Assembly (NCBI GenBank): GCA_964036045.1
Contig: OZ038379.1
Span: 109,989,268-110,053,267 of the forward strand
DNA length: 64,000 nt
From: Eutreptiella sp. 'Long Island Sound 2002'
Taxonomy: Eukaryota > Euglenozoa > Euglenophyceae > Eutreptiales > Eutreptiaceae
Direction of reading: 5' to 3'
Part shown: one piece after another, positions 1-64,000 of the stretch
Position numbering within the stretch: position 1 is the first letter of the stretch
Layout: each line of letters starts with the position of its first letter
The notes under the pieces: model-generated
The model's input: the letters and a program-made list of their open reading frames with translations, nothing else
The model's database searches: none
Told to the model about the DNA's origin: nothing
Program-made: the position numbers and the translations under genes

Positions 1-84
1 GTAGGTCGATTTCGTGACGGTCCGTGGGGTTGCCCTCCCTGGGGGCCTGTGCCTTGGTCCCGTGTCCTCTGAGGGTTTCGGTCT

Positions 85-2079
85 CTAGTCCTTGCCGCGG
101 TGGCCGTGCCTTCGTCCTCTCCCGGTGCCTGTGAGGTGGCCCTTGTGGTGGCCGGGGTCGTCGCCTGGCGGTGAGGGCGTGGTGGTGCGCCGTGCGGCGG
201 CGTTCCCTGCGGCTTCCTCTGTGGCTGTGGCCCGTTCTTCCCGTGTATGTGTGCCCTTCATTCTCCGTGTGGTTTCCGGTGGCTGGTGGGTGTGCGCTGG
301 TGTGATCCGCACGGCGTCCGATGCTTGCTTCGGTGGTGTGTGTTGGGGGGTGCGTCCCCGGGTGTCGTGGGGTGTCTGGTGGGGGTGGGGCGGCGCTGGT
401 CCCCCCGTCGTGGTATGCCCTTCCTGGGTGTCGGTCGTGGCGCCTGCCGTGGTGCCATTTTCCTCCGTGCCTTGGTCCCCGCTCCCGCCCCTTCCTGGTT
501 CTTGGGTGGTTTCCTGCCCCCATGTGGTGTCTCTTCCGGCGTCCTGTCCCTGTGAGTGCCTGCCCTCACTTGGGGCCCCTCCGTGCCCTCTTGCGTGAGC
601 GCTCCTTGGTGTCCCTTGCCCTTCCCTTGCCCTTGTCCTTCCCCTTCCTGGTGTGGTGGTGGCGGGAGGGGCGGGGTGAGGAGGGGGCGCCGGCGGCCCA
701 GGCCTGGGGGTGGGTGGCCTGGAGCCACTGGCGGAGGGCTTGGGGGGTGTAGGGGGGGCAGAGGCCCTGGACCGCATCGCAGAGGAGGGCCTCCCATGCC
801 GCTTGCGGCATGATGGCCTCCGGAGCGGTCCGTTGGGGTTTGCGGGGGTGCGGATGCGCATCTCCTCGAAGGTATGCACCATGTGCAACCCTTCGTGCCT
901 TCCCGCTCCCCCCGCCCACTTCACCCAGCGGCGGAGCTCCTGCAGAGCGGGGGGAGACGACCAGGCGAGGTGGGCGGGGGCCTGGGGGGGAGAGGGGTCC
1001 GTGCCCGGGGTACTGGAGCGGCAGGGGGAGGACGTGGACCTGCGGTGGTGGCGGGGGTGGCGGTGCCTGGGGGAGCGGGAGCGGCGGTGGCAGGGGCTGG
1101 GGGTGGACGACGGGTACGGGCGGAGGGGGGAACGGGAGGGGGAGGTGGACATGGGGCGGCGGTGGCGCTCTTGGTGGCGTCCAGGGGAGCGGGAGTGGTG
1201 GTGGCGGGGGCTGGGGGTGGTGGATGGGTATGGGCGGGGGGGGGAACGGGGAGCCCGGCGGGGCGTGTGGGGGGAGAGGGAGGTGGACGTGGGGCGGCGG
1301 TGGCGTGCCTGGCGGCGTCGGGGGGAGCGGGAGAGGTGGTGGCGGGGGCTGGGGGTGGGGGTCTTGTATGGCCGGTGGGGGGAGGGGGAGGTGGACTTGG
1401 GGCGGCGGTGGCGCTCGTGGTGGTGCCCGGGGGAGCGGGAGCGACGGGAGCGGGGTCTCGGGGGGTCGTGGTGGCACCTGGGGGAGCGGGAGCGGCGCGA
1501 GTGGGTGGTTGAGGCGCGGTGGGAGTGTGGGCGCCGTGGGCGAGTGTGCTGTGCGGGGGGGGAGCGGGAGCGCCGCCGTTTGCGGGATTGGGCCTCATCG
1601 CTCGAGTCAGGCCAGTCAGGAGGCGTCCGCGGCCCCTGGGGGGCTTCGCGTGGTGCCGCCTGGTACTGGGGGGGGGGGGGGGGGAGGTCCCCCGTTGTCC
1701 ATGGATCCGCCACGTAGGGTTGTGGTGGCGGCAGCGGCTGGTGGTATGGGTCGAGTGACTGTCCTTGGCGGGGTTGGGCCCGGGGGGCCCCTTCGGCGTG
1801 GACGTGGTGGCCGGGGGGATACGGATACGGTTCCTGGTACGGGGGGGGGTGGCTGGTACGGGAGGGGTGGCCCCTGGCGGTAGGTGGGGTATGCGGGTGG
1901 AGCGCTCGGCCGCTGCCATCCCACTCGCTGGTGCTGTTCGTGCACGGGGGGTTGTGGCCCGGTGGGGTAGGGCGATGGGCAGTGGTAGTGGTGGGGGTGG
2001 TGTTGGTAGTGGTGGTGGTGGGGCCGCTGGTGGTGGTGGTGTGGGTAGTGGTGGGGTTGGTGTTGCGGGTATGGCCCAT
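85..2079 (-). CDS. SR/His/Thr-rich low-complexity ORF, probably ORF1-like protein of a decayed retroelement
   Basis: A 664-codon minus-strand frame is open across this stretch. Its N-terminal third is Thr-, Pro-, Tyr- and His-rich. The middle carries several imperfect repeats of about 40 residues built on SRSP, HRRP and STS motifs with short His pairs, typical of RNA-binding or RS-domain composition. A more ordered segment follows (ALQELRRWVKWAGG...), then a basic Gly/Arg/Thr-rich tail. Near 820 a second frame (to 566) reads sensibly from MPQAAWEALL to a Lys/Arg-rich end, so a frameshift or overlapping ORF is possible. No catalytic domain is visible. Its position downstream of a protease ORF on the same strand, and the His/Pro composition shared with the ORF starting at 58922, suggest a retroelement nucleic-acid-binding protein. 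Such GC-rich low-complexity frames can stay open by chance, so confidence is moderate. Confidence 0.45.
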   Translation of the reverse strand: MGHTRNTNPTTTHTTTTSGPTTTTTNTTPTTTTAHRPTPPGHNPPCTNSTSEWDGSGRALHPHTPPTARGHPSRTSHPPPYQEPYPYPPGHHVHAEGAPRAQPRQGQSLDPYHQPLPPPQPYVADPWTTGDLPPPPPQYQAAPREAPQGPRTPPDWPDSSDEAQSRKRRRSRSPPAQHTRPRRPHSHRASTTHSRRSRSPRCHHDPPRPRSRRSRSPGHHHERHRRPKSTSPSPHRPYKTPTPSPRHHLSRSPRRRQARHRRPTSTSLSPHTPRRAPRSPPRPYPSTTPSPRHHHSRSPGRHQERHRRPMSTSPSRSPLRPYPSSTPSPCHRRSRSPRHRHPRHHRRSTSSPCRSSTPGTDPSPPQAPAHLAWSSPPALQELRRWVKWAGGAGRHEGLHMVHTFEEMRIRTPANPNGPLRRPSCRKRHGRPSSAMRSRASAPPTPPKPSASGSRPPTPRPGPPAPPPHPAPPATTTPGRGRTRAREGQGTPRSAHARGHGGAPSEGRHSQGQDAGRDTTWGQETTQEPGRGGSGDQGTEENGTTAGATTDTQEGHTTTGGPAPPHPHQTPHDTRGRTPQHTPPKQASDAVRITPAHTHQPPETTRRMKGTHTREERATATEEAAGNAAARRTTTPSPPGDDPGHHKGHLTGTGRGRRHGHRGKD

Positions 2080-3433
2080 GGACCCCTTGTGGGTTTTCCG
2101 GTTCCCCTTGTGGGGGTGGGGGGTTGGGCATCGTGAACAGTCCCCGGGGCTGCACTATGTGGTGGGCAGGGGGGGCGGGTCGGGGGCCGGGCTTGATGGT
2201 GACGGTGGTCGAGGGGTCCCACGTCCCTGGGTCGGTTTGGCCGGCGGTGGTGGTGGTTTGTGGGGGATGGATGACGGGGTGCTTGGTGACGGGGATGCGG
2301 ACGAGGGCTTGGACGGGGTCGTGCTGGGTGGCCGCCTCTGCGGTGGTGGTGGGTGCTCGTGGGAGGGGGGCGTGGGTTGCGGTGGGTGGGGGGTCCTGGC
2401 TTGGGTGAGGGTCCGGGTGGGGCTGGTGTCGGTTGGGTGTGTGTCGTTGCGTTTGTGGTGTTGTGTGTCCTCGCGTGGGCGCCGGCTTGGGTTTGGGGTC
2501 GGGTTTGGGGTTGGGGTCCGGTTCCAGGTTGAGGAGTACATCTGTCCGGAGGTGTGAGGGCGCCGATGTCGGGTCGGGCGTCGTCCCGGTGCGTTGCCGG
2601 GGTGCCCGAGTCGCCTGTGCGGCCGCAGCTTTGGCTTTTGCCGTGGCCTTGAGGATGAGGGCGGCGGGGAGGGGGGGGTCGGAGGATGAGGTGGAGGAGG
2701 TGGACGAGGCTGAGGATGAGGAGGAGGTGGTGGACGCGTGTTGGGCTGTGATGCGGGCGGGCTTGCGGGCGGCGGCTTCTGGTGCGGCCACGGCGGGGAG
2801 GATGGAGGGCATGTCCTCGGGCTGTAAGTTAGGGGCGGGCAGCTTGGGGGGCCCGGTCGTGATCTGGCGGCCCAGGGGGGCCGATCTGGTCGGAAGCGGC
2901 GGGGGAGGGAGGCGCGGGGCTGTGGCCTTCTCCTTCTGGGCTCGGCTGGGCCCGGGTCCTGCAATGTGCGAGGTTGTGTGGGTTGGCGTCCGCGGGGGGG
3001 AACAGTTCGCGTGGGCTACATTCAGGGGCCGTGGGGGGTGGGCCTGGGTCCTCTGGGGTGTGTGCGGGGGGCGTGAATCGGCCACTGGGTGCGGTGGGCG
3101 TGCCCCGGGGCGGAGGGCCCCTCTCGGCGGTTGTGTGTGGGTTGTCGAGTGTGGGGGGTGGTGAGGTGTGTCCGGTGGGTGGGTGTGTGGCGGGCGTGTG
3201 CTGGTGTTCGGGCGGTCGGGGGAGGCCCGTGTCGCGGGGCCCGGGGGTGCGCGCGATGGTGGGCGTGTGTGGGTCTCCGGTTGAGCAGCGAGAGTGGGGG
3301 GGCATCGGCGGGGATTGTGCGGTGGGTAGTGCTGTGTCGGTGTATGTGTCCGCTCGCCGCGGCGCGCTTGCGTGGCCAGTTGTAGGTCGTGCGGTTTGGA
3401 GGAGAAGCTTGCCGTCTTCTGCTGCCGCGGCAA
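1616..3433 (-). CDS. Pro/Ser/His-rich ORF of unknown function, partly overlapping neighbours
   Basis: A 605-codon minus-strand frame. Its convincing part runs from about 2960 to 1700: a Ser-rich run (SSSSSASSTSSTSSS), an Ala/Lys stretch (LKATAKAKAAAAQA), Pro/Lys dipeptides, and then a block of His clusters separated by Pro and Tyr near 1990-2080. The first 600 bases overlap the 3' end of the protease-like ORF in another frame and are probably not coding here. The last 460 bases overlap the SR-rich ORF. The His/Pro/Gln block resembles in composition, not in alignable sequence, the His-rich repeats of the intact ORF starting at 58922. No known domain is recognised. It may be the start of an ORF1-like protein that continues by frameshift into the SR-rich frame. 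Confidence 0.35.
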   Translation of the reverse strand: MPRQQKTASFSSKPHDLQLATQARRGERTHTPTQHYPPHNPRRCPPTLAAQPETHTRPPSRAPPGPATRASPDRPNTSTRPPHTHPPDTPHHPPHSTTHTQPPRGALRPGARPPHPVADSRPPHTPQRTQAHPPRPLNVAHANCSPPRTPTHTTSHIAGPGPSRAQKEKATAPRLPPPPLPTRSAPLGRQITTGPPKLPAPNLQPEDMPSILPAVAAPEAAARKPARITAQHASTTSSSSSASSTSSTSSSDPPLPAALILKATAKAKAAAAQATRAPRQRTGTTPDPTSAPSHLRTDVLLNLEPDPNPKPDPKPKPAPTRGHTTPQTQRHTPNRHQPHPDPHPSQDPPPTATHAPLPRAPTTTAEAATQHDPVQALVRIPVTKHPVIHPPQTTTTAGQTDPGTWDPSTTVTIKPGPRPAPPAHHIVQPRGLFTMPNPPPPQGEPENPQGVHGPYPQHQPHHYPHHHHQRPHHHHYQHHPHHYHCPSPYPTGPQPPVHEQHQRVGWQRPSAPPAYPTYRQGPPLPYQPPPPVPGTVSVSPRPPRPRRRGPPGPTPPRTVTRPIPPAAAATTTLRGGSMDNGGPPPPPPPVPGGTTRSPPGAADAS

Positions 3434-4634
3434 GGATTTCGCAGACGAGCTTGCGTATCTGGTGGACCTCTTGGTCAGTGGTGGGAAGGGGGTATGCTAG
3501 CTTTGGGCTACGACCCGCGCGGTTGAGGACCCTGTGGATGGCGTGGTACCCGCAGTCGAGGGTCTGCTGCGGTCTGGGGGGGGGGTTTGGTCGTGTGTCC
3601 GGGCCCGCCTCGACTTGTGTGTGGGCGGTGGGGATGGCCCAAACCCAGGGCACGGTCCCCGTGGGTGGCCAGCGGCGCCGGATCCAGTGGGTTAGGCAGA
3701 GCATGGCCAATCCCAGGTGGTAGCCCGCCTTCCCTGAGGTGATTTGGACCAGGGCGCGGGCTGGGGGCTTGTCCCCTGGCTGGCGGACGCCCCTGAGGAC
3801 CCTGTGCTGGGTGGTGGGGTCCCCTACTGCCCCTGGTGGGGCGGTCTCTGGGGCGAACATGGTGTCTGTCCCTTGGATGAGCCATTGCGGGCCGGGGGAT
3901 GTAGCCGTAGCGGCCATCACGTAGTAGTGGCCGCGCTCGAGGACTGTAACCCAGACCTCCGGCGGGGGGTGGTCACTGTCTGTAGGTGGGGGGGGGAGGT
4001 CGTCGTCTGGGGTGCGGAGGCCGGCGGCGCGGAGGGCGGTGTCGCGGGTTGGTGCGGTGGCCTGTTCCCACTGCTCCGGGCAGTTCGGGTCCGCTGGGTG
4101 GTCCGTCTCCGCTGGGGCCCGTCGTAGGCGTACGGTCCCTTGACGCGTGACGTTGATGCCGGTGTCGTGCGTCAGGGCCTGGCCCCACTCGATGGGGGGA
4201 CCCAGACGTGCTGGCCCTGGGTGTGTTTGCGGGCTTGCCAGAGCACGAGGTCTACGATGGTCTCGTGGAGGCCGCTGCCTGGGGTGGTCAGGTCCTGGAG
4301 GGCTTTGACGGTGAGCTTGGTCCAGTCCTCTTGTAGGCGGTATCAGCCCAGGGGGGTGGTCGGGGCCCTGTCTTGGAGGGTTGCTCGGAGGAGGTCGGGG
4401 TCGCGGATGGTGGCCGGTGTGAGGGGGGGGTGCCCCGGGTCCGGGGGGGGTGGGCCGGATGGGCTGCCGGGGTCTTGCGCGTCCACGTCGATGCATGGTT
4501 GCCCCTGGTTGGGCTCGGCCGGACTGAGCGGTGCTGGGTGGCTTCTTGGGTGAGAGATGGGCCTCGTGGCGCTGTGGTGGTGTCTTGGAGGCCTGCGGAT
4601 GGAGATGGGGGGCGTGTGCGGGGCGCGGAATGGG

Positions 4635-4663
<29 letters not shown>
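2829..4663 (-). pseudogene. Ulp1/C48-like cysteine protease ORF, broken
   Basis: The frame opens at an ATG at 4663, 28 bases before the stop of the upstream RNase H ORF, so the two ORFs overlap as retroelement ORFs often do. It runs through a Pro-rich leader, meets an in-frame TGA near 4345, and continues sensibly (YRLQEDWTKL..., HETIVDLVLWQ) to about 4195. There a G-run indel moves it to the frame ending at 2829. Protease-like features follow: a GHYYVMA segment (candidate catalytic His) and QQTLDCGYHAIHRVL near 3545 (candidate oxyanion Gln and catalytic Cys in DCG). This spacing and the Q-x3-DCG motif are characteristic of Ulp1-type proteases. The Pro-rich end is low complexity. The nonsense codon and frameshift make it a probable pseudogene, unless the G run is a sequencing error. 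Confidence 0.55.
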
Positions 4664-7102
<2,439 letters not shown>

Positions 7103-7105
<3 letters not shown>

Positions 7106-8189
7106 ATAGTCATAGTCATAACCACTTATCATGCCGTCTACTGGAGTTACCGGGCATCTCGCGCCAACAGGTGGTTCCTGCCTCGCTCGATCCTGTGGGT
7201 CCCACGGCTGCCTGAGGTGGCCCACAGCATGACGGAGGACCCAGAGGACCAGGGATACCGGTCAACCAGGCTTTGGGGGCAGTGGCAACTGCATTGCGTT
7301 AGCATTAGCAACGGCGACGGACGCTGGCCCGTTTGTTCGCCGGGGGTAAGGGGGCAAGGCACAGCAACGCAGCAGCATCGCAACAAGTAGAAAGCAAGGG
7401 CTTCCCTGTCCGGCGCAAAGCGGCAACCAAGGAACAAAGCAGCACGCATGCGGCGAAGCGAGAGCGGACCCTCCGTCGTTCGCGTACCCCCGCCACCGTG
7501 GAGATGTCCATCACCCGTGACCCCACGGAATCCATTGCCGTCTGCGTACTCGTAATTGCCCACCACCCCTGACTCCATGTCTCCCTCTGCCAGCATGCAT
7601 TAGCCCGTATATGCATATCCACGATTTCTGGGAGGCTCCAGCCTAGCCTGGCCCTCAGCTTTCATCGCCTCCATGTCCCCACAATGTACGCCGCCGACCC
7701 ACCGCACCAGTCCCCTAGTATAGTACAGAAATACGATATCAACTATACGTCCCCGCGGTCCTGAGCTGCTCCCACACCCCAGATATATACCAAGCAGGCA
7801 CTTCATGTCAGGGGCCAGCACCCAATCAGCTTCGAGGCATCCACTTGCCTACGTATAATATAACTTGAGGGTCTACAGGGGGGGACGCGGGCAGCTACGC
7901 GACGGGAGTGGCGCAACCCGTGAATATCGCTGGCTGGGATTCGGGCTGGTGGGTGCCGTAGCTTGCTTATCGACTCCCTGTAGGGGTATTCACCAGAGGC
8001 TCGCCCCGGGCTGTGGTAACCAGGTGCACCTCATCTGGCCCACATACATTGCCCTGGCGCCTACCCTTGACCCTTACCTGCACTGATTGGCCAGCTCCCG
8101 TGGTTGCGCCTCTTCCGCCACAGCAGCGGCCAGGCCGCAGGTTCGGCCTCCAGCGACGACGTGGCGAGCCTACTTATAGCATTGGCCCG
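7103..8189 (-). mobile_element. 5'-truncated copy (3' 1.1 kb) of the main non-LTR element
   Basis: This 1,087 bp block matches the 3' end of the long element at 8720-9806, with about 14 substitutions counted by eye and no obvious indels. On the minus strand both end in three TATGAC units directly followed by (TA)n. The 5' side stops abruptly after ATAAGTAGG...CGGGCC, where (TA)n begins, while the long copy continues into its own upstream sequence. That is the signature of a 5'-truncated LINE insertion into a (TA)n tract. Short ORFs of up to 149 codons occur in both strands but are not better preserved than the surrounding sequence, so this is treated as 3' untranslated DNA. Confidence 0.8.
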
Positions 8190-8719
<530 letters not shown>

Positions 8720-8722
<3 letters not shown>

Positions 8723-10763
8723 ATAGTCATAGTCATAACCACTTATCATGCCGTCTACTGGAGTTACCGGGCATCTCGCGCCAACAGGTGGTTCCTGCCT
8801 CGCTCGATCCTGTGGGTCCCACGGCTGCCTGAGGTGGCCCACAGCATGACGGAGGACCCAGAGGACCAGGGATACCGGTCAACCAGGCTTTGGGGGCAAT
8901 GGCAACCGCATTGCGTTAGCATTAGCAACGGCGACGGACGCTGGCCCGTTTGTTCGCCGGGGGTAAGGGGGCATGGCACAGCAACGCAGCAGCATCGCAA
9001 CAAGTAGAAAGCAAGGGCTTCCCTGTCCGGCGTAAAGCGGCAACCAAGGAACAAAGCAGCACGCATGCGGCGAAGCGAGAGCGGACACTCCGTCGTTCGC
9101 GTACCCCCGCCACCGTGGAGACGTCCATCACCCGTGACCCCACGGAATCCATTGCCGTCTGCGTACTCGTAATTGCCCACCACCCCTGACTCAATGTCTC
9201 CCTCTGCCAGCATGCATTAGCCCGTATATGCATAGCCACGATTTCTGGGAGGCTCCAGCCTAGCCTGGCCCTCAGCTTTCATCGCCTCCATGTCCCCACA
9301 ATGTACGCCGCCGACCCACCGCACCAGTCCCCTAGTATAGTACAGAAATACGATATCAACTATACGTCCCCGCGGTCCTGAGCTGCTCCCACACCCCAGA
9401 TATATACCAAGCAGGCACTTCATGTCAGGGGCCAGCACCCAATCAGCTTCGAGGCATCCACTTGCCCACGTATAATATAACTTGAGGGTCTACAGGGGGG
9501 GACGCGGGCAGCTACGCGACGGGAGTGGCGCAACCCGTGAATATCGCTGGCTGGGATTCGGGCTGGTGGGTGCCGTAGCTTGCTTATCGACTCCCTGTAG
9601 GGGTATTCACCAGAGGCTCGCCCCGGGCTGTGGTAACCAGGTGCACCTCATCTGGCCCACATACATTGCCCTGGCGCCTACCCTTGACCCTTACCTGCAC
9701 TGTTTGGCCACCTCCCGTGGTTGCGCCTCTTCCGCCACAGCAGCGGCCAGGCCGCAGGTTCGGCCCCCACCAACGACGTGGCGAGCCTACTTATAGCATT
9801 GGCCCGCGCGTCACCCCCCGGACCACTCAGCATGCCGCTCCTGCTCCCTCCTCGCCTCTAGGCGACCGGACTGGCGCCCCCCAGGGGTAAGCCGTTACAA
9901 TGGTGAGGCGACCGCATACTCTTCGCTACGACGCCACGCAGTACCGCTGTTGCCACGCCAATGCCACCCGCGAGCCGCCACGACACGCACCACCGCAACC
10001 ACAAGGCCATGGTCAGAGCTTAGACAATGTACATGCCCGCAGGCACGGTCCCTCTAGTTTGTTAACGGGGCCAGGGGATGCCCCCACGCTCCCCCTGAGT
10101 TGTTAGAGGGGTCACGAAGGCACACCAGTACCGCCATGCATCCCCGCTGCTCCCCGACTGTACGGTTCCCCAGTACCGCCGCGTACCTCCACCGTACAGA
10201 CCCCAGTACCGCTACGTATACCCCCAGGACGCCAGTACACCGTCACCTTGAACTCCACGTGCCCCCCATGAGTGCTCCTCCCACGCCGTCTCCAGGACGC
10301 CCGCCATACTGTCCACCTGAAGACCCCGCTGTCATTTCCTTCTACGCACACATCTTCGCTTCGTCGCCGCCCCTGGGGCCTGCAGGCTGTCCCCGCAACC
10401 CCGTGTAACACTCCCAGGGGGCGCCGTAACGCCGTAGCCCCCAGACAACTCCGTGCACCCCTGCTGTATCCCGAGCAACCACTCCCAATACTGCCGTAGC
10501 CGGGCCGCCAGTAGAGACCCCGGTGCCATGGGAATACCCTACAGGGGTTTGGGCCTTATTAACCTGGTCGGGACGACCCATGACACCTCACTGTTGTATG
10601 CGGCGACCCGGGGCAGGCGGGTGAAGCATCCCTTCCTGACCCTCATGCACGGGGGCAGTACCACTCACCATCAGGCCGGCATGACCTGTCACATCGCGTT
10701 GGCCGTCATGAGCCGCCTGCCAGTACCGCACAATCAGGCCATGAAGGCACTGCTTCTCTGGCG
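8720..10763 (-). other. 3' untranslated region and tail of the main element
   Basis: Two kilobases follow ORF E on the minus strand without a preserved long frame. The first kilobase (10763-9807) has repeated GTACTGG/GGTACTG words around 10120-10240. The last 1,087 bases equal the truncated copy at 7103-8189. The end is three TATGAC units and then (TA)n. The small ORFs seen in both strands are not supported as genes. Confidence 0.65.
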
Positions 10764-12002
10764 CTACTGCCTCCGCTGCGTCCAGCGTAGGGATGGTAGC
10801 AGGTGCACCCACAATTCCCAAACCCAACAATCTGCATCACGCCCGGCCCCCACCACGCCGTCACCGTTTCCTCCGTGATGCCACAACCAGAGTATCCGTG
10901 AGTCGCCCTCCAGAGCCGCCCACCACAGCAGCAGAGGCAGGGCCGCCGACGGCACTCCAGGGCACCGTACCCCTTCCACTCGGACGCTCTTCAGGCCACC
11001 CTGGATTGTCTTCCAGGCACTTGAGGACATCTGTCCAGAGTGCCGCAGTGCCCACCTCGCCTTAGGCCACCCCCTATCGGCACGCTCCTTACATGTCCCG
11101 CATAGTGGGACGGAGGCACACTGATGAACCCAAACTGACACCGTTTCCCTGCACCCGTGGTATCGCTGCGGAAGCACAGACCGTGACGGAACGCAGCTAC
11201 CATCACAACACTGCGACCACAGGTCCTGCCATACATCGCAGCACGCGTCCTGGAGTCCGAGGAAAGCACCCGCCAGCGTGCGTGCTGTGGCACAACTGAG
11301 GAGGCTGCGCCTCGCTTCCTCCCACGTGGACACCGGGTGGAGTATCGATCGCCCGTCGGGCATCACGGGCAGGCTCTCAAGTAGCAGGGGCCACCGCGCA
11401 ACTGTGGGGCTGTGTGTGCCATGCGCCAGGAGCTCCCAACCGTAGTCCTGTAAGACCTCCCTGATGACATCAACCCCGTCCTGCTTCGGGCCCCTGGCGG
11501 ATGCCAGAACCAAGCGTTGTCCTCCCGCCCGAGCCTCAATGACCGCCGCGAGGCCCTGGGTGTCAAGGGTGTGACGGGCATCGGCAGCCACGTGGTCGTC
11601 CCCCTCTGGCAGAGAGAACATGGCCTCCGTGACGTGGTCTTGCGCGTCGTTGCCCTGTACTTGTGCCAGCTGCTTGGAGCCCACTAACACTGCGATGGAC
11701 CGCTGCTCCGTGACCGCTGGTATGGCTCGTTGCAGCTGCCGGTGATACAGCCACAATGTACCTACGTCAAGTACGACAGCCACTGCCAGGATTGGGAGAC
11801 TGAACAGAGGTTGCTGAAGGACCGGCAGCACCTCGCGAGCCCAGCCCATGACGTTCCCCACTGCTGGATGGTTCGCGTACACCTGGAGGCAGGGATCACT
11901 CTTGCCGTCAGGGCTTCGCACCATGGTACCACGCACCAGGGCCCACGATTGCGCTGACACCACGCGAGACCACTCCCTGAATGTCGTGATGTCCCGTGCC
12001 AC
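10764..12002 (-). CDS. ORF E: putative membrane-anchored Cys-rich protein of the main element
   Basis: A 412-codon frame at the 3' end of the element, overlapping the end of ORF D by about 240 bases in a different frame. In the overlap this frame looks the more protein-like. One clear hydrophobic segment lies at residues 65-86 (LFSLPILAVAVVLDVGTLWL). The middle (residues 95-235) is mixed and globular. A Cys cluster follows at residues 237, 254, 255, 265, 266, 270, 284, 295, 301 and 304, including CGTC and paired CC, which could bind metal or form disulfides. The last 90 residues are Trp-rich and may not be genuine. No family is recognised. A third protein with a membrane segment is unusual for a LINE. 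An identical frame is at 29667-30905. Confidence 0.5.
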   Translation of the reverse strand: MARDITTFREWSRVVSAQSWALVRGTMVRSPDGKSDPCLQVYANHPAVGNVMGWAREVLPVLQQPLFSLPILAVAVVLDVGTLWLYHRQLQRAIPAVTEQRSIAVLVGSKQLAQVQGNDAQDHVTEAMFSLPEGDDHVAADARHTLDTQGLAAVIEARAGGQRLVLASARGPKQDGVDVIREVLQDYGWELLAHGTHSPTVARWPLLLESLPVMPDGRSILHPVSTWEEARRSLLSCATARTLAGAFLGLQDACCDVWQDLWSQCCDGSCVPSRSVLPQRYHGCRETVSVWVHQCASVPLCGTCKERADRGWPKARWALRHSGQMSSSAWKTIQGGLKSVRVEGVRCPGVPSAALPLLLWWAALEGDSRILWLWHHGGNGDGVVGAGRDADCWVWELWVHLLPSLRWTQRRQ

Positions 12003-15000
12003 CCAGGAACCGATTCACGGGCTGAAGGCCTGCGCCACCACCGCCATCTGTGAGGGAACAAGGACATCGCCTCTTCTTGCGCGATGCACGACCGTGGCAC
12101 CAGCAGTGCTTGCAGCGGTGCCCTCTGAAAGGTTGCCCGCAGGTCGCCGGGGAGGCCGGCAAACGGGTTCCATGGCGGACGCTGCTGTATCCTCCCTGCT
12201 GGCGGGCAGAAGGATGTGTCAGCTCGCAGGAACGCGTATACCGCCCTCCTTCGATCTTGCATCGGCAGCTGCATGATCTGGGTGAGCCGATGGTTCCTGC
12301 GGGCATACACATCTTCCCCAATCTGGACCATGTCCTCCACAAGGAGCCTGGCCTTGGCAGGGCCCCGGGACGACGCCGCTTGCAAGGCAGCGAACAACCG
12401 CTTCAGGTCCCCGGGGACGACACCCGCCATGAGGGATTCCGTCCATCTGCAGCCGTGCTCCCTCCACGCCACGAACTCCACCGCCCTGTCTGCCAGGGGT
12501 AGCTCCGCCGTGAACTCCTCCACACCCCTGCACAGGAGCCCAGCCACTTCCTCGTCCTGTGCACACAGTAGGCGCATGTGGCCAATGTCCTCCTCCGGCC
12601 CCCCACAGAAGATACAGGGGTTGGCCGGTATTGCCATACGCGTGAGCTTCTGTCTCCACCGTCGCATGACCTGCATGGTGAACAAGCGACCGTCACGTGC
12701 CCGCAGCATATTTCTCTGCGTTGGGCCGTGGTGTACAGCTCCCAGGGGCACCGCCTCGCAGGCGCCAGCCAGTGGCGTGTGCGCCCTGTTGCATGCCGCT
12801 AGCGAACGCCACTCCATCTCCCGGACTTGCTGAAGGGCTTGCATGGATGGCACACGCGGCTGGAGCTCTCCATTATCTGCCGGCACCAAGAGGATGGCGT
12901 GCTCCTTTGGCAGGACGAGATGGATAGGCGGGGCCATTGCACGGGCCGCGGCAGAGTCCGGCGCCTTGAGCGGGACCGCCGCCAAGTGCGAGCTCTGCCT
13001 CACCACCCAGTGGTGCGGCCCCCCAACTCGGCGCGGCAGCCGCCGCAGCCCCCCCACTATCCAGCTCAGTGCGTGCTGACTGACCAGATGTGACGTCGGC
13101 CCCTTGATGCCACGATACAGGGCCTCCTGCACCCTGCGGAGATGCGCTCCTATGACGGACGCATCCACCACGTGCACCGTGCACGCTGACGGGAGCGTGT
13201 GTAACAAGTACGCCGCCGCGCGGATGATCTCTGCCTCCGGGACCCTGCCGTAGATGGCACCCGTCCACGTGGGGACTCCGTGGCTGGCCACCGCCACATT
13301 TGTGGCGTCGTCTCCCTGGGGCGACGCGTCAGATGATGTGACTTTAGTCGCCACCGGCACCCAGCAGTACCGGTGGGGTTCCAGCCACGCCACGTCGGAG
13401 TGGGGGCTCTGCACCACCTTTCCTAGGCACGCCGCACTGGAGGCCGTGAGCTCCGGGGACAGCACCACCCTCGGCCGATATACCGCCTGTGGTCTCAAGG
13501 CCAGGTCACATCCACAGACTGACTTGATGGCGTCCAGGGCGGTGGTATACTCCGCCCGCCATATTGTTGCGGAGCAGGAGGGCTGGTATACCACTACAGA
13601 CCCCTGTTCCACTGCGCCGCCGTCACGCAACGACGTGACGGCGACATGCGGATCGTGTGGCACGTTGGACATCCAGACCACTTCCGGGACCGAGTACTCA
13701 TCCGGATCCAGGATGGGGCCTGCTGGCAGCAGAAGGACGATTGCCCACTCGCTGCACCCGTGCACCGCCGCGCATGCCCTGGAAACCGCTGGCCGCCCGT
13801 GCACAACCCACAGTGGTGGCGGGCTTATGCCGCCCCGGGCGTGAGGAGTGAGTAGCGGGACGGACGCCGGATCGTCTTGCTGTTGGTAACCCTCAAAGAC
13901 GTCCCCCAATAGAAACAGGAGGGCGGCTAGCGGGACGAACGGCATGGACAGCCCCGGGTTGGCTAGGTCCCATCCTTCCTCCCTGTATCCGCCCACCACA
14001 TACACGTCCCCCGCAGTGGACTGTTTATTGCGTTTGCTGGCCTTCTTTCGGCGCACCGGGTGCATTAGCCGGTGAGTCAACAGACTAGGCAGCTGCTGCC
14101 GGAAGACGTCGCTGAGCCCCGTGAACCACACGTGGTCCAGCTGACGGGGCCCTACTCCTGCGTGCGGAAGGTGCAGGTGGTCCTCATGACACTCCTGAAG
14201 CTGGACAGCCCAGTGCCCAGGCGCAGGACAGGGGAGCCGCGCATGCAGGAGGTCATTTGCGGGATCAGTCAGGGACTGTACCGTCGCATCAGTGCGGGGC
14301 CCCGAGAGAACGCAGATGTCTCTACCTTTGAAGGAATAGGTTTGGGACACCCACTTCCGCCCCGCCCACTGCACTTGCGGCAGATGGGCGTGTACGCACG
14401 AGTACACCGACGATGGCATGAGAAGTCCTACCCGCAACGTCCCCATCGCCAGGAGTACCCTGTCCACCCACGTATTGCCAGCGTGCGTGGTGAATGACGC
14501 AGAGGGCACCATGAACTGCTTGCACATTCGGTACTGCACGTGCATGTCCCGGAGCATGGCCCGCAGCTCATCCCGGACTGTCGTCGACCTGTGGTGGGTG
14601 AGCTGAGCCATGGTCGCCACGACGGAGTCGCGGCAGATAACCTGGACATCCGCCAACCGTAACCCATGACCCGACCGCACTGCCACGTTGGACAGGTCTT
14701 TGGGCAGCTTCTCGAATTGCAGGGCTGCAACCTTGATGGCTGTATTCAGCTTGATCACCGCCTCCGCCGAGTTGGACAGGTAGGGCGCCGTGTACCGCAC
14801 GATGCCTCCAACCACAGCCGCCATCACCTCATGAGGCACGGACGCCGGCCCCAACGTGTTCTTGCACCAGCCCAGCAGAGCTTCACACCTGAGTACATGT
14901 TTCTCCTTCATGGTCGCCACCCCCCTGGGATCGAGGCGCAGGCCCAAGTATGGTACCGTGCCCTTGGCGCGTAAGCATACCCATGAGGCCGCCGTGTTCC

Positions 15001-16222
15001 CTGGGCTCAGGCATACCATAATCGAATGGATGCGAGCAGTATTGGCATAGGCGCATTTGCCGACGTTGAGGGACATGCCCATGTCCGTGAGATACCGCGC
15101 TATCGCCGCTGCATACTCCAGGAATTGCGGCAGGGAGTGCGCTATCAACAGGAGGTCATCACAGTACGCCTGCACCAGGGGTGGCACCGCATGCGGAGCA
15201 TCTCCCAGCGCCTTGCAGGCGAGGCTCCGCAGGAGAGGCTCCAAGAGGAGGAGGTAGAGCACAGCGCTCTCCGCACTGCCCTGCCGCAGGCCCCTGTGGA
15301 GCCGAATGCTCAGCGTCGGGCCGTGCGCGGTGACGATGCGCACCAGAGACCCGCAGCTGAGGGTGTGGAAGAGCCTGATGAGCTCCTCCGGGACACCCAT
15401 GTGGCGCAGGAGGAGCGCCAGCGCCCCGTGCGGCGCTGTGTCAAAAGCTTTTGACACATCGAAGGCCAGCACGTGGTTTTCCTCCAGCCCACGCTGCAGC
15501 CTGCGCTGGGCCAGGAACACCGGGGCAGCCGCCGTGGAGCCCGGCATGGCTCCGAACTGCCAGTCCGCAGCCAGTCCCTTGCGTGCCAGGACGGCTGTGA
15601 ACCTCCGCATGAGGTGAGTCATGAGCATTCGCATGTCTTGCTGCCCCAGCGCTATCGGCCTGTACTCGTCCAGGTTGCCCGTGGCTGTGCCCTTGGGCTT
15701 CAGCCAGATAATGGCCTCGTGCCAGGACTCCAGGACGTCCGCACCCCGTAGGATTGCCCTGTACGGGTGCACCAGGAGCCCCTGCACCGGTTCAGGCAGC
15801 TCTGCTATGAGGGCAGCCGTGACCCGGTTGGACCCCGGAGCTTTGTCGTCCGCCACGGCCTGCCTCATGGCGTCTTTAAGGTCCTGCAGGGTGTAGTCCT
15901 GTACCGACCTCCATTCCTCCGGCACCCCTTTGGGAATGCGGGCCCGGACCAGCCGCTTGAAGGCCGGCAGGTTCACTGGCCGCTTGGCGTACAGCGCCTC
16001 CCAATACCTCTGGACCTCGCCAATGACGTCCGAGGCCTCGAAGAGCACCTTCTCCGATTTCCGGACGCGTACGGACCATAGGCCTGACGGGGCATAGTTC
16101 ACCATGTTGATGGCCCCCCGTATCGCCGTCCATTGGAGCTGCAGATCCGGTACCCTGCCCCGCCAATAGTCCTTGATGGACCGGCGCCTGTTGCTCCTGA
16201 GGACACCCCGCAGCTCCTCCAC
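11762..16222 (-). CDS. ORF D: reverse transcriptase with RNase H-like region and zinc knuckle
   Basis: A 1,486-codon frame following ORF C in the same phase after one TAG. RT motifs are clear: DKAPGSNRV (residues 126-134), EYRPIAL (186-192), motif A AFDVSKAFD (253-261), motif B GLRQGSAES (311-319), and the catalytic YCDD (353-356), then GMSLNVGKC. A divergent RNase H-like region sits at about residues 980-1110 (EAEIIRAAAYLL, VHVVDASV, then HHWVVRQSSH and a later Asp). A C-x2-C-x8-H-x4-C knuckle lies near residue 1200 (CIFCGGPEEDIGH). These place it among LINE polyproteins with an APE endonuclease. Real coding probably ends near 12010, where ORF E takes over, and the remaining 80 or so codons look like a shadow. 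The first residues (EELRGVLRSNRRRSIKDYW) suggest a helical linker. Confidence 0.88.
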   Translation of the reverse strand: MEELRGVLRSNRRRSIKDYWRGRVPDLQLQWTAIRGAINMVNYAPSGLWSVRVRKSEKVLFEASDVIGEVQRYWEALYAKRPVNLPAFKRLVRARIPKGVPEEWRSVQDYTLQDLKDAMRQAVADDKAPGSNRVTAALIAELPEPVQGLLVHPYRAILRGADVLESWHEAIIWLKPKGTATGNLDEYRPIALGQQDMRMLMTHLMRRFTAVLARKGLAADWQFGAMPGSTAAAPVFLAQRRLQRGLEENHVLAFDVSKAFDTAPHGALALLLRHMGVPEELIRLFHTLSCGSLVRIVTAHGPTLSIRLHRGLRQGSAESAVLYLLLLEPLLRSLACKALGDAPHAVPPLVQAYCDDLLLIAHSLPQFLEYAAAIARYLTDMGMSLNVGKCAYANTARIHSIMVCLSPGNTAASWVCLRAKGTVPYLGLRLDPRGVATMKEKHVLRCEALLGWCKNTLGPASVPHEVMAAVVGGIVRYTAPYLSNSAEAVIKLNTAIKVAALQFEKLPKDLSNVAVRSGHGLRLADVQVICRDSVVATMAQLTHHRSTTVRDELRAMLRDMHVQYRMCKQFMVPSASFTTHAGNTWVDRVLLAMGTLRVGLLMPSSVYSCVHAHLPQVQWAGRKWVSQTYSFKGRDICVLSGPRTDATVQSLTDPANDLLHARLPCPAPGHWAVQLQECHEDHLHLPHAGVGPRQLDHVWFTGLSDVFRQQLPSLLTHRLMHPVRRKKASKRNKQSTAGDVYVVGGYREEGWDLANPGLSMPFVPLAALLFLLGDVFEGYQQQDDPASVPLLTPHARGGISPPPLWVVHGRPAVSRACAAVHGCSEWAIVLLLPAGPILDPDEYSVPEVVWMSNVPHDPHVAVTSLRDGGAVEQGSVVVYQPSCSATIWRAEYTTALDAIKSVCGCDLALRPQAVYRPRVVLSPELTASSAACLGKVVQSPHSDVAWLEPHRYCWVPVATKVTSSDASPQGDDATNVAVASHGVPTWTGAIYGRVPEAEIIRAAAYLLHTLPSACTVHVVDASVIGAHLRRVQEALYRGIKGPTSHLVSQHALSWIVGGLRRLPRRVGGPHHWVVRQSSHLAAVPLKAPDSAAARAMAPPIHLVLPKEHAILLVPADNGELQPRVPSMQALQQVREMEWRSLAACNRAHTPLAGACEAVPLGAVHHGPTQRNMLRARDGRLFTMQVMRRWRQKLTRMAIPANPCIFCGGPEEDIGHMRLLCAQDEEVAGLLCRGVEEFTAELPLADRAVEFVAWREHGCRWTESLMAGVVPGDLKRLFAALQAASSRGPAKARLLVEDMVQIGEDVYARRNHRLTQIMQLPMQDRRRAVYAFLRADTSFCPPAGRIQQRPPWNPFAGLPGDLRATFQRAPLQALLVPRSCIAQEEAMSLFPHRWRWWRRPSARESVPGWHGTSRHSGSGLAWCQRNRGPWCVVPWCEALTARVIPASRCTRTIQQWGTSWAGLARCCRSFSNLCSVSQSWQWLSYLT

Positions 16223-16243
16223 GCGTGTCTCTAGCTGGTGGAG

Positions 16244-17503
16244 CTATTGGTCCAACGCGGCACGTAGGTCCTCCACCGAGGCGGGGGACAGGTTGGGGTC
16301 CACCCGCCGGAGGTGCTGTAGCAGGGCAGTCGCTTCCTGGGAGTGGAGTCCGGCCGCCGCCGCGTCTCGTTGCCACAGCTGATGGGCGCGCCAGGCCAGG
16401 GCCTGCTGAACCGAGAGGACCTCGGCCAAAGACGCCTTCGTCTCCGCCTGCCCGTACGGGTACTGCGGGTCCACGCCTGATGGCATGCGCACTCCCGTGA
16501 CCCTGGACACGTCATCCCGGAAGGCGTAGAGCAGGTCAAAGACCGCTTGCACCTCCGACGTGCCCATGGTGGCGGTGTCCTGGTCCGACGAGAGCCACGC
16601 CTGTAGCCGCCGATCCCCGCAGGCCTTCTGCAGTACTGCCGCCGCCGCCTCACGAACGCCCGGGGAGTCCGGGCGTATGGCATGCAGCCTGCCTTGGGCG
16701 TGCGAGTAGGCCATCCTGGTGACCCTCTCTTTGCCGGCCACCGCCAGCGGGAGGTCCAGGACCACAGGGCCATGATCCGACCCCAGCGACGCTGGAGACC
16801 GCCCGGGCGCCAAGTGTGGGCGCTCACGCGCCGCCCATGGGACTAGAGGCGAGTTTAGAAGGAAGGGATCCAGTCGGTGCCCTGCCCTCGTGGGCCTCCT
16901 GTCCTCCTCCCGTTCCGGGCCTGCCCTGTGGAAACCACACTGTTCCCACAGGGCTTGGAACCTCCTCATGGTGGGGTGGCACAGGGACCCCAGCCACACG
17001 TTGAAGTCCCCTCCGAGGAGCACGGTCCTGGTGCCACCGGCGCTCTTGGCCGCCGCGTACATGGCCACGTCAGCCCAGAAGGACGCCTTAGACGCCCAGG
17101 AGTCGCCGACGCTACCCGGGCCGTGGACCTTGATGACCGTGAGGGTGCCACCTGCGGTCACCACATCGAGGGCCATGGCCTTACCCGGCAGGATGTCCAC
17201 GATGTCTCGAACTTCCTCCGCGGCGAACATGTCCGCCCGAAGGGCAATCAAGAGCCCGCCGCGCACCGCTGCCGCTGACGCTGCCTGGGCATCCACCCCT
17301 GGGTACGCATGATACCCGTGGTGACGCCACTGATTCTCCGAGTGCACCACTCCCTGAGGGTCCTGCAGGCCGGTCTCCTGGAATAGGCCCAGGATGGCAC
17401 CCTCGGCCTTCATGATGCCCGCCGCCACCGCTTCACCGTCGAGCATACCTGGGGCCACTGGTACGCCGTCCCCCCGCATCGAGCCCTGGACTTTCCAGGA
17501 CAC
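16244..17503 (-). CDS. ORF C: APE-type endonuclease of the main element
   Basis: A 419-codon frame with the exonuclease-endonuclease-phosphatase fold. It has an N-terminal SWKVQG strand (compare SWNVNG in relatives), FQETG with the metal-binding Glu43, GGLLIAL, GGDFN at residues 164-168, LDPF at 211-214, and the terminal GSDHG at 241-245. It should nick the target DNA for target-primed reverse transcription. The ATG lies right before the first conserved strand. It overlaps the end of ORF B by 94 bases. It ends with TAG (codons CAA-TAG-CTC), after which the same frame continues as ORF D, so EN and RT were probably one polyprotein or are joined by readthrough. The region after residue 260 is a helical linker. 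Confidence 0.87.
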   Translation of the reverse strand: MSWKVQGSMRGDGVPVAPGMLDGEAVAAGIMKAEGAILGLFQETGLQDPQGVVHSENQWRHHGYHAYPGVDAQAASAAAVRGGLLIALRADMFAAEEVRDIVDILPGKAMALDVVTAGGTLTVIKVHGPGSVGDSWASKASFWADVAMYAAAKSAGGTRTVLLGGDFNVWLGSLCHPTMRRFQALWEQCGFHRAGPEREEDRRPTRAGHRLDPFLLNSPLVPWAARERPHLAPGRSPASLGSDHGPVVLDLPLAVAGKERVTRMAYSHAQGRLHAIRPDSPGVREAAAAVLQKACGDRRLQAWLSSDQDTATMGTSEVQAVFDLLYAFRDDVSRVTGVRMPSGVDPQYPYGQAETKASLAEVLSVQQALAWRAHQLWQRDAAAAGLHSQEATALLQHLRRVDPNLSPASVEDLRAALDQ

Positions 17504-19158
17504 CGCCGCTCCGGTGTCGGAAGCGGGTCCCTTTCATGGCTGCACGTGTGGACCGGGCCACCCGCCGGATCCGGATCACCGGACGGAGGGGGGCCACCAA
17601 CAGGTTCAGGGGGACCACCCGCACCCGGCGCAGGCGGCCGGCGAGGTGGCCCCTGTCCCCGTGGGCCTCCGCCCGAGGCGGCCGTCGTCTGCCGAGACGC
17701 GGCAGATGCGTCAGGCTTCCCCTCTGCCTGCCCGCCGGATGTACTTGCCGCCGTACTCCCCGTAGAAGTCACTGCCCCACGCGGTGCTGCAGACCCAATC
17801 GCTCCAGATCGTGCCGCCGACGGTGACGCCCCGCGCTCTGCCGCAGGGCGGGCACCGGTGGGCAGCGTGAGCGCTCTGGACCCCGCCTGAGCCGACGCGA
17901 AAGGCCCCGCCTGGCCCCCCGGCATAACGCCAGCCAACATGGCCAGCGCCTGGTCCCGCTGCGCCGGATCAGTCGCATGGTCCCGCTGGATGTGGTCCAG
18001 CAGGTCCTTGGGGTGGAGGTGGGTAGGCCGGCAGTGCGTGCCAGCTTTCCATGTGCAGTGACCAGCCCCATCCAGCCGAGACCAGGGGCAGACGTTGATT
18101 GTCTTTGTCCCACGCTGCTCCGTGGCCAAGTCACCACCGATGTGCCGCAGCACGTACCGAATGTTGGCATAGCCGCCATACTGAGGTGGCGGGCCCCTCT
18201 TGGGCGGCGGCTTGGGCGCCGCTTTCGGGGCCTGCCTCGCCGCTGCGGCCGGGGGTGCTGCAGGCCGTACCGGTGGCACGCTTGGAGGCTGCGGCAGGTG
18301 CAGCATTCCCCCCACGGGAAACTGCTCCTCCACCCAGCGGCGCCACGCGTCGGCGAACTTCTCCCGGTCGCCCTCGACCTTCCACCTGGACGCGGAGAAC
18401 GCCCGGAGCCCCAGCCCCATGTTCTCCGCCATGACCAGGCGGGGGGCATCCCCTCCCCTCTGCCGGCGGAAGCCTGTCGCGGCCGCGCCTGCCACGGTCC
18501 CTTGGAGGTACAGCGCCTCGCCCCCGTCGCCACTCAGTGCACTAAGGTGCAGGGCCTCCAGGTCGGCGGGGCGGACCGTGAGCACCGTGCCCTCTCCGCG
18601 ATCGTACAGGCGCAGCGCCGAGGAGTGGGGCTCCAATGCCGCCACAACCCAGCACCATGCCCGCGACACGCTATGCAACAGTGCCAGCGAGGCTGCCGGC
18701 CTGTTGCTGGAGGACTGTGCTGCCGGGGCCCTGGGGAGGGCCGCTGCGTGACCCTGCAGCGCCCTGCACATGACAGCTGCATGCTCAGCCTGCCACATGT
18801 TGCTCGGGGCCATGGGCCAGACGTCCTGCCCCTGGATCGCCGGCGGTCGCATGACCTCCACGAAGACCGCCGGCACCGGCGGGATGTCCTCGGCCGTGCA
18901 CCTGTGTGCCCTGCGCTCAGACCCCAGCTCCCTGAGGCACTCCCGGAACACCCGGTAGCAGGCCGGGCCGCTGGACTGCTGCCTCCTGAGCCGGCACGTG
19001 GTGCCTACGACCCACTCCAGTCCCCCTGTTTCCACCCAAACACAGACCCAATACTGCTCCCCCCGGACATCACCAGCCGCCCCAAATCCGCCACGCCCAC
19101 CGTATGGGTGGAAGGCACGCTCTCCACCCTCAGCCACCGCTTGGCGCTTTCTTCCCAT
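17410..19158 (-). CDS. ORF B: zinc-finger ORF1-like protein of the main element
   Basis: I place the start at the ATG at 19158 (MGRKRQAV), although the frame is open further upstream, because upstream it is the shadow of ORF A. About 582 codons. The N-terminal half is globular (EQYWVCVWVETGGLEWVVG, CYRVFRECLREL, SRWKVEGDREKFADAWRRWVEEQF). A Pro/Ala-rich linker follows. Then comes a Cys/His cluster (VCPWSRLDGAGHC, THCRPTHLHPKDLLDHIQRDH), a plausible zinc finger of mixed C/H spacing. The last 230 residues are Ala/Gly/Pro-rich and overlap ORF C. Together these suggest nucleic-acid binding, in keeping with its place between ORF A and the endonuclease. The start overlaps the end of ORF A by about 150 bases in another frame. 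Confidence 0.6.
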   Translation of the reverse strand: MGRKRQAVAEGGERAFHPYGGRGGFGAAGDVRGEQYWVCVWVETGGLEWVVGTTCRLRRQQSSGPACYRVFRECLRELGSERRAHRCTAEDIPPVPAVFVEVMRPPAIQGQDVWPMAPSNMWQAEHAAVMCRALQGHAAALPRAPAAQSSSNRPAASLALLHSVSRAWCWVVAALEPHSSALRLYDRGEGTVLTVRPADLEALHLSALSGDGGEALYLQGTVAGAAATGFRRQRGGDAPRLVMAENMGLGLRAFSASRWKVEGDREKFADAWRRWVEEQFPVGGMLHLPQPPSVPPVRPAAPPAAAARQAPKAAPKPPPKRGPPPQYGGYANIRYVLRHIGGDLATEQRGTKTINVCPWSRLDGAGHCTWKAGTHCRPTHLHPKDLLDHIQRDHATDPAQRDQALAMLAGVMPGGQAGPFASAQAGSRALTLPTGARPAAERGASPSAARSGAIGSAAPRGAVTSTGSTAASTSGGQAEGKPDASAASRQTTAASGGGPRGQGPPRRPPAPGAGGPPEPVGGPPPSGDPDPAGGPVHTCSHERDPLPTPERRCPGKSRARCGGTAYQWPQVCSTVKRWRRAS

Positions 19159-22100
19159 GGCTGGGAGGCATGCATCCGCTGCTGCTGCATCGCGTCCTGC
19201 ACGTGCAGCAGGGACACCGTCGCCAGCATGGACATCCCCCCGTCCGCTGCCGCCGCCATACACAGCAGGGCATGCTGCATGCGCGCCCCGGGCAGCCCCA
19301 CGCTGTGCGGCACGTCCGCCAGGTCCAAGGGCGTGCGGGGCGCCGGCAGGGCATCCAACACCGCTGCAGGCAGCTCCCCAAGGGACGGCAGACGCGCCAT
19401 GGGCCCCATGTCCCTGTTGAGGACCACCGCCGCCACCCACCGCCTGTCCAGCGCGGACAGGAGGTTGCCCGGCATCGGCACCCTGAGGAGGGTACCGACG
19501 GCGGACATGAGGGCGCACACGCCACAGTCCTTGGTGTTGCCGGCAGGTTGCTGCACCTGTGCCGCCCGGGCCTCCGCCAGCAGATGCTCTGCAGCCGGCC
19601 ATCCCGCCCTCTGGCCCCTGGGTGCCATGCGCATCAACTGGACCGCCATGTCCCATGTGTGCGGCCACTGGGGCGGGGCCCCCGACACCATAGGCCGGCC
19701 CAGCGGGTCCACGGTCAACCGCATGTCAGGGGCCACTAGGTGGTGGGCTGTCCAGTGCCGCATGTTCGGCGTCTGCGACCGGTCGAGGTACACCGCCTCC
19801 GAGCCCCCCAGCTCGACGTACCTCGCAATGAGGAGGGCAGCCGGGGTTTGGTCGTGCCGCTGGCCCTCCCACCCCTCCCTCGGGAGCATCATGGCGTGGA
19901 GGGCCAGGCACTGCACCACGTCGGCTGCCAGCGCAACCACGTCGTCGCTGAGCTCCACCCCATGGTCTGCGGCCACCATGAACTGGTGCCTGGGCTTGGA
20001 GTACAGGTGCTCCAGGGCGCCCCGCAACTCAGCCGGTGGGGGAGAGGCATCTCCGCAGTCCTGCAGCCAGGGGAGTGCGCCCGGGAGATGCCGCCCTGCT
20101 CCTCCTGACCAGCCGGCGGCCTTATGGACCGGCAGGTCTCGCCAGACAGCCCTAGCGACCGGATCGCGCCAGGGCTGTGGCTTGTTTGCTCCCCACTGGA
20201 GGACAGCCACCACTACATGCGTGGTCAGGGGCTCTGCCGTGAGCTGCAACGCTGTCCCCCCGTCGGTCTCGATCACCGTGCCCCGTGGGGTAGTGGGGAC
20301 GTGGCCATCGGTCCCACAGACCGCCACCCATCCCCACAAGACCGCCACGGTCTCCCAGCTGGGGTGGCTGGTTCTCCTGGGCAGGACCACCACCGGCGGG
20401 CACGGGCTGTTGGCGGCCCACACGCGCCATTCCACTCCCACCACACGCTCGTGACCAGGGGGCCGGTACACCTGGGGCCACGCGTCTGGGAGCTGGCGAT
20501 GGACAGCGGTCCGCACATCAGCCCCGCCAGCCCGCGTGAACTGGAGTCCCTCCAGGATGTCCCTGTCCACAGGGCTGGAGAGGCGGGCAGTGCGAACCTC
20601 CAGCCCCTGGCCCAGGCAAAGCCCTGGCCCCTCTCGGTCTCCCAGCAGCGAGACCTCCGGGTGTGTGGCCGCAAGACGAGCCGCCACCGTGGGGAGATGC
20701 AGGGAGACAGTCCACGGCTGGACTGAGACGGGCTCGCGCGGGAGGTCAGGGCAGGCCGCAACAGCACTGCCATCCCTCGCCCAGCTCAGCGCCCTGTCCC
20801 ACCACTGCGCCCACGCACCCGGCGCTGCCGGCAACGACCAGGACACGTACGTCACGACCGCCTTAGCCCGCCACTCGCGAGGGTCCATGCCGGCAGGATG
20901 TGTGTGCCACGTGCACACCCACCCCAGATTGGCTTCCTGGACGGTGACCACGTCCCTCCACGGGACCATCGGGAGCGGAGTGAGCAGGGCCGCCATGCCA
21001 CATGGCAATGCCACTGCCCACTCGGTCAGGCCCTCACTCTCCACCGCATACCCCACCGCTGGGAGCCCTCCTCCTTGCGCCTTTACCACCGCTTCCTGCA
21101 GCAATGTTCCGTGGCCCCGGCCGTGGTTCTGGCTGCGGTCCAGGCTGAGGGCCCCCACACGGGCCATGGCCTGGAGGATCAGGTGTAATTCCTGGGGTAC
21201 TCCCCGCGGCACCGGCGGCTGGGGGTGGGCGAACCGGCACGCATCCGCCCGCATGCACCATCCCTTGGCCCAGTGCCTGCAGGTTACCGCCTCCCCCGTC
21301 TTCGGCCCAGCCCTGTCCGCCACTCCCAGCTCCTGTGGACCCACCTCACGCGCCTCCTTCGCCCGCACGATCTCCAGCTCCTCGTCCTGCTCCAAGGCGC
21401 TCTGTGCCTCTGCACCCTTGAACTCCGGCTCCTCGTCCCGCTCCATGGCAACTTGTGCCTTCTCACTCCTCCTGCGTTGGTCCTCCTCCTCCAGTGCCTC
21501 CGTCGTCGGCGGCGGGCCCGCCGCATCCGTGAACTTCGCCAGGGCCGCCGCCACAATGGCCTGCAGGTGCACCTCCTTCCCGGCCACCTCCGGCTGATCC
21601 TGCTGCTGCTCCTCCCCCGTTGGTTGCTCCTGCCGCACCTCGTCACCGCCACGGCCTGCCTCCTCATCACCCCCCACCAGGACCGCGTGTTCCGACCCCT
21701 GGGGGGCGGCGCTCTCGTCGAGGCGCGTGCCCACCACCACCAGCAGCTTGAGGTCACCGCCGCGGCTCTCAAGGCGGTAGCTGGTGGAGGTGGGGACAAG
21801 GATCGCCCCATCCCAGCTCAGCAGCAGGCGGTCCGCGCCGAACACGACCTCTGCAACCTCGGGGTGCACCGCCACCAGGAGCGCATGGGACCCCAGCGCC
21901 TGGGGTGTGAGGGGCCGCACGGCCTGCTCGCGACGCCAAGCGTCAGCCCCACCTCGCCACAAGGCCACGTACAGGCCTTCGTCCCGCCGCACGTCCTCCA
22001 GCCCTGTCCCGTCCAGCAGCGCCCCACGGACAGGCGCACCGACAGGGGGAGGCCTTCATGGGGCTCGGCCGCCCGGACATCACCGGGGTGGTGACCCAGG

Positions 22101-22578
22101 ACCGCCGTGTCCCCCAGTTGGACACAGCGGACCTGGCCGTTGTCCGGGGACGCTGCCACCAGGGGCATCTCCTGGGCGACCTGCCCTGGGCGCTGGAGCT
22201 CGTAGCGCTCCAGGGCGCTCGCCAGCGTCCCTGCCTCAGGCTGCCCCGTGCCCATGAGGCGGTGCCTGTGGGCACCCTCGTCCGCATGGTACCTGCATTG
22301 CCGCCGCTCACAGCTCCCCAGGGGAGGGGGCGGCACCGCAGTGGGCATGGGCCGCAGCGGCGCGTTGGCCGGGTCCTCGTCCATGCCGGCGTAGACGTCG
22401 GGCCCGGCGTCGTCCTCATACATGAGGGCCAGCGCCGACTCGCCGGGCCCGTACGCCTCCTCGTCCCCCTCGCCCTCCGCCTCCTGCTCTCCCTCGGCCC
22501 CTTCTCCAGCCGCGACCATCGCCGGCGGCGTGTCCGGCCGCGGCGGGAAGGGCGCCAGAGGCCGCTCGTCAGCGCCTC

Positions 22579-22580
<2 letters not shown>
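19005..22580 (-). pseudogene. ORF A (5'-truncated, frameshifted): CCCH zinc finger plus Ulp1-like protease
   Basis: The same protein as at 37908-41484, but one G is missing near 22019 (CAGCGCC instead of CAGGCGCC on the plus strand), which splits it into a 5' frame ending near the deletion and a 995-codon frame from 21992. The 5' side is cut by (TA)n, and the Ile-Tyr residues before MGGADERP are microsatellite. Domains are as in the other copy: acidic low-complexity region, CCCH finger around 21230-21290, long conserved middle, and C-terminal Ulp1-like protease with candidate His in RHWTAHH and Cys in KDCGVC. If the duplication is an assembly artefact, the missing base is most likely an error. 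Confidence 0.7.

Positions 22581-22664
<84 letters not shown>
22581..22664. repeat. (TA)n microsatellite at the 5' boundary of the main element
   Basis: About 84 bp of alternating TA with two TAC interruptions. ORF A is open straight into it because TA repeats contain no stop in this frame, so an apparent N-terminus of Ile-Tyr repeats is produced. It marks the point where the element was truncated on insertion. Confidence 0.95.
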
Positions 22665-22783
22665 CCTCCAATCTACACCCCTCTCCCAACTCTAGGTGGC
22701 TCCACCACACGTCTCTATGGTACGGGCCAAGGGCACAAAGTGGTGCATACATGTGGTGGAAGTGGCTAAACTCCATCAAAACG

Positions 22784-23180
22784 GGCTCAAAACGGGCTAA
22801 AAACACTTGTTTGAGCATCCCGAATGGTCCAGGATCACTTTTGGAAAAGCGCATTTTTGACCCATTTTTGACCCATTTTGGTCCCAAAATGGCCCATTCT
22901 CAAGGCATTTCGGGATTTTCCATGTGCCAAAACCCGTCGCCAGGGGCTCAAAACGGGCTAAAAACACTTGTTTGAGCATCCCAAATGGTCCAGGATCATT
23001 TTTGGAAAAACGCGTTTTTGACCCATTTTTGACCCATTGTTGGTCCCAAAACGGCCCATTTTCAAGGCATTTTGGGATTTTCCATGGCCCAAAACGCGCC
23101 AGCACGGGCTTAAAACGGCCGAAAAACACTTGTTTGAGCATCCCAAGTGGTCTAGGAACAACTTTGGAAAAACTGATTTT
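22784..23180. repeat. 161-bp tandem repeat, about 2.5 units
   Basis: Units begin with GGCTCAAAACGGGCTAAAAA at 22784 and 22945, and a diverged third unit begins at 23107 (periods 161 and 162). Each holds the phrases TTGTTTGAGCATCCC, TTTTTGACCCATTTTTGACC and GGGATTTTCCATG. It lies inside the inverted-repeat-bounded segment. Confidence 0.85.
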
Positions 23181-23860
23181 TTCGCCCTGGGGACCCTTGT
23201 GGACCCACCGCTGGCCCCCACTGTGCGTGGGCTAGCCGGCCCTCCGGCTGCACCAAGTGACCACTAGTACGGGGGTCTAGGCGTCTCTTGGGGCGATTCT
23301 GAGGCTTGGAAACCGTAAAAAGTGGGGGGTTGCGGGTGGACTAGGTGCCCTCGGAATTCGTCTTTGAGCCACGTAGCCCAAGATACGGCCCGTGCTTGGT
23401 TTCGGGGTGCTGGTGCACATTGCGCAAATTTTTCGGGCTTTTTGGCGCCTTTTTGGGCCATTTCTCGGAAATATCGTGCAGTTAGAGGGCACCAAAGGTC
23501 CCTTGGTCACGAGAAAGGCAAGCGGCATGTGAAGTGTAGCAGCCTTTTGCCTTCGTTTGGCTGTTTTGAGCCCTTACTAGGGACGTTTTGGGCGAAAAAT
23601 GGCTGTTTTTGGCCCAAAAACTGCGCAGATTTGGGAGGGCACCTACCGACTTGGCGCCCCCGCCCCGGGCCGCCAACGGTGAGTTTTTGGCTCAAAACTT
23701 GGATTTGGCAAGGCCACCACCTAGGCTCCGGGACAGCCAGAGTGGGGTAGAGCCCTAAGCGATGAGGCTGAGCAATGGTTAAAACAGAAAGGAGAAGTGC
23801 TTGTTGCTTGCTTGCTTGTTGCTTGCTTGCTTGTTAGCTAGATTTAAGGGGAGAGGGGTG
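23180..23860. other. Non-coding interior of the TIR segment
   Basis: About 680 bases without a supported gene. The sequence has many TTTTTGG and CCCAAAA words. Frames of 60-140 codons in both strands have no recognisable domain. Near 23797-23836 there is an array of GCTTGCTT words just inside the right inverted repeat. Confidence 0.5.
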
Positions 23861-23863
23861 TAG

Positions 23864-23865
23864 TA

Positions 23866-23955
<90 letters not shown>
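23864..23955. repeat. (TA)n microsatellite
   Basis: About 90 bp of alternating TA with TG interruptions, between the right terminal inverted repeat and the TTG/CAA tail of the third element. The same array appears at 42769-42860. Confidence 0.95.
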
Positions 23956-23958
<3 letters not shown>

Positions 23959-24717
23959 TGTTGTTGTTGTTGTTGAGGGCACCCAGCACGTGCCGGCGGG
24001 AGAAGTTGCCAGACATGCTCTCCCTGGGCAGGGCGCAAGGGAGCAGTCGGCCGGCGTCACGCTGGCCGGGCGTGTGCCGACGACGACCGAGGGGGGGGGG
24101 GTGGGGGGGGCGCCGTGGTGTGGGGGGGGGGGGCGCGTGTGGAGGAGGGTGGGGTCACCTGAGGACGTCACCCTGGGGCCCTCCCCCGTCTCGCGGGGGG
24201 AGAGTCACTCGTCCTGTGCGAAGCGGATGTGGCGGGGGCGGAGGGCGGGGTGGTGACCTTGGGGTGGGGAAGGCACGCCCGGGTCCACGGACAGTCCGCG
24301 CCTTGCCCGAACATCCCGCCGAGGTGGCCGTTCCTCGTGTGAGGCCGTGACGTGGCCGGGGGCGCTGGCCCGTGCTTCTAGCCTCTACGGGGGCGAGGGG
24401 AGGCCTGGGAGTTGCGGTCTGCCGGCGCCTAGTCACCTCTGCTGGTGTTGTGTTGTGGCCGCCTCGTCCCCGGTAGTGCGGGCGCGCGCGCGCGTCGGTT
24501 ATGGGGGAGGGAGGGCACAAGGGCGGGAGCACAAGAGCAGGAACACGGGTTCACTGTCGCTGGCGTGCTGTGTTCGGTTCATGTGATGTTCCCTGGTGCC
24601 TGTCCCTGTGCCCTGCGTACGGGAGGCCGCGCGGCACAGCCGGCGGGGGGTCGCAGCCCGGGCCGTGCGCGTGGGTAGCGGCGGGAGGCCGGGTGGGACG
24701 TGGCGCCATGCGGGTGC
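23956..24717 (-). mobile_element. 3' end of the third non-LTR element, cut by the assembly gap
   Basis: Identical to 42861-43622. On the minus strand the element ends in (CAA)n plus A/T and then (TA)n. The interior is G-rich on the plus strand, with several G runs, and has no convincing frame, so it is 3' untranslated DNA. It stops at the N block where the first contig ends. Confidence 0.7.
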
Positions 24718-24917
24718 NNNNNNNNNNNNNNNNNNNNNNNNNNNNNNNNNNNNNNNNNNNNNNNNNNNNNNNNNNNNNNNNNNNNNNNNNNNNNNNNNNN
24801 NNNNNNNNNNNNNNNNNNNNNNNNNNNNNNNNNNNNNNNNNNNNNNNNNNNNNNNNNNNNNNNNNNNNNNNNNNNNNNNNNNNNNNNNNNNNNNNNNNNN
24901 NNNNNNNNNNNNNNNNN
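24718..24917. other. Assembly gap of 200 N
   Basis: An exact-looking placeholder gap. The base after the gap corresponds to 6017, and the last base before it corresponds to 43622, so the sequences on either side are overlapping copies of one another. Confidence 0.99.
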
Positions 24918-26005
<1,088 letters not shown>

Positions 26006-26008
<3 letters not shown>

Positions 26009-27104
26009 ATAGTCATAGTCATAACCACTTATCATGCCGTCTACTGGAGTTACCGGGCATCTCGCGCCAACAGGTGGTTCCTGCCTCGCTCGATCCTGTG
26101 GGTCCCACGGCTGCCTGAGGTGGCCCACAGCATGACGGAGGACCCAGAGGACCAGGGATACCGGTCAACCAGGCTTTGGGGGCAGTGGCAACTGCATTGC
26201 GTTAGCATTAGCAACGGCGACGGACGCTGGCCCGTTTGTTCGCCGGGGGTAAGGGGGCAAGGCACAGCAACGCAGCAGCATCGCAACAAGTAGAAAGCAA
26301 GGGCTTCCCTGTCCGGCGCAAAGCGGCAACCAAGGAACAAAGCAGCACGCATGCGGCGAAGCGAGAGCGGACCCTCCGTCGTTCGCGTACCCCCGCCACC
26401 GTGGAGATGTCCATCACCCGTGACCCCACGGAATCCATTGCCGTCTGCGTACTCGTAATTGCCCACCACCCCTGACTCCATGTCTCCCTCTGCCAGCATG
26501 CATTAGCCCGTATATGCATATCCACGATTTCTGGGAGGCTCCAGCCTAGCCTGGCCCTCAGCTTTCATCGCCTCCATGTCCCCACAATGTACCCACAATG
26601 TACGCCGCCGACCCACCGCACCAGTCCCCTAGTATAGTACAGAAATACGATATCAACTATACGTCCCCGCGGTCCTGAGCTGCTCCCACACCCCAGATAT
26701 ATACCAAGCAGGCACTTCATGTCAGGGGCCAGCACCCAATCAGCTTCGAGGCATCCACTTGCCTACGTATAATATAACTTGAGGGTCTACAGGGGGGGAC
26801 GCGGGCAGCTACGCGACGGGAGTGGCGCAACCCGTGAATATCGCTGGCTGGGATTCGGGCTGGTGGGTGCCGTAGCTTGCTTATCGACTCCCTGTAGGGG
26901 TATTCACCAGAGGCTCGCCCCGGGCTGTGGTAACCAGGTGCACCTCATCTGGCCCACATACCATTGCCCTGGCGCCTACCCTTGACCCTTACCTGCACTG
27001 ATTGGCCAGCTCCCGTGGTTGCGCCTCTTCCGCCACAGCAGCGGCCAGGCCGCAGGTTCGGCCTCCAGCGACGACGTGGCGAGCCTACTTATAGCATTGG
27101 CCCG
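26006..27104 (-). mobile_element. 5'-truncated copy of the main element (duplicate of 7103-8189)
   Basis: The same 3' fragment ending in three TATGAC units. It differs from the first copy by an 11-bp tandem insertion near 26590 and one extra C near 26962. Confidence 0.8.
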
Positions 27105-27625
<521 letters not shown>

Positions 27626-29666
27626 ATAGTCATAGTCATAACCACTTATCATGCCGTCTACTGGAGTTACCGGGCATCTCGCGCCAACAGGTGGTTCCTG
27701 CCTCGCTCGATCCTGTGGGTCCCACGGCTGCCTGAGGTGGCCCACAGCATGACGGAGGACCCAGAGGACCAGGGATACCGGTCAACCAGGCTTTGGGGGC
27801 AATGGCAACCGCATTGCGTTAGCATTAGCAACGGCGACGGACGCTGGCCCGTTTGTTCGCCGGGGGTAAGGGGGCATGGCACAGCAACGCAGCAGCATCG
27901 CAACAAGTAGAAAGCAAGGGCTTCCCTGTCCGGCGTAAAGCGGCAACCAAGGAACAAAGCAGCACGCATGCGGCGAAGCGAGAGCGGACACTCCGTCGTT
28001 CGCGTACCCCCGCCACCGTGGAGACGTCCATCACCCGTGACCCCACGGAATCCATTGCCGTCTGCGTACTCGTAATTGCCCACCACCCCTGACTCAATGT
28101 CTCCCTCTGCCAGCATGCATTAGCCCGTATATGCATAGCCACGATTTCTGGGAGGCTCCAGCCTAGCCTGGCCCTCAGCTTTCATCGCCTCCATGTCCCC
28201 ACAATGTACGCCGCCGACCCACCGCACCAGTCCCCTAGTATAGTACAGAAATACGATATCAACTATACGTCCCCGCGGTCCTGAGCTGCTCCCACACCCC
28301 AGATATATACCAAGCAGGCACTTCATGTCAGGGGCCAGCACCCAATCAGCTTCGAGGCATCCACTTGCCCACGTATAATATAACTTGAGGGTCTACAGGG
28401 GGGGACGCGGGCAGCTACGCGACGGGAGTGGCGCAACCCGTGAATATCGCTGGCTGGGATTCGGGCTGGTGGGTGCCGTAGCTTGCTTATCGACTCCCTG
28501 TAGGGGTATTCACCAGAGGCTCGCCCCGGGCTGTGGTAACCAGGTGCACCTCATCTGGCCCACATACATTGCCCTGGCGCCTACCCTTGACCCTTACCTG
28601 CACTGTTTGGCCACCTCCCGTGGTTGCGCCTCTTCCGCCACAGCAGCGGCCAGGCCGCAGGTTCGGCCCCCACCAACGACGTGGCGAGCCTACTTATAGC
28701 ATTGGCCCGCGCGTCACCCCCCGGACCACTCAGCATGCCGCTCCTGCTCCCTCCTCGCCTCTAGGCGACCGGACTGGCGCCCCCCAGGGGTAAGCCGTTA
28801 CAATGGTGAGGCGACCGCATACTCTTCGCTACGACGCCACGCAGTACCGCTGTTGCCACGCCAATGCCACCCGCGAGCCGCCACGACACGCACCACCGCA
28901 ACCACAAGGCCATGGTCAGAGCTTAGACAATGTACATGCCCGCAGGCACGGTCCCTCTAGTTTGTTAACGGGGCCAGGGGATGCCCCCACGCTCCCCCTG
29001 AGTTGTTAGAGGGGTCACGAAGGCACACCAGTACCGCCATGCATCCCCGCTGCTCCCCGACTGTACGGTTCCCCAGTACCGCCGCGTACCTCCACCGTAC
29101 AGACCCCAGTACCGCTACGTATACCCCCAGGACGCCAGTACACCGTCACCTTGAACTCCACGTGCCCCCCATGAGTGCTCCTCCCACGCCGTCTCCAGGA
29201 CGCCCGCCATACTGTCCACCTGAAGACCCCGCTGTCATTTCCTTCTACGCACACATCTTCGCTTCGTCGCCGCCCCTGGGGCCTGCAGGCTGTCCCCGCA
29301 ACCCCGTGTAACACTCCCAGGGGGCGCCGTAACGCCGTAGCCCCCAGACAACTCCGTGCACCCCTGCTGTATCCCGAGCAACCACTCCCAATACTGCCGT
29401 AGCCGGGCCGCCAGTAGAGACCCCGGTGCCATGGGAATACCCTACAGGGGTTTGGGCCTTATTAACCTGGTCGGGACGACCCATGACACCTCACTGTTGT
29501 ATGCGGCGACCCGGGGCAGGCGGGTGAAGCATCCCTTCCTGACCCTCATGCACGGGGGCAGTACCACTCACCATCAGGCCGGCATGACCTGTCACATCGC
29601 GTTGGCCGTCATGAGCCGCCTGCCAGTACCGCACAATCAGGCCATGAAGGCACTGCTTCTCTGGCG

Positions 29667-30905
29667 CTACTGCCTCCGCTGCGTCCAGCGTAGGGATGGT
29701 AGCAGGTGCACCCACAATTCCCAAACCCAACAATCTGCATCACGCCCGGCCCCCACCACGCCGTCACCGTTTCCTCCGTGATGCCACAACCAGAGTATCC
29801 GTGAGTCGCCCTCCAGAGCCGCCCACCACAGCAGCAGAGGCAGGGCCGCCGACGGCACTCCAGGGCACCGTACCCCTTCCACTCGGACGCTCTTCAGGCC
29901 ACCCTGGATTGTCTTCCAGGCACTTGAGGACATCTGTCCAGAGTGCCGCAGTGCCCACCTCGCCTTAGGCCACCCCCTATCGGCACGCTCCTTACATGTC
30001 CCGCATAGTGGGACGGAGGCACACTGATGAACCCAAACTGACACCGTTTCCCTGCACCCGTGGTATCGCTGCGGAAGCACAGACCGTGACGGAACGCAGC
30101 TACCATCACAACACTGCGACCACAGGTCCTGCCATACATCGCAGCACGCGTCCTGGAGTCCGAGGAAAGCACCCGCCAGCGTGCGTGCTGTGGCACAACT
30201 GAGGAGGCTGCGCCTCGCTTCCTCCCACGTGGACACCGGGTGGAGTATCGATCGCCCGTCGGGCATCACGGGCAGGCTCTCAAGTAGCAGGGGCCACCGC
30301 GCAACTGTGGGGCTGTGTGTGCCATGCGCCAGGAGCTCCCAACCGTAGTCCTGTAAGACCTCCCTGATGACATCAACCCCGTCCTGCTTCGGGCCCCTGG
30401 CGGATGCCAGAACCAAGCGTTGTCCTCCCGCCCGAGCCTCAATGACCGCCGCGAGGCCCTGGGTGTCAAGGGTGTGACGGGCATCGGCAGCCACGTGGTC
30501 GTCCCCCTCTGGCAGAGAGAACATGGCCTCCGTGACGTGGTCTTGCGCGTCGTTGCCCTGTACTTGTGCCAGCTGCTTGGAGCCCACTAACACTGCGATG
30601 GACCGCTGCTCCGTGACCGCTGGTATGGCTCGTTGCAGCTGCCGGTGATACAGCCACAATGTACCTACGTCAAGTACGACAGCCACTGCCAGGATTGGGA
30701 GACTGAACAGAGGTTGCTGAAGGACCGGCAGCACCTCGCGAGCCCAGCCCATGACGTTCCCCACTGCTGGATGGTTCGCGTACACCTGGAGGCAGGGATC
30801 ACTCTTGCCGTCAGGGCTTCGCACCATGGTACCACGCACCAGGGCCCACGATTGCGCTGACACCACGCGAGACCACTCCCTGAATGTCGTGATGTCCCGT
30901 GCCAC
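29667..30905 (-). CDS. ORF E (duplicate): putative membrane-anchored Cys-rich protein
   Basis: Same 412 residues as at 10764-12002: a single hydrophobic segment at 65-86 and ten Cys between 237 and 304. It follows ORF D with a 240-base overlap in a different phase, so production would need a frameshift, reinitiation or a separate transcript. Function unknown. Confidence 0.5.
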   Translation of the reverse strand: MARDITTFREWSRVVSAQSWALVRGTMVRSPDGKSDPCLQVYANHPAVGNVMGWAREVLPVLQQPLFSLPILAVAVVLDVGTLWLYHRQLQRAIPAVTEQRSIAVLVGSKQLAQVQGNDAQDHVTEAMFSLPEGDDHVAADARHTLDTQGLAAVIEARAGGQRLVLASARGPKQDGVDVIREVLQDYGWELLAHGTHSPTVARWPLLLESLPVMPDGRSILHPVSTWEEARRSLLSCATARTLAGAFLGLQDACCDVWQDLWSQCCDGSCVPSRSVLPQRYHGCRETVSVWVHQCASVPLCGTCKERADRGWPKARWALRHSGQMSSSAWKTIQGGLKSVRVEGVRCPGVPSAALPLLLWWAALEGDSRILWLWHHGGNGDGVVGAGRDADCWVWELWVHLLPSLRWTQRRQ

Positions 30906-33900
30906 CCAGGAACCGATTCACGGGCTGAAGGCCTGCGCCACCACCGCCATCTGTGAGGGAACAAGGACATCGCCTCTTCTTGCGCGATGCACGACCGTGG
31001 CACCAGCAGTGCTTGCAGCGGTGCCCTCTGAAAGGTTGCCCGCAGGTCGCCGGGGAGGCCGGCAAACGGGTTCCATGGCGGACGCTGCTGTATCCTCCCT
31101 GCTGGCGGGCAGAAGGATGTGTCAGCTCGCAGGAACGCGTATACCGCCCTCCTTCGATCTTGCATCGGCAGCTGCATGATCTGGGTGAGCCGATGGTTCC
31201 TGCGGGCATACACATCTTCCCCAATCTGGACCATGTCCTCCACAAGGAGCCTGGCCTTGGCAGGGCCCCGGGACGACGCCGCTTGCAAGGCAGCGAACAA
31301 CCGCTTCAGGTCCCCGGGGACGACACCCGCCATGAGGGATTCCGTCCATCTGCAGCCGTGCTCCCTCCACGCCACGAACTCCACCGCCCTGTCTGCCAGG
31401 GGTAGCTCCGCCGTGAACTCCTCCACACCCCTGCACAGGAGCCCAGCCACTTCCTCGTCCTGTGCACACAGTAGGCGCATGTGGCCAATGTCCTCCTCCG
31501 GCCCCCCACAGAAGATACAGGGGTTGGCCGGTATTGCCATACGCGTGAGCTTCTGTCTCCACCGTCGCATGACCTGCATGGTGAACAAGCGACCGTCACG
31601 TGCCCGCAGCATATTTCTCTGCGTTGGGCCGTGGTGTACAGCTCCCAGGGGCACCGCCTCGCAGGCGCCAGCCAGTGGCGTGTGCGCCCTGTTGCATGCC
31701 GCTAGCGAACGCCACTCCATCTCCCGGACTTGCTGAAGGGCTTGCATGGATGGCACACGCGGCTGGAGCTCTCCATTATCTGCCGGCACCAAGAGGATGG
31801 CGTGCTCCTTTGGCAGGACGAGATGGATAGGCGGGGCCATTGCACGGGCCGCGGCAGAGTCCGGCGCCTTGAGCGGGACCGCCGCCAAGTGCGAGCTCTG
31901 CCTCACCACCCAGTGGTGCGGCCCCCCAACTCGGCGCGGCAGCCGCCGCAGCCCCCCCACTATCCAGCTCAGTGCGTGCTGACTGACCAGATGTGACGTC
32001 GGCCCCTTGATGCCACGATACAGGGCCTCCTGCACCCTGCGGAGATGCGCTCCTATGACGGACGCATCCACCACGTGCACCGTGCACGCTGACGGGAGCG
32101 TGTGTAACAAGTACGCCGCCGCGCGGATGATCTCTGCCTCCGGGACCCTGCCGTAGATGGCACCCGTCCACGTGGGGACTCCGTGGCTGGCCACCGCCAC
32201 ATTTGTGGCGTCGTCTCCCTGGGGCGACGCGTCAGATGATGTGACTTTAGTCGCCACCGGCACCCAGCAGTACCGGTGGGGTTCCAGCCACGCCACGTCG
32301 GAGTGGGGGCTCTGCACCACCTTTCCTAGGCACGCCGCACTGGAGGCCGTGAGCTCCGGGGACAGCACCACCCTCGGCCGATATACCGCCTGTGGTCTCA
32401 AGGCCAGGTCACATCCACAGACTGACTTGATGGCGTCCAGGGCGGTGGTATACTCCGCCCGCCATATTGTTGCGGAGCAGGAGGGCTGGTATACCACTAC
32501 AGACCCCTGTTCCACTGCGCCGCCGTCACGCAACGACGTGACGGCGACATGCGGATCGTGTGGCACGTTGGACATCCAGACCACTTCCGGGACCGAGTAC
32601 TCATCCGGATCCAGGATGGGGCCTGCTGGCAGCAGAAGGACGATTGCCCACTCGCTGCACCCGTGCACCGCCGCGCATGCCCTGGAAACCGCTGGCCGCC
32701 CGTGCACAACCCACAGTGGTGGCGGGCTTATGCCGCCCCGGGCGTGAGGAGTGAGTAGCGGGACGGACGCCGGATCGTCTTGCTGTTGGTAACCCTCAAA
32801 GACGTCCCCCAATAGAAACAGGAGGGCGGCTAGCGGGACGAACGGCATGGACAGCCCCGGGTTGGCTAGGTCCCATCCTTCCTCCCTGTATCCGCCCACC
32901 ACATACACGTCCCCCGCAGTGGACTGTTTATTGCGTTTGCTGGCCTTCTTTCGGCGCACCGGGTGCATTAGCCGGTGAGTCAACAGACTAGGCAGCTGCT
33001 GCCGGAAGACGTCGCTGAGCCCCGTGAACCACACGTGGTCCAGCTGACGGGGCCCTACTCCTGCGTGCGGAAGGTGCAGGTGGTCCTCATGACACTCCTG
33101 AAGCTGGACAGCCCAGTGCCCAGGCGCAGGACAGGGGAGCCGCGCATGCAGGAGGTCATTTGCGGGATCAGTCAGGGACTGTACCGTCGCATCAGTGCGG
33201 GGCCCCGAGAGAACGCAGATGTCTCTACCTTTGAAGGAATAGGTTTGGGACACCCACTTCCGCCCCGCCCACTGCACTTGCGGCAGATGGGCGTGTACGC
33301 ACGAGTACACCGACGATGGCATGAGAAGTCCTACCCGCAACGTCCCCATCGCCAGGAGTACCCTGTCCACCCACGTATTGCCAGCGTGCGTGGTGAATGA
33401 CGCAGAGGGCACCATGAACTGCTTGCACATTCGGTACTGCACGTGCATGTCCCGGAGCATGGCCCGCAGCTCATCCCGGACTGTCGTCGACCTGTGGTGG
33501 GTGAGCTGAGCCATGGTCGCCACGACGGAGTCGCGGCAGATAACCTGGACATCCGCCAACCGTAACCCATGACCCGACCGCACTGCCACGTTGGACAGGT
33601 CTTTGGGCAGCTTCTCGAATTGCAGGGCTGCAACCTTGATGGCTGTATTCAGCTTGATCACCGCCTCCGCCGAGTTGGACAGGTAGGGCGCCGTGTACCG
33701 CACGATGCCTCCAACCACAGCCGCCATCACCTCATGAGGCACGGACGCCGGCCCCAACGTGTTCTTGCACCAGCCCAGCAGAGCTTCACACCTGAGTACA
33801 TGTTTCTCCTTCATGGTCGCCACCCCCCTGGGATCGAGGCGCAGGCCCAAGTATGGTACCGTGCCCTTGGCGCGTAAGCATACCCATGAGGCCGCCGTGT

Positions 33901-35125
33901 TCCCTGGGCTCAGGCATACCATAATCGAATGGATGCGAGCAGTATTGGCATAGGCGCATTTGCCGACGTTGAGGGACATGCCCATGTCCGTGAGATACCG
34001 CGCTATCGCCGCTGCATACTCCAGGAATTGCGGCAGGGAGTGCGCTATCAACAGGAGGTCATCACAGTACGCCTGCACCAGGGGTGGCACCGCATGCGGA
34101 GCATCTCCCAGCGCCTTGCAGGCGAGGCTCCGCAGGAGAGGCTCCAAGAGGAGGAGGTAGAGCACAGCGCTCTCCGCACTGCCCTGCCGCAGGCCCCTGT
34201 GGAGCCGAATGCTCAGCGTCGGGCCGTGCGCGGTGACGATGCGCACCAGAGACCCGCAGCTGAGGGTGTGGAAGAGCCTGATGAGCTCCTCCGGGACACC
34301 CATGTGGCGCAGGAGGAGCGCCAGCGCCCCGTGCGGCGCTGTGTCAAAAGCTTTTGACACATCGAAGGCCAGCACGTGGTTTTCCTCCAGCCCACGCTGC
34401 AGCCTGCGCTGGGCCAGGAACACCGGGGCAGCCGCCGTGGAGCCCGGCATGGCTCCGAACTGCCAGTCCGCAGCCAGTCCCTTGCGTGCCAGGACGGCTG
34501 TGAACCTCCGCATGAGGTGAGTCATGAGCATTCGCATGTCTTGCTGCCCCAGCGCTATCGGCCTGTACTCGTCCAGGTTGCCCGTGGCTGTGCCCTTGGG
34601 CTTCAGCCAGATAATGGCCTCGTGCCAGGACTCCAGGACGTCCGCACCCCGTAGGATTGCCCTGTACGGGTGCACCAGGAGCCCCTGCACCGGTTCAGGC
34701 AGCTCTGCTATGAGGGCAGCCGTGACCCGGTTGGACCCCGGAGCTTTGTCGTCCGCCACGGCCTGCCTCATGGCGTCTTTAAGGTCCTGCAGGGTGTAGT
34801 CCTGTACCGACCTCCATTCCTCCGGCACCCCTTTGGGAATGCGGGCCCGGACCAGCCGCTTGAAGGCCGGCAGGTTCACTGGCCGCTTGGCGTACAGCGC
34901 CTCCCAATACCTCTGGACCTCGCCAATGACGTCCGAGGCCTCGAAGAGCACCTTCTCCGATTTCCGGACGCGTACGGACCATAGGCCTGACGGGGCATAG
35001 TTCACCATGTTGATGGCCCCCCGTATCGCCGTCCATTGGAGCTGCAGATCCGGTACCCTGCCCCGCCAATAGTCCTTGATGGACCGGCGCCTGTTGCTCC
35101 TGAGGACACCCCGCAGCTCCTCCAC
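30665..35125 (-). CDS. ORF D (duplicate): reverse transcriptase, RNase H-like region, zinc knuckle
   Basis: Same 1,486 residues as at 11762-16222. The catalytic YCDD is encoded at 34069-34058, motif A near 34370-34342, and the CIFC knuckle near 31519-31508. Motif A DNA contains a perfect 20-bp palindrome at 34341-34360. The frame follows ORF C in phase after a single TAG. Confidence 0.88.
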   Translation of the reverse strand: MEELRGVLRSNRRRSIKDYWRGRVPDLQLQWTAIRGAINMVNYAPSGLWSVRVRKSEKVLFEASDVIGEVQRYWEALYAKRPVNLPAFKRLVRARIPKGVPEEWRSVQDYTLQDLKDAMRQAVADDKAPGSNRVTAALIAELPEPVQGLLVHPYRAILRGADVLESWHEAIIWLKPKGTATGNLDEYRPIALGQQDMRMLMTHLMRRFTAVLARKGLAADWQFGAMPGSTAAAPVFLAQRRLQRGLEENHVLAFDVSKAFDTAPHGALALLLRHMGVPEELIRLFHTLSCGSLVRIVTAHGPTLSIRLHRGLRQGSAESAVLYLLLLEPLLRSLACKALGDAPHAVPPLVQAYCDDLLLIAHSLPQFLEYAAAIARYLTDMGMSLNVGKCAYANTARIHSIMVCLSPGNTAASWVCLRAKGTVPYLGLRLDPRGVATMKEKHVLRCEALLGWCKNTLGPASVPHEVMAAVVGGIVRYTAPYLSNSAEAVIKLNTAIKVAALQFEKLPKDLSNVAVRSGHGLRLADVQVICRDSVVATMAQLTHHRSTTVRDELRAMLRDMHVQYRMCKQFMVPSASFTTHAGNTWVDRVLLAMGTLRVGLLMPSSVYSCVHAHLPQVQWAGRKWVSQTYSFKGRDICVLSGPRTDATVQSLTDPANDLLHARLPCPAPGHWAVQLQECHEDHLHLPHAGVGPRQLDHVWFTGLSDVFRQQLPSLLTHRLMHPVRRKKASKRNKQSTAGDVYVVGGYREEGWDLANPGLSMPFVPLAALLFLLGDVFEGYQQQDDPASVPLLTPHARGGISPPPLWVVHGRPAVSRACAAVHGCSEWAIVLLLPAGPILDPDEYSVPEVVWMSNVPHDPHVAVTSLRDGGAVEQGSVVVYQPSCSATIWRAEYTTALDAIKSVCGCDLALRPQAVYRPRVVLSPELTASSAACLGKVVQSPHSDVAWLEPHRYCWVPVATKVTSSDASPQGDDATNVAVASHGVPTWTGAIYGRVPEAEIIRAAAYLLHTLPSACTVHVVDASVIGAHLRRVQEALYRGIKGPTSHLVSQHALSWIVGGLRRLPRRVGGPHHWVVRQSSHLAAVPLKAPDSAAARAMAPPIHLVLPKEHAILLVPADNGELQPRVPSMQALQQVREMEWRSLAACNRAHTPLAGACEAVPLGAVHHGPTQRNMLRARDGRLFTMQVMRRWRQKLTRMAIPANPCIFCGGPEEDIGHMRLLCAQDEEVAGLLCRGVEEFTAELPLADRAVEFVAWREHGCRWTESLMAGVVPGDLKRLFAALQAASSRGPAKARLLVEDMVQIGEDVYARRNHRLTQIMQLPMQDRRRAVYAFLRADTSFCPPAGRIQQRPPWNPFAGLPGDLRATFQRAPLQALLVPRSCIAQEEAMSLFPHRWRWWRRPSARESVPGWHGTSRHSGSGLAWCQRNRGPWCVVPWCEALTARVIPASRCTRTIQQWGTSWAGLARCCRSFSNLCSVSQSWQWLSYLT

Positions 35126-35146
35126 GCGTGTCTCTAGCTGGTGGAG

Positions 35147-36406
35147 CTATTGGTCCAACGCGGCACGTAGGTCCTCCACCGAGGCGGGGGACAGGTTGGG
35201 GTCCACCCGCCGGAGGTGCTGTAGCAGGGCAGTCGCTTCCTGGGAGTGGAGTCCGGCCGCCGCCGCGTCTCGTTGCCACAGCTGATGGGCGCGCCAGGCC
35301 AGGGCCTGCTGAACCGAGAGGACCTCGGCCAAAGACGCCTTCGTCTCCGCCTGCCCGTACGGGTACTGCGGGTCCACGCCTGATGGCATGCGCACTCCCG
35401 TGACCCTGGACACGTCATCCCGGAAGGCGTAGAGCAGGTCAAAGACCGCTTGCACCTCCGACGTGCCCATGGTGGCGGTGTCCTGGTCCGACGAGAGCCA
35501 CGCCTGTAGCCGCCGATCCCCGCAGGCCTTCTGCAGTACTGCCGCCGCCGCCTCACGAACGCCCGGGGAGTCCGGGCGTATGGCATGCAGCCTGCCTTGG
35601 GCGTGCGAGTAGGCCATCCTGGTGACCCTCTCTTTGCCGGCCACCGCCAGCGGGAGGTCCAGGACCACAGGGCCATGATCCGACCCCAGCGACGCTGGAG
35701 ACCGCCCGGGCGCCAAGTGTGGGCGCTCACGCGCCGCCCATGGGACTAGAGGCGAGTTTAGAAGGAAGGGATCCAGTCGGTGCCCTGCCCTCGTGGGCCT
35801 CCTGTCCTCCTCCCGTTCCGGGCCTGCCCTGTGGAAACCACACTGTTCCCACAGGGCTTGGAACCTCCTCATGGTGGGGTGGCACAGGGACCCCAGCCAC
35901 ACGTTGAAGTCCCCTCCGAGGAGCACGGTCCTGGTGCCACCGGCGCTCTTGGCCGCCGCGTACATGGCCACGTCAGCCCAGAAGGACGCCTTAGACGCCC
36001 AGGAGTCGCCGACGCTACCCGGGCCGTGGACCTTGATGACCGTGAGGGTGCCACCTGCGGTCACCACATCGAGGGCCATGGCCTTACCCGGCAGGATGTC
36101 CACGATGTCTCGAACTTCCTCCGCGGCGAACATGTCCGCCCGAAGGGCAATCAAGAGCCCGCCGCGCACCGCTGCCGCTGACGCTGCCTGGGCATCCACC
36201 CCTGGGTACGCATGATACCCGTGGTGACGCCACTGATTCTCCGAGTGCACCACTCCCTGAGGGTCCTGCAGGCCGGTCTCCTGGAATAGGCCCAGGATGG
36301 CACCCTCGGCCTTCATGATGCCCGCCGCCACCGCTTCACCGTCGAGCATACCTGGGGCCACTGGTACGCCGTCCCCCCGCATCGAGCCCTGGACTTTCCA
36401 GGACAC
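35147..36406 (-). CDS. ORF C (duplicate): APE-type endonuclease
   Basis: Same 419 residues as at 16244-17503, with QE at 42-43, GDFN at 165-168 and SDH at 242-244. The stop TAG separates it from ORF D without a change of phase. Confidence 0.87.
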   Translation of the reverse strand: MSWKVQGSMRGDGVPVAPGMLDGEAVAAGIMKAEGAILGLFQETGLQDPQGVVHSENQWRHHGYHAYPGVDAQAASAAAVRGGLLIALRADMFAAEEVRDIVDILPGKAMALDVVTAGGTLTVIKVHGPGSVGDSWASKASFWADVAMYAAAKSAGGTRTVLLGGDFNVWLGSLCHPTMRRFQALWEQCGFHRAGPEREEDRRPTRAGHRLDPFLLNSPLVPWAARERPHLAPGRSPASLGSDHGPVVLDLPLAVAGKERVTRMAYSHAQGRLHAIRPDSPGVREAAAAVLQKACGDRRLQAWLSSDQDTATMGTSEVQAVFDLLYAFRDDVSRVTGVRMPSGVDPQYPYGQAETKASLAEVLSVQQALAWRAHQLWQRDAAAAGLHSQEATALLQHLRRVDPNLSPASVEDLRAALDQ

Positions 36407-38061
36407 CGCCGCTCCGGTGTCGGAAGCGGGTCCCTTTCATGGCTGCACGTGTGGACCGGGCCACCCGCCGGATCCGGATCACCGGACGGAGGGGGGCCAC
36501 CAACAGGTTCAGGGGGACCACCCGCACCCGGCGCAGGCGGCCGGCGAGGTGGCCCCTGTCCCCGTGGGCCTCCGCCCGAGGCGGCCGTCGTCTGCCGAGA
36601 CGCGGCAGATGCGTCAGGCTTCCCCTCTGCCTGCCCGCCGGATGTACTTGCCGCCGTACTCCCCGTAGAAGTCACTGCCCCACGCGGTGCTGCAGACCCA
36701 ATCGCTCCAGATCGTGCCGCCGACGGTGACGCCCCGCGCTCTGCCGCAGGGCGGGCACCGGTGGGCAGCGTGAGCGCTCTGGACCCCGCCTGAGCCGACG
36801 CGAAAGGCCCCGCCTGGCCCCCCGGCATAACGCCAGCCAACATGGCCAGCGCCTGGTCCCGCTGCGCCGGATCAGTCGCATGGTCCCGCTGGATGTGGTC
36901 CAGCAGGTCCTTGGGGTGGAGGTGGGTAGGCCGGCAGTGCGTGCCAGCTTTCCATGTGCAGTGACCAGCCCCATCCAGCCGAGACCAGGGGCAGACGTTG
37001 ATTGTCTTTGTCCCACGCTGCTCCGTGGCCAAGTCACCACCGATGTGCCGCAGCACGTACCGAATGTTGGCATAGCCGCCATACTGAGGTGGCGGGCCCC
37101 TCTTGGGCGGCGGCTTGGGCGCCGCTTTCGGGGCCTGCCTCGCCGCTGCGGCCGGGGGTGCTGCAGGCCGTACCGGTGGCACGCTTGGAGGCTGCGGCAG
37201 GTGCAGCATTCCCCCCACGGGAAACTGCTCCTCCACCCAGCGGCGCCACGCGTCGGCGAACTTCTCCCGGTCGCCCTCGACCTTCCACCTGGACGCGGAG
37301 AACGCCCGGAGCCCCAGCCCCATGTTCTCCGCCATGACCAGGCGGGGGGCATCCCCTCCCCTCTGCCGGCGGAAGCCTGTCGCGGCCGCGCCTGCCACGG
37401 TCCCTTGGAGGTACAGCGCCTCGCCCCCGTCGCCACTCAGTGCACTAAGGTGCAGGGCCTCCAGGTCGGCGGGGCGGACCGTGAGCACCGTGCCCTCTCC
37501 GCGATCGTACAGGCGCAGCGCCGAGGAGTGGGGCTCCAATGCCGCCACAACCCAGCACCATGCCCGCGACACGCTATGCAACAGTGCCAGCGAGGCTGCC
37601 GGCCTGTTGCTGGAGGACTGTGCTGCCGGGGCCCTGGGGAGGGCCGCTGCGTGACCCTGCAGCGCCCTGCACATGACAGCTGCATGCTCAGCCTGCCACA
37701 TGTTGCTCGGGGCCATGGGCCAGACGTCCTGCCCCTGGATCGCCGGCGGTCGCATGACCTCCACGAAGACCGCCGGCACCGGCGGGATGTCCTCGGCCGT
37801 GCACCTGTGTGCCCTGCGCTCAGACCCCAGCTCCCTGAGGCACTCCCGGAACACCCGGTAGCAGGCCGGGCCGCTGGACTGCTGCCTCCTGAGCCGGCAC
37901 GTGGTGCCTACGACCCACTCCAGTCCCCCTGTTTCCACCCAAACACAGACCCAATACTGCTCCCCCCGGACATCACCAGCCGCCCCAAATCCGCCACGCC
38001 CACCGTATGGGTGGAAGGCACGCTCTCCACCCTCAGCCACCGCTTGGCGCTTTCTTCCCAT
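36313..38061 (-). CDS. ORF B (duplicate): zinc-finger ORF1-like protein
   Basis: Start chosen at the ATG at 38061 (MGRKRQAV), as in the first copy, because the longer open frame to 38571 only mirrors ORF A. It has a globular N-terminal half, a Pro/Ala linker, a Cys/His cluster around HCRPTHLHPKDLLDHIQRDH, and a low-complexity end overlapping the endonuclease. Confidence 0.6.
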   Translation of the reverse strand: MGRKRQAVAEGGERAFHPYGGRGGFGAAGDVRGEQYWVCVWVETGGLEWVVGTTCRLRRQQSSGPACYRVFRECLRELGSERRAHRCTAEDIPPVPAVFVEVMRPPAIQGQDVWPMAPSNMWQAEHAAVMCRALQGHAAALPRAPAAQSSSNRPAASLALLHSVSRAWCWVVAALEPHSSALRLYDRGEGTVLTVRPADLEALHLSALSGDGGEALYLQGTVAGAAATGFRRQRGGDAPRLVMAENMGLGLRAFSASRWKVEGDREKFADAWRRWVEEQFPVGGMLHLPQPPSVPPVRPAAPPAAAARQAPKAAPKPPPKRGPPPQYGGYANIRYVLRHIGGDLATEQRGTKTINVCPWSRLDGAGHCTWKAGTHCRPTHLHPKDLLDHIQRDHATDPAQRDQALAMLAGVMPGGQAGPFASAQAGSRALTLPTGARPAAERGASPSAARSGAIGSAAPRGAVTSTGSTAASTSGGQAEGKPDASAASRQTTAASGGGPRGQGPPRRPPAPGAGGPPEPVGGPPPSGDPDPAGGPVHTCSHERDPLPTPERRCPGKSRARCGGTAYQWPQVCSTVKRWRRAS

Positions 38062-41000
38062 GGCTGGGAGGCATGCATCCGCTGCTGCTGCATCGCGTCC
38101 TGCACGTGCAGCAGGGACACCGTCGCCAGCATGGACATCCCCCCGTCCGCTGCCGCCGCCATACACAGCAGGGCATGCTGCATGCGCGCCCCGGGCAGCC
38201 CCACGCTGTGCGGCACGTCCGCCAGGTCCAAGGGCGTGCGGGGCGCCGGCAGGGCATCCAACACCGCTGCAGGCAGCTCCCCAAGGGACGGCAGACGCGC
38301 CATGGGCCCCATGTCCCTGTTGAGGACCACCGCTGCCACCCACCGCCTGTCCAGCGCGGACAGGAGGTTGCCCGGCATCGGCACCCTGAGGAGGGTACCG
38401 ACGGCGGACATGAGGGCGCACACGCCACAGTCCTTGGTGTTGCCGGCAGGTTGCTGCACCTGTGCCGCCCGGGCCTCCGCCAGCAGATGCTCTGCAGCCG
38501 GCCATCCCGCCCTCTGGCCCCTGGGTGCCATGCGCATCAACTGGACCGCCATGTCCCATGTGTGCGGCCACTGGGGCGGGGCCCCCGACACCATAGGCCG
38601 GCCCAGCGGGTCCACGGTCAACCGCATGTCAGGGGCCACTAGGTGGTGGGCTGTCCAGTGCCGCATGTTCGGCGTCTGCGACCGGTCGAGGTACACCGCC
38701 TCCGAGCCCCCCAGCTCGACGTACCTCGCAATGAGGAGGGCAGCCGGGGTTTGGTCGTGCCGCTGGCCCTCCCACCCCTCCCTCGGGAGCATCATGGCGT
38801 GGAGGGCCAGGCACTGCACCACGTCGGCTGCCAGCGCAACCACGTCGTCGCTGAGCTCCACCCCATGGTCTGCGGCCACCATGAACTGGTGCCTGGGCTT
38901 GGAGTACAGGTGCTCCAGGGCGCCCCGCAACTCAGCCGGTGGGGGAGAGGCATCTCCGCAGTCCTGCAGCCAGGGGAGTGCGCCCGGGAGATGCCGCCCT
39001 GCTCCTCCTGACCAGCCGGCGGCCTTATGGACCGGCAGGTCTCGCCAGACAGCCCTAGCGACCGGATCGCGCCAGGGCTGTGGCTTGTTTGCTCCCCACT
39101 GGAGGACAGCCACCACTACATGCGTGGTCAGGGGCTCTGCCGTGAGCTGCAACGCTGTCCCCCCGTCGGTCTCGATCACCGTGCCCCGTGGGGTAGTGGG
39201 GACGTGGCCATCGGTCCCACAGACCGCCACCCATCCCCACAAGACCGCCACGGTCTCCCAGCTGGGGTGGCTGGTTCTCCTGGGCAGGACCACCACCGGC
39301 GGGCACGGGCTGTTGGCGGCCCACACGCGCCATTCCACTCCCACCACACGCTCGTGACCAGGGGGCCGGTACACCTGGGGCCACGCGTCTGGGAGCTGGC
39401 GATGGACAGCGGTCCGCACATCAGCCCCGCCAGCCCGCGTGAACTGGAGTCCCTCCAGGATGTCCCTGTCCACAGGGCTGGAGAGGCGGGCAGTGCGAAC
39501 CTCCAGCCCCTGGCCCAGGCAAAGCCCTGGCCCCTCTCGGTCTCCCAGCAGCGAGACCTCCGGGTGTGTGGCCGCAAGACGAGCCGCCACCGTGGGGAGA
39601 TGCAGGGAGACAGTCCACGGCTGGACTGAGACGGGCTCGCGCGGGAGGTCAGGGCAGGCCGCAACAGCACTGCCATCCCTCGCCCAGCTCAGCGCCCTGT
39701 CCCACCACTGCGCCCACGCACCCGGCGCTGCCGGCAACGACCAGGACACGTACGTCACGACCGCCTTAGCCCGCCACTCGCGAGGGTCCATGCCGGCAGG
39801 ATGTGTGTGCCACGTGCACACCCACCCCAGATTGGCTTCCTGGACGGTGACCACGTCCCTCCACGGGACCATCGGGAGCGGAGTGAGCAGGGCCGCCATG
39901 CCACATGGCAATGCCACTGCCCACTCGGTCAGGCCCTCACTCTCCACCGCATACCCCACCGCTGGGAGCCCTCCTCCTTGCGCCTTTACCACCGCTTCCT
40001 GCAGCAATGTTCCGTGGCCCCGGCCGTGGTTCTGGCTGCGGTCCAGGCTGAGGGCCCCCACACGGGCCATGGCCTGGAGGATCAGGTGTAATTCCTGGGG
40101 TACTCCCCGCGGCACCGGCGGCTGGGGGTGGGCGAACCGGCACGCATCCGCCCGCATGCACCATCCCTTGGCCCAGTGCCTGCAGGTTACCGCCTCCCCC
40201 GTCTTCGGCCCAGCCCTGTCCGCCACTCCCAGCTCCTGTGGACCCACCTCACGCGCCTCCTTCGCCCGCACGATCTCCAGCTCCTCGTCCTGCTCCAAGG
40301 CGCTCTGTGCCTCTGCACCCTTGAACTCCGGCTCCTCGTCCCGCTCCATGGCAACTTGTGCCTTCTCACTCCTCCTGCGTTGGTCCTCCTCCTCCAGTGC
40401 CTCCGTCGTCGGCGGCGGGCCCGCCGCATCCGTGAACTTCGCCAGGGCCGCCGCCACAATGGCCTGCAGGTGCACCTCCTTCCCGGCCACCTCCGGCTGA
40501 TCCTGCTGCTGCTCCTCCCCCGTTGGTTGCTCCTGCCGCACCTCGTCACCGCCACGGCCTGCCTCCTCATCACCCCCCACCAGGACCGCGTGTTCCGACC
40601 CCTGGGGGGCGGCGCTCTCGTCGAGGCGCGTGCCCACCACCACCAGCAGCTTGAGGTCACCGCCGCGGCTCTCAAGGCGGTAGCTGGTGGAGGTGGGGAC
40701 AAGGATCGCCCCATCCCAGCTCAGCAGCAGGCGGTCCGCGCCGAACACGACCTCTGCAACCTCGGGGTGCACCGCCACCAGGAGCGCATGGGACCCCAGC
40801 GCCTGGGGTGTGAGGGGCCGCACGGCCTGCTCGCGACGCCAAGCGTCAGCCCCACCTCGCCACAAGGCCACGTACAGGCCTTCGTCCCGCCGCACGTCCT
40901 CCAGCCCTGTCCCGTCCAGCAGGCGCCCCACGGACAGGCGCACCGACAGGGGGAGGCCTTCATGGGGCTCGGCCGCCCGGACATCACCGGGGTGGTGACC

Positions 41001-41482
41001 CAGGACCGCCGTGTCCCCCAGTTGGACACAGCGGACCTGGCCGTTGTCCGGGGACGCTGCCACCAGGGGCATCTCCTGGGCGACCTGCCCTGGGCGCTGG
41101 AGCTCGTAGCGCTCCAGGGCGCTCGCCAGCGTCCCTGCCTCAGGCTGCCCCGTGCCCATGAGGCGGTGCCTGTGGGCACCCTCGTCCGCATGGTACCTGC
41201 ATTGCCGCCGCTCACAGCTCCCCAGGGGAGGGGGCGGCACCGCAGTGGGCATGGGCCGCAGCGGCGCGTTGGCCGGGTCCTCGTCCATGCCGGCGTAGAC
41301 GTCGGGCCCGGCGTCGTCCTCATACATGAGGGCCAGCGCCGACTCGCCGGGCCCGTACGCCTCCTCGTCCCCCTCGCCCTCCGCCTCCTGCTCTCCCTCG
41401 GCCCCTTCTCCAGCCGCGACCATCGCCGGCGGCGTGTCCGGCCGCGGCGGGAAGGGCGCCAGAGGCCGCTCGTCAGCGCCTC

Positions 41483-41484
<2 letters not shown>
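37908..41484 (-). CDS. ORF A (5'-truncated): CCCH zinc finger plus Ulp1-like cysteine protease
   Basis: The frame is open from (TA)n; real sequence starts at MGGADERP. In order: an acidic Glu/Gly-rich segment; a conserved stretch (SALERYELQRPGQVAQEM, DEGLYVALWRGGADAWRREQ); a Gln/Glu-rich acidic region; a canonical C-x7-C-x5-C-x3-H finger (CRHWAKGWCMRADACRFAH) near 40186-40130; a long conserved middle; and a C-terminal protease-like domain. The latter has SDDVVALAADVVQ, RHWTAHHLV (candidate catalytic His at 38658-38660), VDPLG (candidate Asp), and a Gln-x-Pro...KDCGVC block with candidate nucleophile Cys at 38427-38429. The order His, Asp, Gln, Cys and the DCG motif match Ulp1/SENP (C48) proteases. 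RNA binding plus proteolysis of self, SUMO-like or host substrates is inference. It stops at TAG, 150 bases inside ORF B. Confidence 0.8.

Positions 41485-41568
<84 letters not shown>
41485..41568. repeat. (TA)n microsatellite (duplicate of 22581-22664)
   Basis: Same length and TAC interruptions as the first copy, abutting the 5' end of the truncated element. Confidence 0.95.
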
Positions 41569-41576
41569 CCTCCAAT

Positions 41577-42768
41577 CTACACCCCTCTCCCAACTCTAGG
41601 TGGCTCCACCACACGTCTCTATGGTACGGGCCAAGGGCACAAAGTGGTGCATACATGTGGTGGAAGTGGCTAAACTCCATCAAAACGGGCTCAAAACGGG
41701 CTAAAAACACTTGTTTGAGCATCCCGAATGGTCCAGGATCACTTTTGGAAAAGCGCATTTTTGACCCATTTTTGACCCATTTTGGTCCCAAAATGGCCCA
41801 TTCTCAAGGCATTTCGGGATTTTCCATGTGCCAAAACCCGTCGCCAGGGGCTCAAAACGGGCTAAAAACACTTGTTTGAGCATCCCAAATGGTCCAGGAT
41901 CATTTTTGGAAAAACGCGTTTTTGACCCATTTTTGACCCATTGTTGGTCCCAAAACGGCCCATTTTCAAGGCATTTTGGGATTTTCCATGGCCCAAAACG
42001 CGCCAGCACGGGCTTAAAACGGCCGAAAAACACTTGTTTGAGCATCCCAAGTGGTCTAGGAACAACTTTGGAAAAACTGATTTTTTTCGCCCTGGGGACC
42101 CTTGTGGACCCACCGCTGGCCCCCACTGTGCGTGGGCTAGCCGGCCCTCCGGCTGCACCAAGTGACCACTAGTACGGGGGTCTAGGCGTCTCTTGGGGCG
42201 ATTCTGAGGCTTGGAAACCGTAAAAAGTGGGGGGTTGCGGGTGGACTAGGTGCCCTCGGAATTCGTCTTTGAGCCACGTAGCCCAAGATACGGCCCGTGC
42301 TTGGTTTCGGGGTGCTGGTGCACATTGCGCAAATTTTTCGGGCTTTTTGGCGCCTTTTTGGGCCATTTCTCGGAAATATCGTGCAGTTAGAGGGCACCAA
42401 AGGTCCCTTGGTCACGAGAAAGGCAAGCGGCATGTGAAGTGTAGCAGCCTTTTGCCTTCGTTTGGCTGTTTTGAGCCCTTACTAGGGACGTTTTGGGCGA
42501 AAAATGGCTGTTTTTGGCCCAAAAACTGCGCAGATTTGGGAGGGCACCTACCGACTTGGCGCCCCCGCCCCGGGCCGCCAACGGTGAGTTTTTGGCTCAA
42601 AACTTGGATTTGGCAAGGCCACCACCTAGGCTCCGGGACAGCCAGAGTGGGGTAGAGCCCTAAGCGATGAGGCTGAGCAATGGTTAAAACAGAAAGGAGA
42701 AGTGCTTGTTGCTTGCTTGCTTGTTGCTTGCTTGCTTGTTAGCTAGATTTAAGGGGAGAGGGGTGTAG
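41577..42768. mobile_element. Candidate TIR element (duplicate of 22673-23863)
   Basis: The 15-bp inverted repeats are at 41577-41591 and 42754-42768. It contains the same 161-bp tandem repeats (from about 41688) and one extra T in the T run near 42085. No transposase is visible. Confidence 0.45.
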
Positions 42769-42770
42769 TA

Positions 42771-42860
<90 letters not shown>
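42769..42860. repeat. (TA)n microsatellite at the 3' end of the third element
   Basis: Alternating TA with two TG interruptions. It directly follows the (CAA)n-type tail when read on the minus strand. Confidence 0.95.
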
Positions 42861-42863
<3 letters not shown>

Positions 42864-43569
42864 TGTTGTTGTTGTTGTTGAGGGCACCCAGCACGTGCCG
42901 GCGGGAGAAGTTGCCAGACATGCTCTCCCTGGGCAGGGCGCAAGGGAGCAGTCGGCCGGCGTCACGCTGGCCGGGCGTGTGCCGACGACGACCGAGGGGG
43001 GGGGGGTGGGGGGGGCGCCGTGGTGTGGGGGGGGGGGGCGCGTGTGGAGGAGGGTGGGGTCACCTGAGGACGTCACCCTGGGGCCCTCCCCCGTCTCGCG
43101 GGGGGAGAGTCACTCGTCCTGTGCGAAGCGGATGTGGCGGGGGCGGAGGGCGGGGTGGTGACCTTGGGGTGGGGAAGGCACGCCCGGGTCCACGGACAGT
43201 CCGCGCCTTGCCCGAACATCCCGCCGAGGTGGCCGTTCCTCGTGTGAGGCCGTGACGTGGCCGGGGGCGCTGGCCCGTGCTTCTAGCCTCTACGGGGGCG
43301 AGGGGAGGCCTGGGAGTTGCGGTCTGCCGGCGCCTAGTCACCTCTGCTGGTGTTGTGTTGTGGCCGCCTCGTCCCCGGTAGTGCGGGCGCGCGCGCGCGT
43401 CGGTTATGGGGGAGGGAGGGCACAAGGGCGGGAGCACAAGAGCAGGAACACGGGTTCACTGTCGCTGGCGTGCTGTGTTCGGTTCATGTGATGTTCCCTG
43501 GTGCCTGTCCCTGTGCCCTGCGTACGGGAGGCCGCGCGGCACAGCCGGCGGGGGGTCGCAGCCCGGGCC

Positions 43570-44330
43570 GTGCGCGTGGGTAGCGGCGGGAGGCCGGGTG
43601 GGACGTGGCGCCATGCGGGTGCGGGGCCCGTGGCGGTCGCGGGGGGTCGCGGGCGGTCCAGCTGGCGGTCGGCAGTGGCCCTGAGCGTCCCACACAGTGG
43701 GGTCGGTGGGCGTGCCGGGGGAGGGCGAGTCCTGCAGGCCTTGCTGCGGCGGGCGCGCGCGCAAGGGCGTCGGCGTGCCCGGTGCGGGCGCTTCTGCGGG
43801 CCGAGGGATCTGCGGTGAGCTGGTTGCGTTGCCTGGGGTCTGAGGCCGGGGCCGGGCGCATGAGTAGCGGCGGGCGGCCAAGTGGGCGCGGGGGCCTTGG
43901 CGGTCGCTGGGAGGCGTGGGCGGCCCAGACGGCGGTCGGCTGAGGCTCCAAGGGCCCCACACCGTGGGGCCCGGGGGCGTGCCGGGGGCGAGTGCGCTGT
44001 GCGGGCCAAGCTGCGGGGGGCGCACGGGCGAGGGTGTCGGCGTGCCCGTCGGGGGCCCCCCGAGGGCCGTGGGACCCGCGGCTGGCAGGGAGCGCTGCTC
44101 GGGGGCCGAGGCAGGGGCAGGGCGCGTGGGTAGCGGCGCCCACGGGGTCGAGTGCCCGAGGCGAGTGCGGGGTGGTGCGTGCGGGCCGGCCGGAGGCCGG
44201 TGGCCTCACTGGGAGTCCCACACGGATGGGTCGATGGGTGTGCTGGGGGCGTACGCAGCGTACAGGTCGGGCAGCAGCGGGCGTACGTGCAGGGCGTTGG
44301 CGTGCCCGATGAGGACCTCACTGAGGACCG
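43570..44330 (-). repeat. C-terminal/3' tandem repeat of the third element, about 3 units of 260-285 bp
   Basis: On the plus strand the phrase GCGTGGGTAGCGGCG recurs at about 43574, 43856 and 44119. TCCCACACAGTGGGGTCGGTG and variants recur at about 43689, 43957 and 44216. On the minus strand the innermost unit encodes the last residues of the polyprotein (DPSVWDSQ, then TGA at 44208-44206), and the outer units encode degraded versions (DPTVWDAQ, GPTVWGPW). The C-terminal coding end and the following 3' DNA therefore appear to have been tandemly duplicated. Confidence 0.75.
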
Positions 44331-46090
44331 AGGGGTTGGCGGCAAGCAGTATGCGATGCCCGGGGGGGGGTGGCGGCGAGGAGCGGGAGGATGTCCGCGG
44401 CCCGCGATGTGGGGGTGAACACGACGTGGGCCGGGTGCGGCCCCGGGAGCGGTGCCGGGGGGAGCGGGACCGCAGGACGGCGGTCCACTGTGAGGCGCCA
44501 AGTGACGCAATGGCGGAGGAGCCAGACTAGGGCGATGCTGTGGCGCAGTGTGTGGGGCTGGGTGCTGGGCGGCGCGGGGACGTGCGGCGGGAGGGAGGGG
44601 GGCGGGGCGGTGACGTGGGAGGGGGCACGGCGGAGGAGTGACGCCAGCGACGTGTGTGTCGTGCTGAGGGTGGAGCGGAGCTCGCGGAGTCCAGCAGAGG
44701 GGGGGCGCCGTGGGGGGAAGAGGAGTGCCACATGCCAAGCAGGCTGAACCCCAACTGTGTCGGGGGGCCGGGTCGCGGGGCGGCTGGGAGGCGCTCGGAG
44801 AGGTACACTGCGGTGGTGGCCGTGCGGAGCTCGAAAGGGGTGACGTGGCGGGCAGAGTGGCCGGCAGTGGCTGCCAGGATGGGCGGGTGCGTGAACAGGC
44901 GCCACGCGAGGAGTAACTGCAGGGCGTAGTGGGGGGGGCAGTGGTGCTGGAGGTGGGCGGCGGAGTCCGGGTAGGGGCGGTGGCAGAAGGGGCACGTCAC
45001 GCCTCCGTAGCCGGGGGGGTGGTCCTGGGAGTGAAGTAGCCGGAGGTGCATGATGCGGTGGAGGGCCAGCGCCGGGATCTCGGCGCGTTCATTCGCGAGG
45101 CGGAGTAGGTGGGAGGACCAGCCTGGGGGCAGGGGCCGGAGGTGCTGTGCGTGGGTGCGGGCGGTGGTGGCCGCATACGCTGCCTCTGCGGCGCGTGCGG
45201 GGTTAAGGAAGATCGCGCCCTCATGGAGCGCCACGATGCGGCCGTGGAAGAGTGCGGACCAGGGGAGGGTCCACGGGGAGGCGGTGTGGAGCCCGCGGCG
45301 GGCTAGGCTGTCAGCTTCGGCGTTGAGGTTGGCGAGGAGGCTGGCGGAGCCGGAGTCGTGTTGTGCGGGGAGCAAGGCCTCGTGCATGCGGAAGGAGGCG
45401 GAGAGGACGGCAGCCCGGTACGGGATCGAGAGGGCGGAGGAGGGGGGCGGGCCGCGGGTGAGGTCGCAGAGCTGGGAGGCAATGGACTCCGAGGCGAAGA
45501 GGGCTGCGCCGGACCAGCCGCGGAGGGTGAACATGGCGGCTATCTTGGCGATGCACTCCGCGTCGGTGGAGTGGCCGGCAAGGGCGTGGAGGCCGAGCCA
45601 GCCGCGGTAGAGAGTGCCGTGGAGGGGGTGCCAGAGGAGGAAGCCGGCGCCGAGGCGGGTGCCCTCTTGGCTGCCGTCGCATGCGACGACGACATAGGGG
45701 AGGGAGCGGAGGGGGGCCAGTGAGCCGGTGTGGTGCTGCGGGGCGGGGCGTACTCGGGGGGAGGGGGGGAGGTGGATGGTGATGTCGAGGGGAGCGAGCG
45801 CCTGCGCCAGGGCGGGGCCTTCGGTGAGCCAGGGGGTGGGGCGGCGTGGGGAGACGAGGGACGCCGTGGCGGCTACCGCGAGGGTGTTGGGGCCCCAAGA
45901 GGCGCGGAGGTAAGTGCGGAGGAGGTTGAGGGGGGCCCTGTACGCCAGAAGGGGGGCGCCGGGACCGCCCTGTTGGAGGGGGAGGTGGAGGAAGGCCGAG
46001 TGAGCCCAGGGGGGCAGACGGAAGGCGTGGCGGTATGCATTGTTGATGGCGACCTGATGGGGGCGGAGGGAGGGGGGGGGGGGATGAGTA
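44206..46090 (-). pseudogene. RNase H and zinc-knuckle C-terminal part of the third element's ORF2
   Basis: The frame from about 46085 reads a helical segment (AINNAYRHAFRLPPWAHSAF), then RNase H: VVACDGSQEG (first Asp), STDAECIAKIAA (Glu), ALFASESIASQL (the usual second Asp appears as Glu), and NLNAEADSLARRG (last Asp). A CPFC...AHLQHHC knuckle follows near 45000-44950. Downstream the best frame changes twice at G/C runs (near 44700 and 44359) before ending at TGA 44206. The junction with the RT frame is a run of ten G at 46074-46083. These shifts may be decay or homopolymer errors. Confidence 0.72.
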
Positions 46091-47930
46091 TGCCAGAGGT
46101 GACGTAGTCGAGGGGGGGGAGGCCGAAGGCGTGCAGGGAGCGGAGCTGGAGTATGGGGCAGGCCTCGCGGTTGCGGCTGGCCTTGCGCGCCCGGTCGAGG
46201 GACGTGCGGGTCTTGTTGAGGATGCGGAGGAGGGGGAGCTCGGGGAGGATGGGGATGCCGACGACTTCCGGGGGGGCGGTGGTGGTGGTGCCGGTGTGCT
46301 GCGGGACGTCGGCGGTGACGAGGGTGGGCCGGCCCGGGCGGGAGTCGATGAGGGAGAACTCCTGCTTGTCGGGGTGGATGATGCGGCCGGCGCGGCGCGA
46401 GCACTCGCGGCAGTCAGTGGCCATGGCTGCCACGTGCGTGAGGGAGGGGGTGATGAAGCGGCGGTCGTCGCTGTACGAGAGGTGGGTGGCGGGGAGGGAT
46501 GCTGAGTGGCCTGGGACGGTGAGGGGGAGGGTGATGGAAGTGTTGGGGCGCATGGCCCTGGTGATGACCAGGCTGGGGGCCTGGTAGTGGAGTTGGGCGA
46601 ACCCGTCGCCTTGGTTGCCCCCCTCCTCGGTGCTGATGGGGTGGGCGAACCCCTCGCGGGTGGCCACGCGGATGACCAGGCGGCTGTAGAAGCCGTCCGC
46701 CCAGGGGCCAAAGTCCCACGTGGCGCGGAGGCGGGAGCAGAGGCGGGAGTTGTCTTGGCGCAGTACCCTGAGGTACGCGTCAGACTCGTCCCAGTCGCAG
46801 ATGGCGCAGGTGCCGTGGGTGGAGAGGGCTGTGTAGTTGGCGGCGCGGGCGACGAGGGCGAGGCCGAGGGCGGAGTGGCCTGGGCGGTAGGCGAAGGAGG
46901 CGGGGGTGTAGGTGGAGGTGAGCTCGAGATCAGCGGCTAGGCGGGTCGTGGCGATGCCGGACGCCGCGCCGGAGACGCCCGACTCCACGTCGACGGGGCG
47001 GAAGGAGCGTGTGAGGTGACGGGGGAGTGGCTTGGAGGGCTTCCCCTTGTAGAGGCCGTAGCGGACGGTCTCGTTGGAGACGCCCGGGGTGCCGGATTCG
47101 AGTTGGAGGAGGAGGTGCAGCAATCCGAGGTGGACGCCTCCGCCGCTGCGGAAGAGCGCTGCGCGCGCCATGTTTTTAGTGGACACGGCGAGGGAGCGCT
47201 TGCCCATGCGGCGGTGGGCGAGGTAGGCCGTGGTGATGAGGGGGGGGGACTGGCGGGCGAGAGCGTATGCCCGGAGGGAGGCGGGGGATTCTGGTCGGGC
47301 GTTCGCGCGGAGGGCGTCGCGGAGTAGGGGGAGGGTGAGGTCGGTGGGCGGGTGCAGGAGGGGGAGCCAGGGGTCCGAGGTGCAGCGGGCGGCGAAGAAG
47401 GCGTGATCCACGGAGACGTGCCGGTTGGCCGTCTGGGACCGGGACTGTGCCGTGATCTCGGCGAGCCGTTCCTCGCGGGTCGTGAGGGTGGCCCCTGGGT
47501 GGGGGAGGATGCCGTGGAACGGTTCCAGGGGAGGGGAGGGCAGCCAGAGGACCGTGCGAGTGGCGGAAGTGATGGAGGGGGAGGAGAGGACTGCAGCGCG
47601 AGAGACGAAGCCGCGGGCGGCTGATGCCTCCCGGAGGGCAAAGGACTGGGTGGCGAGGTCTTGCGTGGAGAGGGGAAAGGTGAACCGGGCCAGGGACCGT
47701 AGTAGTGCGGGGGTGTCAGGGGGGTGCGGGAGCAGCTGGTGCGCGAGGGAGTGGTGGGCGGCGATGTAGTGATCGGGGAGGGAGGGGGTAAGGGAGAGCC
47801 AGCCCCACGCCAGGTCTAGGGCGGCTGAGAGGGAGTCCATGTCCTCGACAGTCGCCAGGCGCCATCGGAACAGACGCCACGAGTGGGCGTCGCAGGAGCG
47901 GTGGTGCAGGGTGACCTGCGCCAACACCAT
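46085..47930 (-). CDS. Reverse transcriptase part of the third element's ORF2
   Basis: This is the real part of a frame of 685 codons that stays open to 45873. RT motifs: motif A-like CAICDWDESDAYLRV, motif B-like GGNQGDGFAQLHYQAP, and a catalytic YSDD encoded at 46475-46464 (LSYSDDRRF), followed by IHPDKQEFSL. The upstream portion (WRLFRWRLATVEDMDSLSAALDL, LREASAARGFV, TREERLAEITAQS) fits the linker between endonuclease and RT. It continues in phase from the endonuclease after an in-frame TGA. The frame changes at a G run near 46080. The motif A environment is divergent from typical LINEs. Confidence 0.75.
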
Positions 47931-49505
47931 GGCGTGTCAGGTGTGGCAGGGGAGGACGTGGTGAGTGTGGGAGGCGATGGGACCGGTGGCGAAGATGTGG
48001 TCGATGGCGGTGGAACGGGGGGAGCCGTGGCGGGTGGTGAAGTTGGTGGGAGTGGCTGGGGGGACCAGGCGGTGCCAGGCTGAGAGCGGGCCTAGGGCCC
48101 CGAGTGCGGAGGCCAGGGGGGTGCCTGGGGCCCCCGTGCTGTTGAGGTCGCCCAGGAGGAGGCATAGGTCGGGCCGTACGCGGGAGCGGAGGTGGTTCAT
48201 GAGCGTGACCTCGGAGACCCACTCAGAGTACGAGAGGCTGGGGGGAGGTGGGCGTTGAACAGGAGGGCCCGGCCCCCTAGCGAGAGGGGGACCCCGGAGG
48301 CAATCCAGTGCTGGCCGTCGTAGACGAGGTCGGCGGGTTGGGAGGGGGCGCGGAGGGACCGGAGCCAGGCCGTGCGGAGGCCTGAGCCCTGGCCGGAAGC
48401 GGTGCTGTAGTGGGCCTCGTACCTCCGTGGGAGGGCGGGGCGGGCCGAGTCTACGTCCCAGAGTTCCTGTTCGGCGACCACGTCGGGGGACAGGGCCTCG
48501 AGCCAGGTGCGGGCGAGGGAGACTTGGCCGGCGATGCCGCCCCAGTTGTGTGTGAGAAAGGTGAGGGCTGTGTCGCGGAGGGGGGTGGACGCCTGGTCAC
48601 GGGGGTCGGGGAGGGAGAGGACGAAGGCGGGGGTCGGCTGGAGGAGGCAGTCGGGGGGGGGGGCGCAGGGGGCGGCCCAGGGGATGGCGGAGACGGGGAC
48701 CGCCCCGGGCAGTAGCATGCCCTGGAAGCCGACCACACAGCGGGCGGCGATGTCACGAGTGCACACAGGCGGGGCCTTGTGGGGGGAGGTACAGAAGAAG
48801 TGAGGCCAGTGGTCGGTCGGCGATGTGGGGAGGTCGACGAAGGCGGTGTGAGGCGTGGGGCGTCCACGGTCGGGGCATGCGGAGGAGGTGACGAGCGGGG
48901 CGTCGGGGAGGGCGGGGTGCAGTGCCCACGCTGAGGTCCGGCCTGACGAGCGAGTGTACGCTGGGGACGGGGGGAGGGGGGTTGCAGGCAAGTGGGCGGT
49001 GTCCCAGAAGGCGGTCCACTTGGCGTCCACGTGCAGGAGAGGGGTGATCCATAAGGAGGGGTCACCGCGCTGGCGGGGGAAGGAGGCGAGCCAACCGCAC
49101 ACCGTGGGGAGGGCGGAGGCGAGGAGCGAGGGGGGTAGCGACGTGGAGACCTGAGCGGCGTGCAGGCGGTCTCGGAGGGGGCCCGGGGGGAGGTTGGCGG
49201 CCGGGGGGAGGCCAAGGGGGAGAAGGTCAGCAGAGTGTGCGCACACGGGGCAGCGCGTGAGGGCAGGGCGCCGCAGCGTGCCACAGTGAAGGCATATACG
49301 GGGGGCGGAGGCCGGTGGTGGAGCGGGTGCGCAGGGGGGGGGGGCACGGGCGTGGGACTAGGGACGGGGCTCTGGGGCGGAGAGAAGGTCCGCCCCGGCG
49401 CGGTGGGCGTCGAGTGGGCGGGGGAAGTGGGAGGCGAGGAAAGTCGCCCAGGCTAGGGTCGGGAGGTCGGGAGCGCTGGAGGCGGGGAGCGTGTCCGGTA
49501 GGGCA
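47931..49505 (-). pseudogene. Zinc ribbon and APE-type endonuclease part of the third element's ORF2, broken
   Basis: After the TGA of ORF1 the same frame reads on (LALPDTLPASSAPDLPTLAW) to a TAG near 49357, beside a G run. In another frame a C-x2-C-x10-C-x2-C ribbon follows (CLHCGTLRRPALTRCPVC, about 49295-49240). The endonuclease then starts with THNWGGIAGQ, VAEQELWDVD (metal-binding Glu), GSGLRTAWLRS and FNAHLPP. A frameshift near 48235 leads to LLLGDLNSTG (GDLN) and STAIDHIFATG. The final SDH motif is damaged: the codon expected for its Asp is an in-frame TGA (ACC-TGA-CAC) just before 47936. As read, the endonuclease is dead. Confidence 0.68.
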
Positions 49506-49507
49506 AG

Positions 49508-51604
49508 TCAGTTGTGTCTGCGGGCACTGGGGAACATGGCGCCGCGGACTGCCCTGCCTGACGAGGGGGCCGAGGGTGTTGTGCGGCCATGGTGCCGCGG
49601 GGAGCGCTGGGGGGAGGAACGGGGTGGTGACTGCTGGCGGCTGCGTTTGGCGGGGCGGGGCTGAGGGTCGCCCGGGACGGGCGGGCGGAGGGAGGGTGGG
49701 GTGTTGAGAGTGGCAGTGGGGGCGTGCCAAGGTTGCCCTTCGTCCTGTCTGCCCTGGACCGTAAGAGACCAGCCCTCGTTGTGTTGGATGACGCGCGTGG
49801 GCAGCGAGGCGAAGAGGGAGGTGTGCAGGGCGGGGGCGATGTGGGCGAACGCGTGCCCGCGGCGGGCGTCGGCGTCAGTGACGTACACGACGGTCTGCAG
49901 GTTGTGGGTGAGGGTGACTGCCATGGAGGGGTGCGGGCCTAGGCGGAGGCCTGAGACGCGGATGACGCCGGTGGTGGCCGGCGAGGAGCCGACGGGGGCG
50001 AAGGTGGGGACCGTGGAGGTGGGGATGGCGCCAGTGGCGGTGGGCGCGGGGGCGCCCGGGAGGGGGGGCTGGCCGAGGAGGGGAGGGGCGAAGAGTGGCG
50101 CGGGCGGGGCGGCGGTGCCAGGGGCTAGCAGGGAGTGCGCTGGCGGTGCGGAGGAGCCAAGGCGGAACCAGTCCAGGTCCGCCGTGGAGCGGGGGGGGAG
50201 GGCAGTTTTTGTGTAGGAGATGAGCTCCTGGAACTGGGCCGGGCTGGAGAGACGGCCACACAGCCGTGCGATGGCTGCGCGGAGGGTGTCGGCGGAGGAG
50301 ATGTGTTGGAGGTCCTGGTAGGCCTCTATGGGGAATGAGGGGGCGCTGGCGATGGTGAAGGCCGCCGTCAGCCAGGGGGTGTCGGCATGGGCCTGAGCGG
50401 CCGTGATGAGGGGCTGGATGGCCTGGAGGGCGGGCAGGGAGGCCGCGGAGGGAGCGGCGGCCCCGTACCGTTGGGAGACCAGGCTGAGGAGCTTGTTGAG
50501 GTGAAGGCGGAGGGTGGGCTTGTGGAGGTCGGGGCAGGAGTGCCAGGCACCCTTGGCGGCGAGCACCAGGCTGGCGGTGGACGTGGAGACTGAGAGGTGC
50601 TGCACGGTCCTGGGGGGCAGGTGGCAGCTCTTGCCCATAGCCACAATGCACATGGCCGTGTGGTGGGCGTCGGCCTCGGGGACGGAGGAGAGGCCGTCGA
50701 GCAGGGTCAGCGTGTCCTGGGAGCTCGGGGTGGGGCCAGCCTGGAAGAGTGTCTCCCAGTCTGACGGGGGTGGTGCGGCCAGCTGCGGGGGCTGGGGACG
50801 GGGCGGAAGCAGGGACAAGGGTTGAGAAGCGTCGGGGGGCGCAGGGGCGGCGGCGGGGGCGGGGGCTCCGGGCCCCGCAGGGGGGTCTTCCGCTTGTGGG
50901 TTAGCGCGGCGGGCGGCTGCGGTGATGGCGGTGGAGATGTTGGGGGTGCGAATGGAACCATCATCCTTCCGATGGTTCAATTCGGTGTACCACCGTTGGG
51001 CGGACAGGGGGCAAGGAGCGGGGATACGGACGTGTGGGCTGGCGGGGCTGAAGACGCAGCTGAGGGGGGGACAGGCCAGCCGGGAGCCGGTCTGCTTGGC
51101 CGCCCAGGTTGCTAGCCAGTGGAGCAGGGCGACCCGGGCGACCTTGGGCTTGATGGCCTCCTCGAAGGCCAGGAGGTCCAGGAGGCGGCGGAAGGGGATG
51201 GAGGGGGGGAGGTCGGGGGTGAAGGGGGAAATGTGGGCGAGGGCGGCCGAGGCGAGGGTGGCCTGGTCGAGGGTGGAGGCACGAGCGCCCCAGTCGATGA
51301 GGGCGCTCCTGCAGGAGGCGTAGGGGAGCCACGAGGCATCGTGGTGGGTGGTGAGGAGGGAGATCTCGTTCTCGGTGAGCTGCTCGGTGAAGGCGAAACA
51401 CCAGAGGAGGGGGCTGGCTTCGATGGGGGAGCCGGCAAGGGGGATGGAGAGGACGTCCACATTTGCCGGCATGTGGCGCGCAGAGGCCAGCAGGCGTGGG
51501 GGTTGCTGGGAGTCCAGGGCGATGGACAGGAGGGGCCAGGCGTCGGCCGCCGTCAACTGTTCGCGCTGGAGGTTGGGGGACAGAGCTGAGAATGGGTGAG
51601 CCAT
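49508..51604 (-). CDS. ORF1 of the third non-LTR element
   Basis: An uninterrupted 698-codon frame starting MAHPFSALSP. The N-terminal 230 residues are globular and helical (NLQREQLTAADAWPLLSIAL, RRLLDLLAFEEAIKPKVARVALLHW). A Pro/Ala-rich linker follows. A second helical domain spans about residues 290-470 (SVPEADAHHTAMCIVAMGKS, LRLHLNKLLSLVSQRYG, TLRAAIARLCGRLSSPAQF). After another Pro-rich linker comes a short domain (AVTLTHNLQTVVYVTDADARRG). The tail is basic and Ser/Arg-rich (PAKRSRQQSPPRSS), suited to nucleic-acid binding or nuclear localisation. No CCCH finger or protease motif is seen, unlike ORF A. Its in-frame TGA (CAC-AAC-TGA-CTT) is followed by sensible sequence in the same phase, so ORF1 and ORF2 may be joined by readthrough. 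The family is not recognised. Confidence 0.72.
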   Translation of the reverse strand: MAHPFSALSPNLQREQLTAADAWPLLSIALDSQQPPRLLASARHMPANVDVLSIPLAGSPIEASPLLWCFAFTEQLTENEISLLTTHHDASWLPYASCRSALIDWGARASTLDQATLASAALAHISPFTPDLPPSIPFRRLLDLLAFEEAIKPKVARVALLHWLATWAAKQTGSRLACPPLSCVFSPASPHVRIPAPCPLSAQRWYTELNHRKDDGSIRTPNISTAITAAARRANPQAEDPPAGPGAPAPAAAPAPPDASQPLSLLPPRPQPPQLAAPPPSDWETLFQAGPTPSSQDTLTLLDGLSSVPEADAHHTAMCIVAMGKSCHLPPRTVQHLSVSTSTASLVLAAKGAWHSCPDLHKPTLRLHLNKLLSLVSQRYGAAAPSAASLPALQAIQPLITAAQAHADTPWLTAAFTIASAPSFPIEAYQDLQHISSADTLRAAIARLCGRLSSPAQFQELISYTKTALPPRSTADLDWFRLGSSAPPAHSLLAPGTAAPPAPLFAPPLLGQPPLPGAPAPTATGAIPTSTVPTFAPVGSSPATTGVIRVSGLRLGPHPSMAVTLTHNLQTVVYVTDADARRGHAFAHIAPALHTSLFASLPTRVIQHNEGWSLTVQGRQDEGQPWHAPTATLNTPPSLRPPVPGDPQPRPAKRSRQQSPPRSSPQRSPRHHGRTTPSAPSSGRAVRGAMFPSARRHN

Positions 51605-52568
51605 GGTCCCTGTGGGGAGCGGAGCAAGGGAGGATCCGACACACGGCGTGCCGGGGGGTGGGAGGTCCGTTGCCGGCTGTGGGCGCCGGTCATCGCGTGG
51701 GGTTGGGGTGGGAGGGGTTGGTCGGGGTGGGCGGGCGGGAGGAAGGGAGAAGCCGAGGCAAGCGCTCAGGGCCCGGAGGCTCCGGCATGCAGAGCGAACA
51801 GTGCTACCAGCAGTGGCGCAAATGTAGAAAGGGGGGGGGGGGGGGGGGGGGGGGGTCAGGTGCGGGTGGCGGTTGTCGCTGGGCGTGGGTGGGGGGGGGG
51901 TTGGGCGGGGTGGGCGGTCCGGAGCTGGGCTCTGGGGGTCGGTGGCGTGTGGTGGTTGTGGGTGCGTCCTGCTACCTGTGTCCTACTACGAGGAAGTGAT
52001 GAGGGTGAAGACTGCATGGGGACTGAGGCCGGAGAGCCTGGGGCGGGGGAATGGGGCGCTGGCGGCGGGTTATCCCCGGCTGGGATGGCCGGGGTGCCCT
52101 GGGGCCCCGTGGGGGCGGAGGCTCCCCACGTCGGCTGGGTGCGAAACCTCGGCCTGTTCTTCCGTCCCCGAAGGTCTTAGGATTCGACCCCAGGAACTTA
52201 CCCGCCGCGGGGACTGTGGGCCGGGACGGCCAAGGGGGATGATTATGAAGAGGAAGTGGGGGGCCAGGATGAGCCCGGCGGTTGGCACCTGACTTCGGCC
52301 TGGGGGAGGCCGATGCCCGGGGCTATTACCTCTCCCTTGTGCCCGGTGGCGGTGTGGTACCCCCCAACCGGCGTCTGTGCCCGGTGCCGTGGGCACAGAC
52401 CCCAGTTGGGGGCGGGTATGAAGCGCCCGGTCGCCTCGCCCCCCCTGCACAACAGCCCGCCAGGCGCTGCTAGGCCTCTAGCGCCAGCCGTTGTGGGGGG
52501 GGGCGCTCGGGGCAGTGCGGGGCCCCTCCGCTCTCCTGGCGGCCCGCACTGTCCGTATGATGCAACAA

Positions 52569-52616
52569 GGGGCGGCCCGGGCTCGAACCGCACGCGCGGG
52601 CCGCGCCGCCCCAGTC
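52569..52616 (-). other. tRNA T-arm-like minihelix, unit 1
   Basis: On the minus strand GACTGG precedes a GGGGCGG stem half, then GGTTCGAGCCC (close to the pol III B-box consensus) and a pairing CCGCCCC half. It is too short for a tRNA and has no recognisable A-box or anticodon arm. Confidence 0.3.
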
Positions 52617-52671
52617 GGGGTGGGGGACAGGGGGGGGACCGGGGGGGGACAGGGGGTCACGGCCAGTGGAT

Positions 52672-52728
52672 GTAGGGTGGCGGGGGCTCGAACCGCGCAC
52701 CGGCGGGCCCCACCACCCTCCAGTCGGG
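52672..52728 (-). other. tRNA T-arm-like minihelix, unit 2
   Basis: Same plan as unit 1 about 110 bases away: GACTGG, a GGGTGG stem half, GGTTCGAGCCC and a pairing CCACCC half on the minus strand. The two may be copies of one sequence. Confidence 0.3.
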
Positions 52729-53897
52729 CGTCGCTGCGCCAGGGGTTCTGGGGGCCCCACCCAGGGGCCGTCGGCCCCCCCTTTCGGTTAGCGTGAGGAG
52801 GGAGAGGCAAAGGCCACTCGCGGCCATGACACATGGTGCATAGGGAGGGGGGTATGACTCACGCCACGCCATGATGCATGCAGCAAGGGGAAGGAGGGGC
52901 AAGGCCTGGACCCCCACTGAGATCGGGGGGTCCCCTTCTCAGCCAGGTGTCCGCCCGTCGGCGGCTGCGGGAGCCCACTTCGGTGGCGACGGCTACCTGT
53001 GAAGAAGGAGGGGGGGGTGCGGAGGGGAGGAGGGGCATGGTGTGCATGCGGGGAGGGGGGGGGGCTGTGGGCCGGTTGGCAAGCGCGCGCGCGAGGGGGT
53101 GGGGTAGCGGTGTGCCCAGCCGCGAGCATCACCGCTCGGCAGACCGGGGAGGAGGGGCGGCCGGGGCTGGCCAAAGTCGGCCGGGGAGCCCGGAACGTCC
53201 GCGGCGCTGGGGGCCACGGTCAGCGGAGGGGCCCGCACCCCGCTGGGCGGGGACGAATCCTGCCGAGCATCATCCACGGGGGCGAGTCCTGGTGGCGGCG
53301 GGGGGAAGCGCCACGCTGTCCCCTCGCGGCCGAACCGGACCGGGACGGGCCCCGCCGGATAAACACCGGGGGGGCGGGCGGGGCTGGGCACCGGGGCTCC
53401 GGGGCCCGGGTCCCTGGTGGTTGTGGACCGGCGCGGGGGAGACCGGGCGGGCCCATGGGCTGCGGCTGGTGAGGGGGGGGGCGTGGAAGGGCCGGGCGGG
53501 CTCGAGGGCGAACCCCGAGAGGCCCTCGGGGGCTGGGCGAGGGCTCCCGAGGGCGGCCGTTCCTTGAAGGGGGGGAGGGGGGGTTGCTCCCTGCCCGGGG
53601 GACGACGGGGGCCCCTCTTGAGCGAGGGGGGGGGGAGGGCGTGTATCGCCTGGTGTAGGGCCATGTCGAATCATGGCCGCGCGGCATGGGACTATATCCC
53701 CAACCCTCTGCGCCGGAGTCCCTTTTTTGGGGGGGCTGGGGGGGGGGGGGGGCTGGCGGTCGTTGTGTGCACCCTCCCATGCGGGGGGGGGTCGCCGGTG
53801 GGAGCTCCGTCCGGCTTGGCCGAAAATACCCGGTGGCGTCCCCTGGGCCCGTGGGCCCCTTCGAGGAAGAACCTCGGATTCGCCGGGGGGGACTCCG

Positions 53898-53898
<1 letters not shown>

Positions 53899-53987
<89 letters not shown>

Positions 53988-54011
53988 CTGTGTGTGTGTG
54001 TGTGTGTGTGT
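53899..54011. repeat. (TA)n followed by (TG)n microsatellite
   Basis: Pure TA to about 53977, then TG with one TC interruption. No retroelement end is visible next to it. Confidence 0.95.
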
Positions 54012-54198
54012 ACTGCCTCCAAGTGAAAATACACTCCTTTCCCCTCAATTTCAACTCCCTCCAAGTGAATATCCACTCCTTCCTACTCAATTTCACCTCC
54101 CTCCTGCTCAGTTTCCACTCCCTCCGAGTGAAAATCTACTCCCTCCAAGCGAATATCACCACCCTCCTACTCAATTTCTACTCCTTCCAAGTGAAATA
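54012..54198. repeat. 42-bp tandem repeat, about 4.5 units
   Basis: Imperfect copies of CTCCCTCCAAGTGAATATCC followed by ACTCCTTCCTACTCAATTTC. Short frames read LPPSE-type repeats, but there is no reason to call a gene. Confidence 0.8.
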
Positions 54199-54479
54199 TA
54201 TACATATATATACAAATACATGTATGTACATCTATATATATTCTTTCTGAGTGTCTATTTTTTTTTGATGTCTTGCAGATATTTGTGATGGATCCCCCCC
54301 GGCGACCAGGCGCCGCGGGGGGTACAGTGAAACCCTGGCCGGGGGGCAGCCGGGGCCTACCAGGGCCGCGCCCCCCGCGGCATATGGAGTGGCTGCCCGC
54401 GGCGGCGGCTCCCGCGGGGGCTGCGGCAGCGGCGGGCGGTCACAGCGTGGCGCCAGCCCACCAAACGACGCCGCCAATA
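54199..54479. other. Short unique segment with acceptor-like site and AATAAA
   Basis: A T-rich tract followed by TGTCTTGCAG near 54280 resembles a 3' splice acceptor. A 91-codon Ala/Pro-rich plus frame starts at 54273, and CCAATAAAGG occurs near 54475. No homology is recognised, so no gene is called. Confidence 0.25.
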
Positions 54480-56200
54480 AAGGCCAGGTGCGTGCTTGCG
54501 ACATGCGTGCGAAGTGTCAACACAGTGTTTGCGGAGTGTCCTGCGTAGCGTAGAGAGAGGACGGGGCAGGGCGGAGAGGGAGGGGCCAGGCGTGTGCCTG
54601 CGACATGCATGCGACATGCCAACAAAGTGTCCTGCGAAGTGTACTGCGGAGTGTGGAGGAGGAAGAGGGCAGGGGAGGGAGGGGGAGATAGGGCGGGAGA
54701 AGAGGGCCGCAGGCTGCGGACCGGTGCGGACGGAACCAGGGCGCCAGGGAGCGGCAAGGTGGAGGGGGAGTTGGAGGGGTGCCTCGCGAATTGCTCTGCG
54801 AAGTGTAAGCAGGGAGGGTGAAGAGAGGACGGGGACAGGGACACCGAGGGCCAGTGACCAAGGGACCTAGGAGGCACAAGAGGACGAGGGAGGGCGAGCA
54901 GACGGCAGGACGGGGCCAAGGAGCCAGGGCAGAGAGAGAGGGCGCAGAGGGAGCGCTGCCACGCGAATTGCTCCGCATTGTGCTCGTGCTGGCCGGAGGG
55001 CAGAGGGGCAGAGAAAGCAGGGCAGGGCAGGTGCCACGACGGCACAAAAGAGCGAGCGTGGGGCGGAAGCTCAAAGGTGCCCCACCACCGAGCGAGCCGC
55101 CCGCAATGCGCAGTGGCAATGGACAAGGGGGGGAGCCCCGGCGCGATGCCGCGAAGAGGTCCGCCCCACGTAGAGTCACACGGCGAGGGCCAGGTGCGTG
55201 CCTGCGACGTGCGTGCAACTGCGTGGAGAAGAGGGGGGAAAGGGCGGGGCAGGAAGGGAGATGCAGGAAGCGAACCTGCGACATGCGTGCGACATGCCGA
55301 CAAAGTGCCCAGCGAGGGGACAACAGGTAAGAATAGAGAGGGGCAAGGGCAGGGGAGGGAGGGGGAGGTAGGGCGGGAGAAGAGGGCCGCGGGCTGCGGT
55401 GCAGACAGAACCAGAGAACCAGGGGGCGGCAAGGTGAAGGGGGAGTGAGGGGTGCCTCGCGTGTTGCTCCGCGACATGCATGCCGGGGGGGTAAAGGGCA
55501 GACGAGGGCAGGGACACAGAGGGCCAGGGACCAAGGGGCCAGGGAAGCAAGTGGGGACGAGGGAGTGTGAGCAGACAGGGGGCAGGACAGGGCCGAGGGG
55601 CCAGGACAGAGAGAGGGGGCAAAGGGAGGGCGCTGCCACGCGACATGCTCCGCAATGTGCTCGCGCTGGCCGGAGGGCGGAGGGGCAGAGAAGGCAGGGC
55701 AGGGACGAGGGTGTGCCACAGCGGCATGAAGGGGTGGGCGTGGGGCAGAAGCACCAAGGTGCCCCAACGCCGAGCGAGCCGCCCGCAGTACGCGGGGGCA
55801 CCTGACAAGGCGGAGCGCAGCGTAGAGACATACCACGAGGGCCAGGTGCGTGCGTGCGACTTGCCTACACGGTGGCCAGCGAGAGGTAGAGGGGACACGG
55901 GGCAGGAGGGGGAGGGGGAGGCAAGGCGGGCGAAGAGTGAAGAAGGCCGCAGGGGGGTGCGGAGCGACCAGCGAGCCTCAAGCCTGGGGGCCGGGGCGCC
56001 AGGGGGAGGCAAGGGGGAGAGGGAAAGGGAGAGGTGTGTGGCGGGGAGGGTACAGCGAAGACGAGGACAAGGAGACAGGGGCACAAAGGGCTGGCCAGAG
56101 CAGAGGGAGGGGGCGACGAGGGGGACAGGGGCAAGCGCAGCGTTAGGCGAGCACAGGGGGCGAGGGAGGGAGCAGCGGGGGCAGGGTAGGGGATAGTTGC
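54480..56200. repeat. Satellite-like tandem repeat, about 680-bp period, 2.5 units
   Basis: GCCAGGTGCGTGC plus TGCGAC opens units at about 54484, 55189 and 55841. Inside them, GGAGGGAGGGGGAGATAGGG recurs near 54673 and 55352, and GCCGGAGGGCAGAGGGGCAG near 54990 and 55670. The third unit is diverged and shortened. Long minus-strand frames in the array are Pro/Leu/Ser low-complexity by-products of purine-rich DNA and are not annotated as genes. Confidence 0.8.
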
Positions 56201-56299
56201 CAAACGTCGTGCCGTGCGCCGTGCGCGTCCTGCAACCTACTCTGACCTCATCCATGCGTCATGTCTTGTCCGTCACGCCTGGGACAGGAAGCAGGAAGC

Positions 56300-56485
56300 G
56301 ACACGGGGGGACGGGCACCTACGGCGCCATCCGTAGGGCCTCCCGTGCAGAGACCCCACCAGTGGCGCAGAGGGGACGCGCACCAGTGGCGCCATCCACT
56401 GGACCCCCTGCGCCTGTTGCGGAGTGTGTGACGCAGAGGGGACGGGCACCAGCGGCGCCAACCGGTGGGCCCCCTGCGGCGTGAA
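56300..56485. repeat. Short tandem repeat, about 65-70 bp, three diverged units
   Basis: GCAGAGGGGACGCGCACCAG, GCAGAGGGGACGGGCACCAG and a more diverged first unit, each followed by GGCGCCA and a CCCCCTGCG-type end. Confidence 0.65.
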
Positions 56486-56999
56486 TTGAACTGTACTGAT
56501 TAACTAGGTGGCCAGGGGATGCCACAAATGAATCCCCCATCCGCCTCCCCGCGTCTCTGCCATAGGACCTCAGGGGCCTCCATCGCGCTCGGGGGTGGCA
56601 GAGGCCCGGGGGACGAGAGCGTCCGGCCGCTTTGTAGCCGCCACTTCCAGCGGACTGATACCACGGCACCGGTATCAGGACGCTCGGAAGTGGATACACA
56701 GGCACCAGGGAGAGGATGGGAGGTCGGCCCCCCCCGGGCTGTTGGGTGCCGAAACAGGGGCCCACCCCTCGTCCAGGGCGGCGGATGGCGCAAGAAGCCT
56801 TCGAGGCGTACGGTAAGTCCTCCCCGCTGCCCGCACTTCATCATCTTCCGAATCCACCCGGGTACGTACTTCCTCCAGTAAGTATGGGCACAGGAGGGAG
56901 CAGGCACGGGACACTGAGCACCATGCGGAGACGCGGCGACTACCGCCGAGGGGGCAACAGCGGCTGGTGATCATGGAGTGCGGGGCCTTTACCATGGAG
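56486..56999. other. Unique segment with donor-like GTAAGT sites, no supported gene
   Basis: GTAAGTCC near 56814 and GTAAGTAT near 56878 match 5' splice donor consensus, and a 120-codon plus frame (56519-56881) covers the segment. No domain or homolog is recognised. Confidence 0.25.
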
Positions 57000-58040
57000 C
57001 AGGGTGGGAAGGCCCAAAGGGAAACCTCCCCCCCCCCCCCGCGGCAGCCAAGTGCCTCGCCCCGTGGTTGTGCTGTGCCTACGACATGCCTGCGACGTGC
57101 GTGCAACGGATGGGGGGCGAAAAGGGCACCCCACCCCCCCCCACCACCACCACCCCCCCGAGGGCGAATGCGGGAAGGGAGGGGGCGAAGAGAGCCCCCC
57201 CCCCCCCCCCCCCCCGAGGACGACGCGGCAGGGTGGGGAGGCAGAGGAAGGAGAGTGCGGGACGAGCCACACGACCGTGCCCGTAGAGGGCGCGCTCCGT
57301 GCGAGCCCCGGCGGGGGGACCGCCGGGGGTGCGGGCGTAGGATAGAAGGGGCGACGGAGGGAGCCGCGAGGCTAACCCCCCCCCCCCTGCAGAGGGACGA
57401 CAACCACGCCTCGTGCCTACGACGCGAGCGCAACGGCAGGAAAACGACAAGGCCCCCCCCCCCCCACAAGCCTCCGCCCCCCCAAGGGTGGGGGTTGCGG
57501 GAAGGGAAGGGCGGGCAGCGGCCCCCCCTCACCAGCGGGGGGGGCACCGGGGGAGAGCACGCAGCGTGGACAGGGCAAAGGCAAGGGCCACGCGGCGTGC
57601 CTCACACCCCAGCAGGAGGACAAGGGCCGTGCCGCGTGCCAGTGCCGTGCCTGCGACGTGCTTACGCCAGAGGAAGGGCAACGAGGGCACACCCCCCCCC
57701 CCTCGCCCCCACCTCCCGCACCCACCGAGGACAGAGGCGAGGGCAACGGGGAGATGGCGAGGGGACAAGAGGGATGACGGTAGCGAGCGGCGGACCCCCC
57801 CCCGGGGACACCGCGGCGGGGTGGAGTGACAGAGGGGCGAGACGACCGTGCCCAAGGGGGGCACGCGCCGTGCAAGCCCCCACGGGGGGACCGCCGGGGG
57901 TGCAACCGCAGGAAGAGTAGGGTGACGACGGGGGCCACACGGCAACCCCCCCCCCCCTTGCGCAAAAGGGAGGACAGCGAGAACCCCCCCCCCCCCTGCC
58001 TCCAACACCGACGCCAACCCGCAGAAAGGGCGAGGGCGGC
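57000..58040. repeat. C-run-rich degenerate repeat region
   Basis: Many C homopolymers of 10-20 bases occur. A block around GACCGTGCCC, GGGGGGACCGCCGGGGGTGC and ACGGAGG/GACGGGG at 57270-57370 recurs near 57840-57920, a spacing of about 570 bases. Frames are Pro-rich artefacts. Confidence 0.55.
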
Positions 58041-58077
58041 GAAAAAAAAAAAAAAAAAATAAAAAAAAAAAAAAAAA
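58041..58077. repeat. Poly(A)-type tract with one T
   Basis: Two A runs of about 18 bases separated by a single T, on the plus strand. It may be the tail of an unrecognised retrosequence ending here, or a simple homopolymer. Confidence 0.7.
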
Positions 58078-58921
58078 GACACAAAGCGAGCAACCAAGGG
58101 CACCAACATGCCGGAGCAGAGACAGCCAGCAGGGGCAGACGGGACAGGGCGGGAGCCAGGGGGCACAGCAAGGGGCCAGGGCCCCTGGGGAAGAAAGCAG
58201 GGGAGCAGGAACCAACGGGGGGGGGCGGGGTGACAAGGGCCCGCGAACGACGCTGGTGAGGTACCCGACCTCTGGGGTTTGGGGGCCCCCCCGGTGTCCG
58301 TATCGGCCCCATCTGAGCGCGAGCAATAAGGTGGGTTACGCCCGGGACCGATGGCCAGCGGCCCGAGGTGGCACCGGCCTGGGGGGGTGGCCAATGGGCC
58401 TGACCAGGAGCACTCCCCACGGCACGTACTGCGGTTCGTGTCCTGTGAGGGGCTGCGGGTAGGGCACACCGTCCATCGGGGTAAGCAAGAGACGTGCCTA
58501 ACCCGCAAGGACTCCCCAGTGACCCACAGTGTACCCGACCCCGGTGTGGGGAAGGGCCGACGTACCTGGTTACGACGCAGGTCCATTTGTACTGAGCGGG
58601 TACAAATGGACGGCCCGTACAACAGAGTTACACCCTGACGGGGAGTGCATGCATCGGCCCCCCCGTGGGGAAACTCCCGGGGGGAGGGACCAGAGCCGGC
58701 GTCGGGCGCTCCCCCCCCCCCCCGACCCAAGGGCCAAGGGGCACACCAAGTGAACACAGTCGGGGGCACAGGAACACGGAGGGGAGAAGGGGCGAGCAAG
58801 GGGGGGTGCACAGCTGTGTCGTGCGAAGTGTCGTGCAACCATACACCAATGGCAAGCGGGACGGGCCATGGAGTCCACCCGTTCTCCCGTGTCCGTAGCT
58901 CACACAGCCTTCGTTAGCTAA
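58078..58921 (+). other. Leader region upstream of the intact ORF A
   Basis: About 840 bases with no convincing frame. It holds a perfect hairpin at 58582-58610 and ends TAAATG, where TAA is an in-frame stop immediately before the ORF A start. It probably contains the 5' UTR and internal promoter of the plus-strand element, but the element's exact 5' end cannot be set. Confidence 0.4.
58582..58610. promoter_or_regulatory. Perfect stem-loop, 11-bp arms and 7-base loop
   Basis: TCCATTTGTAC, loop TGAGCGG, GTACAAATGGA. It lies about 310 bases before the ORF A start codon. It could be a structured RNA element or a binding site; function is unknown. Confidence 0.5.
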
Positions 58922-61900
58922 ATGTCGCTATCTGTCCCCACCAATCCCGCGGAGTTGCCAGCCTTCCGGCGACGTGCCCGGCGCCTGGTAGACACAGTGT
59001 CTGATCTCGTCAGACACGGGCCGCACACGTACGCGGCGTTCCAGGCGCGCGTGGACGCGGACCGTCCGGCCAGGGACAACGGGTGGGACCACTTCGTCGA
59101 CGTCTGCTTGCGGCAGATGTTGGCCCGCGATCCCCACCCGTACAACGCGCCCGACGTTCAGGCGCGGTTCGCAGCGGGCACGGTGCCGTTCGGGGTGCAC
59201 CTGCTCAACCGACTACTCCGATGTCTACAAGATCTCGGGCAGCTCGAGGACGCGCAGCGCGGACGGCCCCCGGTGGGGTTGGCGGGGCAGCCGGGGTATG
59301 CGGCGCCGGGTGCGTTTCCGATGCCGCCGCCCCCCGGCCTCGGGCCCATGCCCATCCCGCCCCTTGGGACTCACCACCACCACCAACTTCATCTCCATCA
59401 CCTACTTCATCACCCCGTCGGGTTCCCCATGATGCAGCATCACCTCCCACACCAACACGTACACCCGGCAGCTGTGCCACAGCCCCCAGTCCATCTTCAC
59501 CTTCACCACCAACTGGCGGCTGTGCCACAGCACCCTGTCCACCTACACCATCACCATCATCATCACCAACCGCACCGGCATGTGGAGTACCCGCATCCCC
59601 TGCCCCAGCAGCACCCAAGACCGCCTCAGCACACGGTGCCGGTGCCGGAACCGGTGCCGGTGCCTGGGCCGGGGCGGAGTGCCCAGCGGCAAGGGGTGTC
59701 GCAAGGGGCTGTGCCACAGCACCTCGTCCACTTTCACCATCACCGTCACCATCACCATCCGCACCAGCAAGTGGAGTACCCACATTCCCTGCCCCAGCAG
59801 CAATCACTGACGCCTCAGCACACGATGCCGGTGCCGGAATCGGTTCCGTTGCCTGAACCAGGGTGGGACGCCCAGCAGCAGGGGGTTTCGCAAGAAGCTG
59901 GGCCACGGCACCCAGTCCACCTTCACCATCACCATCACCAACATCGTCCACACCAGCATGTGGAGTATCCACATCCCCTTCCCCAGCAGCACCCACGGCG
60001 GCCCCAGCACACAATGCCGGTGCTAGAGCCGGTACCGGTGCCTGGGCCGGGGCGGAGCGCCCAACAACAGGGGGTGTCGCAAGAGGCTGTGCCACGGCAC
60101 CCCGTCCACCCTCACCGTCACCATCACCATCACAGTCCGCACCTGCATGTGGAATGCCCTCGCCCCCCGCCCCAGCGGCACTCACAGCCGATGCCTCGGC
60201 ACGCCGTGTCGGTGCCGGTACCGGTGCCGGCTCCAGAACCCGGGCGGGGCGCCCAGCAGCAGGGGGTGTCGCAAGGGGAGGCAGCACATGGTGTGCCCCC
60301 GGGCGAGGCGAAGAGTATGGGGGCACCTGCGCCGCCCCTGGCAGAGCCTCAGCCGGAGGTTCCCGCGGCGGGGTCGCCACCGCGGACGGTCCAGATGCCG
60401 GACCCGGCCGTGCCGCGCGAGGCCCCGCCCGTGGTGCCGACGGGCCCGGAGCCAGTGGTGCCGGGTGGGATGCAGGGCGCGGCCCCCGTGGGGAGGACTA
60501 CGACGGGGGTACAAGCGGGGGAGGATGCGGCGCAGGAGGCGGCAGTGGCTGGCCCGCGAGGCATCAGCGAGCTGCTCACGCAGGCCCTGGAGGAGTACCG
60601 GCGGACGGCCGTGAGGAGTGGGGGAGCAGCGCCGGAAGGGGCTGACGCCGGCGAGCTAATCGCGCAGGCGCTCGCGGCTGTCGCCCCGAGGACGGACGGG
60701 GCCAAGGAGACGTCGACGGAGGCGGTTTCTTCGGGGGGACAGGACGCGGGGCGGGGTGTGCCGAAGGCGCAAACGCCAGCGGAGGGCGGCGGGGTTGTGG
60801 AGCCCAGTGGGGGACGTGCCAAGGGGGAAGGAGTGGAGGAGTGGATGTGGGAGTGGCGGGAGTGGCGCCAGGTGGCACCCGGTGTGCCGTGTCCGGCGGG
60901 GCTGGCGTACAGCATGGACCTCCATGCGGGCACCAGCTGGGCCCGGCTGCCCGACAACTTGCGGGCACGGCTGGACGCGGCGGAGGCGGCAAAGGGCGGA
61001 GGCGCTGACGAGCGGCCTCTGGCGCCCTTCCCGCCGCGGCCGGACACGCCGCCGGCGGTGGTCGCAGCCGGGGACGGGGCGGAGGGGGGGCAGGAAGCGG
61101 AGGAAGTGGAGGACGAGGAGGCATACGGGCCCGGCGAGTCGGCGCTGGCCCTCATGTTTGAGGACGACGCCGGGCCCGACGTCTACGCCGGCATGGACGA
61201 GGACCCGGCCAACGAGCCGCTGCGGCCCATGCCCACTGCGGTGCCGCCCCCTCCCCTGGGGAGCTGTGAGCGGCGGCACTGCAGGTACCATGCGGCCGAG
61301 GGCGCCCACAGGCACCGCCTCACGGGCACGGGGCAGCGGGGGGCAGAGATGCTGGCAAGCGCCCTGGAGCGCTATGAGCTCCAGCGCCCAGGGCAGGTCG
61401 CCCGGGAGATGGCCCTGGCGGCGGCGTCCCCGGGCGACGGCCAGGTCCGCTGTGTCCAACTGGGGGATGCGGCGGTCCTGGGTCATCACCCCGGTGATGT
61501 CCGGGCGGCCGAGCCCCAGGAAAGCCTCCCCCTGTCGGTGCGCCTGTCCGTGGTGCGCCTGATGGGCGAGGCAGGGCTGGAGGACGTGCGGCGGGACGAA
61601 GGCCTGTACGTGGCCTTGTGGCGGGGTGGGGCTGACGCTTGGCGTCGCGAGCAGGCTGGGCGGCCCCTCACACCCCAGGCGCTGGGGTCCCATGCGCTCC
61701 TGGTGGCGTTGCACCCCGAGGGTGCAGAGGTCGTGTTCGGCGCGGACCGCCTGCTGCTGACCGGGGATGGGGCGGTCCTCGTCCCCACCTCCAGCAGCTA
61801 CCGCCTTGAGAGCCGCGGCGGTGACCTCAAGCTGCTGGTGGTGGTGGGCACGCGCCTCGACGGGAGCGCCGCCCCCCAGGGGTCCGAACGCGTGATCCCG

Positions 61901-64000
61901 GTGGGAGGAGACGGGGAGGCAGGCCGTGGCGGTGGCGAGGAGGGGCAAGAGCAGCCCGCGGGGGAGGAGCAACAGCAGGATCAGCCGGAGGTGGCCAGGG
62001 AGGAGGTGGACGTGCAGGCCATTGTGGCGGCGGCCCTGGCGAGGATCTCGGATGCTGCGGGCCCGCCGCCGACGACGGAGGAACTGGAGGAGGAGGACCA
62101 GCGCAGGGGGGGTGAGGATGCGCAGGTCGCCATGGAACAGGACGAGGAGCCGGAGTTCAAGGGTGAGGAGGCGCAGGGTGCCGGGGAGCAGGACGAGGAG
62201 CTGGTGATCGTGGGGGCGAAGGAAGCGCGTGAGGTGAGCCCCAGGGAGCCGGGGGTGGCGGATAAGGCTGGGCCGAAGACGGGGGAGGAGGAAACCTGCA
62301 GGCACTGGGCCAAGGGATGGTGCATGCGGGCAGATGCCTGCCGGTACGCCCACCCCCAGCCGCCGGTGCCGCGGGGAGTACCCCAGGAGTTGCTCCTGAT
62401 CCTCCAGGCCATGGCCCGTGTGGGGGCTCTCAGCCTGGACCGCAGCCGGGACCACGGCAGAGGCCACGGGACGTTGCTGCAGGATGCGGTGGTAAAGGCG
62501 CAAGGGGGAGGACTCCCGGCGGTGGTGTATGCGGTGGAGAGTGGGGGCCTGACCGAGTGGGCGGTGGCGTTGCCGTGTGGCATGGCGGCCCTGCTCACTC
62601 CGTTCCCGGTGGTCCCGTGGAGGGACATGGTCACCGTCCAGGAGGCCAACCTGGGATGGGTGTGCACGTGGCACACACATCCTGCCGGCATGGACCCTCG
62701 CGAGTGGCAGGCTAAGGCGGTCGTGACGTACCTGTCCTGGTCGTTGCCGGCAGCGCCGGGTGCGTGGGCGCAGTGGTGGGACAGGGCGCTCAGCTGGGCG
62801 AGGGATGGCAGTGCTGTGGCGGCCTGCCCTGACCTCCCTCGCGAGCCCGTCTCAGTCCAGCCGTGGACTGTCTCCCTGCATCTCCCCACGGTGGCGGCTC
62901 GTCTTGCGACCACGGACCCGGAGGTCTCGCTGCTGGGAGACCGAGGGGGGCCAGGGCTTCGCCTGCGTCAGGGGCTGGAAGTTCGCACCGCCCGCCTCCC
63001 CAGCCCTGTGGACGGGGACATCCTGGGGGGACTTCAGTTCACGCGGGCTGGCGGGGCTGACGTGTGGACCGCTGTCCATCGCCAGCTCCCAGACGCATGG
63101 CCCCAGGTGTACCGGCCCCCTGGTCACGAGCGTCTTGTGGGAGTGGAATGGCGCGTGTGGGCCGCCAACGGCCCGTGCCCACCGGTGGTGGTCCTGCCCA
63201 GGAGGACCAACCACCCCAGCTGGGAGACCGTGGCGGTCTTGTGGGGATGGGTGGCGGTCCGTGGGGCCGATGGCCACGTCTTCACTGCCCCAAGGGGCAC
63301 GGTGATCGAGACCGACGGGGGGACGGCGTTGCAGCTCACAGCGGAGCCCCTGACCACGCATGCTGTAGTGGCCGTCCTCCAGTGGGGTGCCAACAAGCCG
63401 CAGCCCTGGCGCGATCAGGTCGCAGTGGCTGTCTGGCGGGACCTGCCGGTCCTTAGGGCCGCCGTCTGGTCAGGAGGGGCGGGGCGGCACCTCCCGGGCG
63501 CACTCCCCTGGCTGCGGGGCGGCGGAGACGCCTCTCCCCCGCCAGCTGAGTTGCGAGGCGCCCTGGAGCGAGTGTACTCCGAGCCCAGGCACCAATTCCT
63601 GGTGGCCGCGGACCATGGGGTGGAGCTCAGCGACGACGTGGTCGCGCTGGCAGCCGACGTGGTGCAGTGCCTGGCCCCCCACGCCATGATGCTCCCGAGG
63701 GAGGGATGGGAACGCCAGCGGCACGACCAAACCCCGGCTGCCCTCCTCATTGCGAGGTACGTCGAGCTGGGGGGCTCAGAGGCGGTGTACCTCGACCGGT
63801 TGGAGAGGCCGGACATGCGGCACTGGACGGCCCACCACCTCGTGGCCCCTGACACGCGGTTGGCAGTGGACCCGCTGGGCCGGCCTGTGGTGTCGGGGGC
63901 CCCGCCCCAATGGCCGCACACGTGGGACATGGCGGTCCGGACGATGCGCATGGCACCCAGGGGCCAGAGGGCGGGATGGCCGGGTGCGGAGCGTCTGCTG
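58922..64000 (+). CDS. ORF A, intact 5' end: His-rich repeats, CCCH zinc finger, Ulp1-like protease (runs off the window)
   Basis: An uninterrupted frame of 1,693 codons from ATG 58922, with TAA directly upstream in phase, to the window end. The N-terminal 115 residues are globular and basic (FRRRARRLVDTVSDLVRHG, VDVCLRQMLARDPH, GVHLLNRLLRCLQDLGQLED). A His/Pro/Gln region follows with four exact-length 63-residue repeats (residues about 200-451), then an Ala/Gly/Pro segment. From about residue 693 it aligns with ORF A of the minus-strand element: acidic region, CCCH finger at residues 1126-1144 (CRHWAKGWCMRADACRYAH), conserved middle, and the start of the Ulp1-like domain with RHWTAHH (candidate His1634) and VDPLG. 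The expected catalytic Cys lies beyond the window. All shared zinc ligands are conserved despite clear divergence, so the ORF has stayed functional until recently. Confidence 0.85.
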   Translation, partial: MSLSVPTNPAELPAFRRRARRLVDTVSDLVRHGPHTYAAFQARVDADRPARDNGWDHFVDVCLRQMLARDPHPYNAPDVQARFAAGTVPFGVHLLNRLLRCLQDLGQLEDAQRGRPPVGLAGQPGYAAPGAFPMPPPPGLGPMPIPPLGTHHHHQLHLHHLLHHPVGFPMMQHHLPHQHVHPAAVPQPPVHLHLHHQLAAVPQHPVHLHHHHHHHQPHRHVEYPHPLPQQHPRPPQHTVPVPEPVPVPGPGRSAQRQGVSQGAVPQHLVHFHHHRHHHHPHQQVEYPHSLPQQQSLTPQHTMPVPESVPLPEPGWDAQQQGVSQEAGPRHPVHLHHHHHQHRPHQHVEYPHPLPQQHPRRPQHTMPVLEPVPVPGPGRSAQQQGVSQEAVPRHPVHPHRHHHHHSPHLHVECPRPPPQRHSQPMPRHAVSVPVPVPAPEPGRGAQQQGVSQGEAAHGVPPGEAKSMGAPAPPLAEPQPEVPAAGSPPRTVQMPDPAVPREAPPVVPTGPEPVVPGGMQGAAPVGRTTTGVQAGEDAAQEAAVAGPRGISELLTQALEEYRRTAVRSGGAAPEGADAGELIAQALAAVAPRTDGAKETSTEAVSSGGQDAGRGVPKAQTPAEGGGVVEPSGGRAKGEGVEEWMWEWREWRQVAPGVPCPAGLAYSMDLHAGTSWARLPDNLRARLDAAEAAKGGGADERPLAPFPPRPDTPPAVVAAGDGAEGGQEAEEVEDEEAYGPGESALALMFEDDAGPDVYAGMDEDPANEPLRPMPTAVPPPPLGSCERRHCRYHAAEGAHRHRLTGTGQRGAEMLASALERYELQRPGQVAREMALAAASPGDGQVRCVQLGDAAVLGHHPGDVRAAEPQESLPLSVRLSVVRLMGEAGLEDVRRDEGLYVALWRGGADAWRREQAGRPLTPQALGSHALLVALHPEGAEVVFGADRLLLTGDGAVLVPTSSSYRLESRGGDLKLLVVVGTRLDGSAAPQGSERVIPVGGDGEAGRGGGEEGQEQPAGEEQQQDQPEVAREEVDVQAIVAAALARISDAAGPPPTTEELEEEDQRRGGEDAQVAMEQDEEPEFKGEEAQGAGEQDEELVIVGAKEAREVSPREPGVADKAGPKTGEEETCRHWAKGWCMRADACRYAHPQPPVPRGVPQELLLILQAMARVGALSLDRSRDHGRGHGTLLQDAVVKAQGGGLPAVVYAVESGGLTEWAVALPCGMAALLTPFPVVPWRDMVTVQEANLGWVCTWHTHPAGMDPREWQAKAVVTYLSWSLPAAPGAWAQWWDRALSWARDGSAVAACPDLPREPVSVQPWTVSLHLPTVAARLATTDPEVSLLGDRGGPGLRLRQGLEVRTARLPSPVDGDILGGLQFTRAGGADVWTAVHRQLPDAWPQVYRPPGHERLVGVEWRVWAANGPCPPVVVLPRRTNHPSWETVAVLWGWVAVRGADGHVFTAPRGTVIETDGGTALQLTAEPLTTHAVVAVLQWGANKPQPWRDQVAVAVWRDLPVLRAAVWSGGAGRHLPGALPWLRGGGDASPPPAELRGALERVYSEPRHQFLVAADHGVELSDDVVALAADVVQCLAPHAMMLPREGWERQRHDQTPAALLIARYVELGGSEAVYLDRLERPDMRHWTAHHLVAPDTRLAVDPLGRPVVSGAPPQWPHTWDMAVRTMRMAPRGQRAGWPGAERLL
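58922..64000 (+). mobile_element. Second, plus-strand member of the giant non-LTR family (5' part only)
   Basis: From 60998 the DNA matches the minus-strand element from its 5' truncation point (GGAGGCGCTGACGAGCGGCC) with many substitutions but a preserved frame. It supplies the missing 5' 2.08 kb of ORF A. Orientation is opposite, and it is not adjacent to (TA)n at its left side. Downstream ORFs B to E are expected outside the window. Confidence 0.8.
59519..60274 (+). repeat. Four 189-bp coding repeats (63 residues each), His-rich
   Basis: Units start at 59519, 59708, 59897 and 60086, each exactly 189 bases. Each encodes AVPxHPVH, a cluster of five to seven His, HVEYPHPLPQQ, QHTMPVPEPVPVPGPGR and AQQQGVSQ. 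No indel breaks the period, suggesting selection for frame and length or recent amplification. Confidence 0.93.

What the first reader, a model, noticed from the sequence alone, without database searches (positions are those of the whole stretch)
27623..41484. Giant non-LTR retrotransposon coding for a CCCH finger, an Ulp1-like protease, EN, RT, RNase H and an extra membrane-type ORF
Five overlapping frames give a predicted full length above 15.9 kb, more than twice a typical LINE. The combination of a CCCH RNA-binding finger with a SUMO-protease-like domain in the first protein, and a Cys-rich protein with a membrane segment as the last, is unusual. Cysteine proteases of the OTU and Ulp1 types are known from a few non-LTR families, so the novelty lies in the whole arrangement. 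A protease could process the element's own proteins or remove SUMO from chromatin at the target; both are inference.
Basis: partly seen in the sequence, partly recalled or inferred. Interest (0 to 1): 0.85.

Follow-up and report, generated by a model that had tools for sequence, protein, structure and literature searches.

The report
Giant TA-repeat-targeting LINE with protease-like domain
The five broken reading frames are a truncated, decayed copy of a very large selfish DNA element (about 20.8 thousand letters, two huge genes) that inserts into TA repeats and carries a protease-like domain; a second copy in the same window shows what the whole element looks like.

Summary
The frames at 27623-41484 are a 5'-truncated non-LTR retrotransposon with frameshifts and a nonsense codon. 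A + strand copy, running off the window's right edge, shows the architecture: 5' end near 54258, 3' end at 75011 (window numbering), about 20.75 kb. ORF1, 2374 codons: His-rich repeats, one CCCH finger, a C48/Ulp1-like His-Asp-Gln-Cys chain. ORF2, 2234 codons: AP-endonuclease, RT, RNase H-like pattern, CCHC, zinc-ribbon C-terminus. The "extra membrane ORF" is that C-terminus. Ten domains compared show dN/dS below 1. In 27 of 30 best-matching loci the 3' end meets (TA)n; the three 5' ends read lie beside TA tracts; one neighbouring copy is 5'-inverted as in twin priming. So it most likely inserts into (TA)n by target-primed reverse transcription. ORF2 follows ORF1's UGA in frame, with no AUG before the catalytic Asn; UGA stands in 12 of 12 junctions read. 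The protease fold is unconfirmed: Pfam silent, AlphaFold pLDDT 36, weak profile match. Closest known: Dualen (protease recalled), NeSL/Utopia, L1. Unusual in size and arrangement, not in kind.

The parts
27623..41484 (-). Copy 2: 5'-truncated, decayed copy of the element (13.86 kb); 5' end at 41484, 3' end at 27623
   Evidence: boundaries at (AT)n and (TA)n
8720..22580 (-). Copy 1: near-identical repeat of copy 2 beside the 200-N gap; probably the same locus from an unmerged contig overlap
   Evidence: 1 mismatch, 11 gaps over 18.7 kb; repeat ends at the gap
54258..64000 (+). Copy 3: 5' part of a full-length copy (about 54258-75011 in window numbering); the rest lies in L042 and L047
54258..58921 (+). 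Copy 3: about 4.66-kb 5' untranslated region, shared with other copies
58922..64000 (+). Copy 3: ORF1, ATG to the window edge (2374 codons in all, TGA at 66044-66046)
59518..60275 (+). 189-bp tandem repeats coding the His-rich N-terminal part of ORF1
37911..41484 (-). Copy 2: ORF1 piece in frame A (CCCH finger and protease-like region)
40122..40184 (-). Single CCCH finger (C-x7-C-x5-C-x3-H)
   Evidence: frame A residues 455-475
38187..38969 (-). C48/Ulp1-like region; putative His 38658-38660, Asp 38610-38612, Cys 38427-38429
   Evidence: structure not confirmed
36456..38001 (-). Copy 2: ORF1 C-terminal half, frame B after a frameshift
35150..36406 (-). Copy 2: ORF2 AP-endonuclease (frame C)
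   Evidence: PF03372, E 7.8e-8
30668..35125 (-). Copy 2: ORF2 RT, RNase H-like and CCHC regions (frame D; same frame as C, nonsense codon between)
31937..32239 (-). RNase H-like D-E-D-H-D region (read by eye)
   Evidence: pattern only
29670..30905 (-). Copy 2: ORF2 C-terminal region with a zinc-ribbon-like Cys pattern (by eye) (frame E), not a separate protein
26006..27106 (-). 1.1-kb 3'-end copy in the same TA array
27107..27622 (.). (TA)n at the 3' junction of copy 2
41485..41568 (.). (AT)n at the 5' junction of copy 2
53899..54257 (.). (TA)n at 53899-53977 and further TA-rich sequence up to the 5' end of copy 3

Best explanation
This is a giant APE-type non-LTR retrotransposon, about 20.75 kb full length, with a 4.7-kb 5' UTR, ORF1 of 2374 codons, ORF2 of 2234 codons and a 2.26-kb 3' UTR. 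Shown: the anatomy, the selection signal and the TA-tract junctions. Inferred: ORF1 protein (His-rich, CCCH and further finger-like stretches) packages the RNA. The ORF2 endonuclease nicks a (TA)n tract, and the RNA end ...ACTATGACTATGACTA pairs with the nicked TA strand and primes target-primed reverse transcription, with frequent 5' truncation and some twin priming. The C48-like region most likely acts on the element's own proteins or on ubiquitin-like modifiers at the target; which of the two is open. The finding's span is one truncated, broken copy.
For: Two collinear open ORFs in copy 3. dN/dS 0.15-0.60 in the ten domains compared between copies 2 and 3 (the first 692 residues of ORF1 are absent from copy 2 and not tested). 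A+B joined in homologs, C+D in 17 of 199. 27 of 30 loci have (TA)4 or more within 40 nt of the 3' end, while 6 pieces of 10 kb taken arbitrarily hold no such run in five and 1 in one. The 5' end is shared by copy 3 and the C4 copy, each beside TA tracts. A 5'-inverted copy: 1015 bp antisense ORF1 joined to the last 29-30 bp of the element. 5 of the 30 loci hold a second match to the element, three of them the window's own copies. Catalytic residues kept: His 66/67, Asp 68/69, Gln 82/83, Cys 79/83, mean column identity 0.86.
Against: The 5' end rests on two copies. Target-site duplications cannot be seen in TA repeats, and no empty site was recovered, so part of the 3' (TA)n could be a tail. 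The 30 loci are the best matches to the 3' end, so a constant 3' end is partly selected for. 3 of 30 lack the TA tract by the strict count (L019, L022; L029 is TA/CA-rich). One of four copies fetched for its 5' region showed no match there (L071). Protease: no Pfam hit, no PDB profile hit, profile match limited to 19 columns, no usable model. RNase H: no HMM support. RT clade unresolved.
Confidence: 0.85

Rival explanations
1. ORF2 is made by readthrough of the ORF1 UGA, giving a polyprotein of about 4.6 thousand residues that the C48-like region cuts.
For: ORF2 follows the TGA in the same frame, with no AUG until +57 nt, past the catalytic Asn. TGA in 12 of 12 junctions read (11 of the 36 windows fetched span it, plus copy 3); the post-stop residues RGPASDTRAAVSWN are the same in 7 of 8 gapless ones, one exchange in the eighth. 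24 of 199 homologous proteins end at this stop.
Against: No unusual RNA structure after the stop (z 0.24). An AUG overlaps the stop (ATGA) in 11 of 12, though in another frame. Same frame arises by chance one time in three. Three homologous proteins run past this point, P0120 and P0132 through another frame and P0161 apparently through a changed codon. No cleavage sites known. The protease fold itself is unconfirmed.
Confidence: 0.2
2. ORF2 is made by termination-reinitiation at a non-AUG codon (GUG at +33) or near the ATGA, as LINEs often couple their ORFs.
For: ATGA at the stop in 11 of 12 junctions; stop-start coupling is described for SART1 and a related proposal for L1 (PMC5972666, passages seen).
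Against: The ATG opens a short frame that is not the endonuclease frame (read by eye); a GUG start would be unusual.
Confidence: 0.5
3. The frames belong to different elements nested in one another.
For: Frames overlap and change in copy 2.
Against: Same order, open, in copy 3; coding-type substitution along the compared length.
Confidence: 0.02
4. The C48-like region is not a protease: an unrelated domain with a chance HW..D..Q..DCG chain, or a dead relative.
For: No HMM, PDB or structure support; the pattern was chosen after seeing the sequence.
Against: 17 of 8000 shuffles match the chain and 1 of 8000 with the upstream L-x-D feature; the patterns find 4 of 7 and 2 of 7 host C48 sequences. 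Catalytic positions near-invariant.
Confidence: 0.3

Closest known systems
Dualen/RandI non-LTR retrotransposons
   Same: AP-endonuclease, RT, RNase H and a cysteine protease in one element (the protease is recalled from the original abstract; that paper is not held; PMC4640811 passages state APE plus RLE, and RNase H)
   Different: No restriction-like endonuclease noticed here by eye; far larger (sizes recalled); TA-tract insertion. Clade not tested for lack of reference RTs
NeSL and Utopia (nematode members with N-terminal Ulp1-like protease)
   Same: Ulp1-like protease domain in the N-terminal part and targeted insertion (PMC4640811, passages)
   Different: They have a restriction-like endonuclease after RT; this has an AP-endonuclease before RT
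L1 group, including plant L1 with RNase H and zf-RVT, and Zepp of green algae
   Same: EN-RT-RNase H-CCHC order; of the 7 weaker hits outside the family, at least four are plant RT proteins, L1-like in my reading (only 7989 candidates were scored); clustered 5'-truncated copies as in Zepp (PMC8226300, passages)
   Different: ORF1 of 2374 codons with CCCH and C48-like regions; 20-kb length; ORF2 C-terminal extension
Microsatellite-targeted non-LTR elements
   Same: Insertion into simple repeats (class named in the PMC4640811 abstract, seen in listings; families recalled)
   Different: No (TA)n-specific family appeared in the listing of the one search made for it

Membership tests
Non-LTR retrotransposon (LINE), APE type | AP-endonuclease before RT in one ORF | tested here: met
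   Pfam PF03372 and PF00078 on one protein (P0002, P0027); one frame in copy 3
Non-LTR retrotransposon (LINE), APE type | Constant 3' end with variable 5' truncation | tested here: met
   28 of 30 loci match through the 3' end, 2 to within 2 nt (best matches, so partly selected); 11 of 36 windows placed 8.5-9.5 kb upstream span the junction, one more partly (a miss may also be an indel shift); twin-primed copy
Dualen/RandI | APE plus RLE | tested here: inconclusive
   APE met; no RLE-like motif noticed by eye in the ORF2 C-terminus; no RLE model was run by name
Dualen/RandI | RT phylogeny | tested here: inconclusive
   Tree of 18 rows without Dualen references; 8 of 15 inner branches open
NeSL/Utopia | RLE after RT | tested here: inconclusive
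   APE at the N-terminus instead; RLE looked for by eye only
Peptidase C48 (Ulp1) | PF02902 match | tested here: not met
   No hit in copy 2 frames or in P0042 and P0044
Peptidase C48 (Ulp1) | His-Asp-Gln-Cys chain with C48-like spacing | tested here: met
   ORF1 1634, 1650 and 1711, Gln before the Cys; 17 of 8000 shuffles; pattern written after seeing the sequence
Peptidase C48 (Ulp1) | Papain-like fold with residues together | tested here: inconclusive
   AlphaFold pLDDT 32.5 and 36.0
CCCH zinc finger | C-x7/8-C-x5-C-x3-H at curated cut-off | tested here: inconclusive
   Spacing met; scores just under Pfam cut-offs
RNase H | D-E-D-H-D with HMM support | tested here: inconclusive
   Pattern kept at about 35% identity, by eye; no HMM or PDB hit
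(TA)n-targeted element | TA tracts at both ends | tested here: met
   3': 27 of 30; 5': the three ends read, copy 2, copy 3 and the C4 copy
(TA)n-targeted element | Empty pre-insertion site | not tested

The most novel reading that the evidence does not exclude
A 20.8-kb LINE that works like a retrovirus or RNA virus in its expression: ORF2 made only as a UGA-readthrough fusion of about 4.6 thousand residues, cut by the element's own C48-like protease, with insertion steered to TA microsatellites.
Probability: 0.12. Interest if true: 0.88.

Novelty: new variant of a known kind. Interest (0 to 1): 0.62.

Why it matters
Full-length LINEs of 20 kb with 4600 codons are, to my recalled knowledge, well beyond the usual 4-8 kb. 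If copy 3 and the C4 copy are typical, target-primed reverse transcription can carry templates of this size, in a genome where related copies are many (2396 first-look candidates for the 3' end, only 40 scored). A protease-like domain inside the first protein, next to an AUG-less ORF2, makes the question of what proteases do in non-LTR elements directly testable: self-processing or removal of ubiquitin-like tags. Repeated insertion into TA tracts could also help to explain the large TA arrays around these copies.

Tried and rejected
Five separate proteins: rejected by copy 3 and homologs. Separate membrane protein: rejected as an ORF, hydrophobic segment not conserved. Nested elements: rejected. 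Two independent insertions for copies 1 and 2: doubtful, the repeat ends exactly at the N gap. A 5' ribozyme: no Rfam hit of that kind in 53800-59000; the nine hits listed are all far below their gathering scores (best E 6e-5, a snoRNA model on the TA/TG tract) and I read them as low-complexity matches. An RNA structure after the UGA: none beyond shuffles. P0120 as evidence for readthrough: rejected, it runs through another frame. AlphaFold on ORF1: unusable, so no fold search was run. RT tree: too few references; three of its rows (L002, L004, L005) look like LTR-type RTs by eye. Organism: not named; CCCTAA repeats at 2 of 5 contig ends fetched and a host C48 stretch closest in the PDB to SENP2 suggest an animal; this is inference. 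A COX1 search did not complete, nor one for the related family's loci.
Full report
What was checked. The five frames exist as stated. Pfam supports AP-endonuclease in frame C and RT in frame D, and scores a CCCH finger in frame A just below its cut-offs; frames B and E have no hit worth the name, and no C48 model hits frame A. The span sits exactly between (AT)n at 41485-41568 and (TA)n at 27107-27622.

Copies in the window. An 18.7-kb stretch, 6017-24717, repeats 24918-43622 with 1 mismatch and 11 gaps; the first ends and the second begins at the 200-N gap 24718-24917. That is what two contigs with an unmerged overlap would give, so I count copies 1 and 2 as probably one locus. A third copy lies on the + strand. 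It matches copy 2 over 3003 bp with no gap at 92% identity and continues upstream of the point where copy 2 stops, in the same reading frame, so copy 2 is 5'-truncated inside ORF1.

The whole element. The neighbouring 20 kb (L042, L047) completes copy 3. ORF1 runs 58922-66043 (2374 codons, TAA just before its ATG, TGA at 66044). ORF2 runs 66047-72748 (2234 codons), and the 3' end is at 75011. The 5' end was sought by fetching the region upstream of ORF1 from four other copies. Three match copy 3 in pieces over the 3 kb fetched and one another at about 94% end to end; the fourth (L071) shows no match. The next 3.2 kb of one of them, on contig C4, matches copy 3 up to window about 54258, where both sequences turn into TA-rich flanks. 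Length is about 20.75 kb for copy 3 and about 20.9 kb for the C4 copy, whose interior was only sampled.

How copy 2 is broken. A to B: a frameshift inside ORF1. B to C: the ORF1/ORF2 boundary, with the frame disturbed before it. C to D: same frame, one nonsense codon. D to E: a frameshift near the end of ORF2. Homologs show the joined state: 100 of 199 proteins match both A and B, 17 of 199 match both C and D, one of these E too. P0027, from a related family 35% identical over 94% of frame D, carries most of ORF2 in one frame of 2181 aa, and its C-terminus matches frame E (E 8e-7). Hence E is not an extra gene. Its hydrophobic peak is 2.04 in copy 2 and 2.03 in copy 3 but 0.96 in P0027, and ORF2 has a similar peak elsewhere (1.96), so a membrane role is not supported.

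Selection. In the ORF1 frame dN/dS is 0.41, in the other two sense frames 1.37 and 1.17; one antisense frame gives 0.44, as can happen when codon positions mirror, but with 10 stops. By domain, dropping codons with gaps: 0.60, 0.25, 0.38 and 0.31 along ORF1 from residue 693, and 0.20, 0.18, 0.20, 0.15, 0.26 and 0.39 along ORF2; two domains hold one stop codon each in copy 2. The protease-like region has 0.38. This is one pair of copies, one of them dead.

Protease-like region. The chain is His1634-Trp, Asp1650, Gln, then Asp-Cys1711-Gly. Among homologs aligned there: His 66 of 67, Asp 68 of 69, Gln 82 of 83, Cys 79 of 83, against a mean identity of 0.86 (104 proteins aligned, not all cover each site). 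In shuffles of ORF1+ORF2, 17 of 8000 hold the chain, 1 of 8000 with the upstream L-x-D feature; the same patterns recognise 4 and 2 of 7 host C48 sequences. The pattern was written after seeing the sequence. A profile of 66 rows against 7 host C48 sequences aligns exactly the Cys box, P 0.0036, probability 9%; the other alignment gives P 0.025, probability 2%. Pfam and PDB profiles show nothing. AlphaFold models are unusable: 32.5 for 1174 residues with 27 sequences, 36.0 for 261 residues with 36; the homologs are probably too alike. So C48-like is a motif-level reading.

RNase H. A D-E-D-H-D series is kept between the two families, by eye, without HMM support; the PDB profile search gave RT hits to L1 and R2 and nothing for RNase H at E up to 1.

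Target and mechanism. The 3'-terminal 1078 bp has 2396 first-look candidates in the genome, 40 scored, all 40 at 95-100% identity. Of the 30 best loci, three being the window's own, 27 show at least four TA units within 40 nt of the 3' end; L019 and L022 do not, L029 is TA/CA-rich. Six arbitrarily chosen 10-kb pieces hold 0, 0, 1, 0, 0 and 0 such runs. The three 5' ends read (copy 2, copy 3, the C4 copy) also lie beside TA tracts. The host sequence CCTCCAATCTACACCCC beside copy 2's 5' TA tract recurs, with small changes, beside the 3' TA tract of L020, L030, L036 and L038, that is, insertion in the other orientation, as a self-complementary target allows. Next to the C4 copy lies a 5'-inverted copy, 1015 bp antisense of ORF1 joined to the last 29-30 bp of the element: the twin-priming signature. 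This supports target-primed reverse transcription at (TA)n; a part of the 3' tract may be copied tail. No empty site was obtained.

How ORF2 is expressed. ORF2 follows the ORF1 TGA in the same frame. The first AUG in that frame lies 57 nt on, behind the W-N of the endonuclease. 36 windows were fetched, 11 span the junction, and these 11 and copy 3 have TGA; 8 of the 11 are gapless, 7 of them read RGPASDTRAAVSWN and one has a single exchange. An ATG overlaps the TGA in 11 of 12, but opens another frame. 24 of 199 homologous proteins end at this stop; three (P0120, P0132, P0161) run past it, two through another frame and one apparently through a changed codon. Predicted proteins such as P0002 show M where the DNA here has GTG, so an M at the start of P0002 or P0029 does not prove an ATG. 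No special RNA fold follows (z 0.24). I favour reinitiation or a non-AUG start (about 0.5) over readthrough (about 0.2); the remainder is unknown.

Known relatives. PMC4640811 (passages) describes Ulp1-like proteases in nematode NeSL and one Utopia, APE plus RLE in Dualen, and RNase H in the I group, plant L1, Proto1 and Dualen. That Dualen also has a cysteine protease is recalled from its abstract; the paper is not held. PMC8226300 (passages) describes Zepp clusters and Dualen in green algae. PMC5972666 (passages) covers stop-start coupling. PMC2861651 (passages) gave nothing on the junction. Searches for giant or 20-kb LINEs, CCCH plus protease, TA targets and readthrough gave no such element in the titles and abstract starts listed; most of those papers were not opened, and the library lacks most subscription papers. 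The RT tree is not decisive.

Verdict. Size, ORF1 make-up and the AUG-less ORF2 are unusual; the kind is known.

Noticed in passing
24718-24917 and flanks: 200-N gap whose two sides are the ends of an 18.7-kb near-identical repeat: probable unmerged contig overlap in the assembly.
   Followed up: partly
44530-51982, minus strand: Remains of a different non-LTR element: weak RVT_1 (E 0.015) at 45876-47936 and RNase H- and CCHC-like stretches by eye.
   Followed up: partly
88-5417, minus strand: Long C-rich open frames of 260-689 aa; the five scanned have no Pfam hit at E up to 0.1.
   Followed up: partly
L088 1-1045 (reverse complement): Twin-primed, 5'-inverted copy: antisense ORF1 piece joined to the last 29-30 bp of the element.
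   Followed up: yes
G000 C1:84247907, C11:30342262, C571:20412 and others: Weak C48 matches in several frames of the same 1182-aa length: probably another mobile family with a C48 domain.
   Followed up: no
22781-23181 and 41685-42085: 162-bp tandem repeats near the TA tract that received the element; the sequence next to that tract recurs at other insertions.
   Followed up: partly
junctions in L055, L059, L061, L064, L072, L074, L075, L078, L081, L084, L086: ATG overlapping the ORF1 stop (ATGA) in 11 of 11, GTGA in copy 3; it opens a short frame other than ORF2's (by eye); role unknown.
   Followed up: partly
L041 (10 kb left of the window): 5000 of 10000 bases read N: a gap or a withheld stretch.
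   Followed up: no
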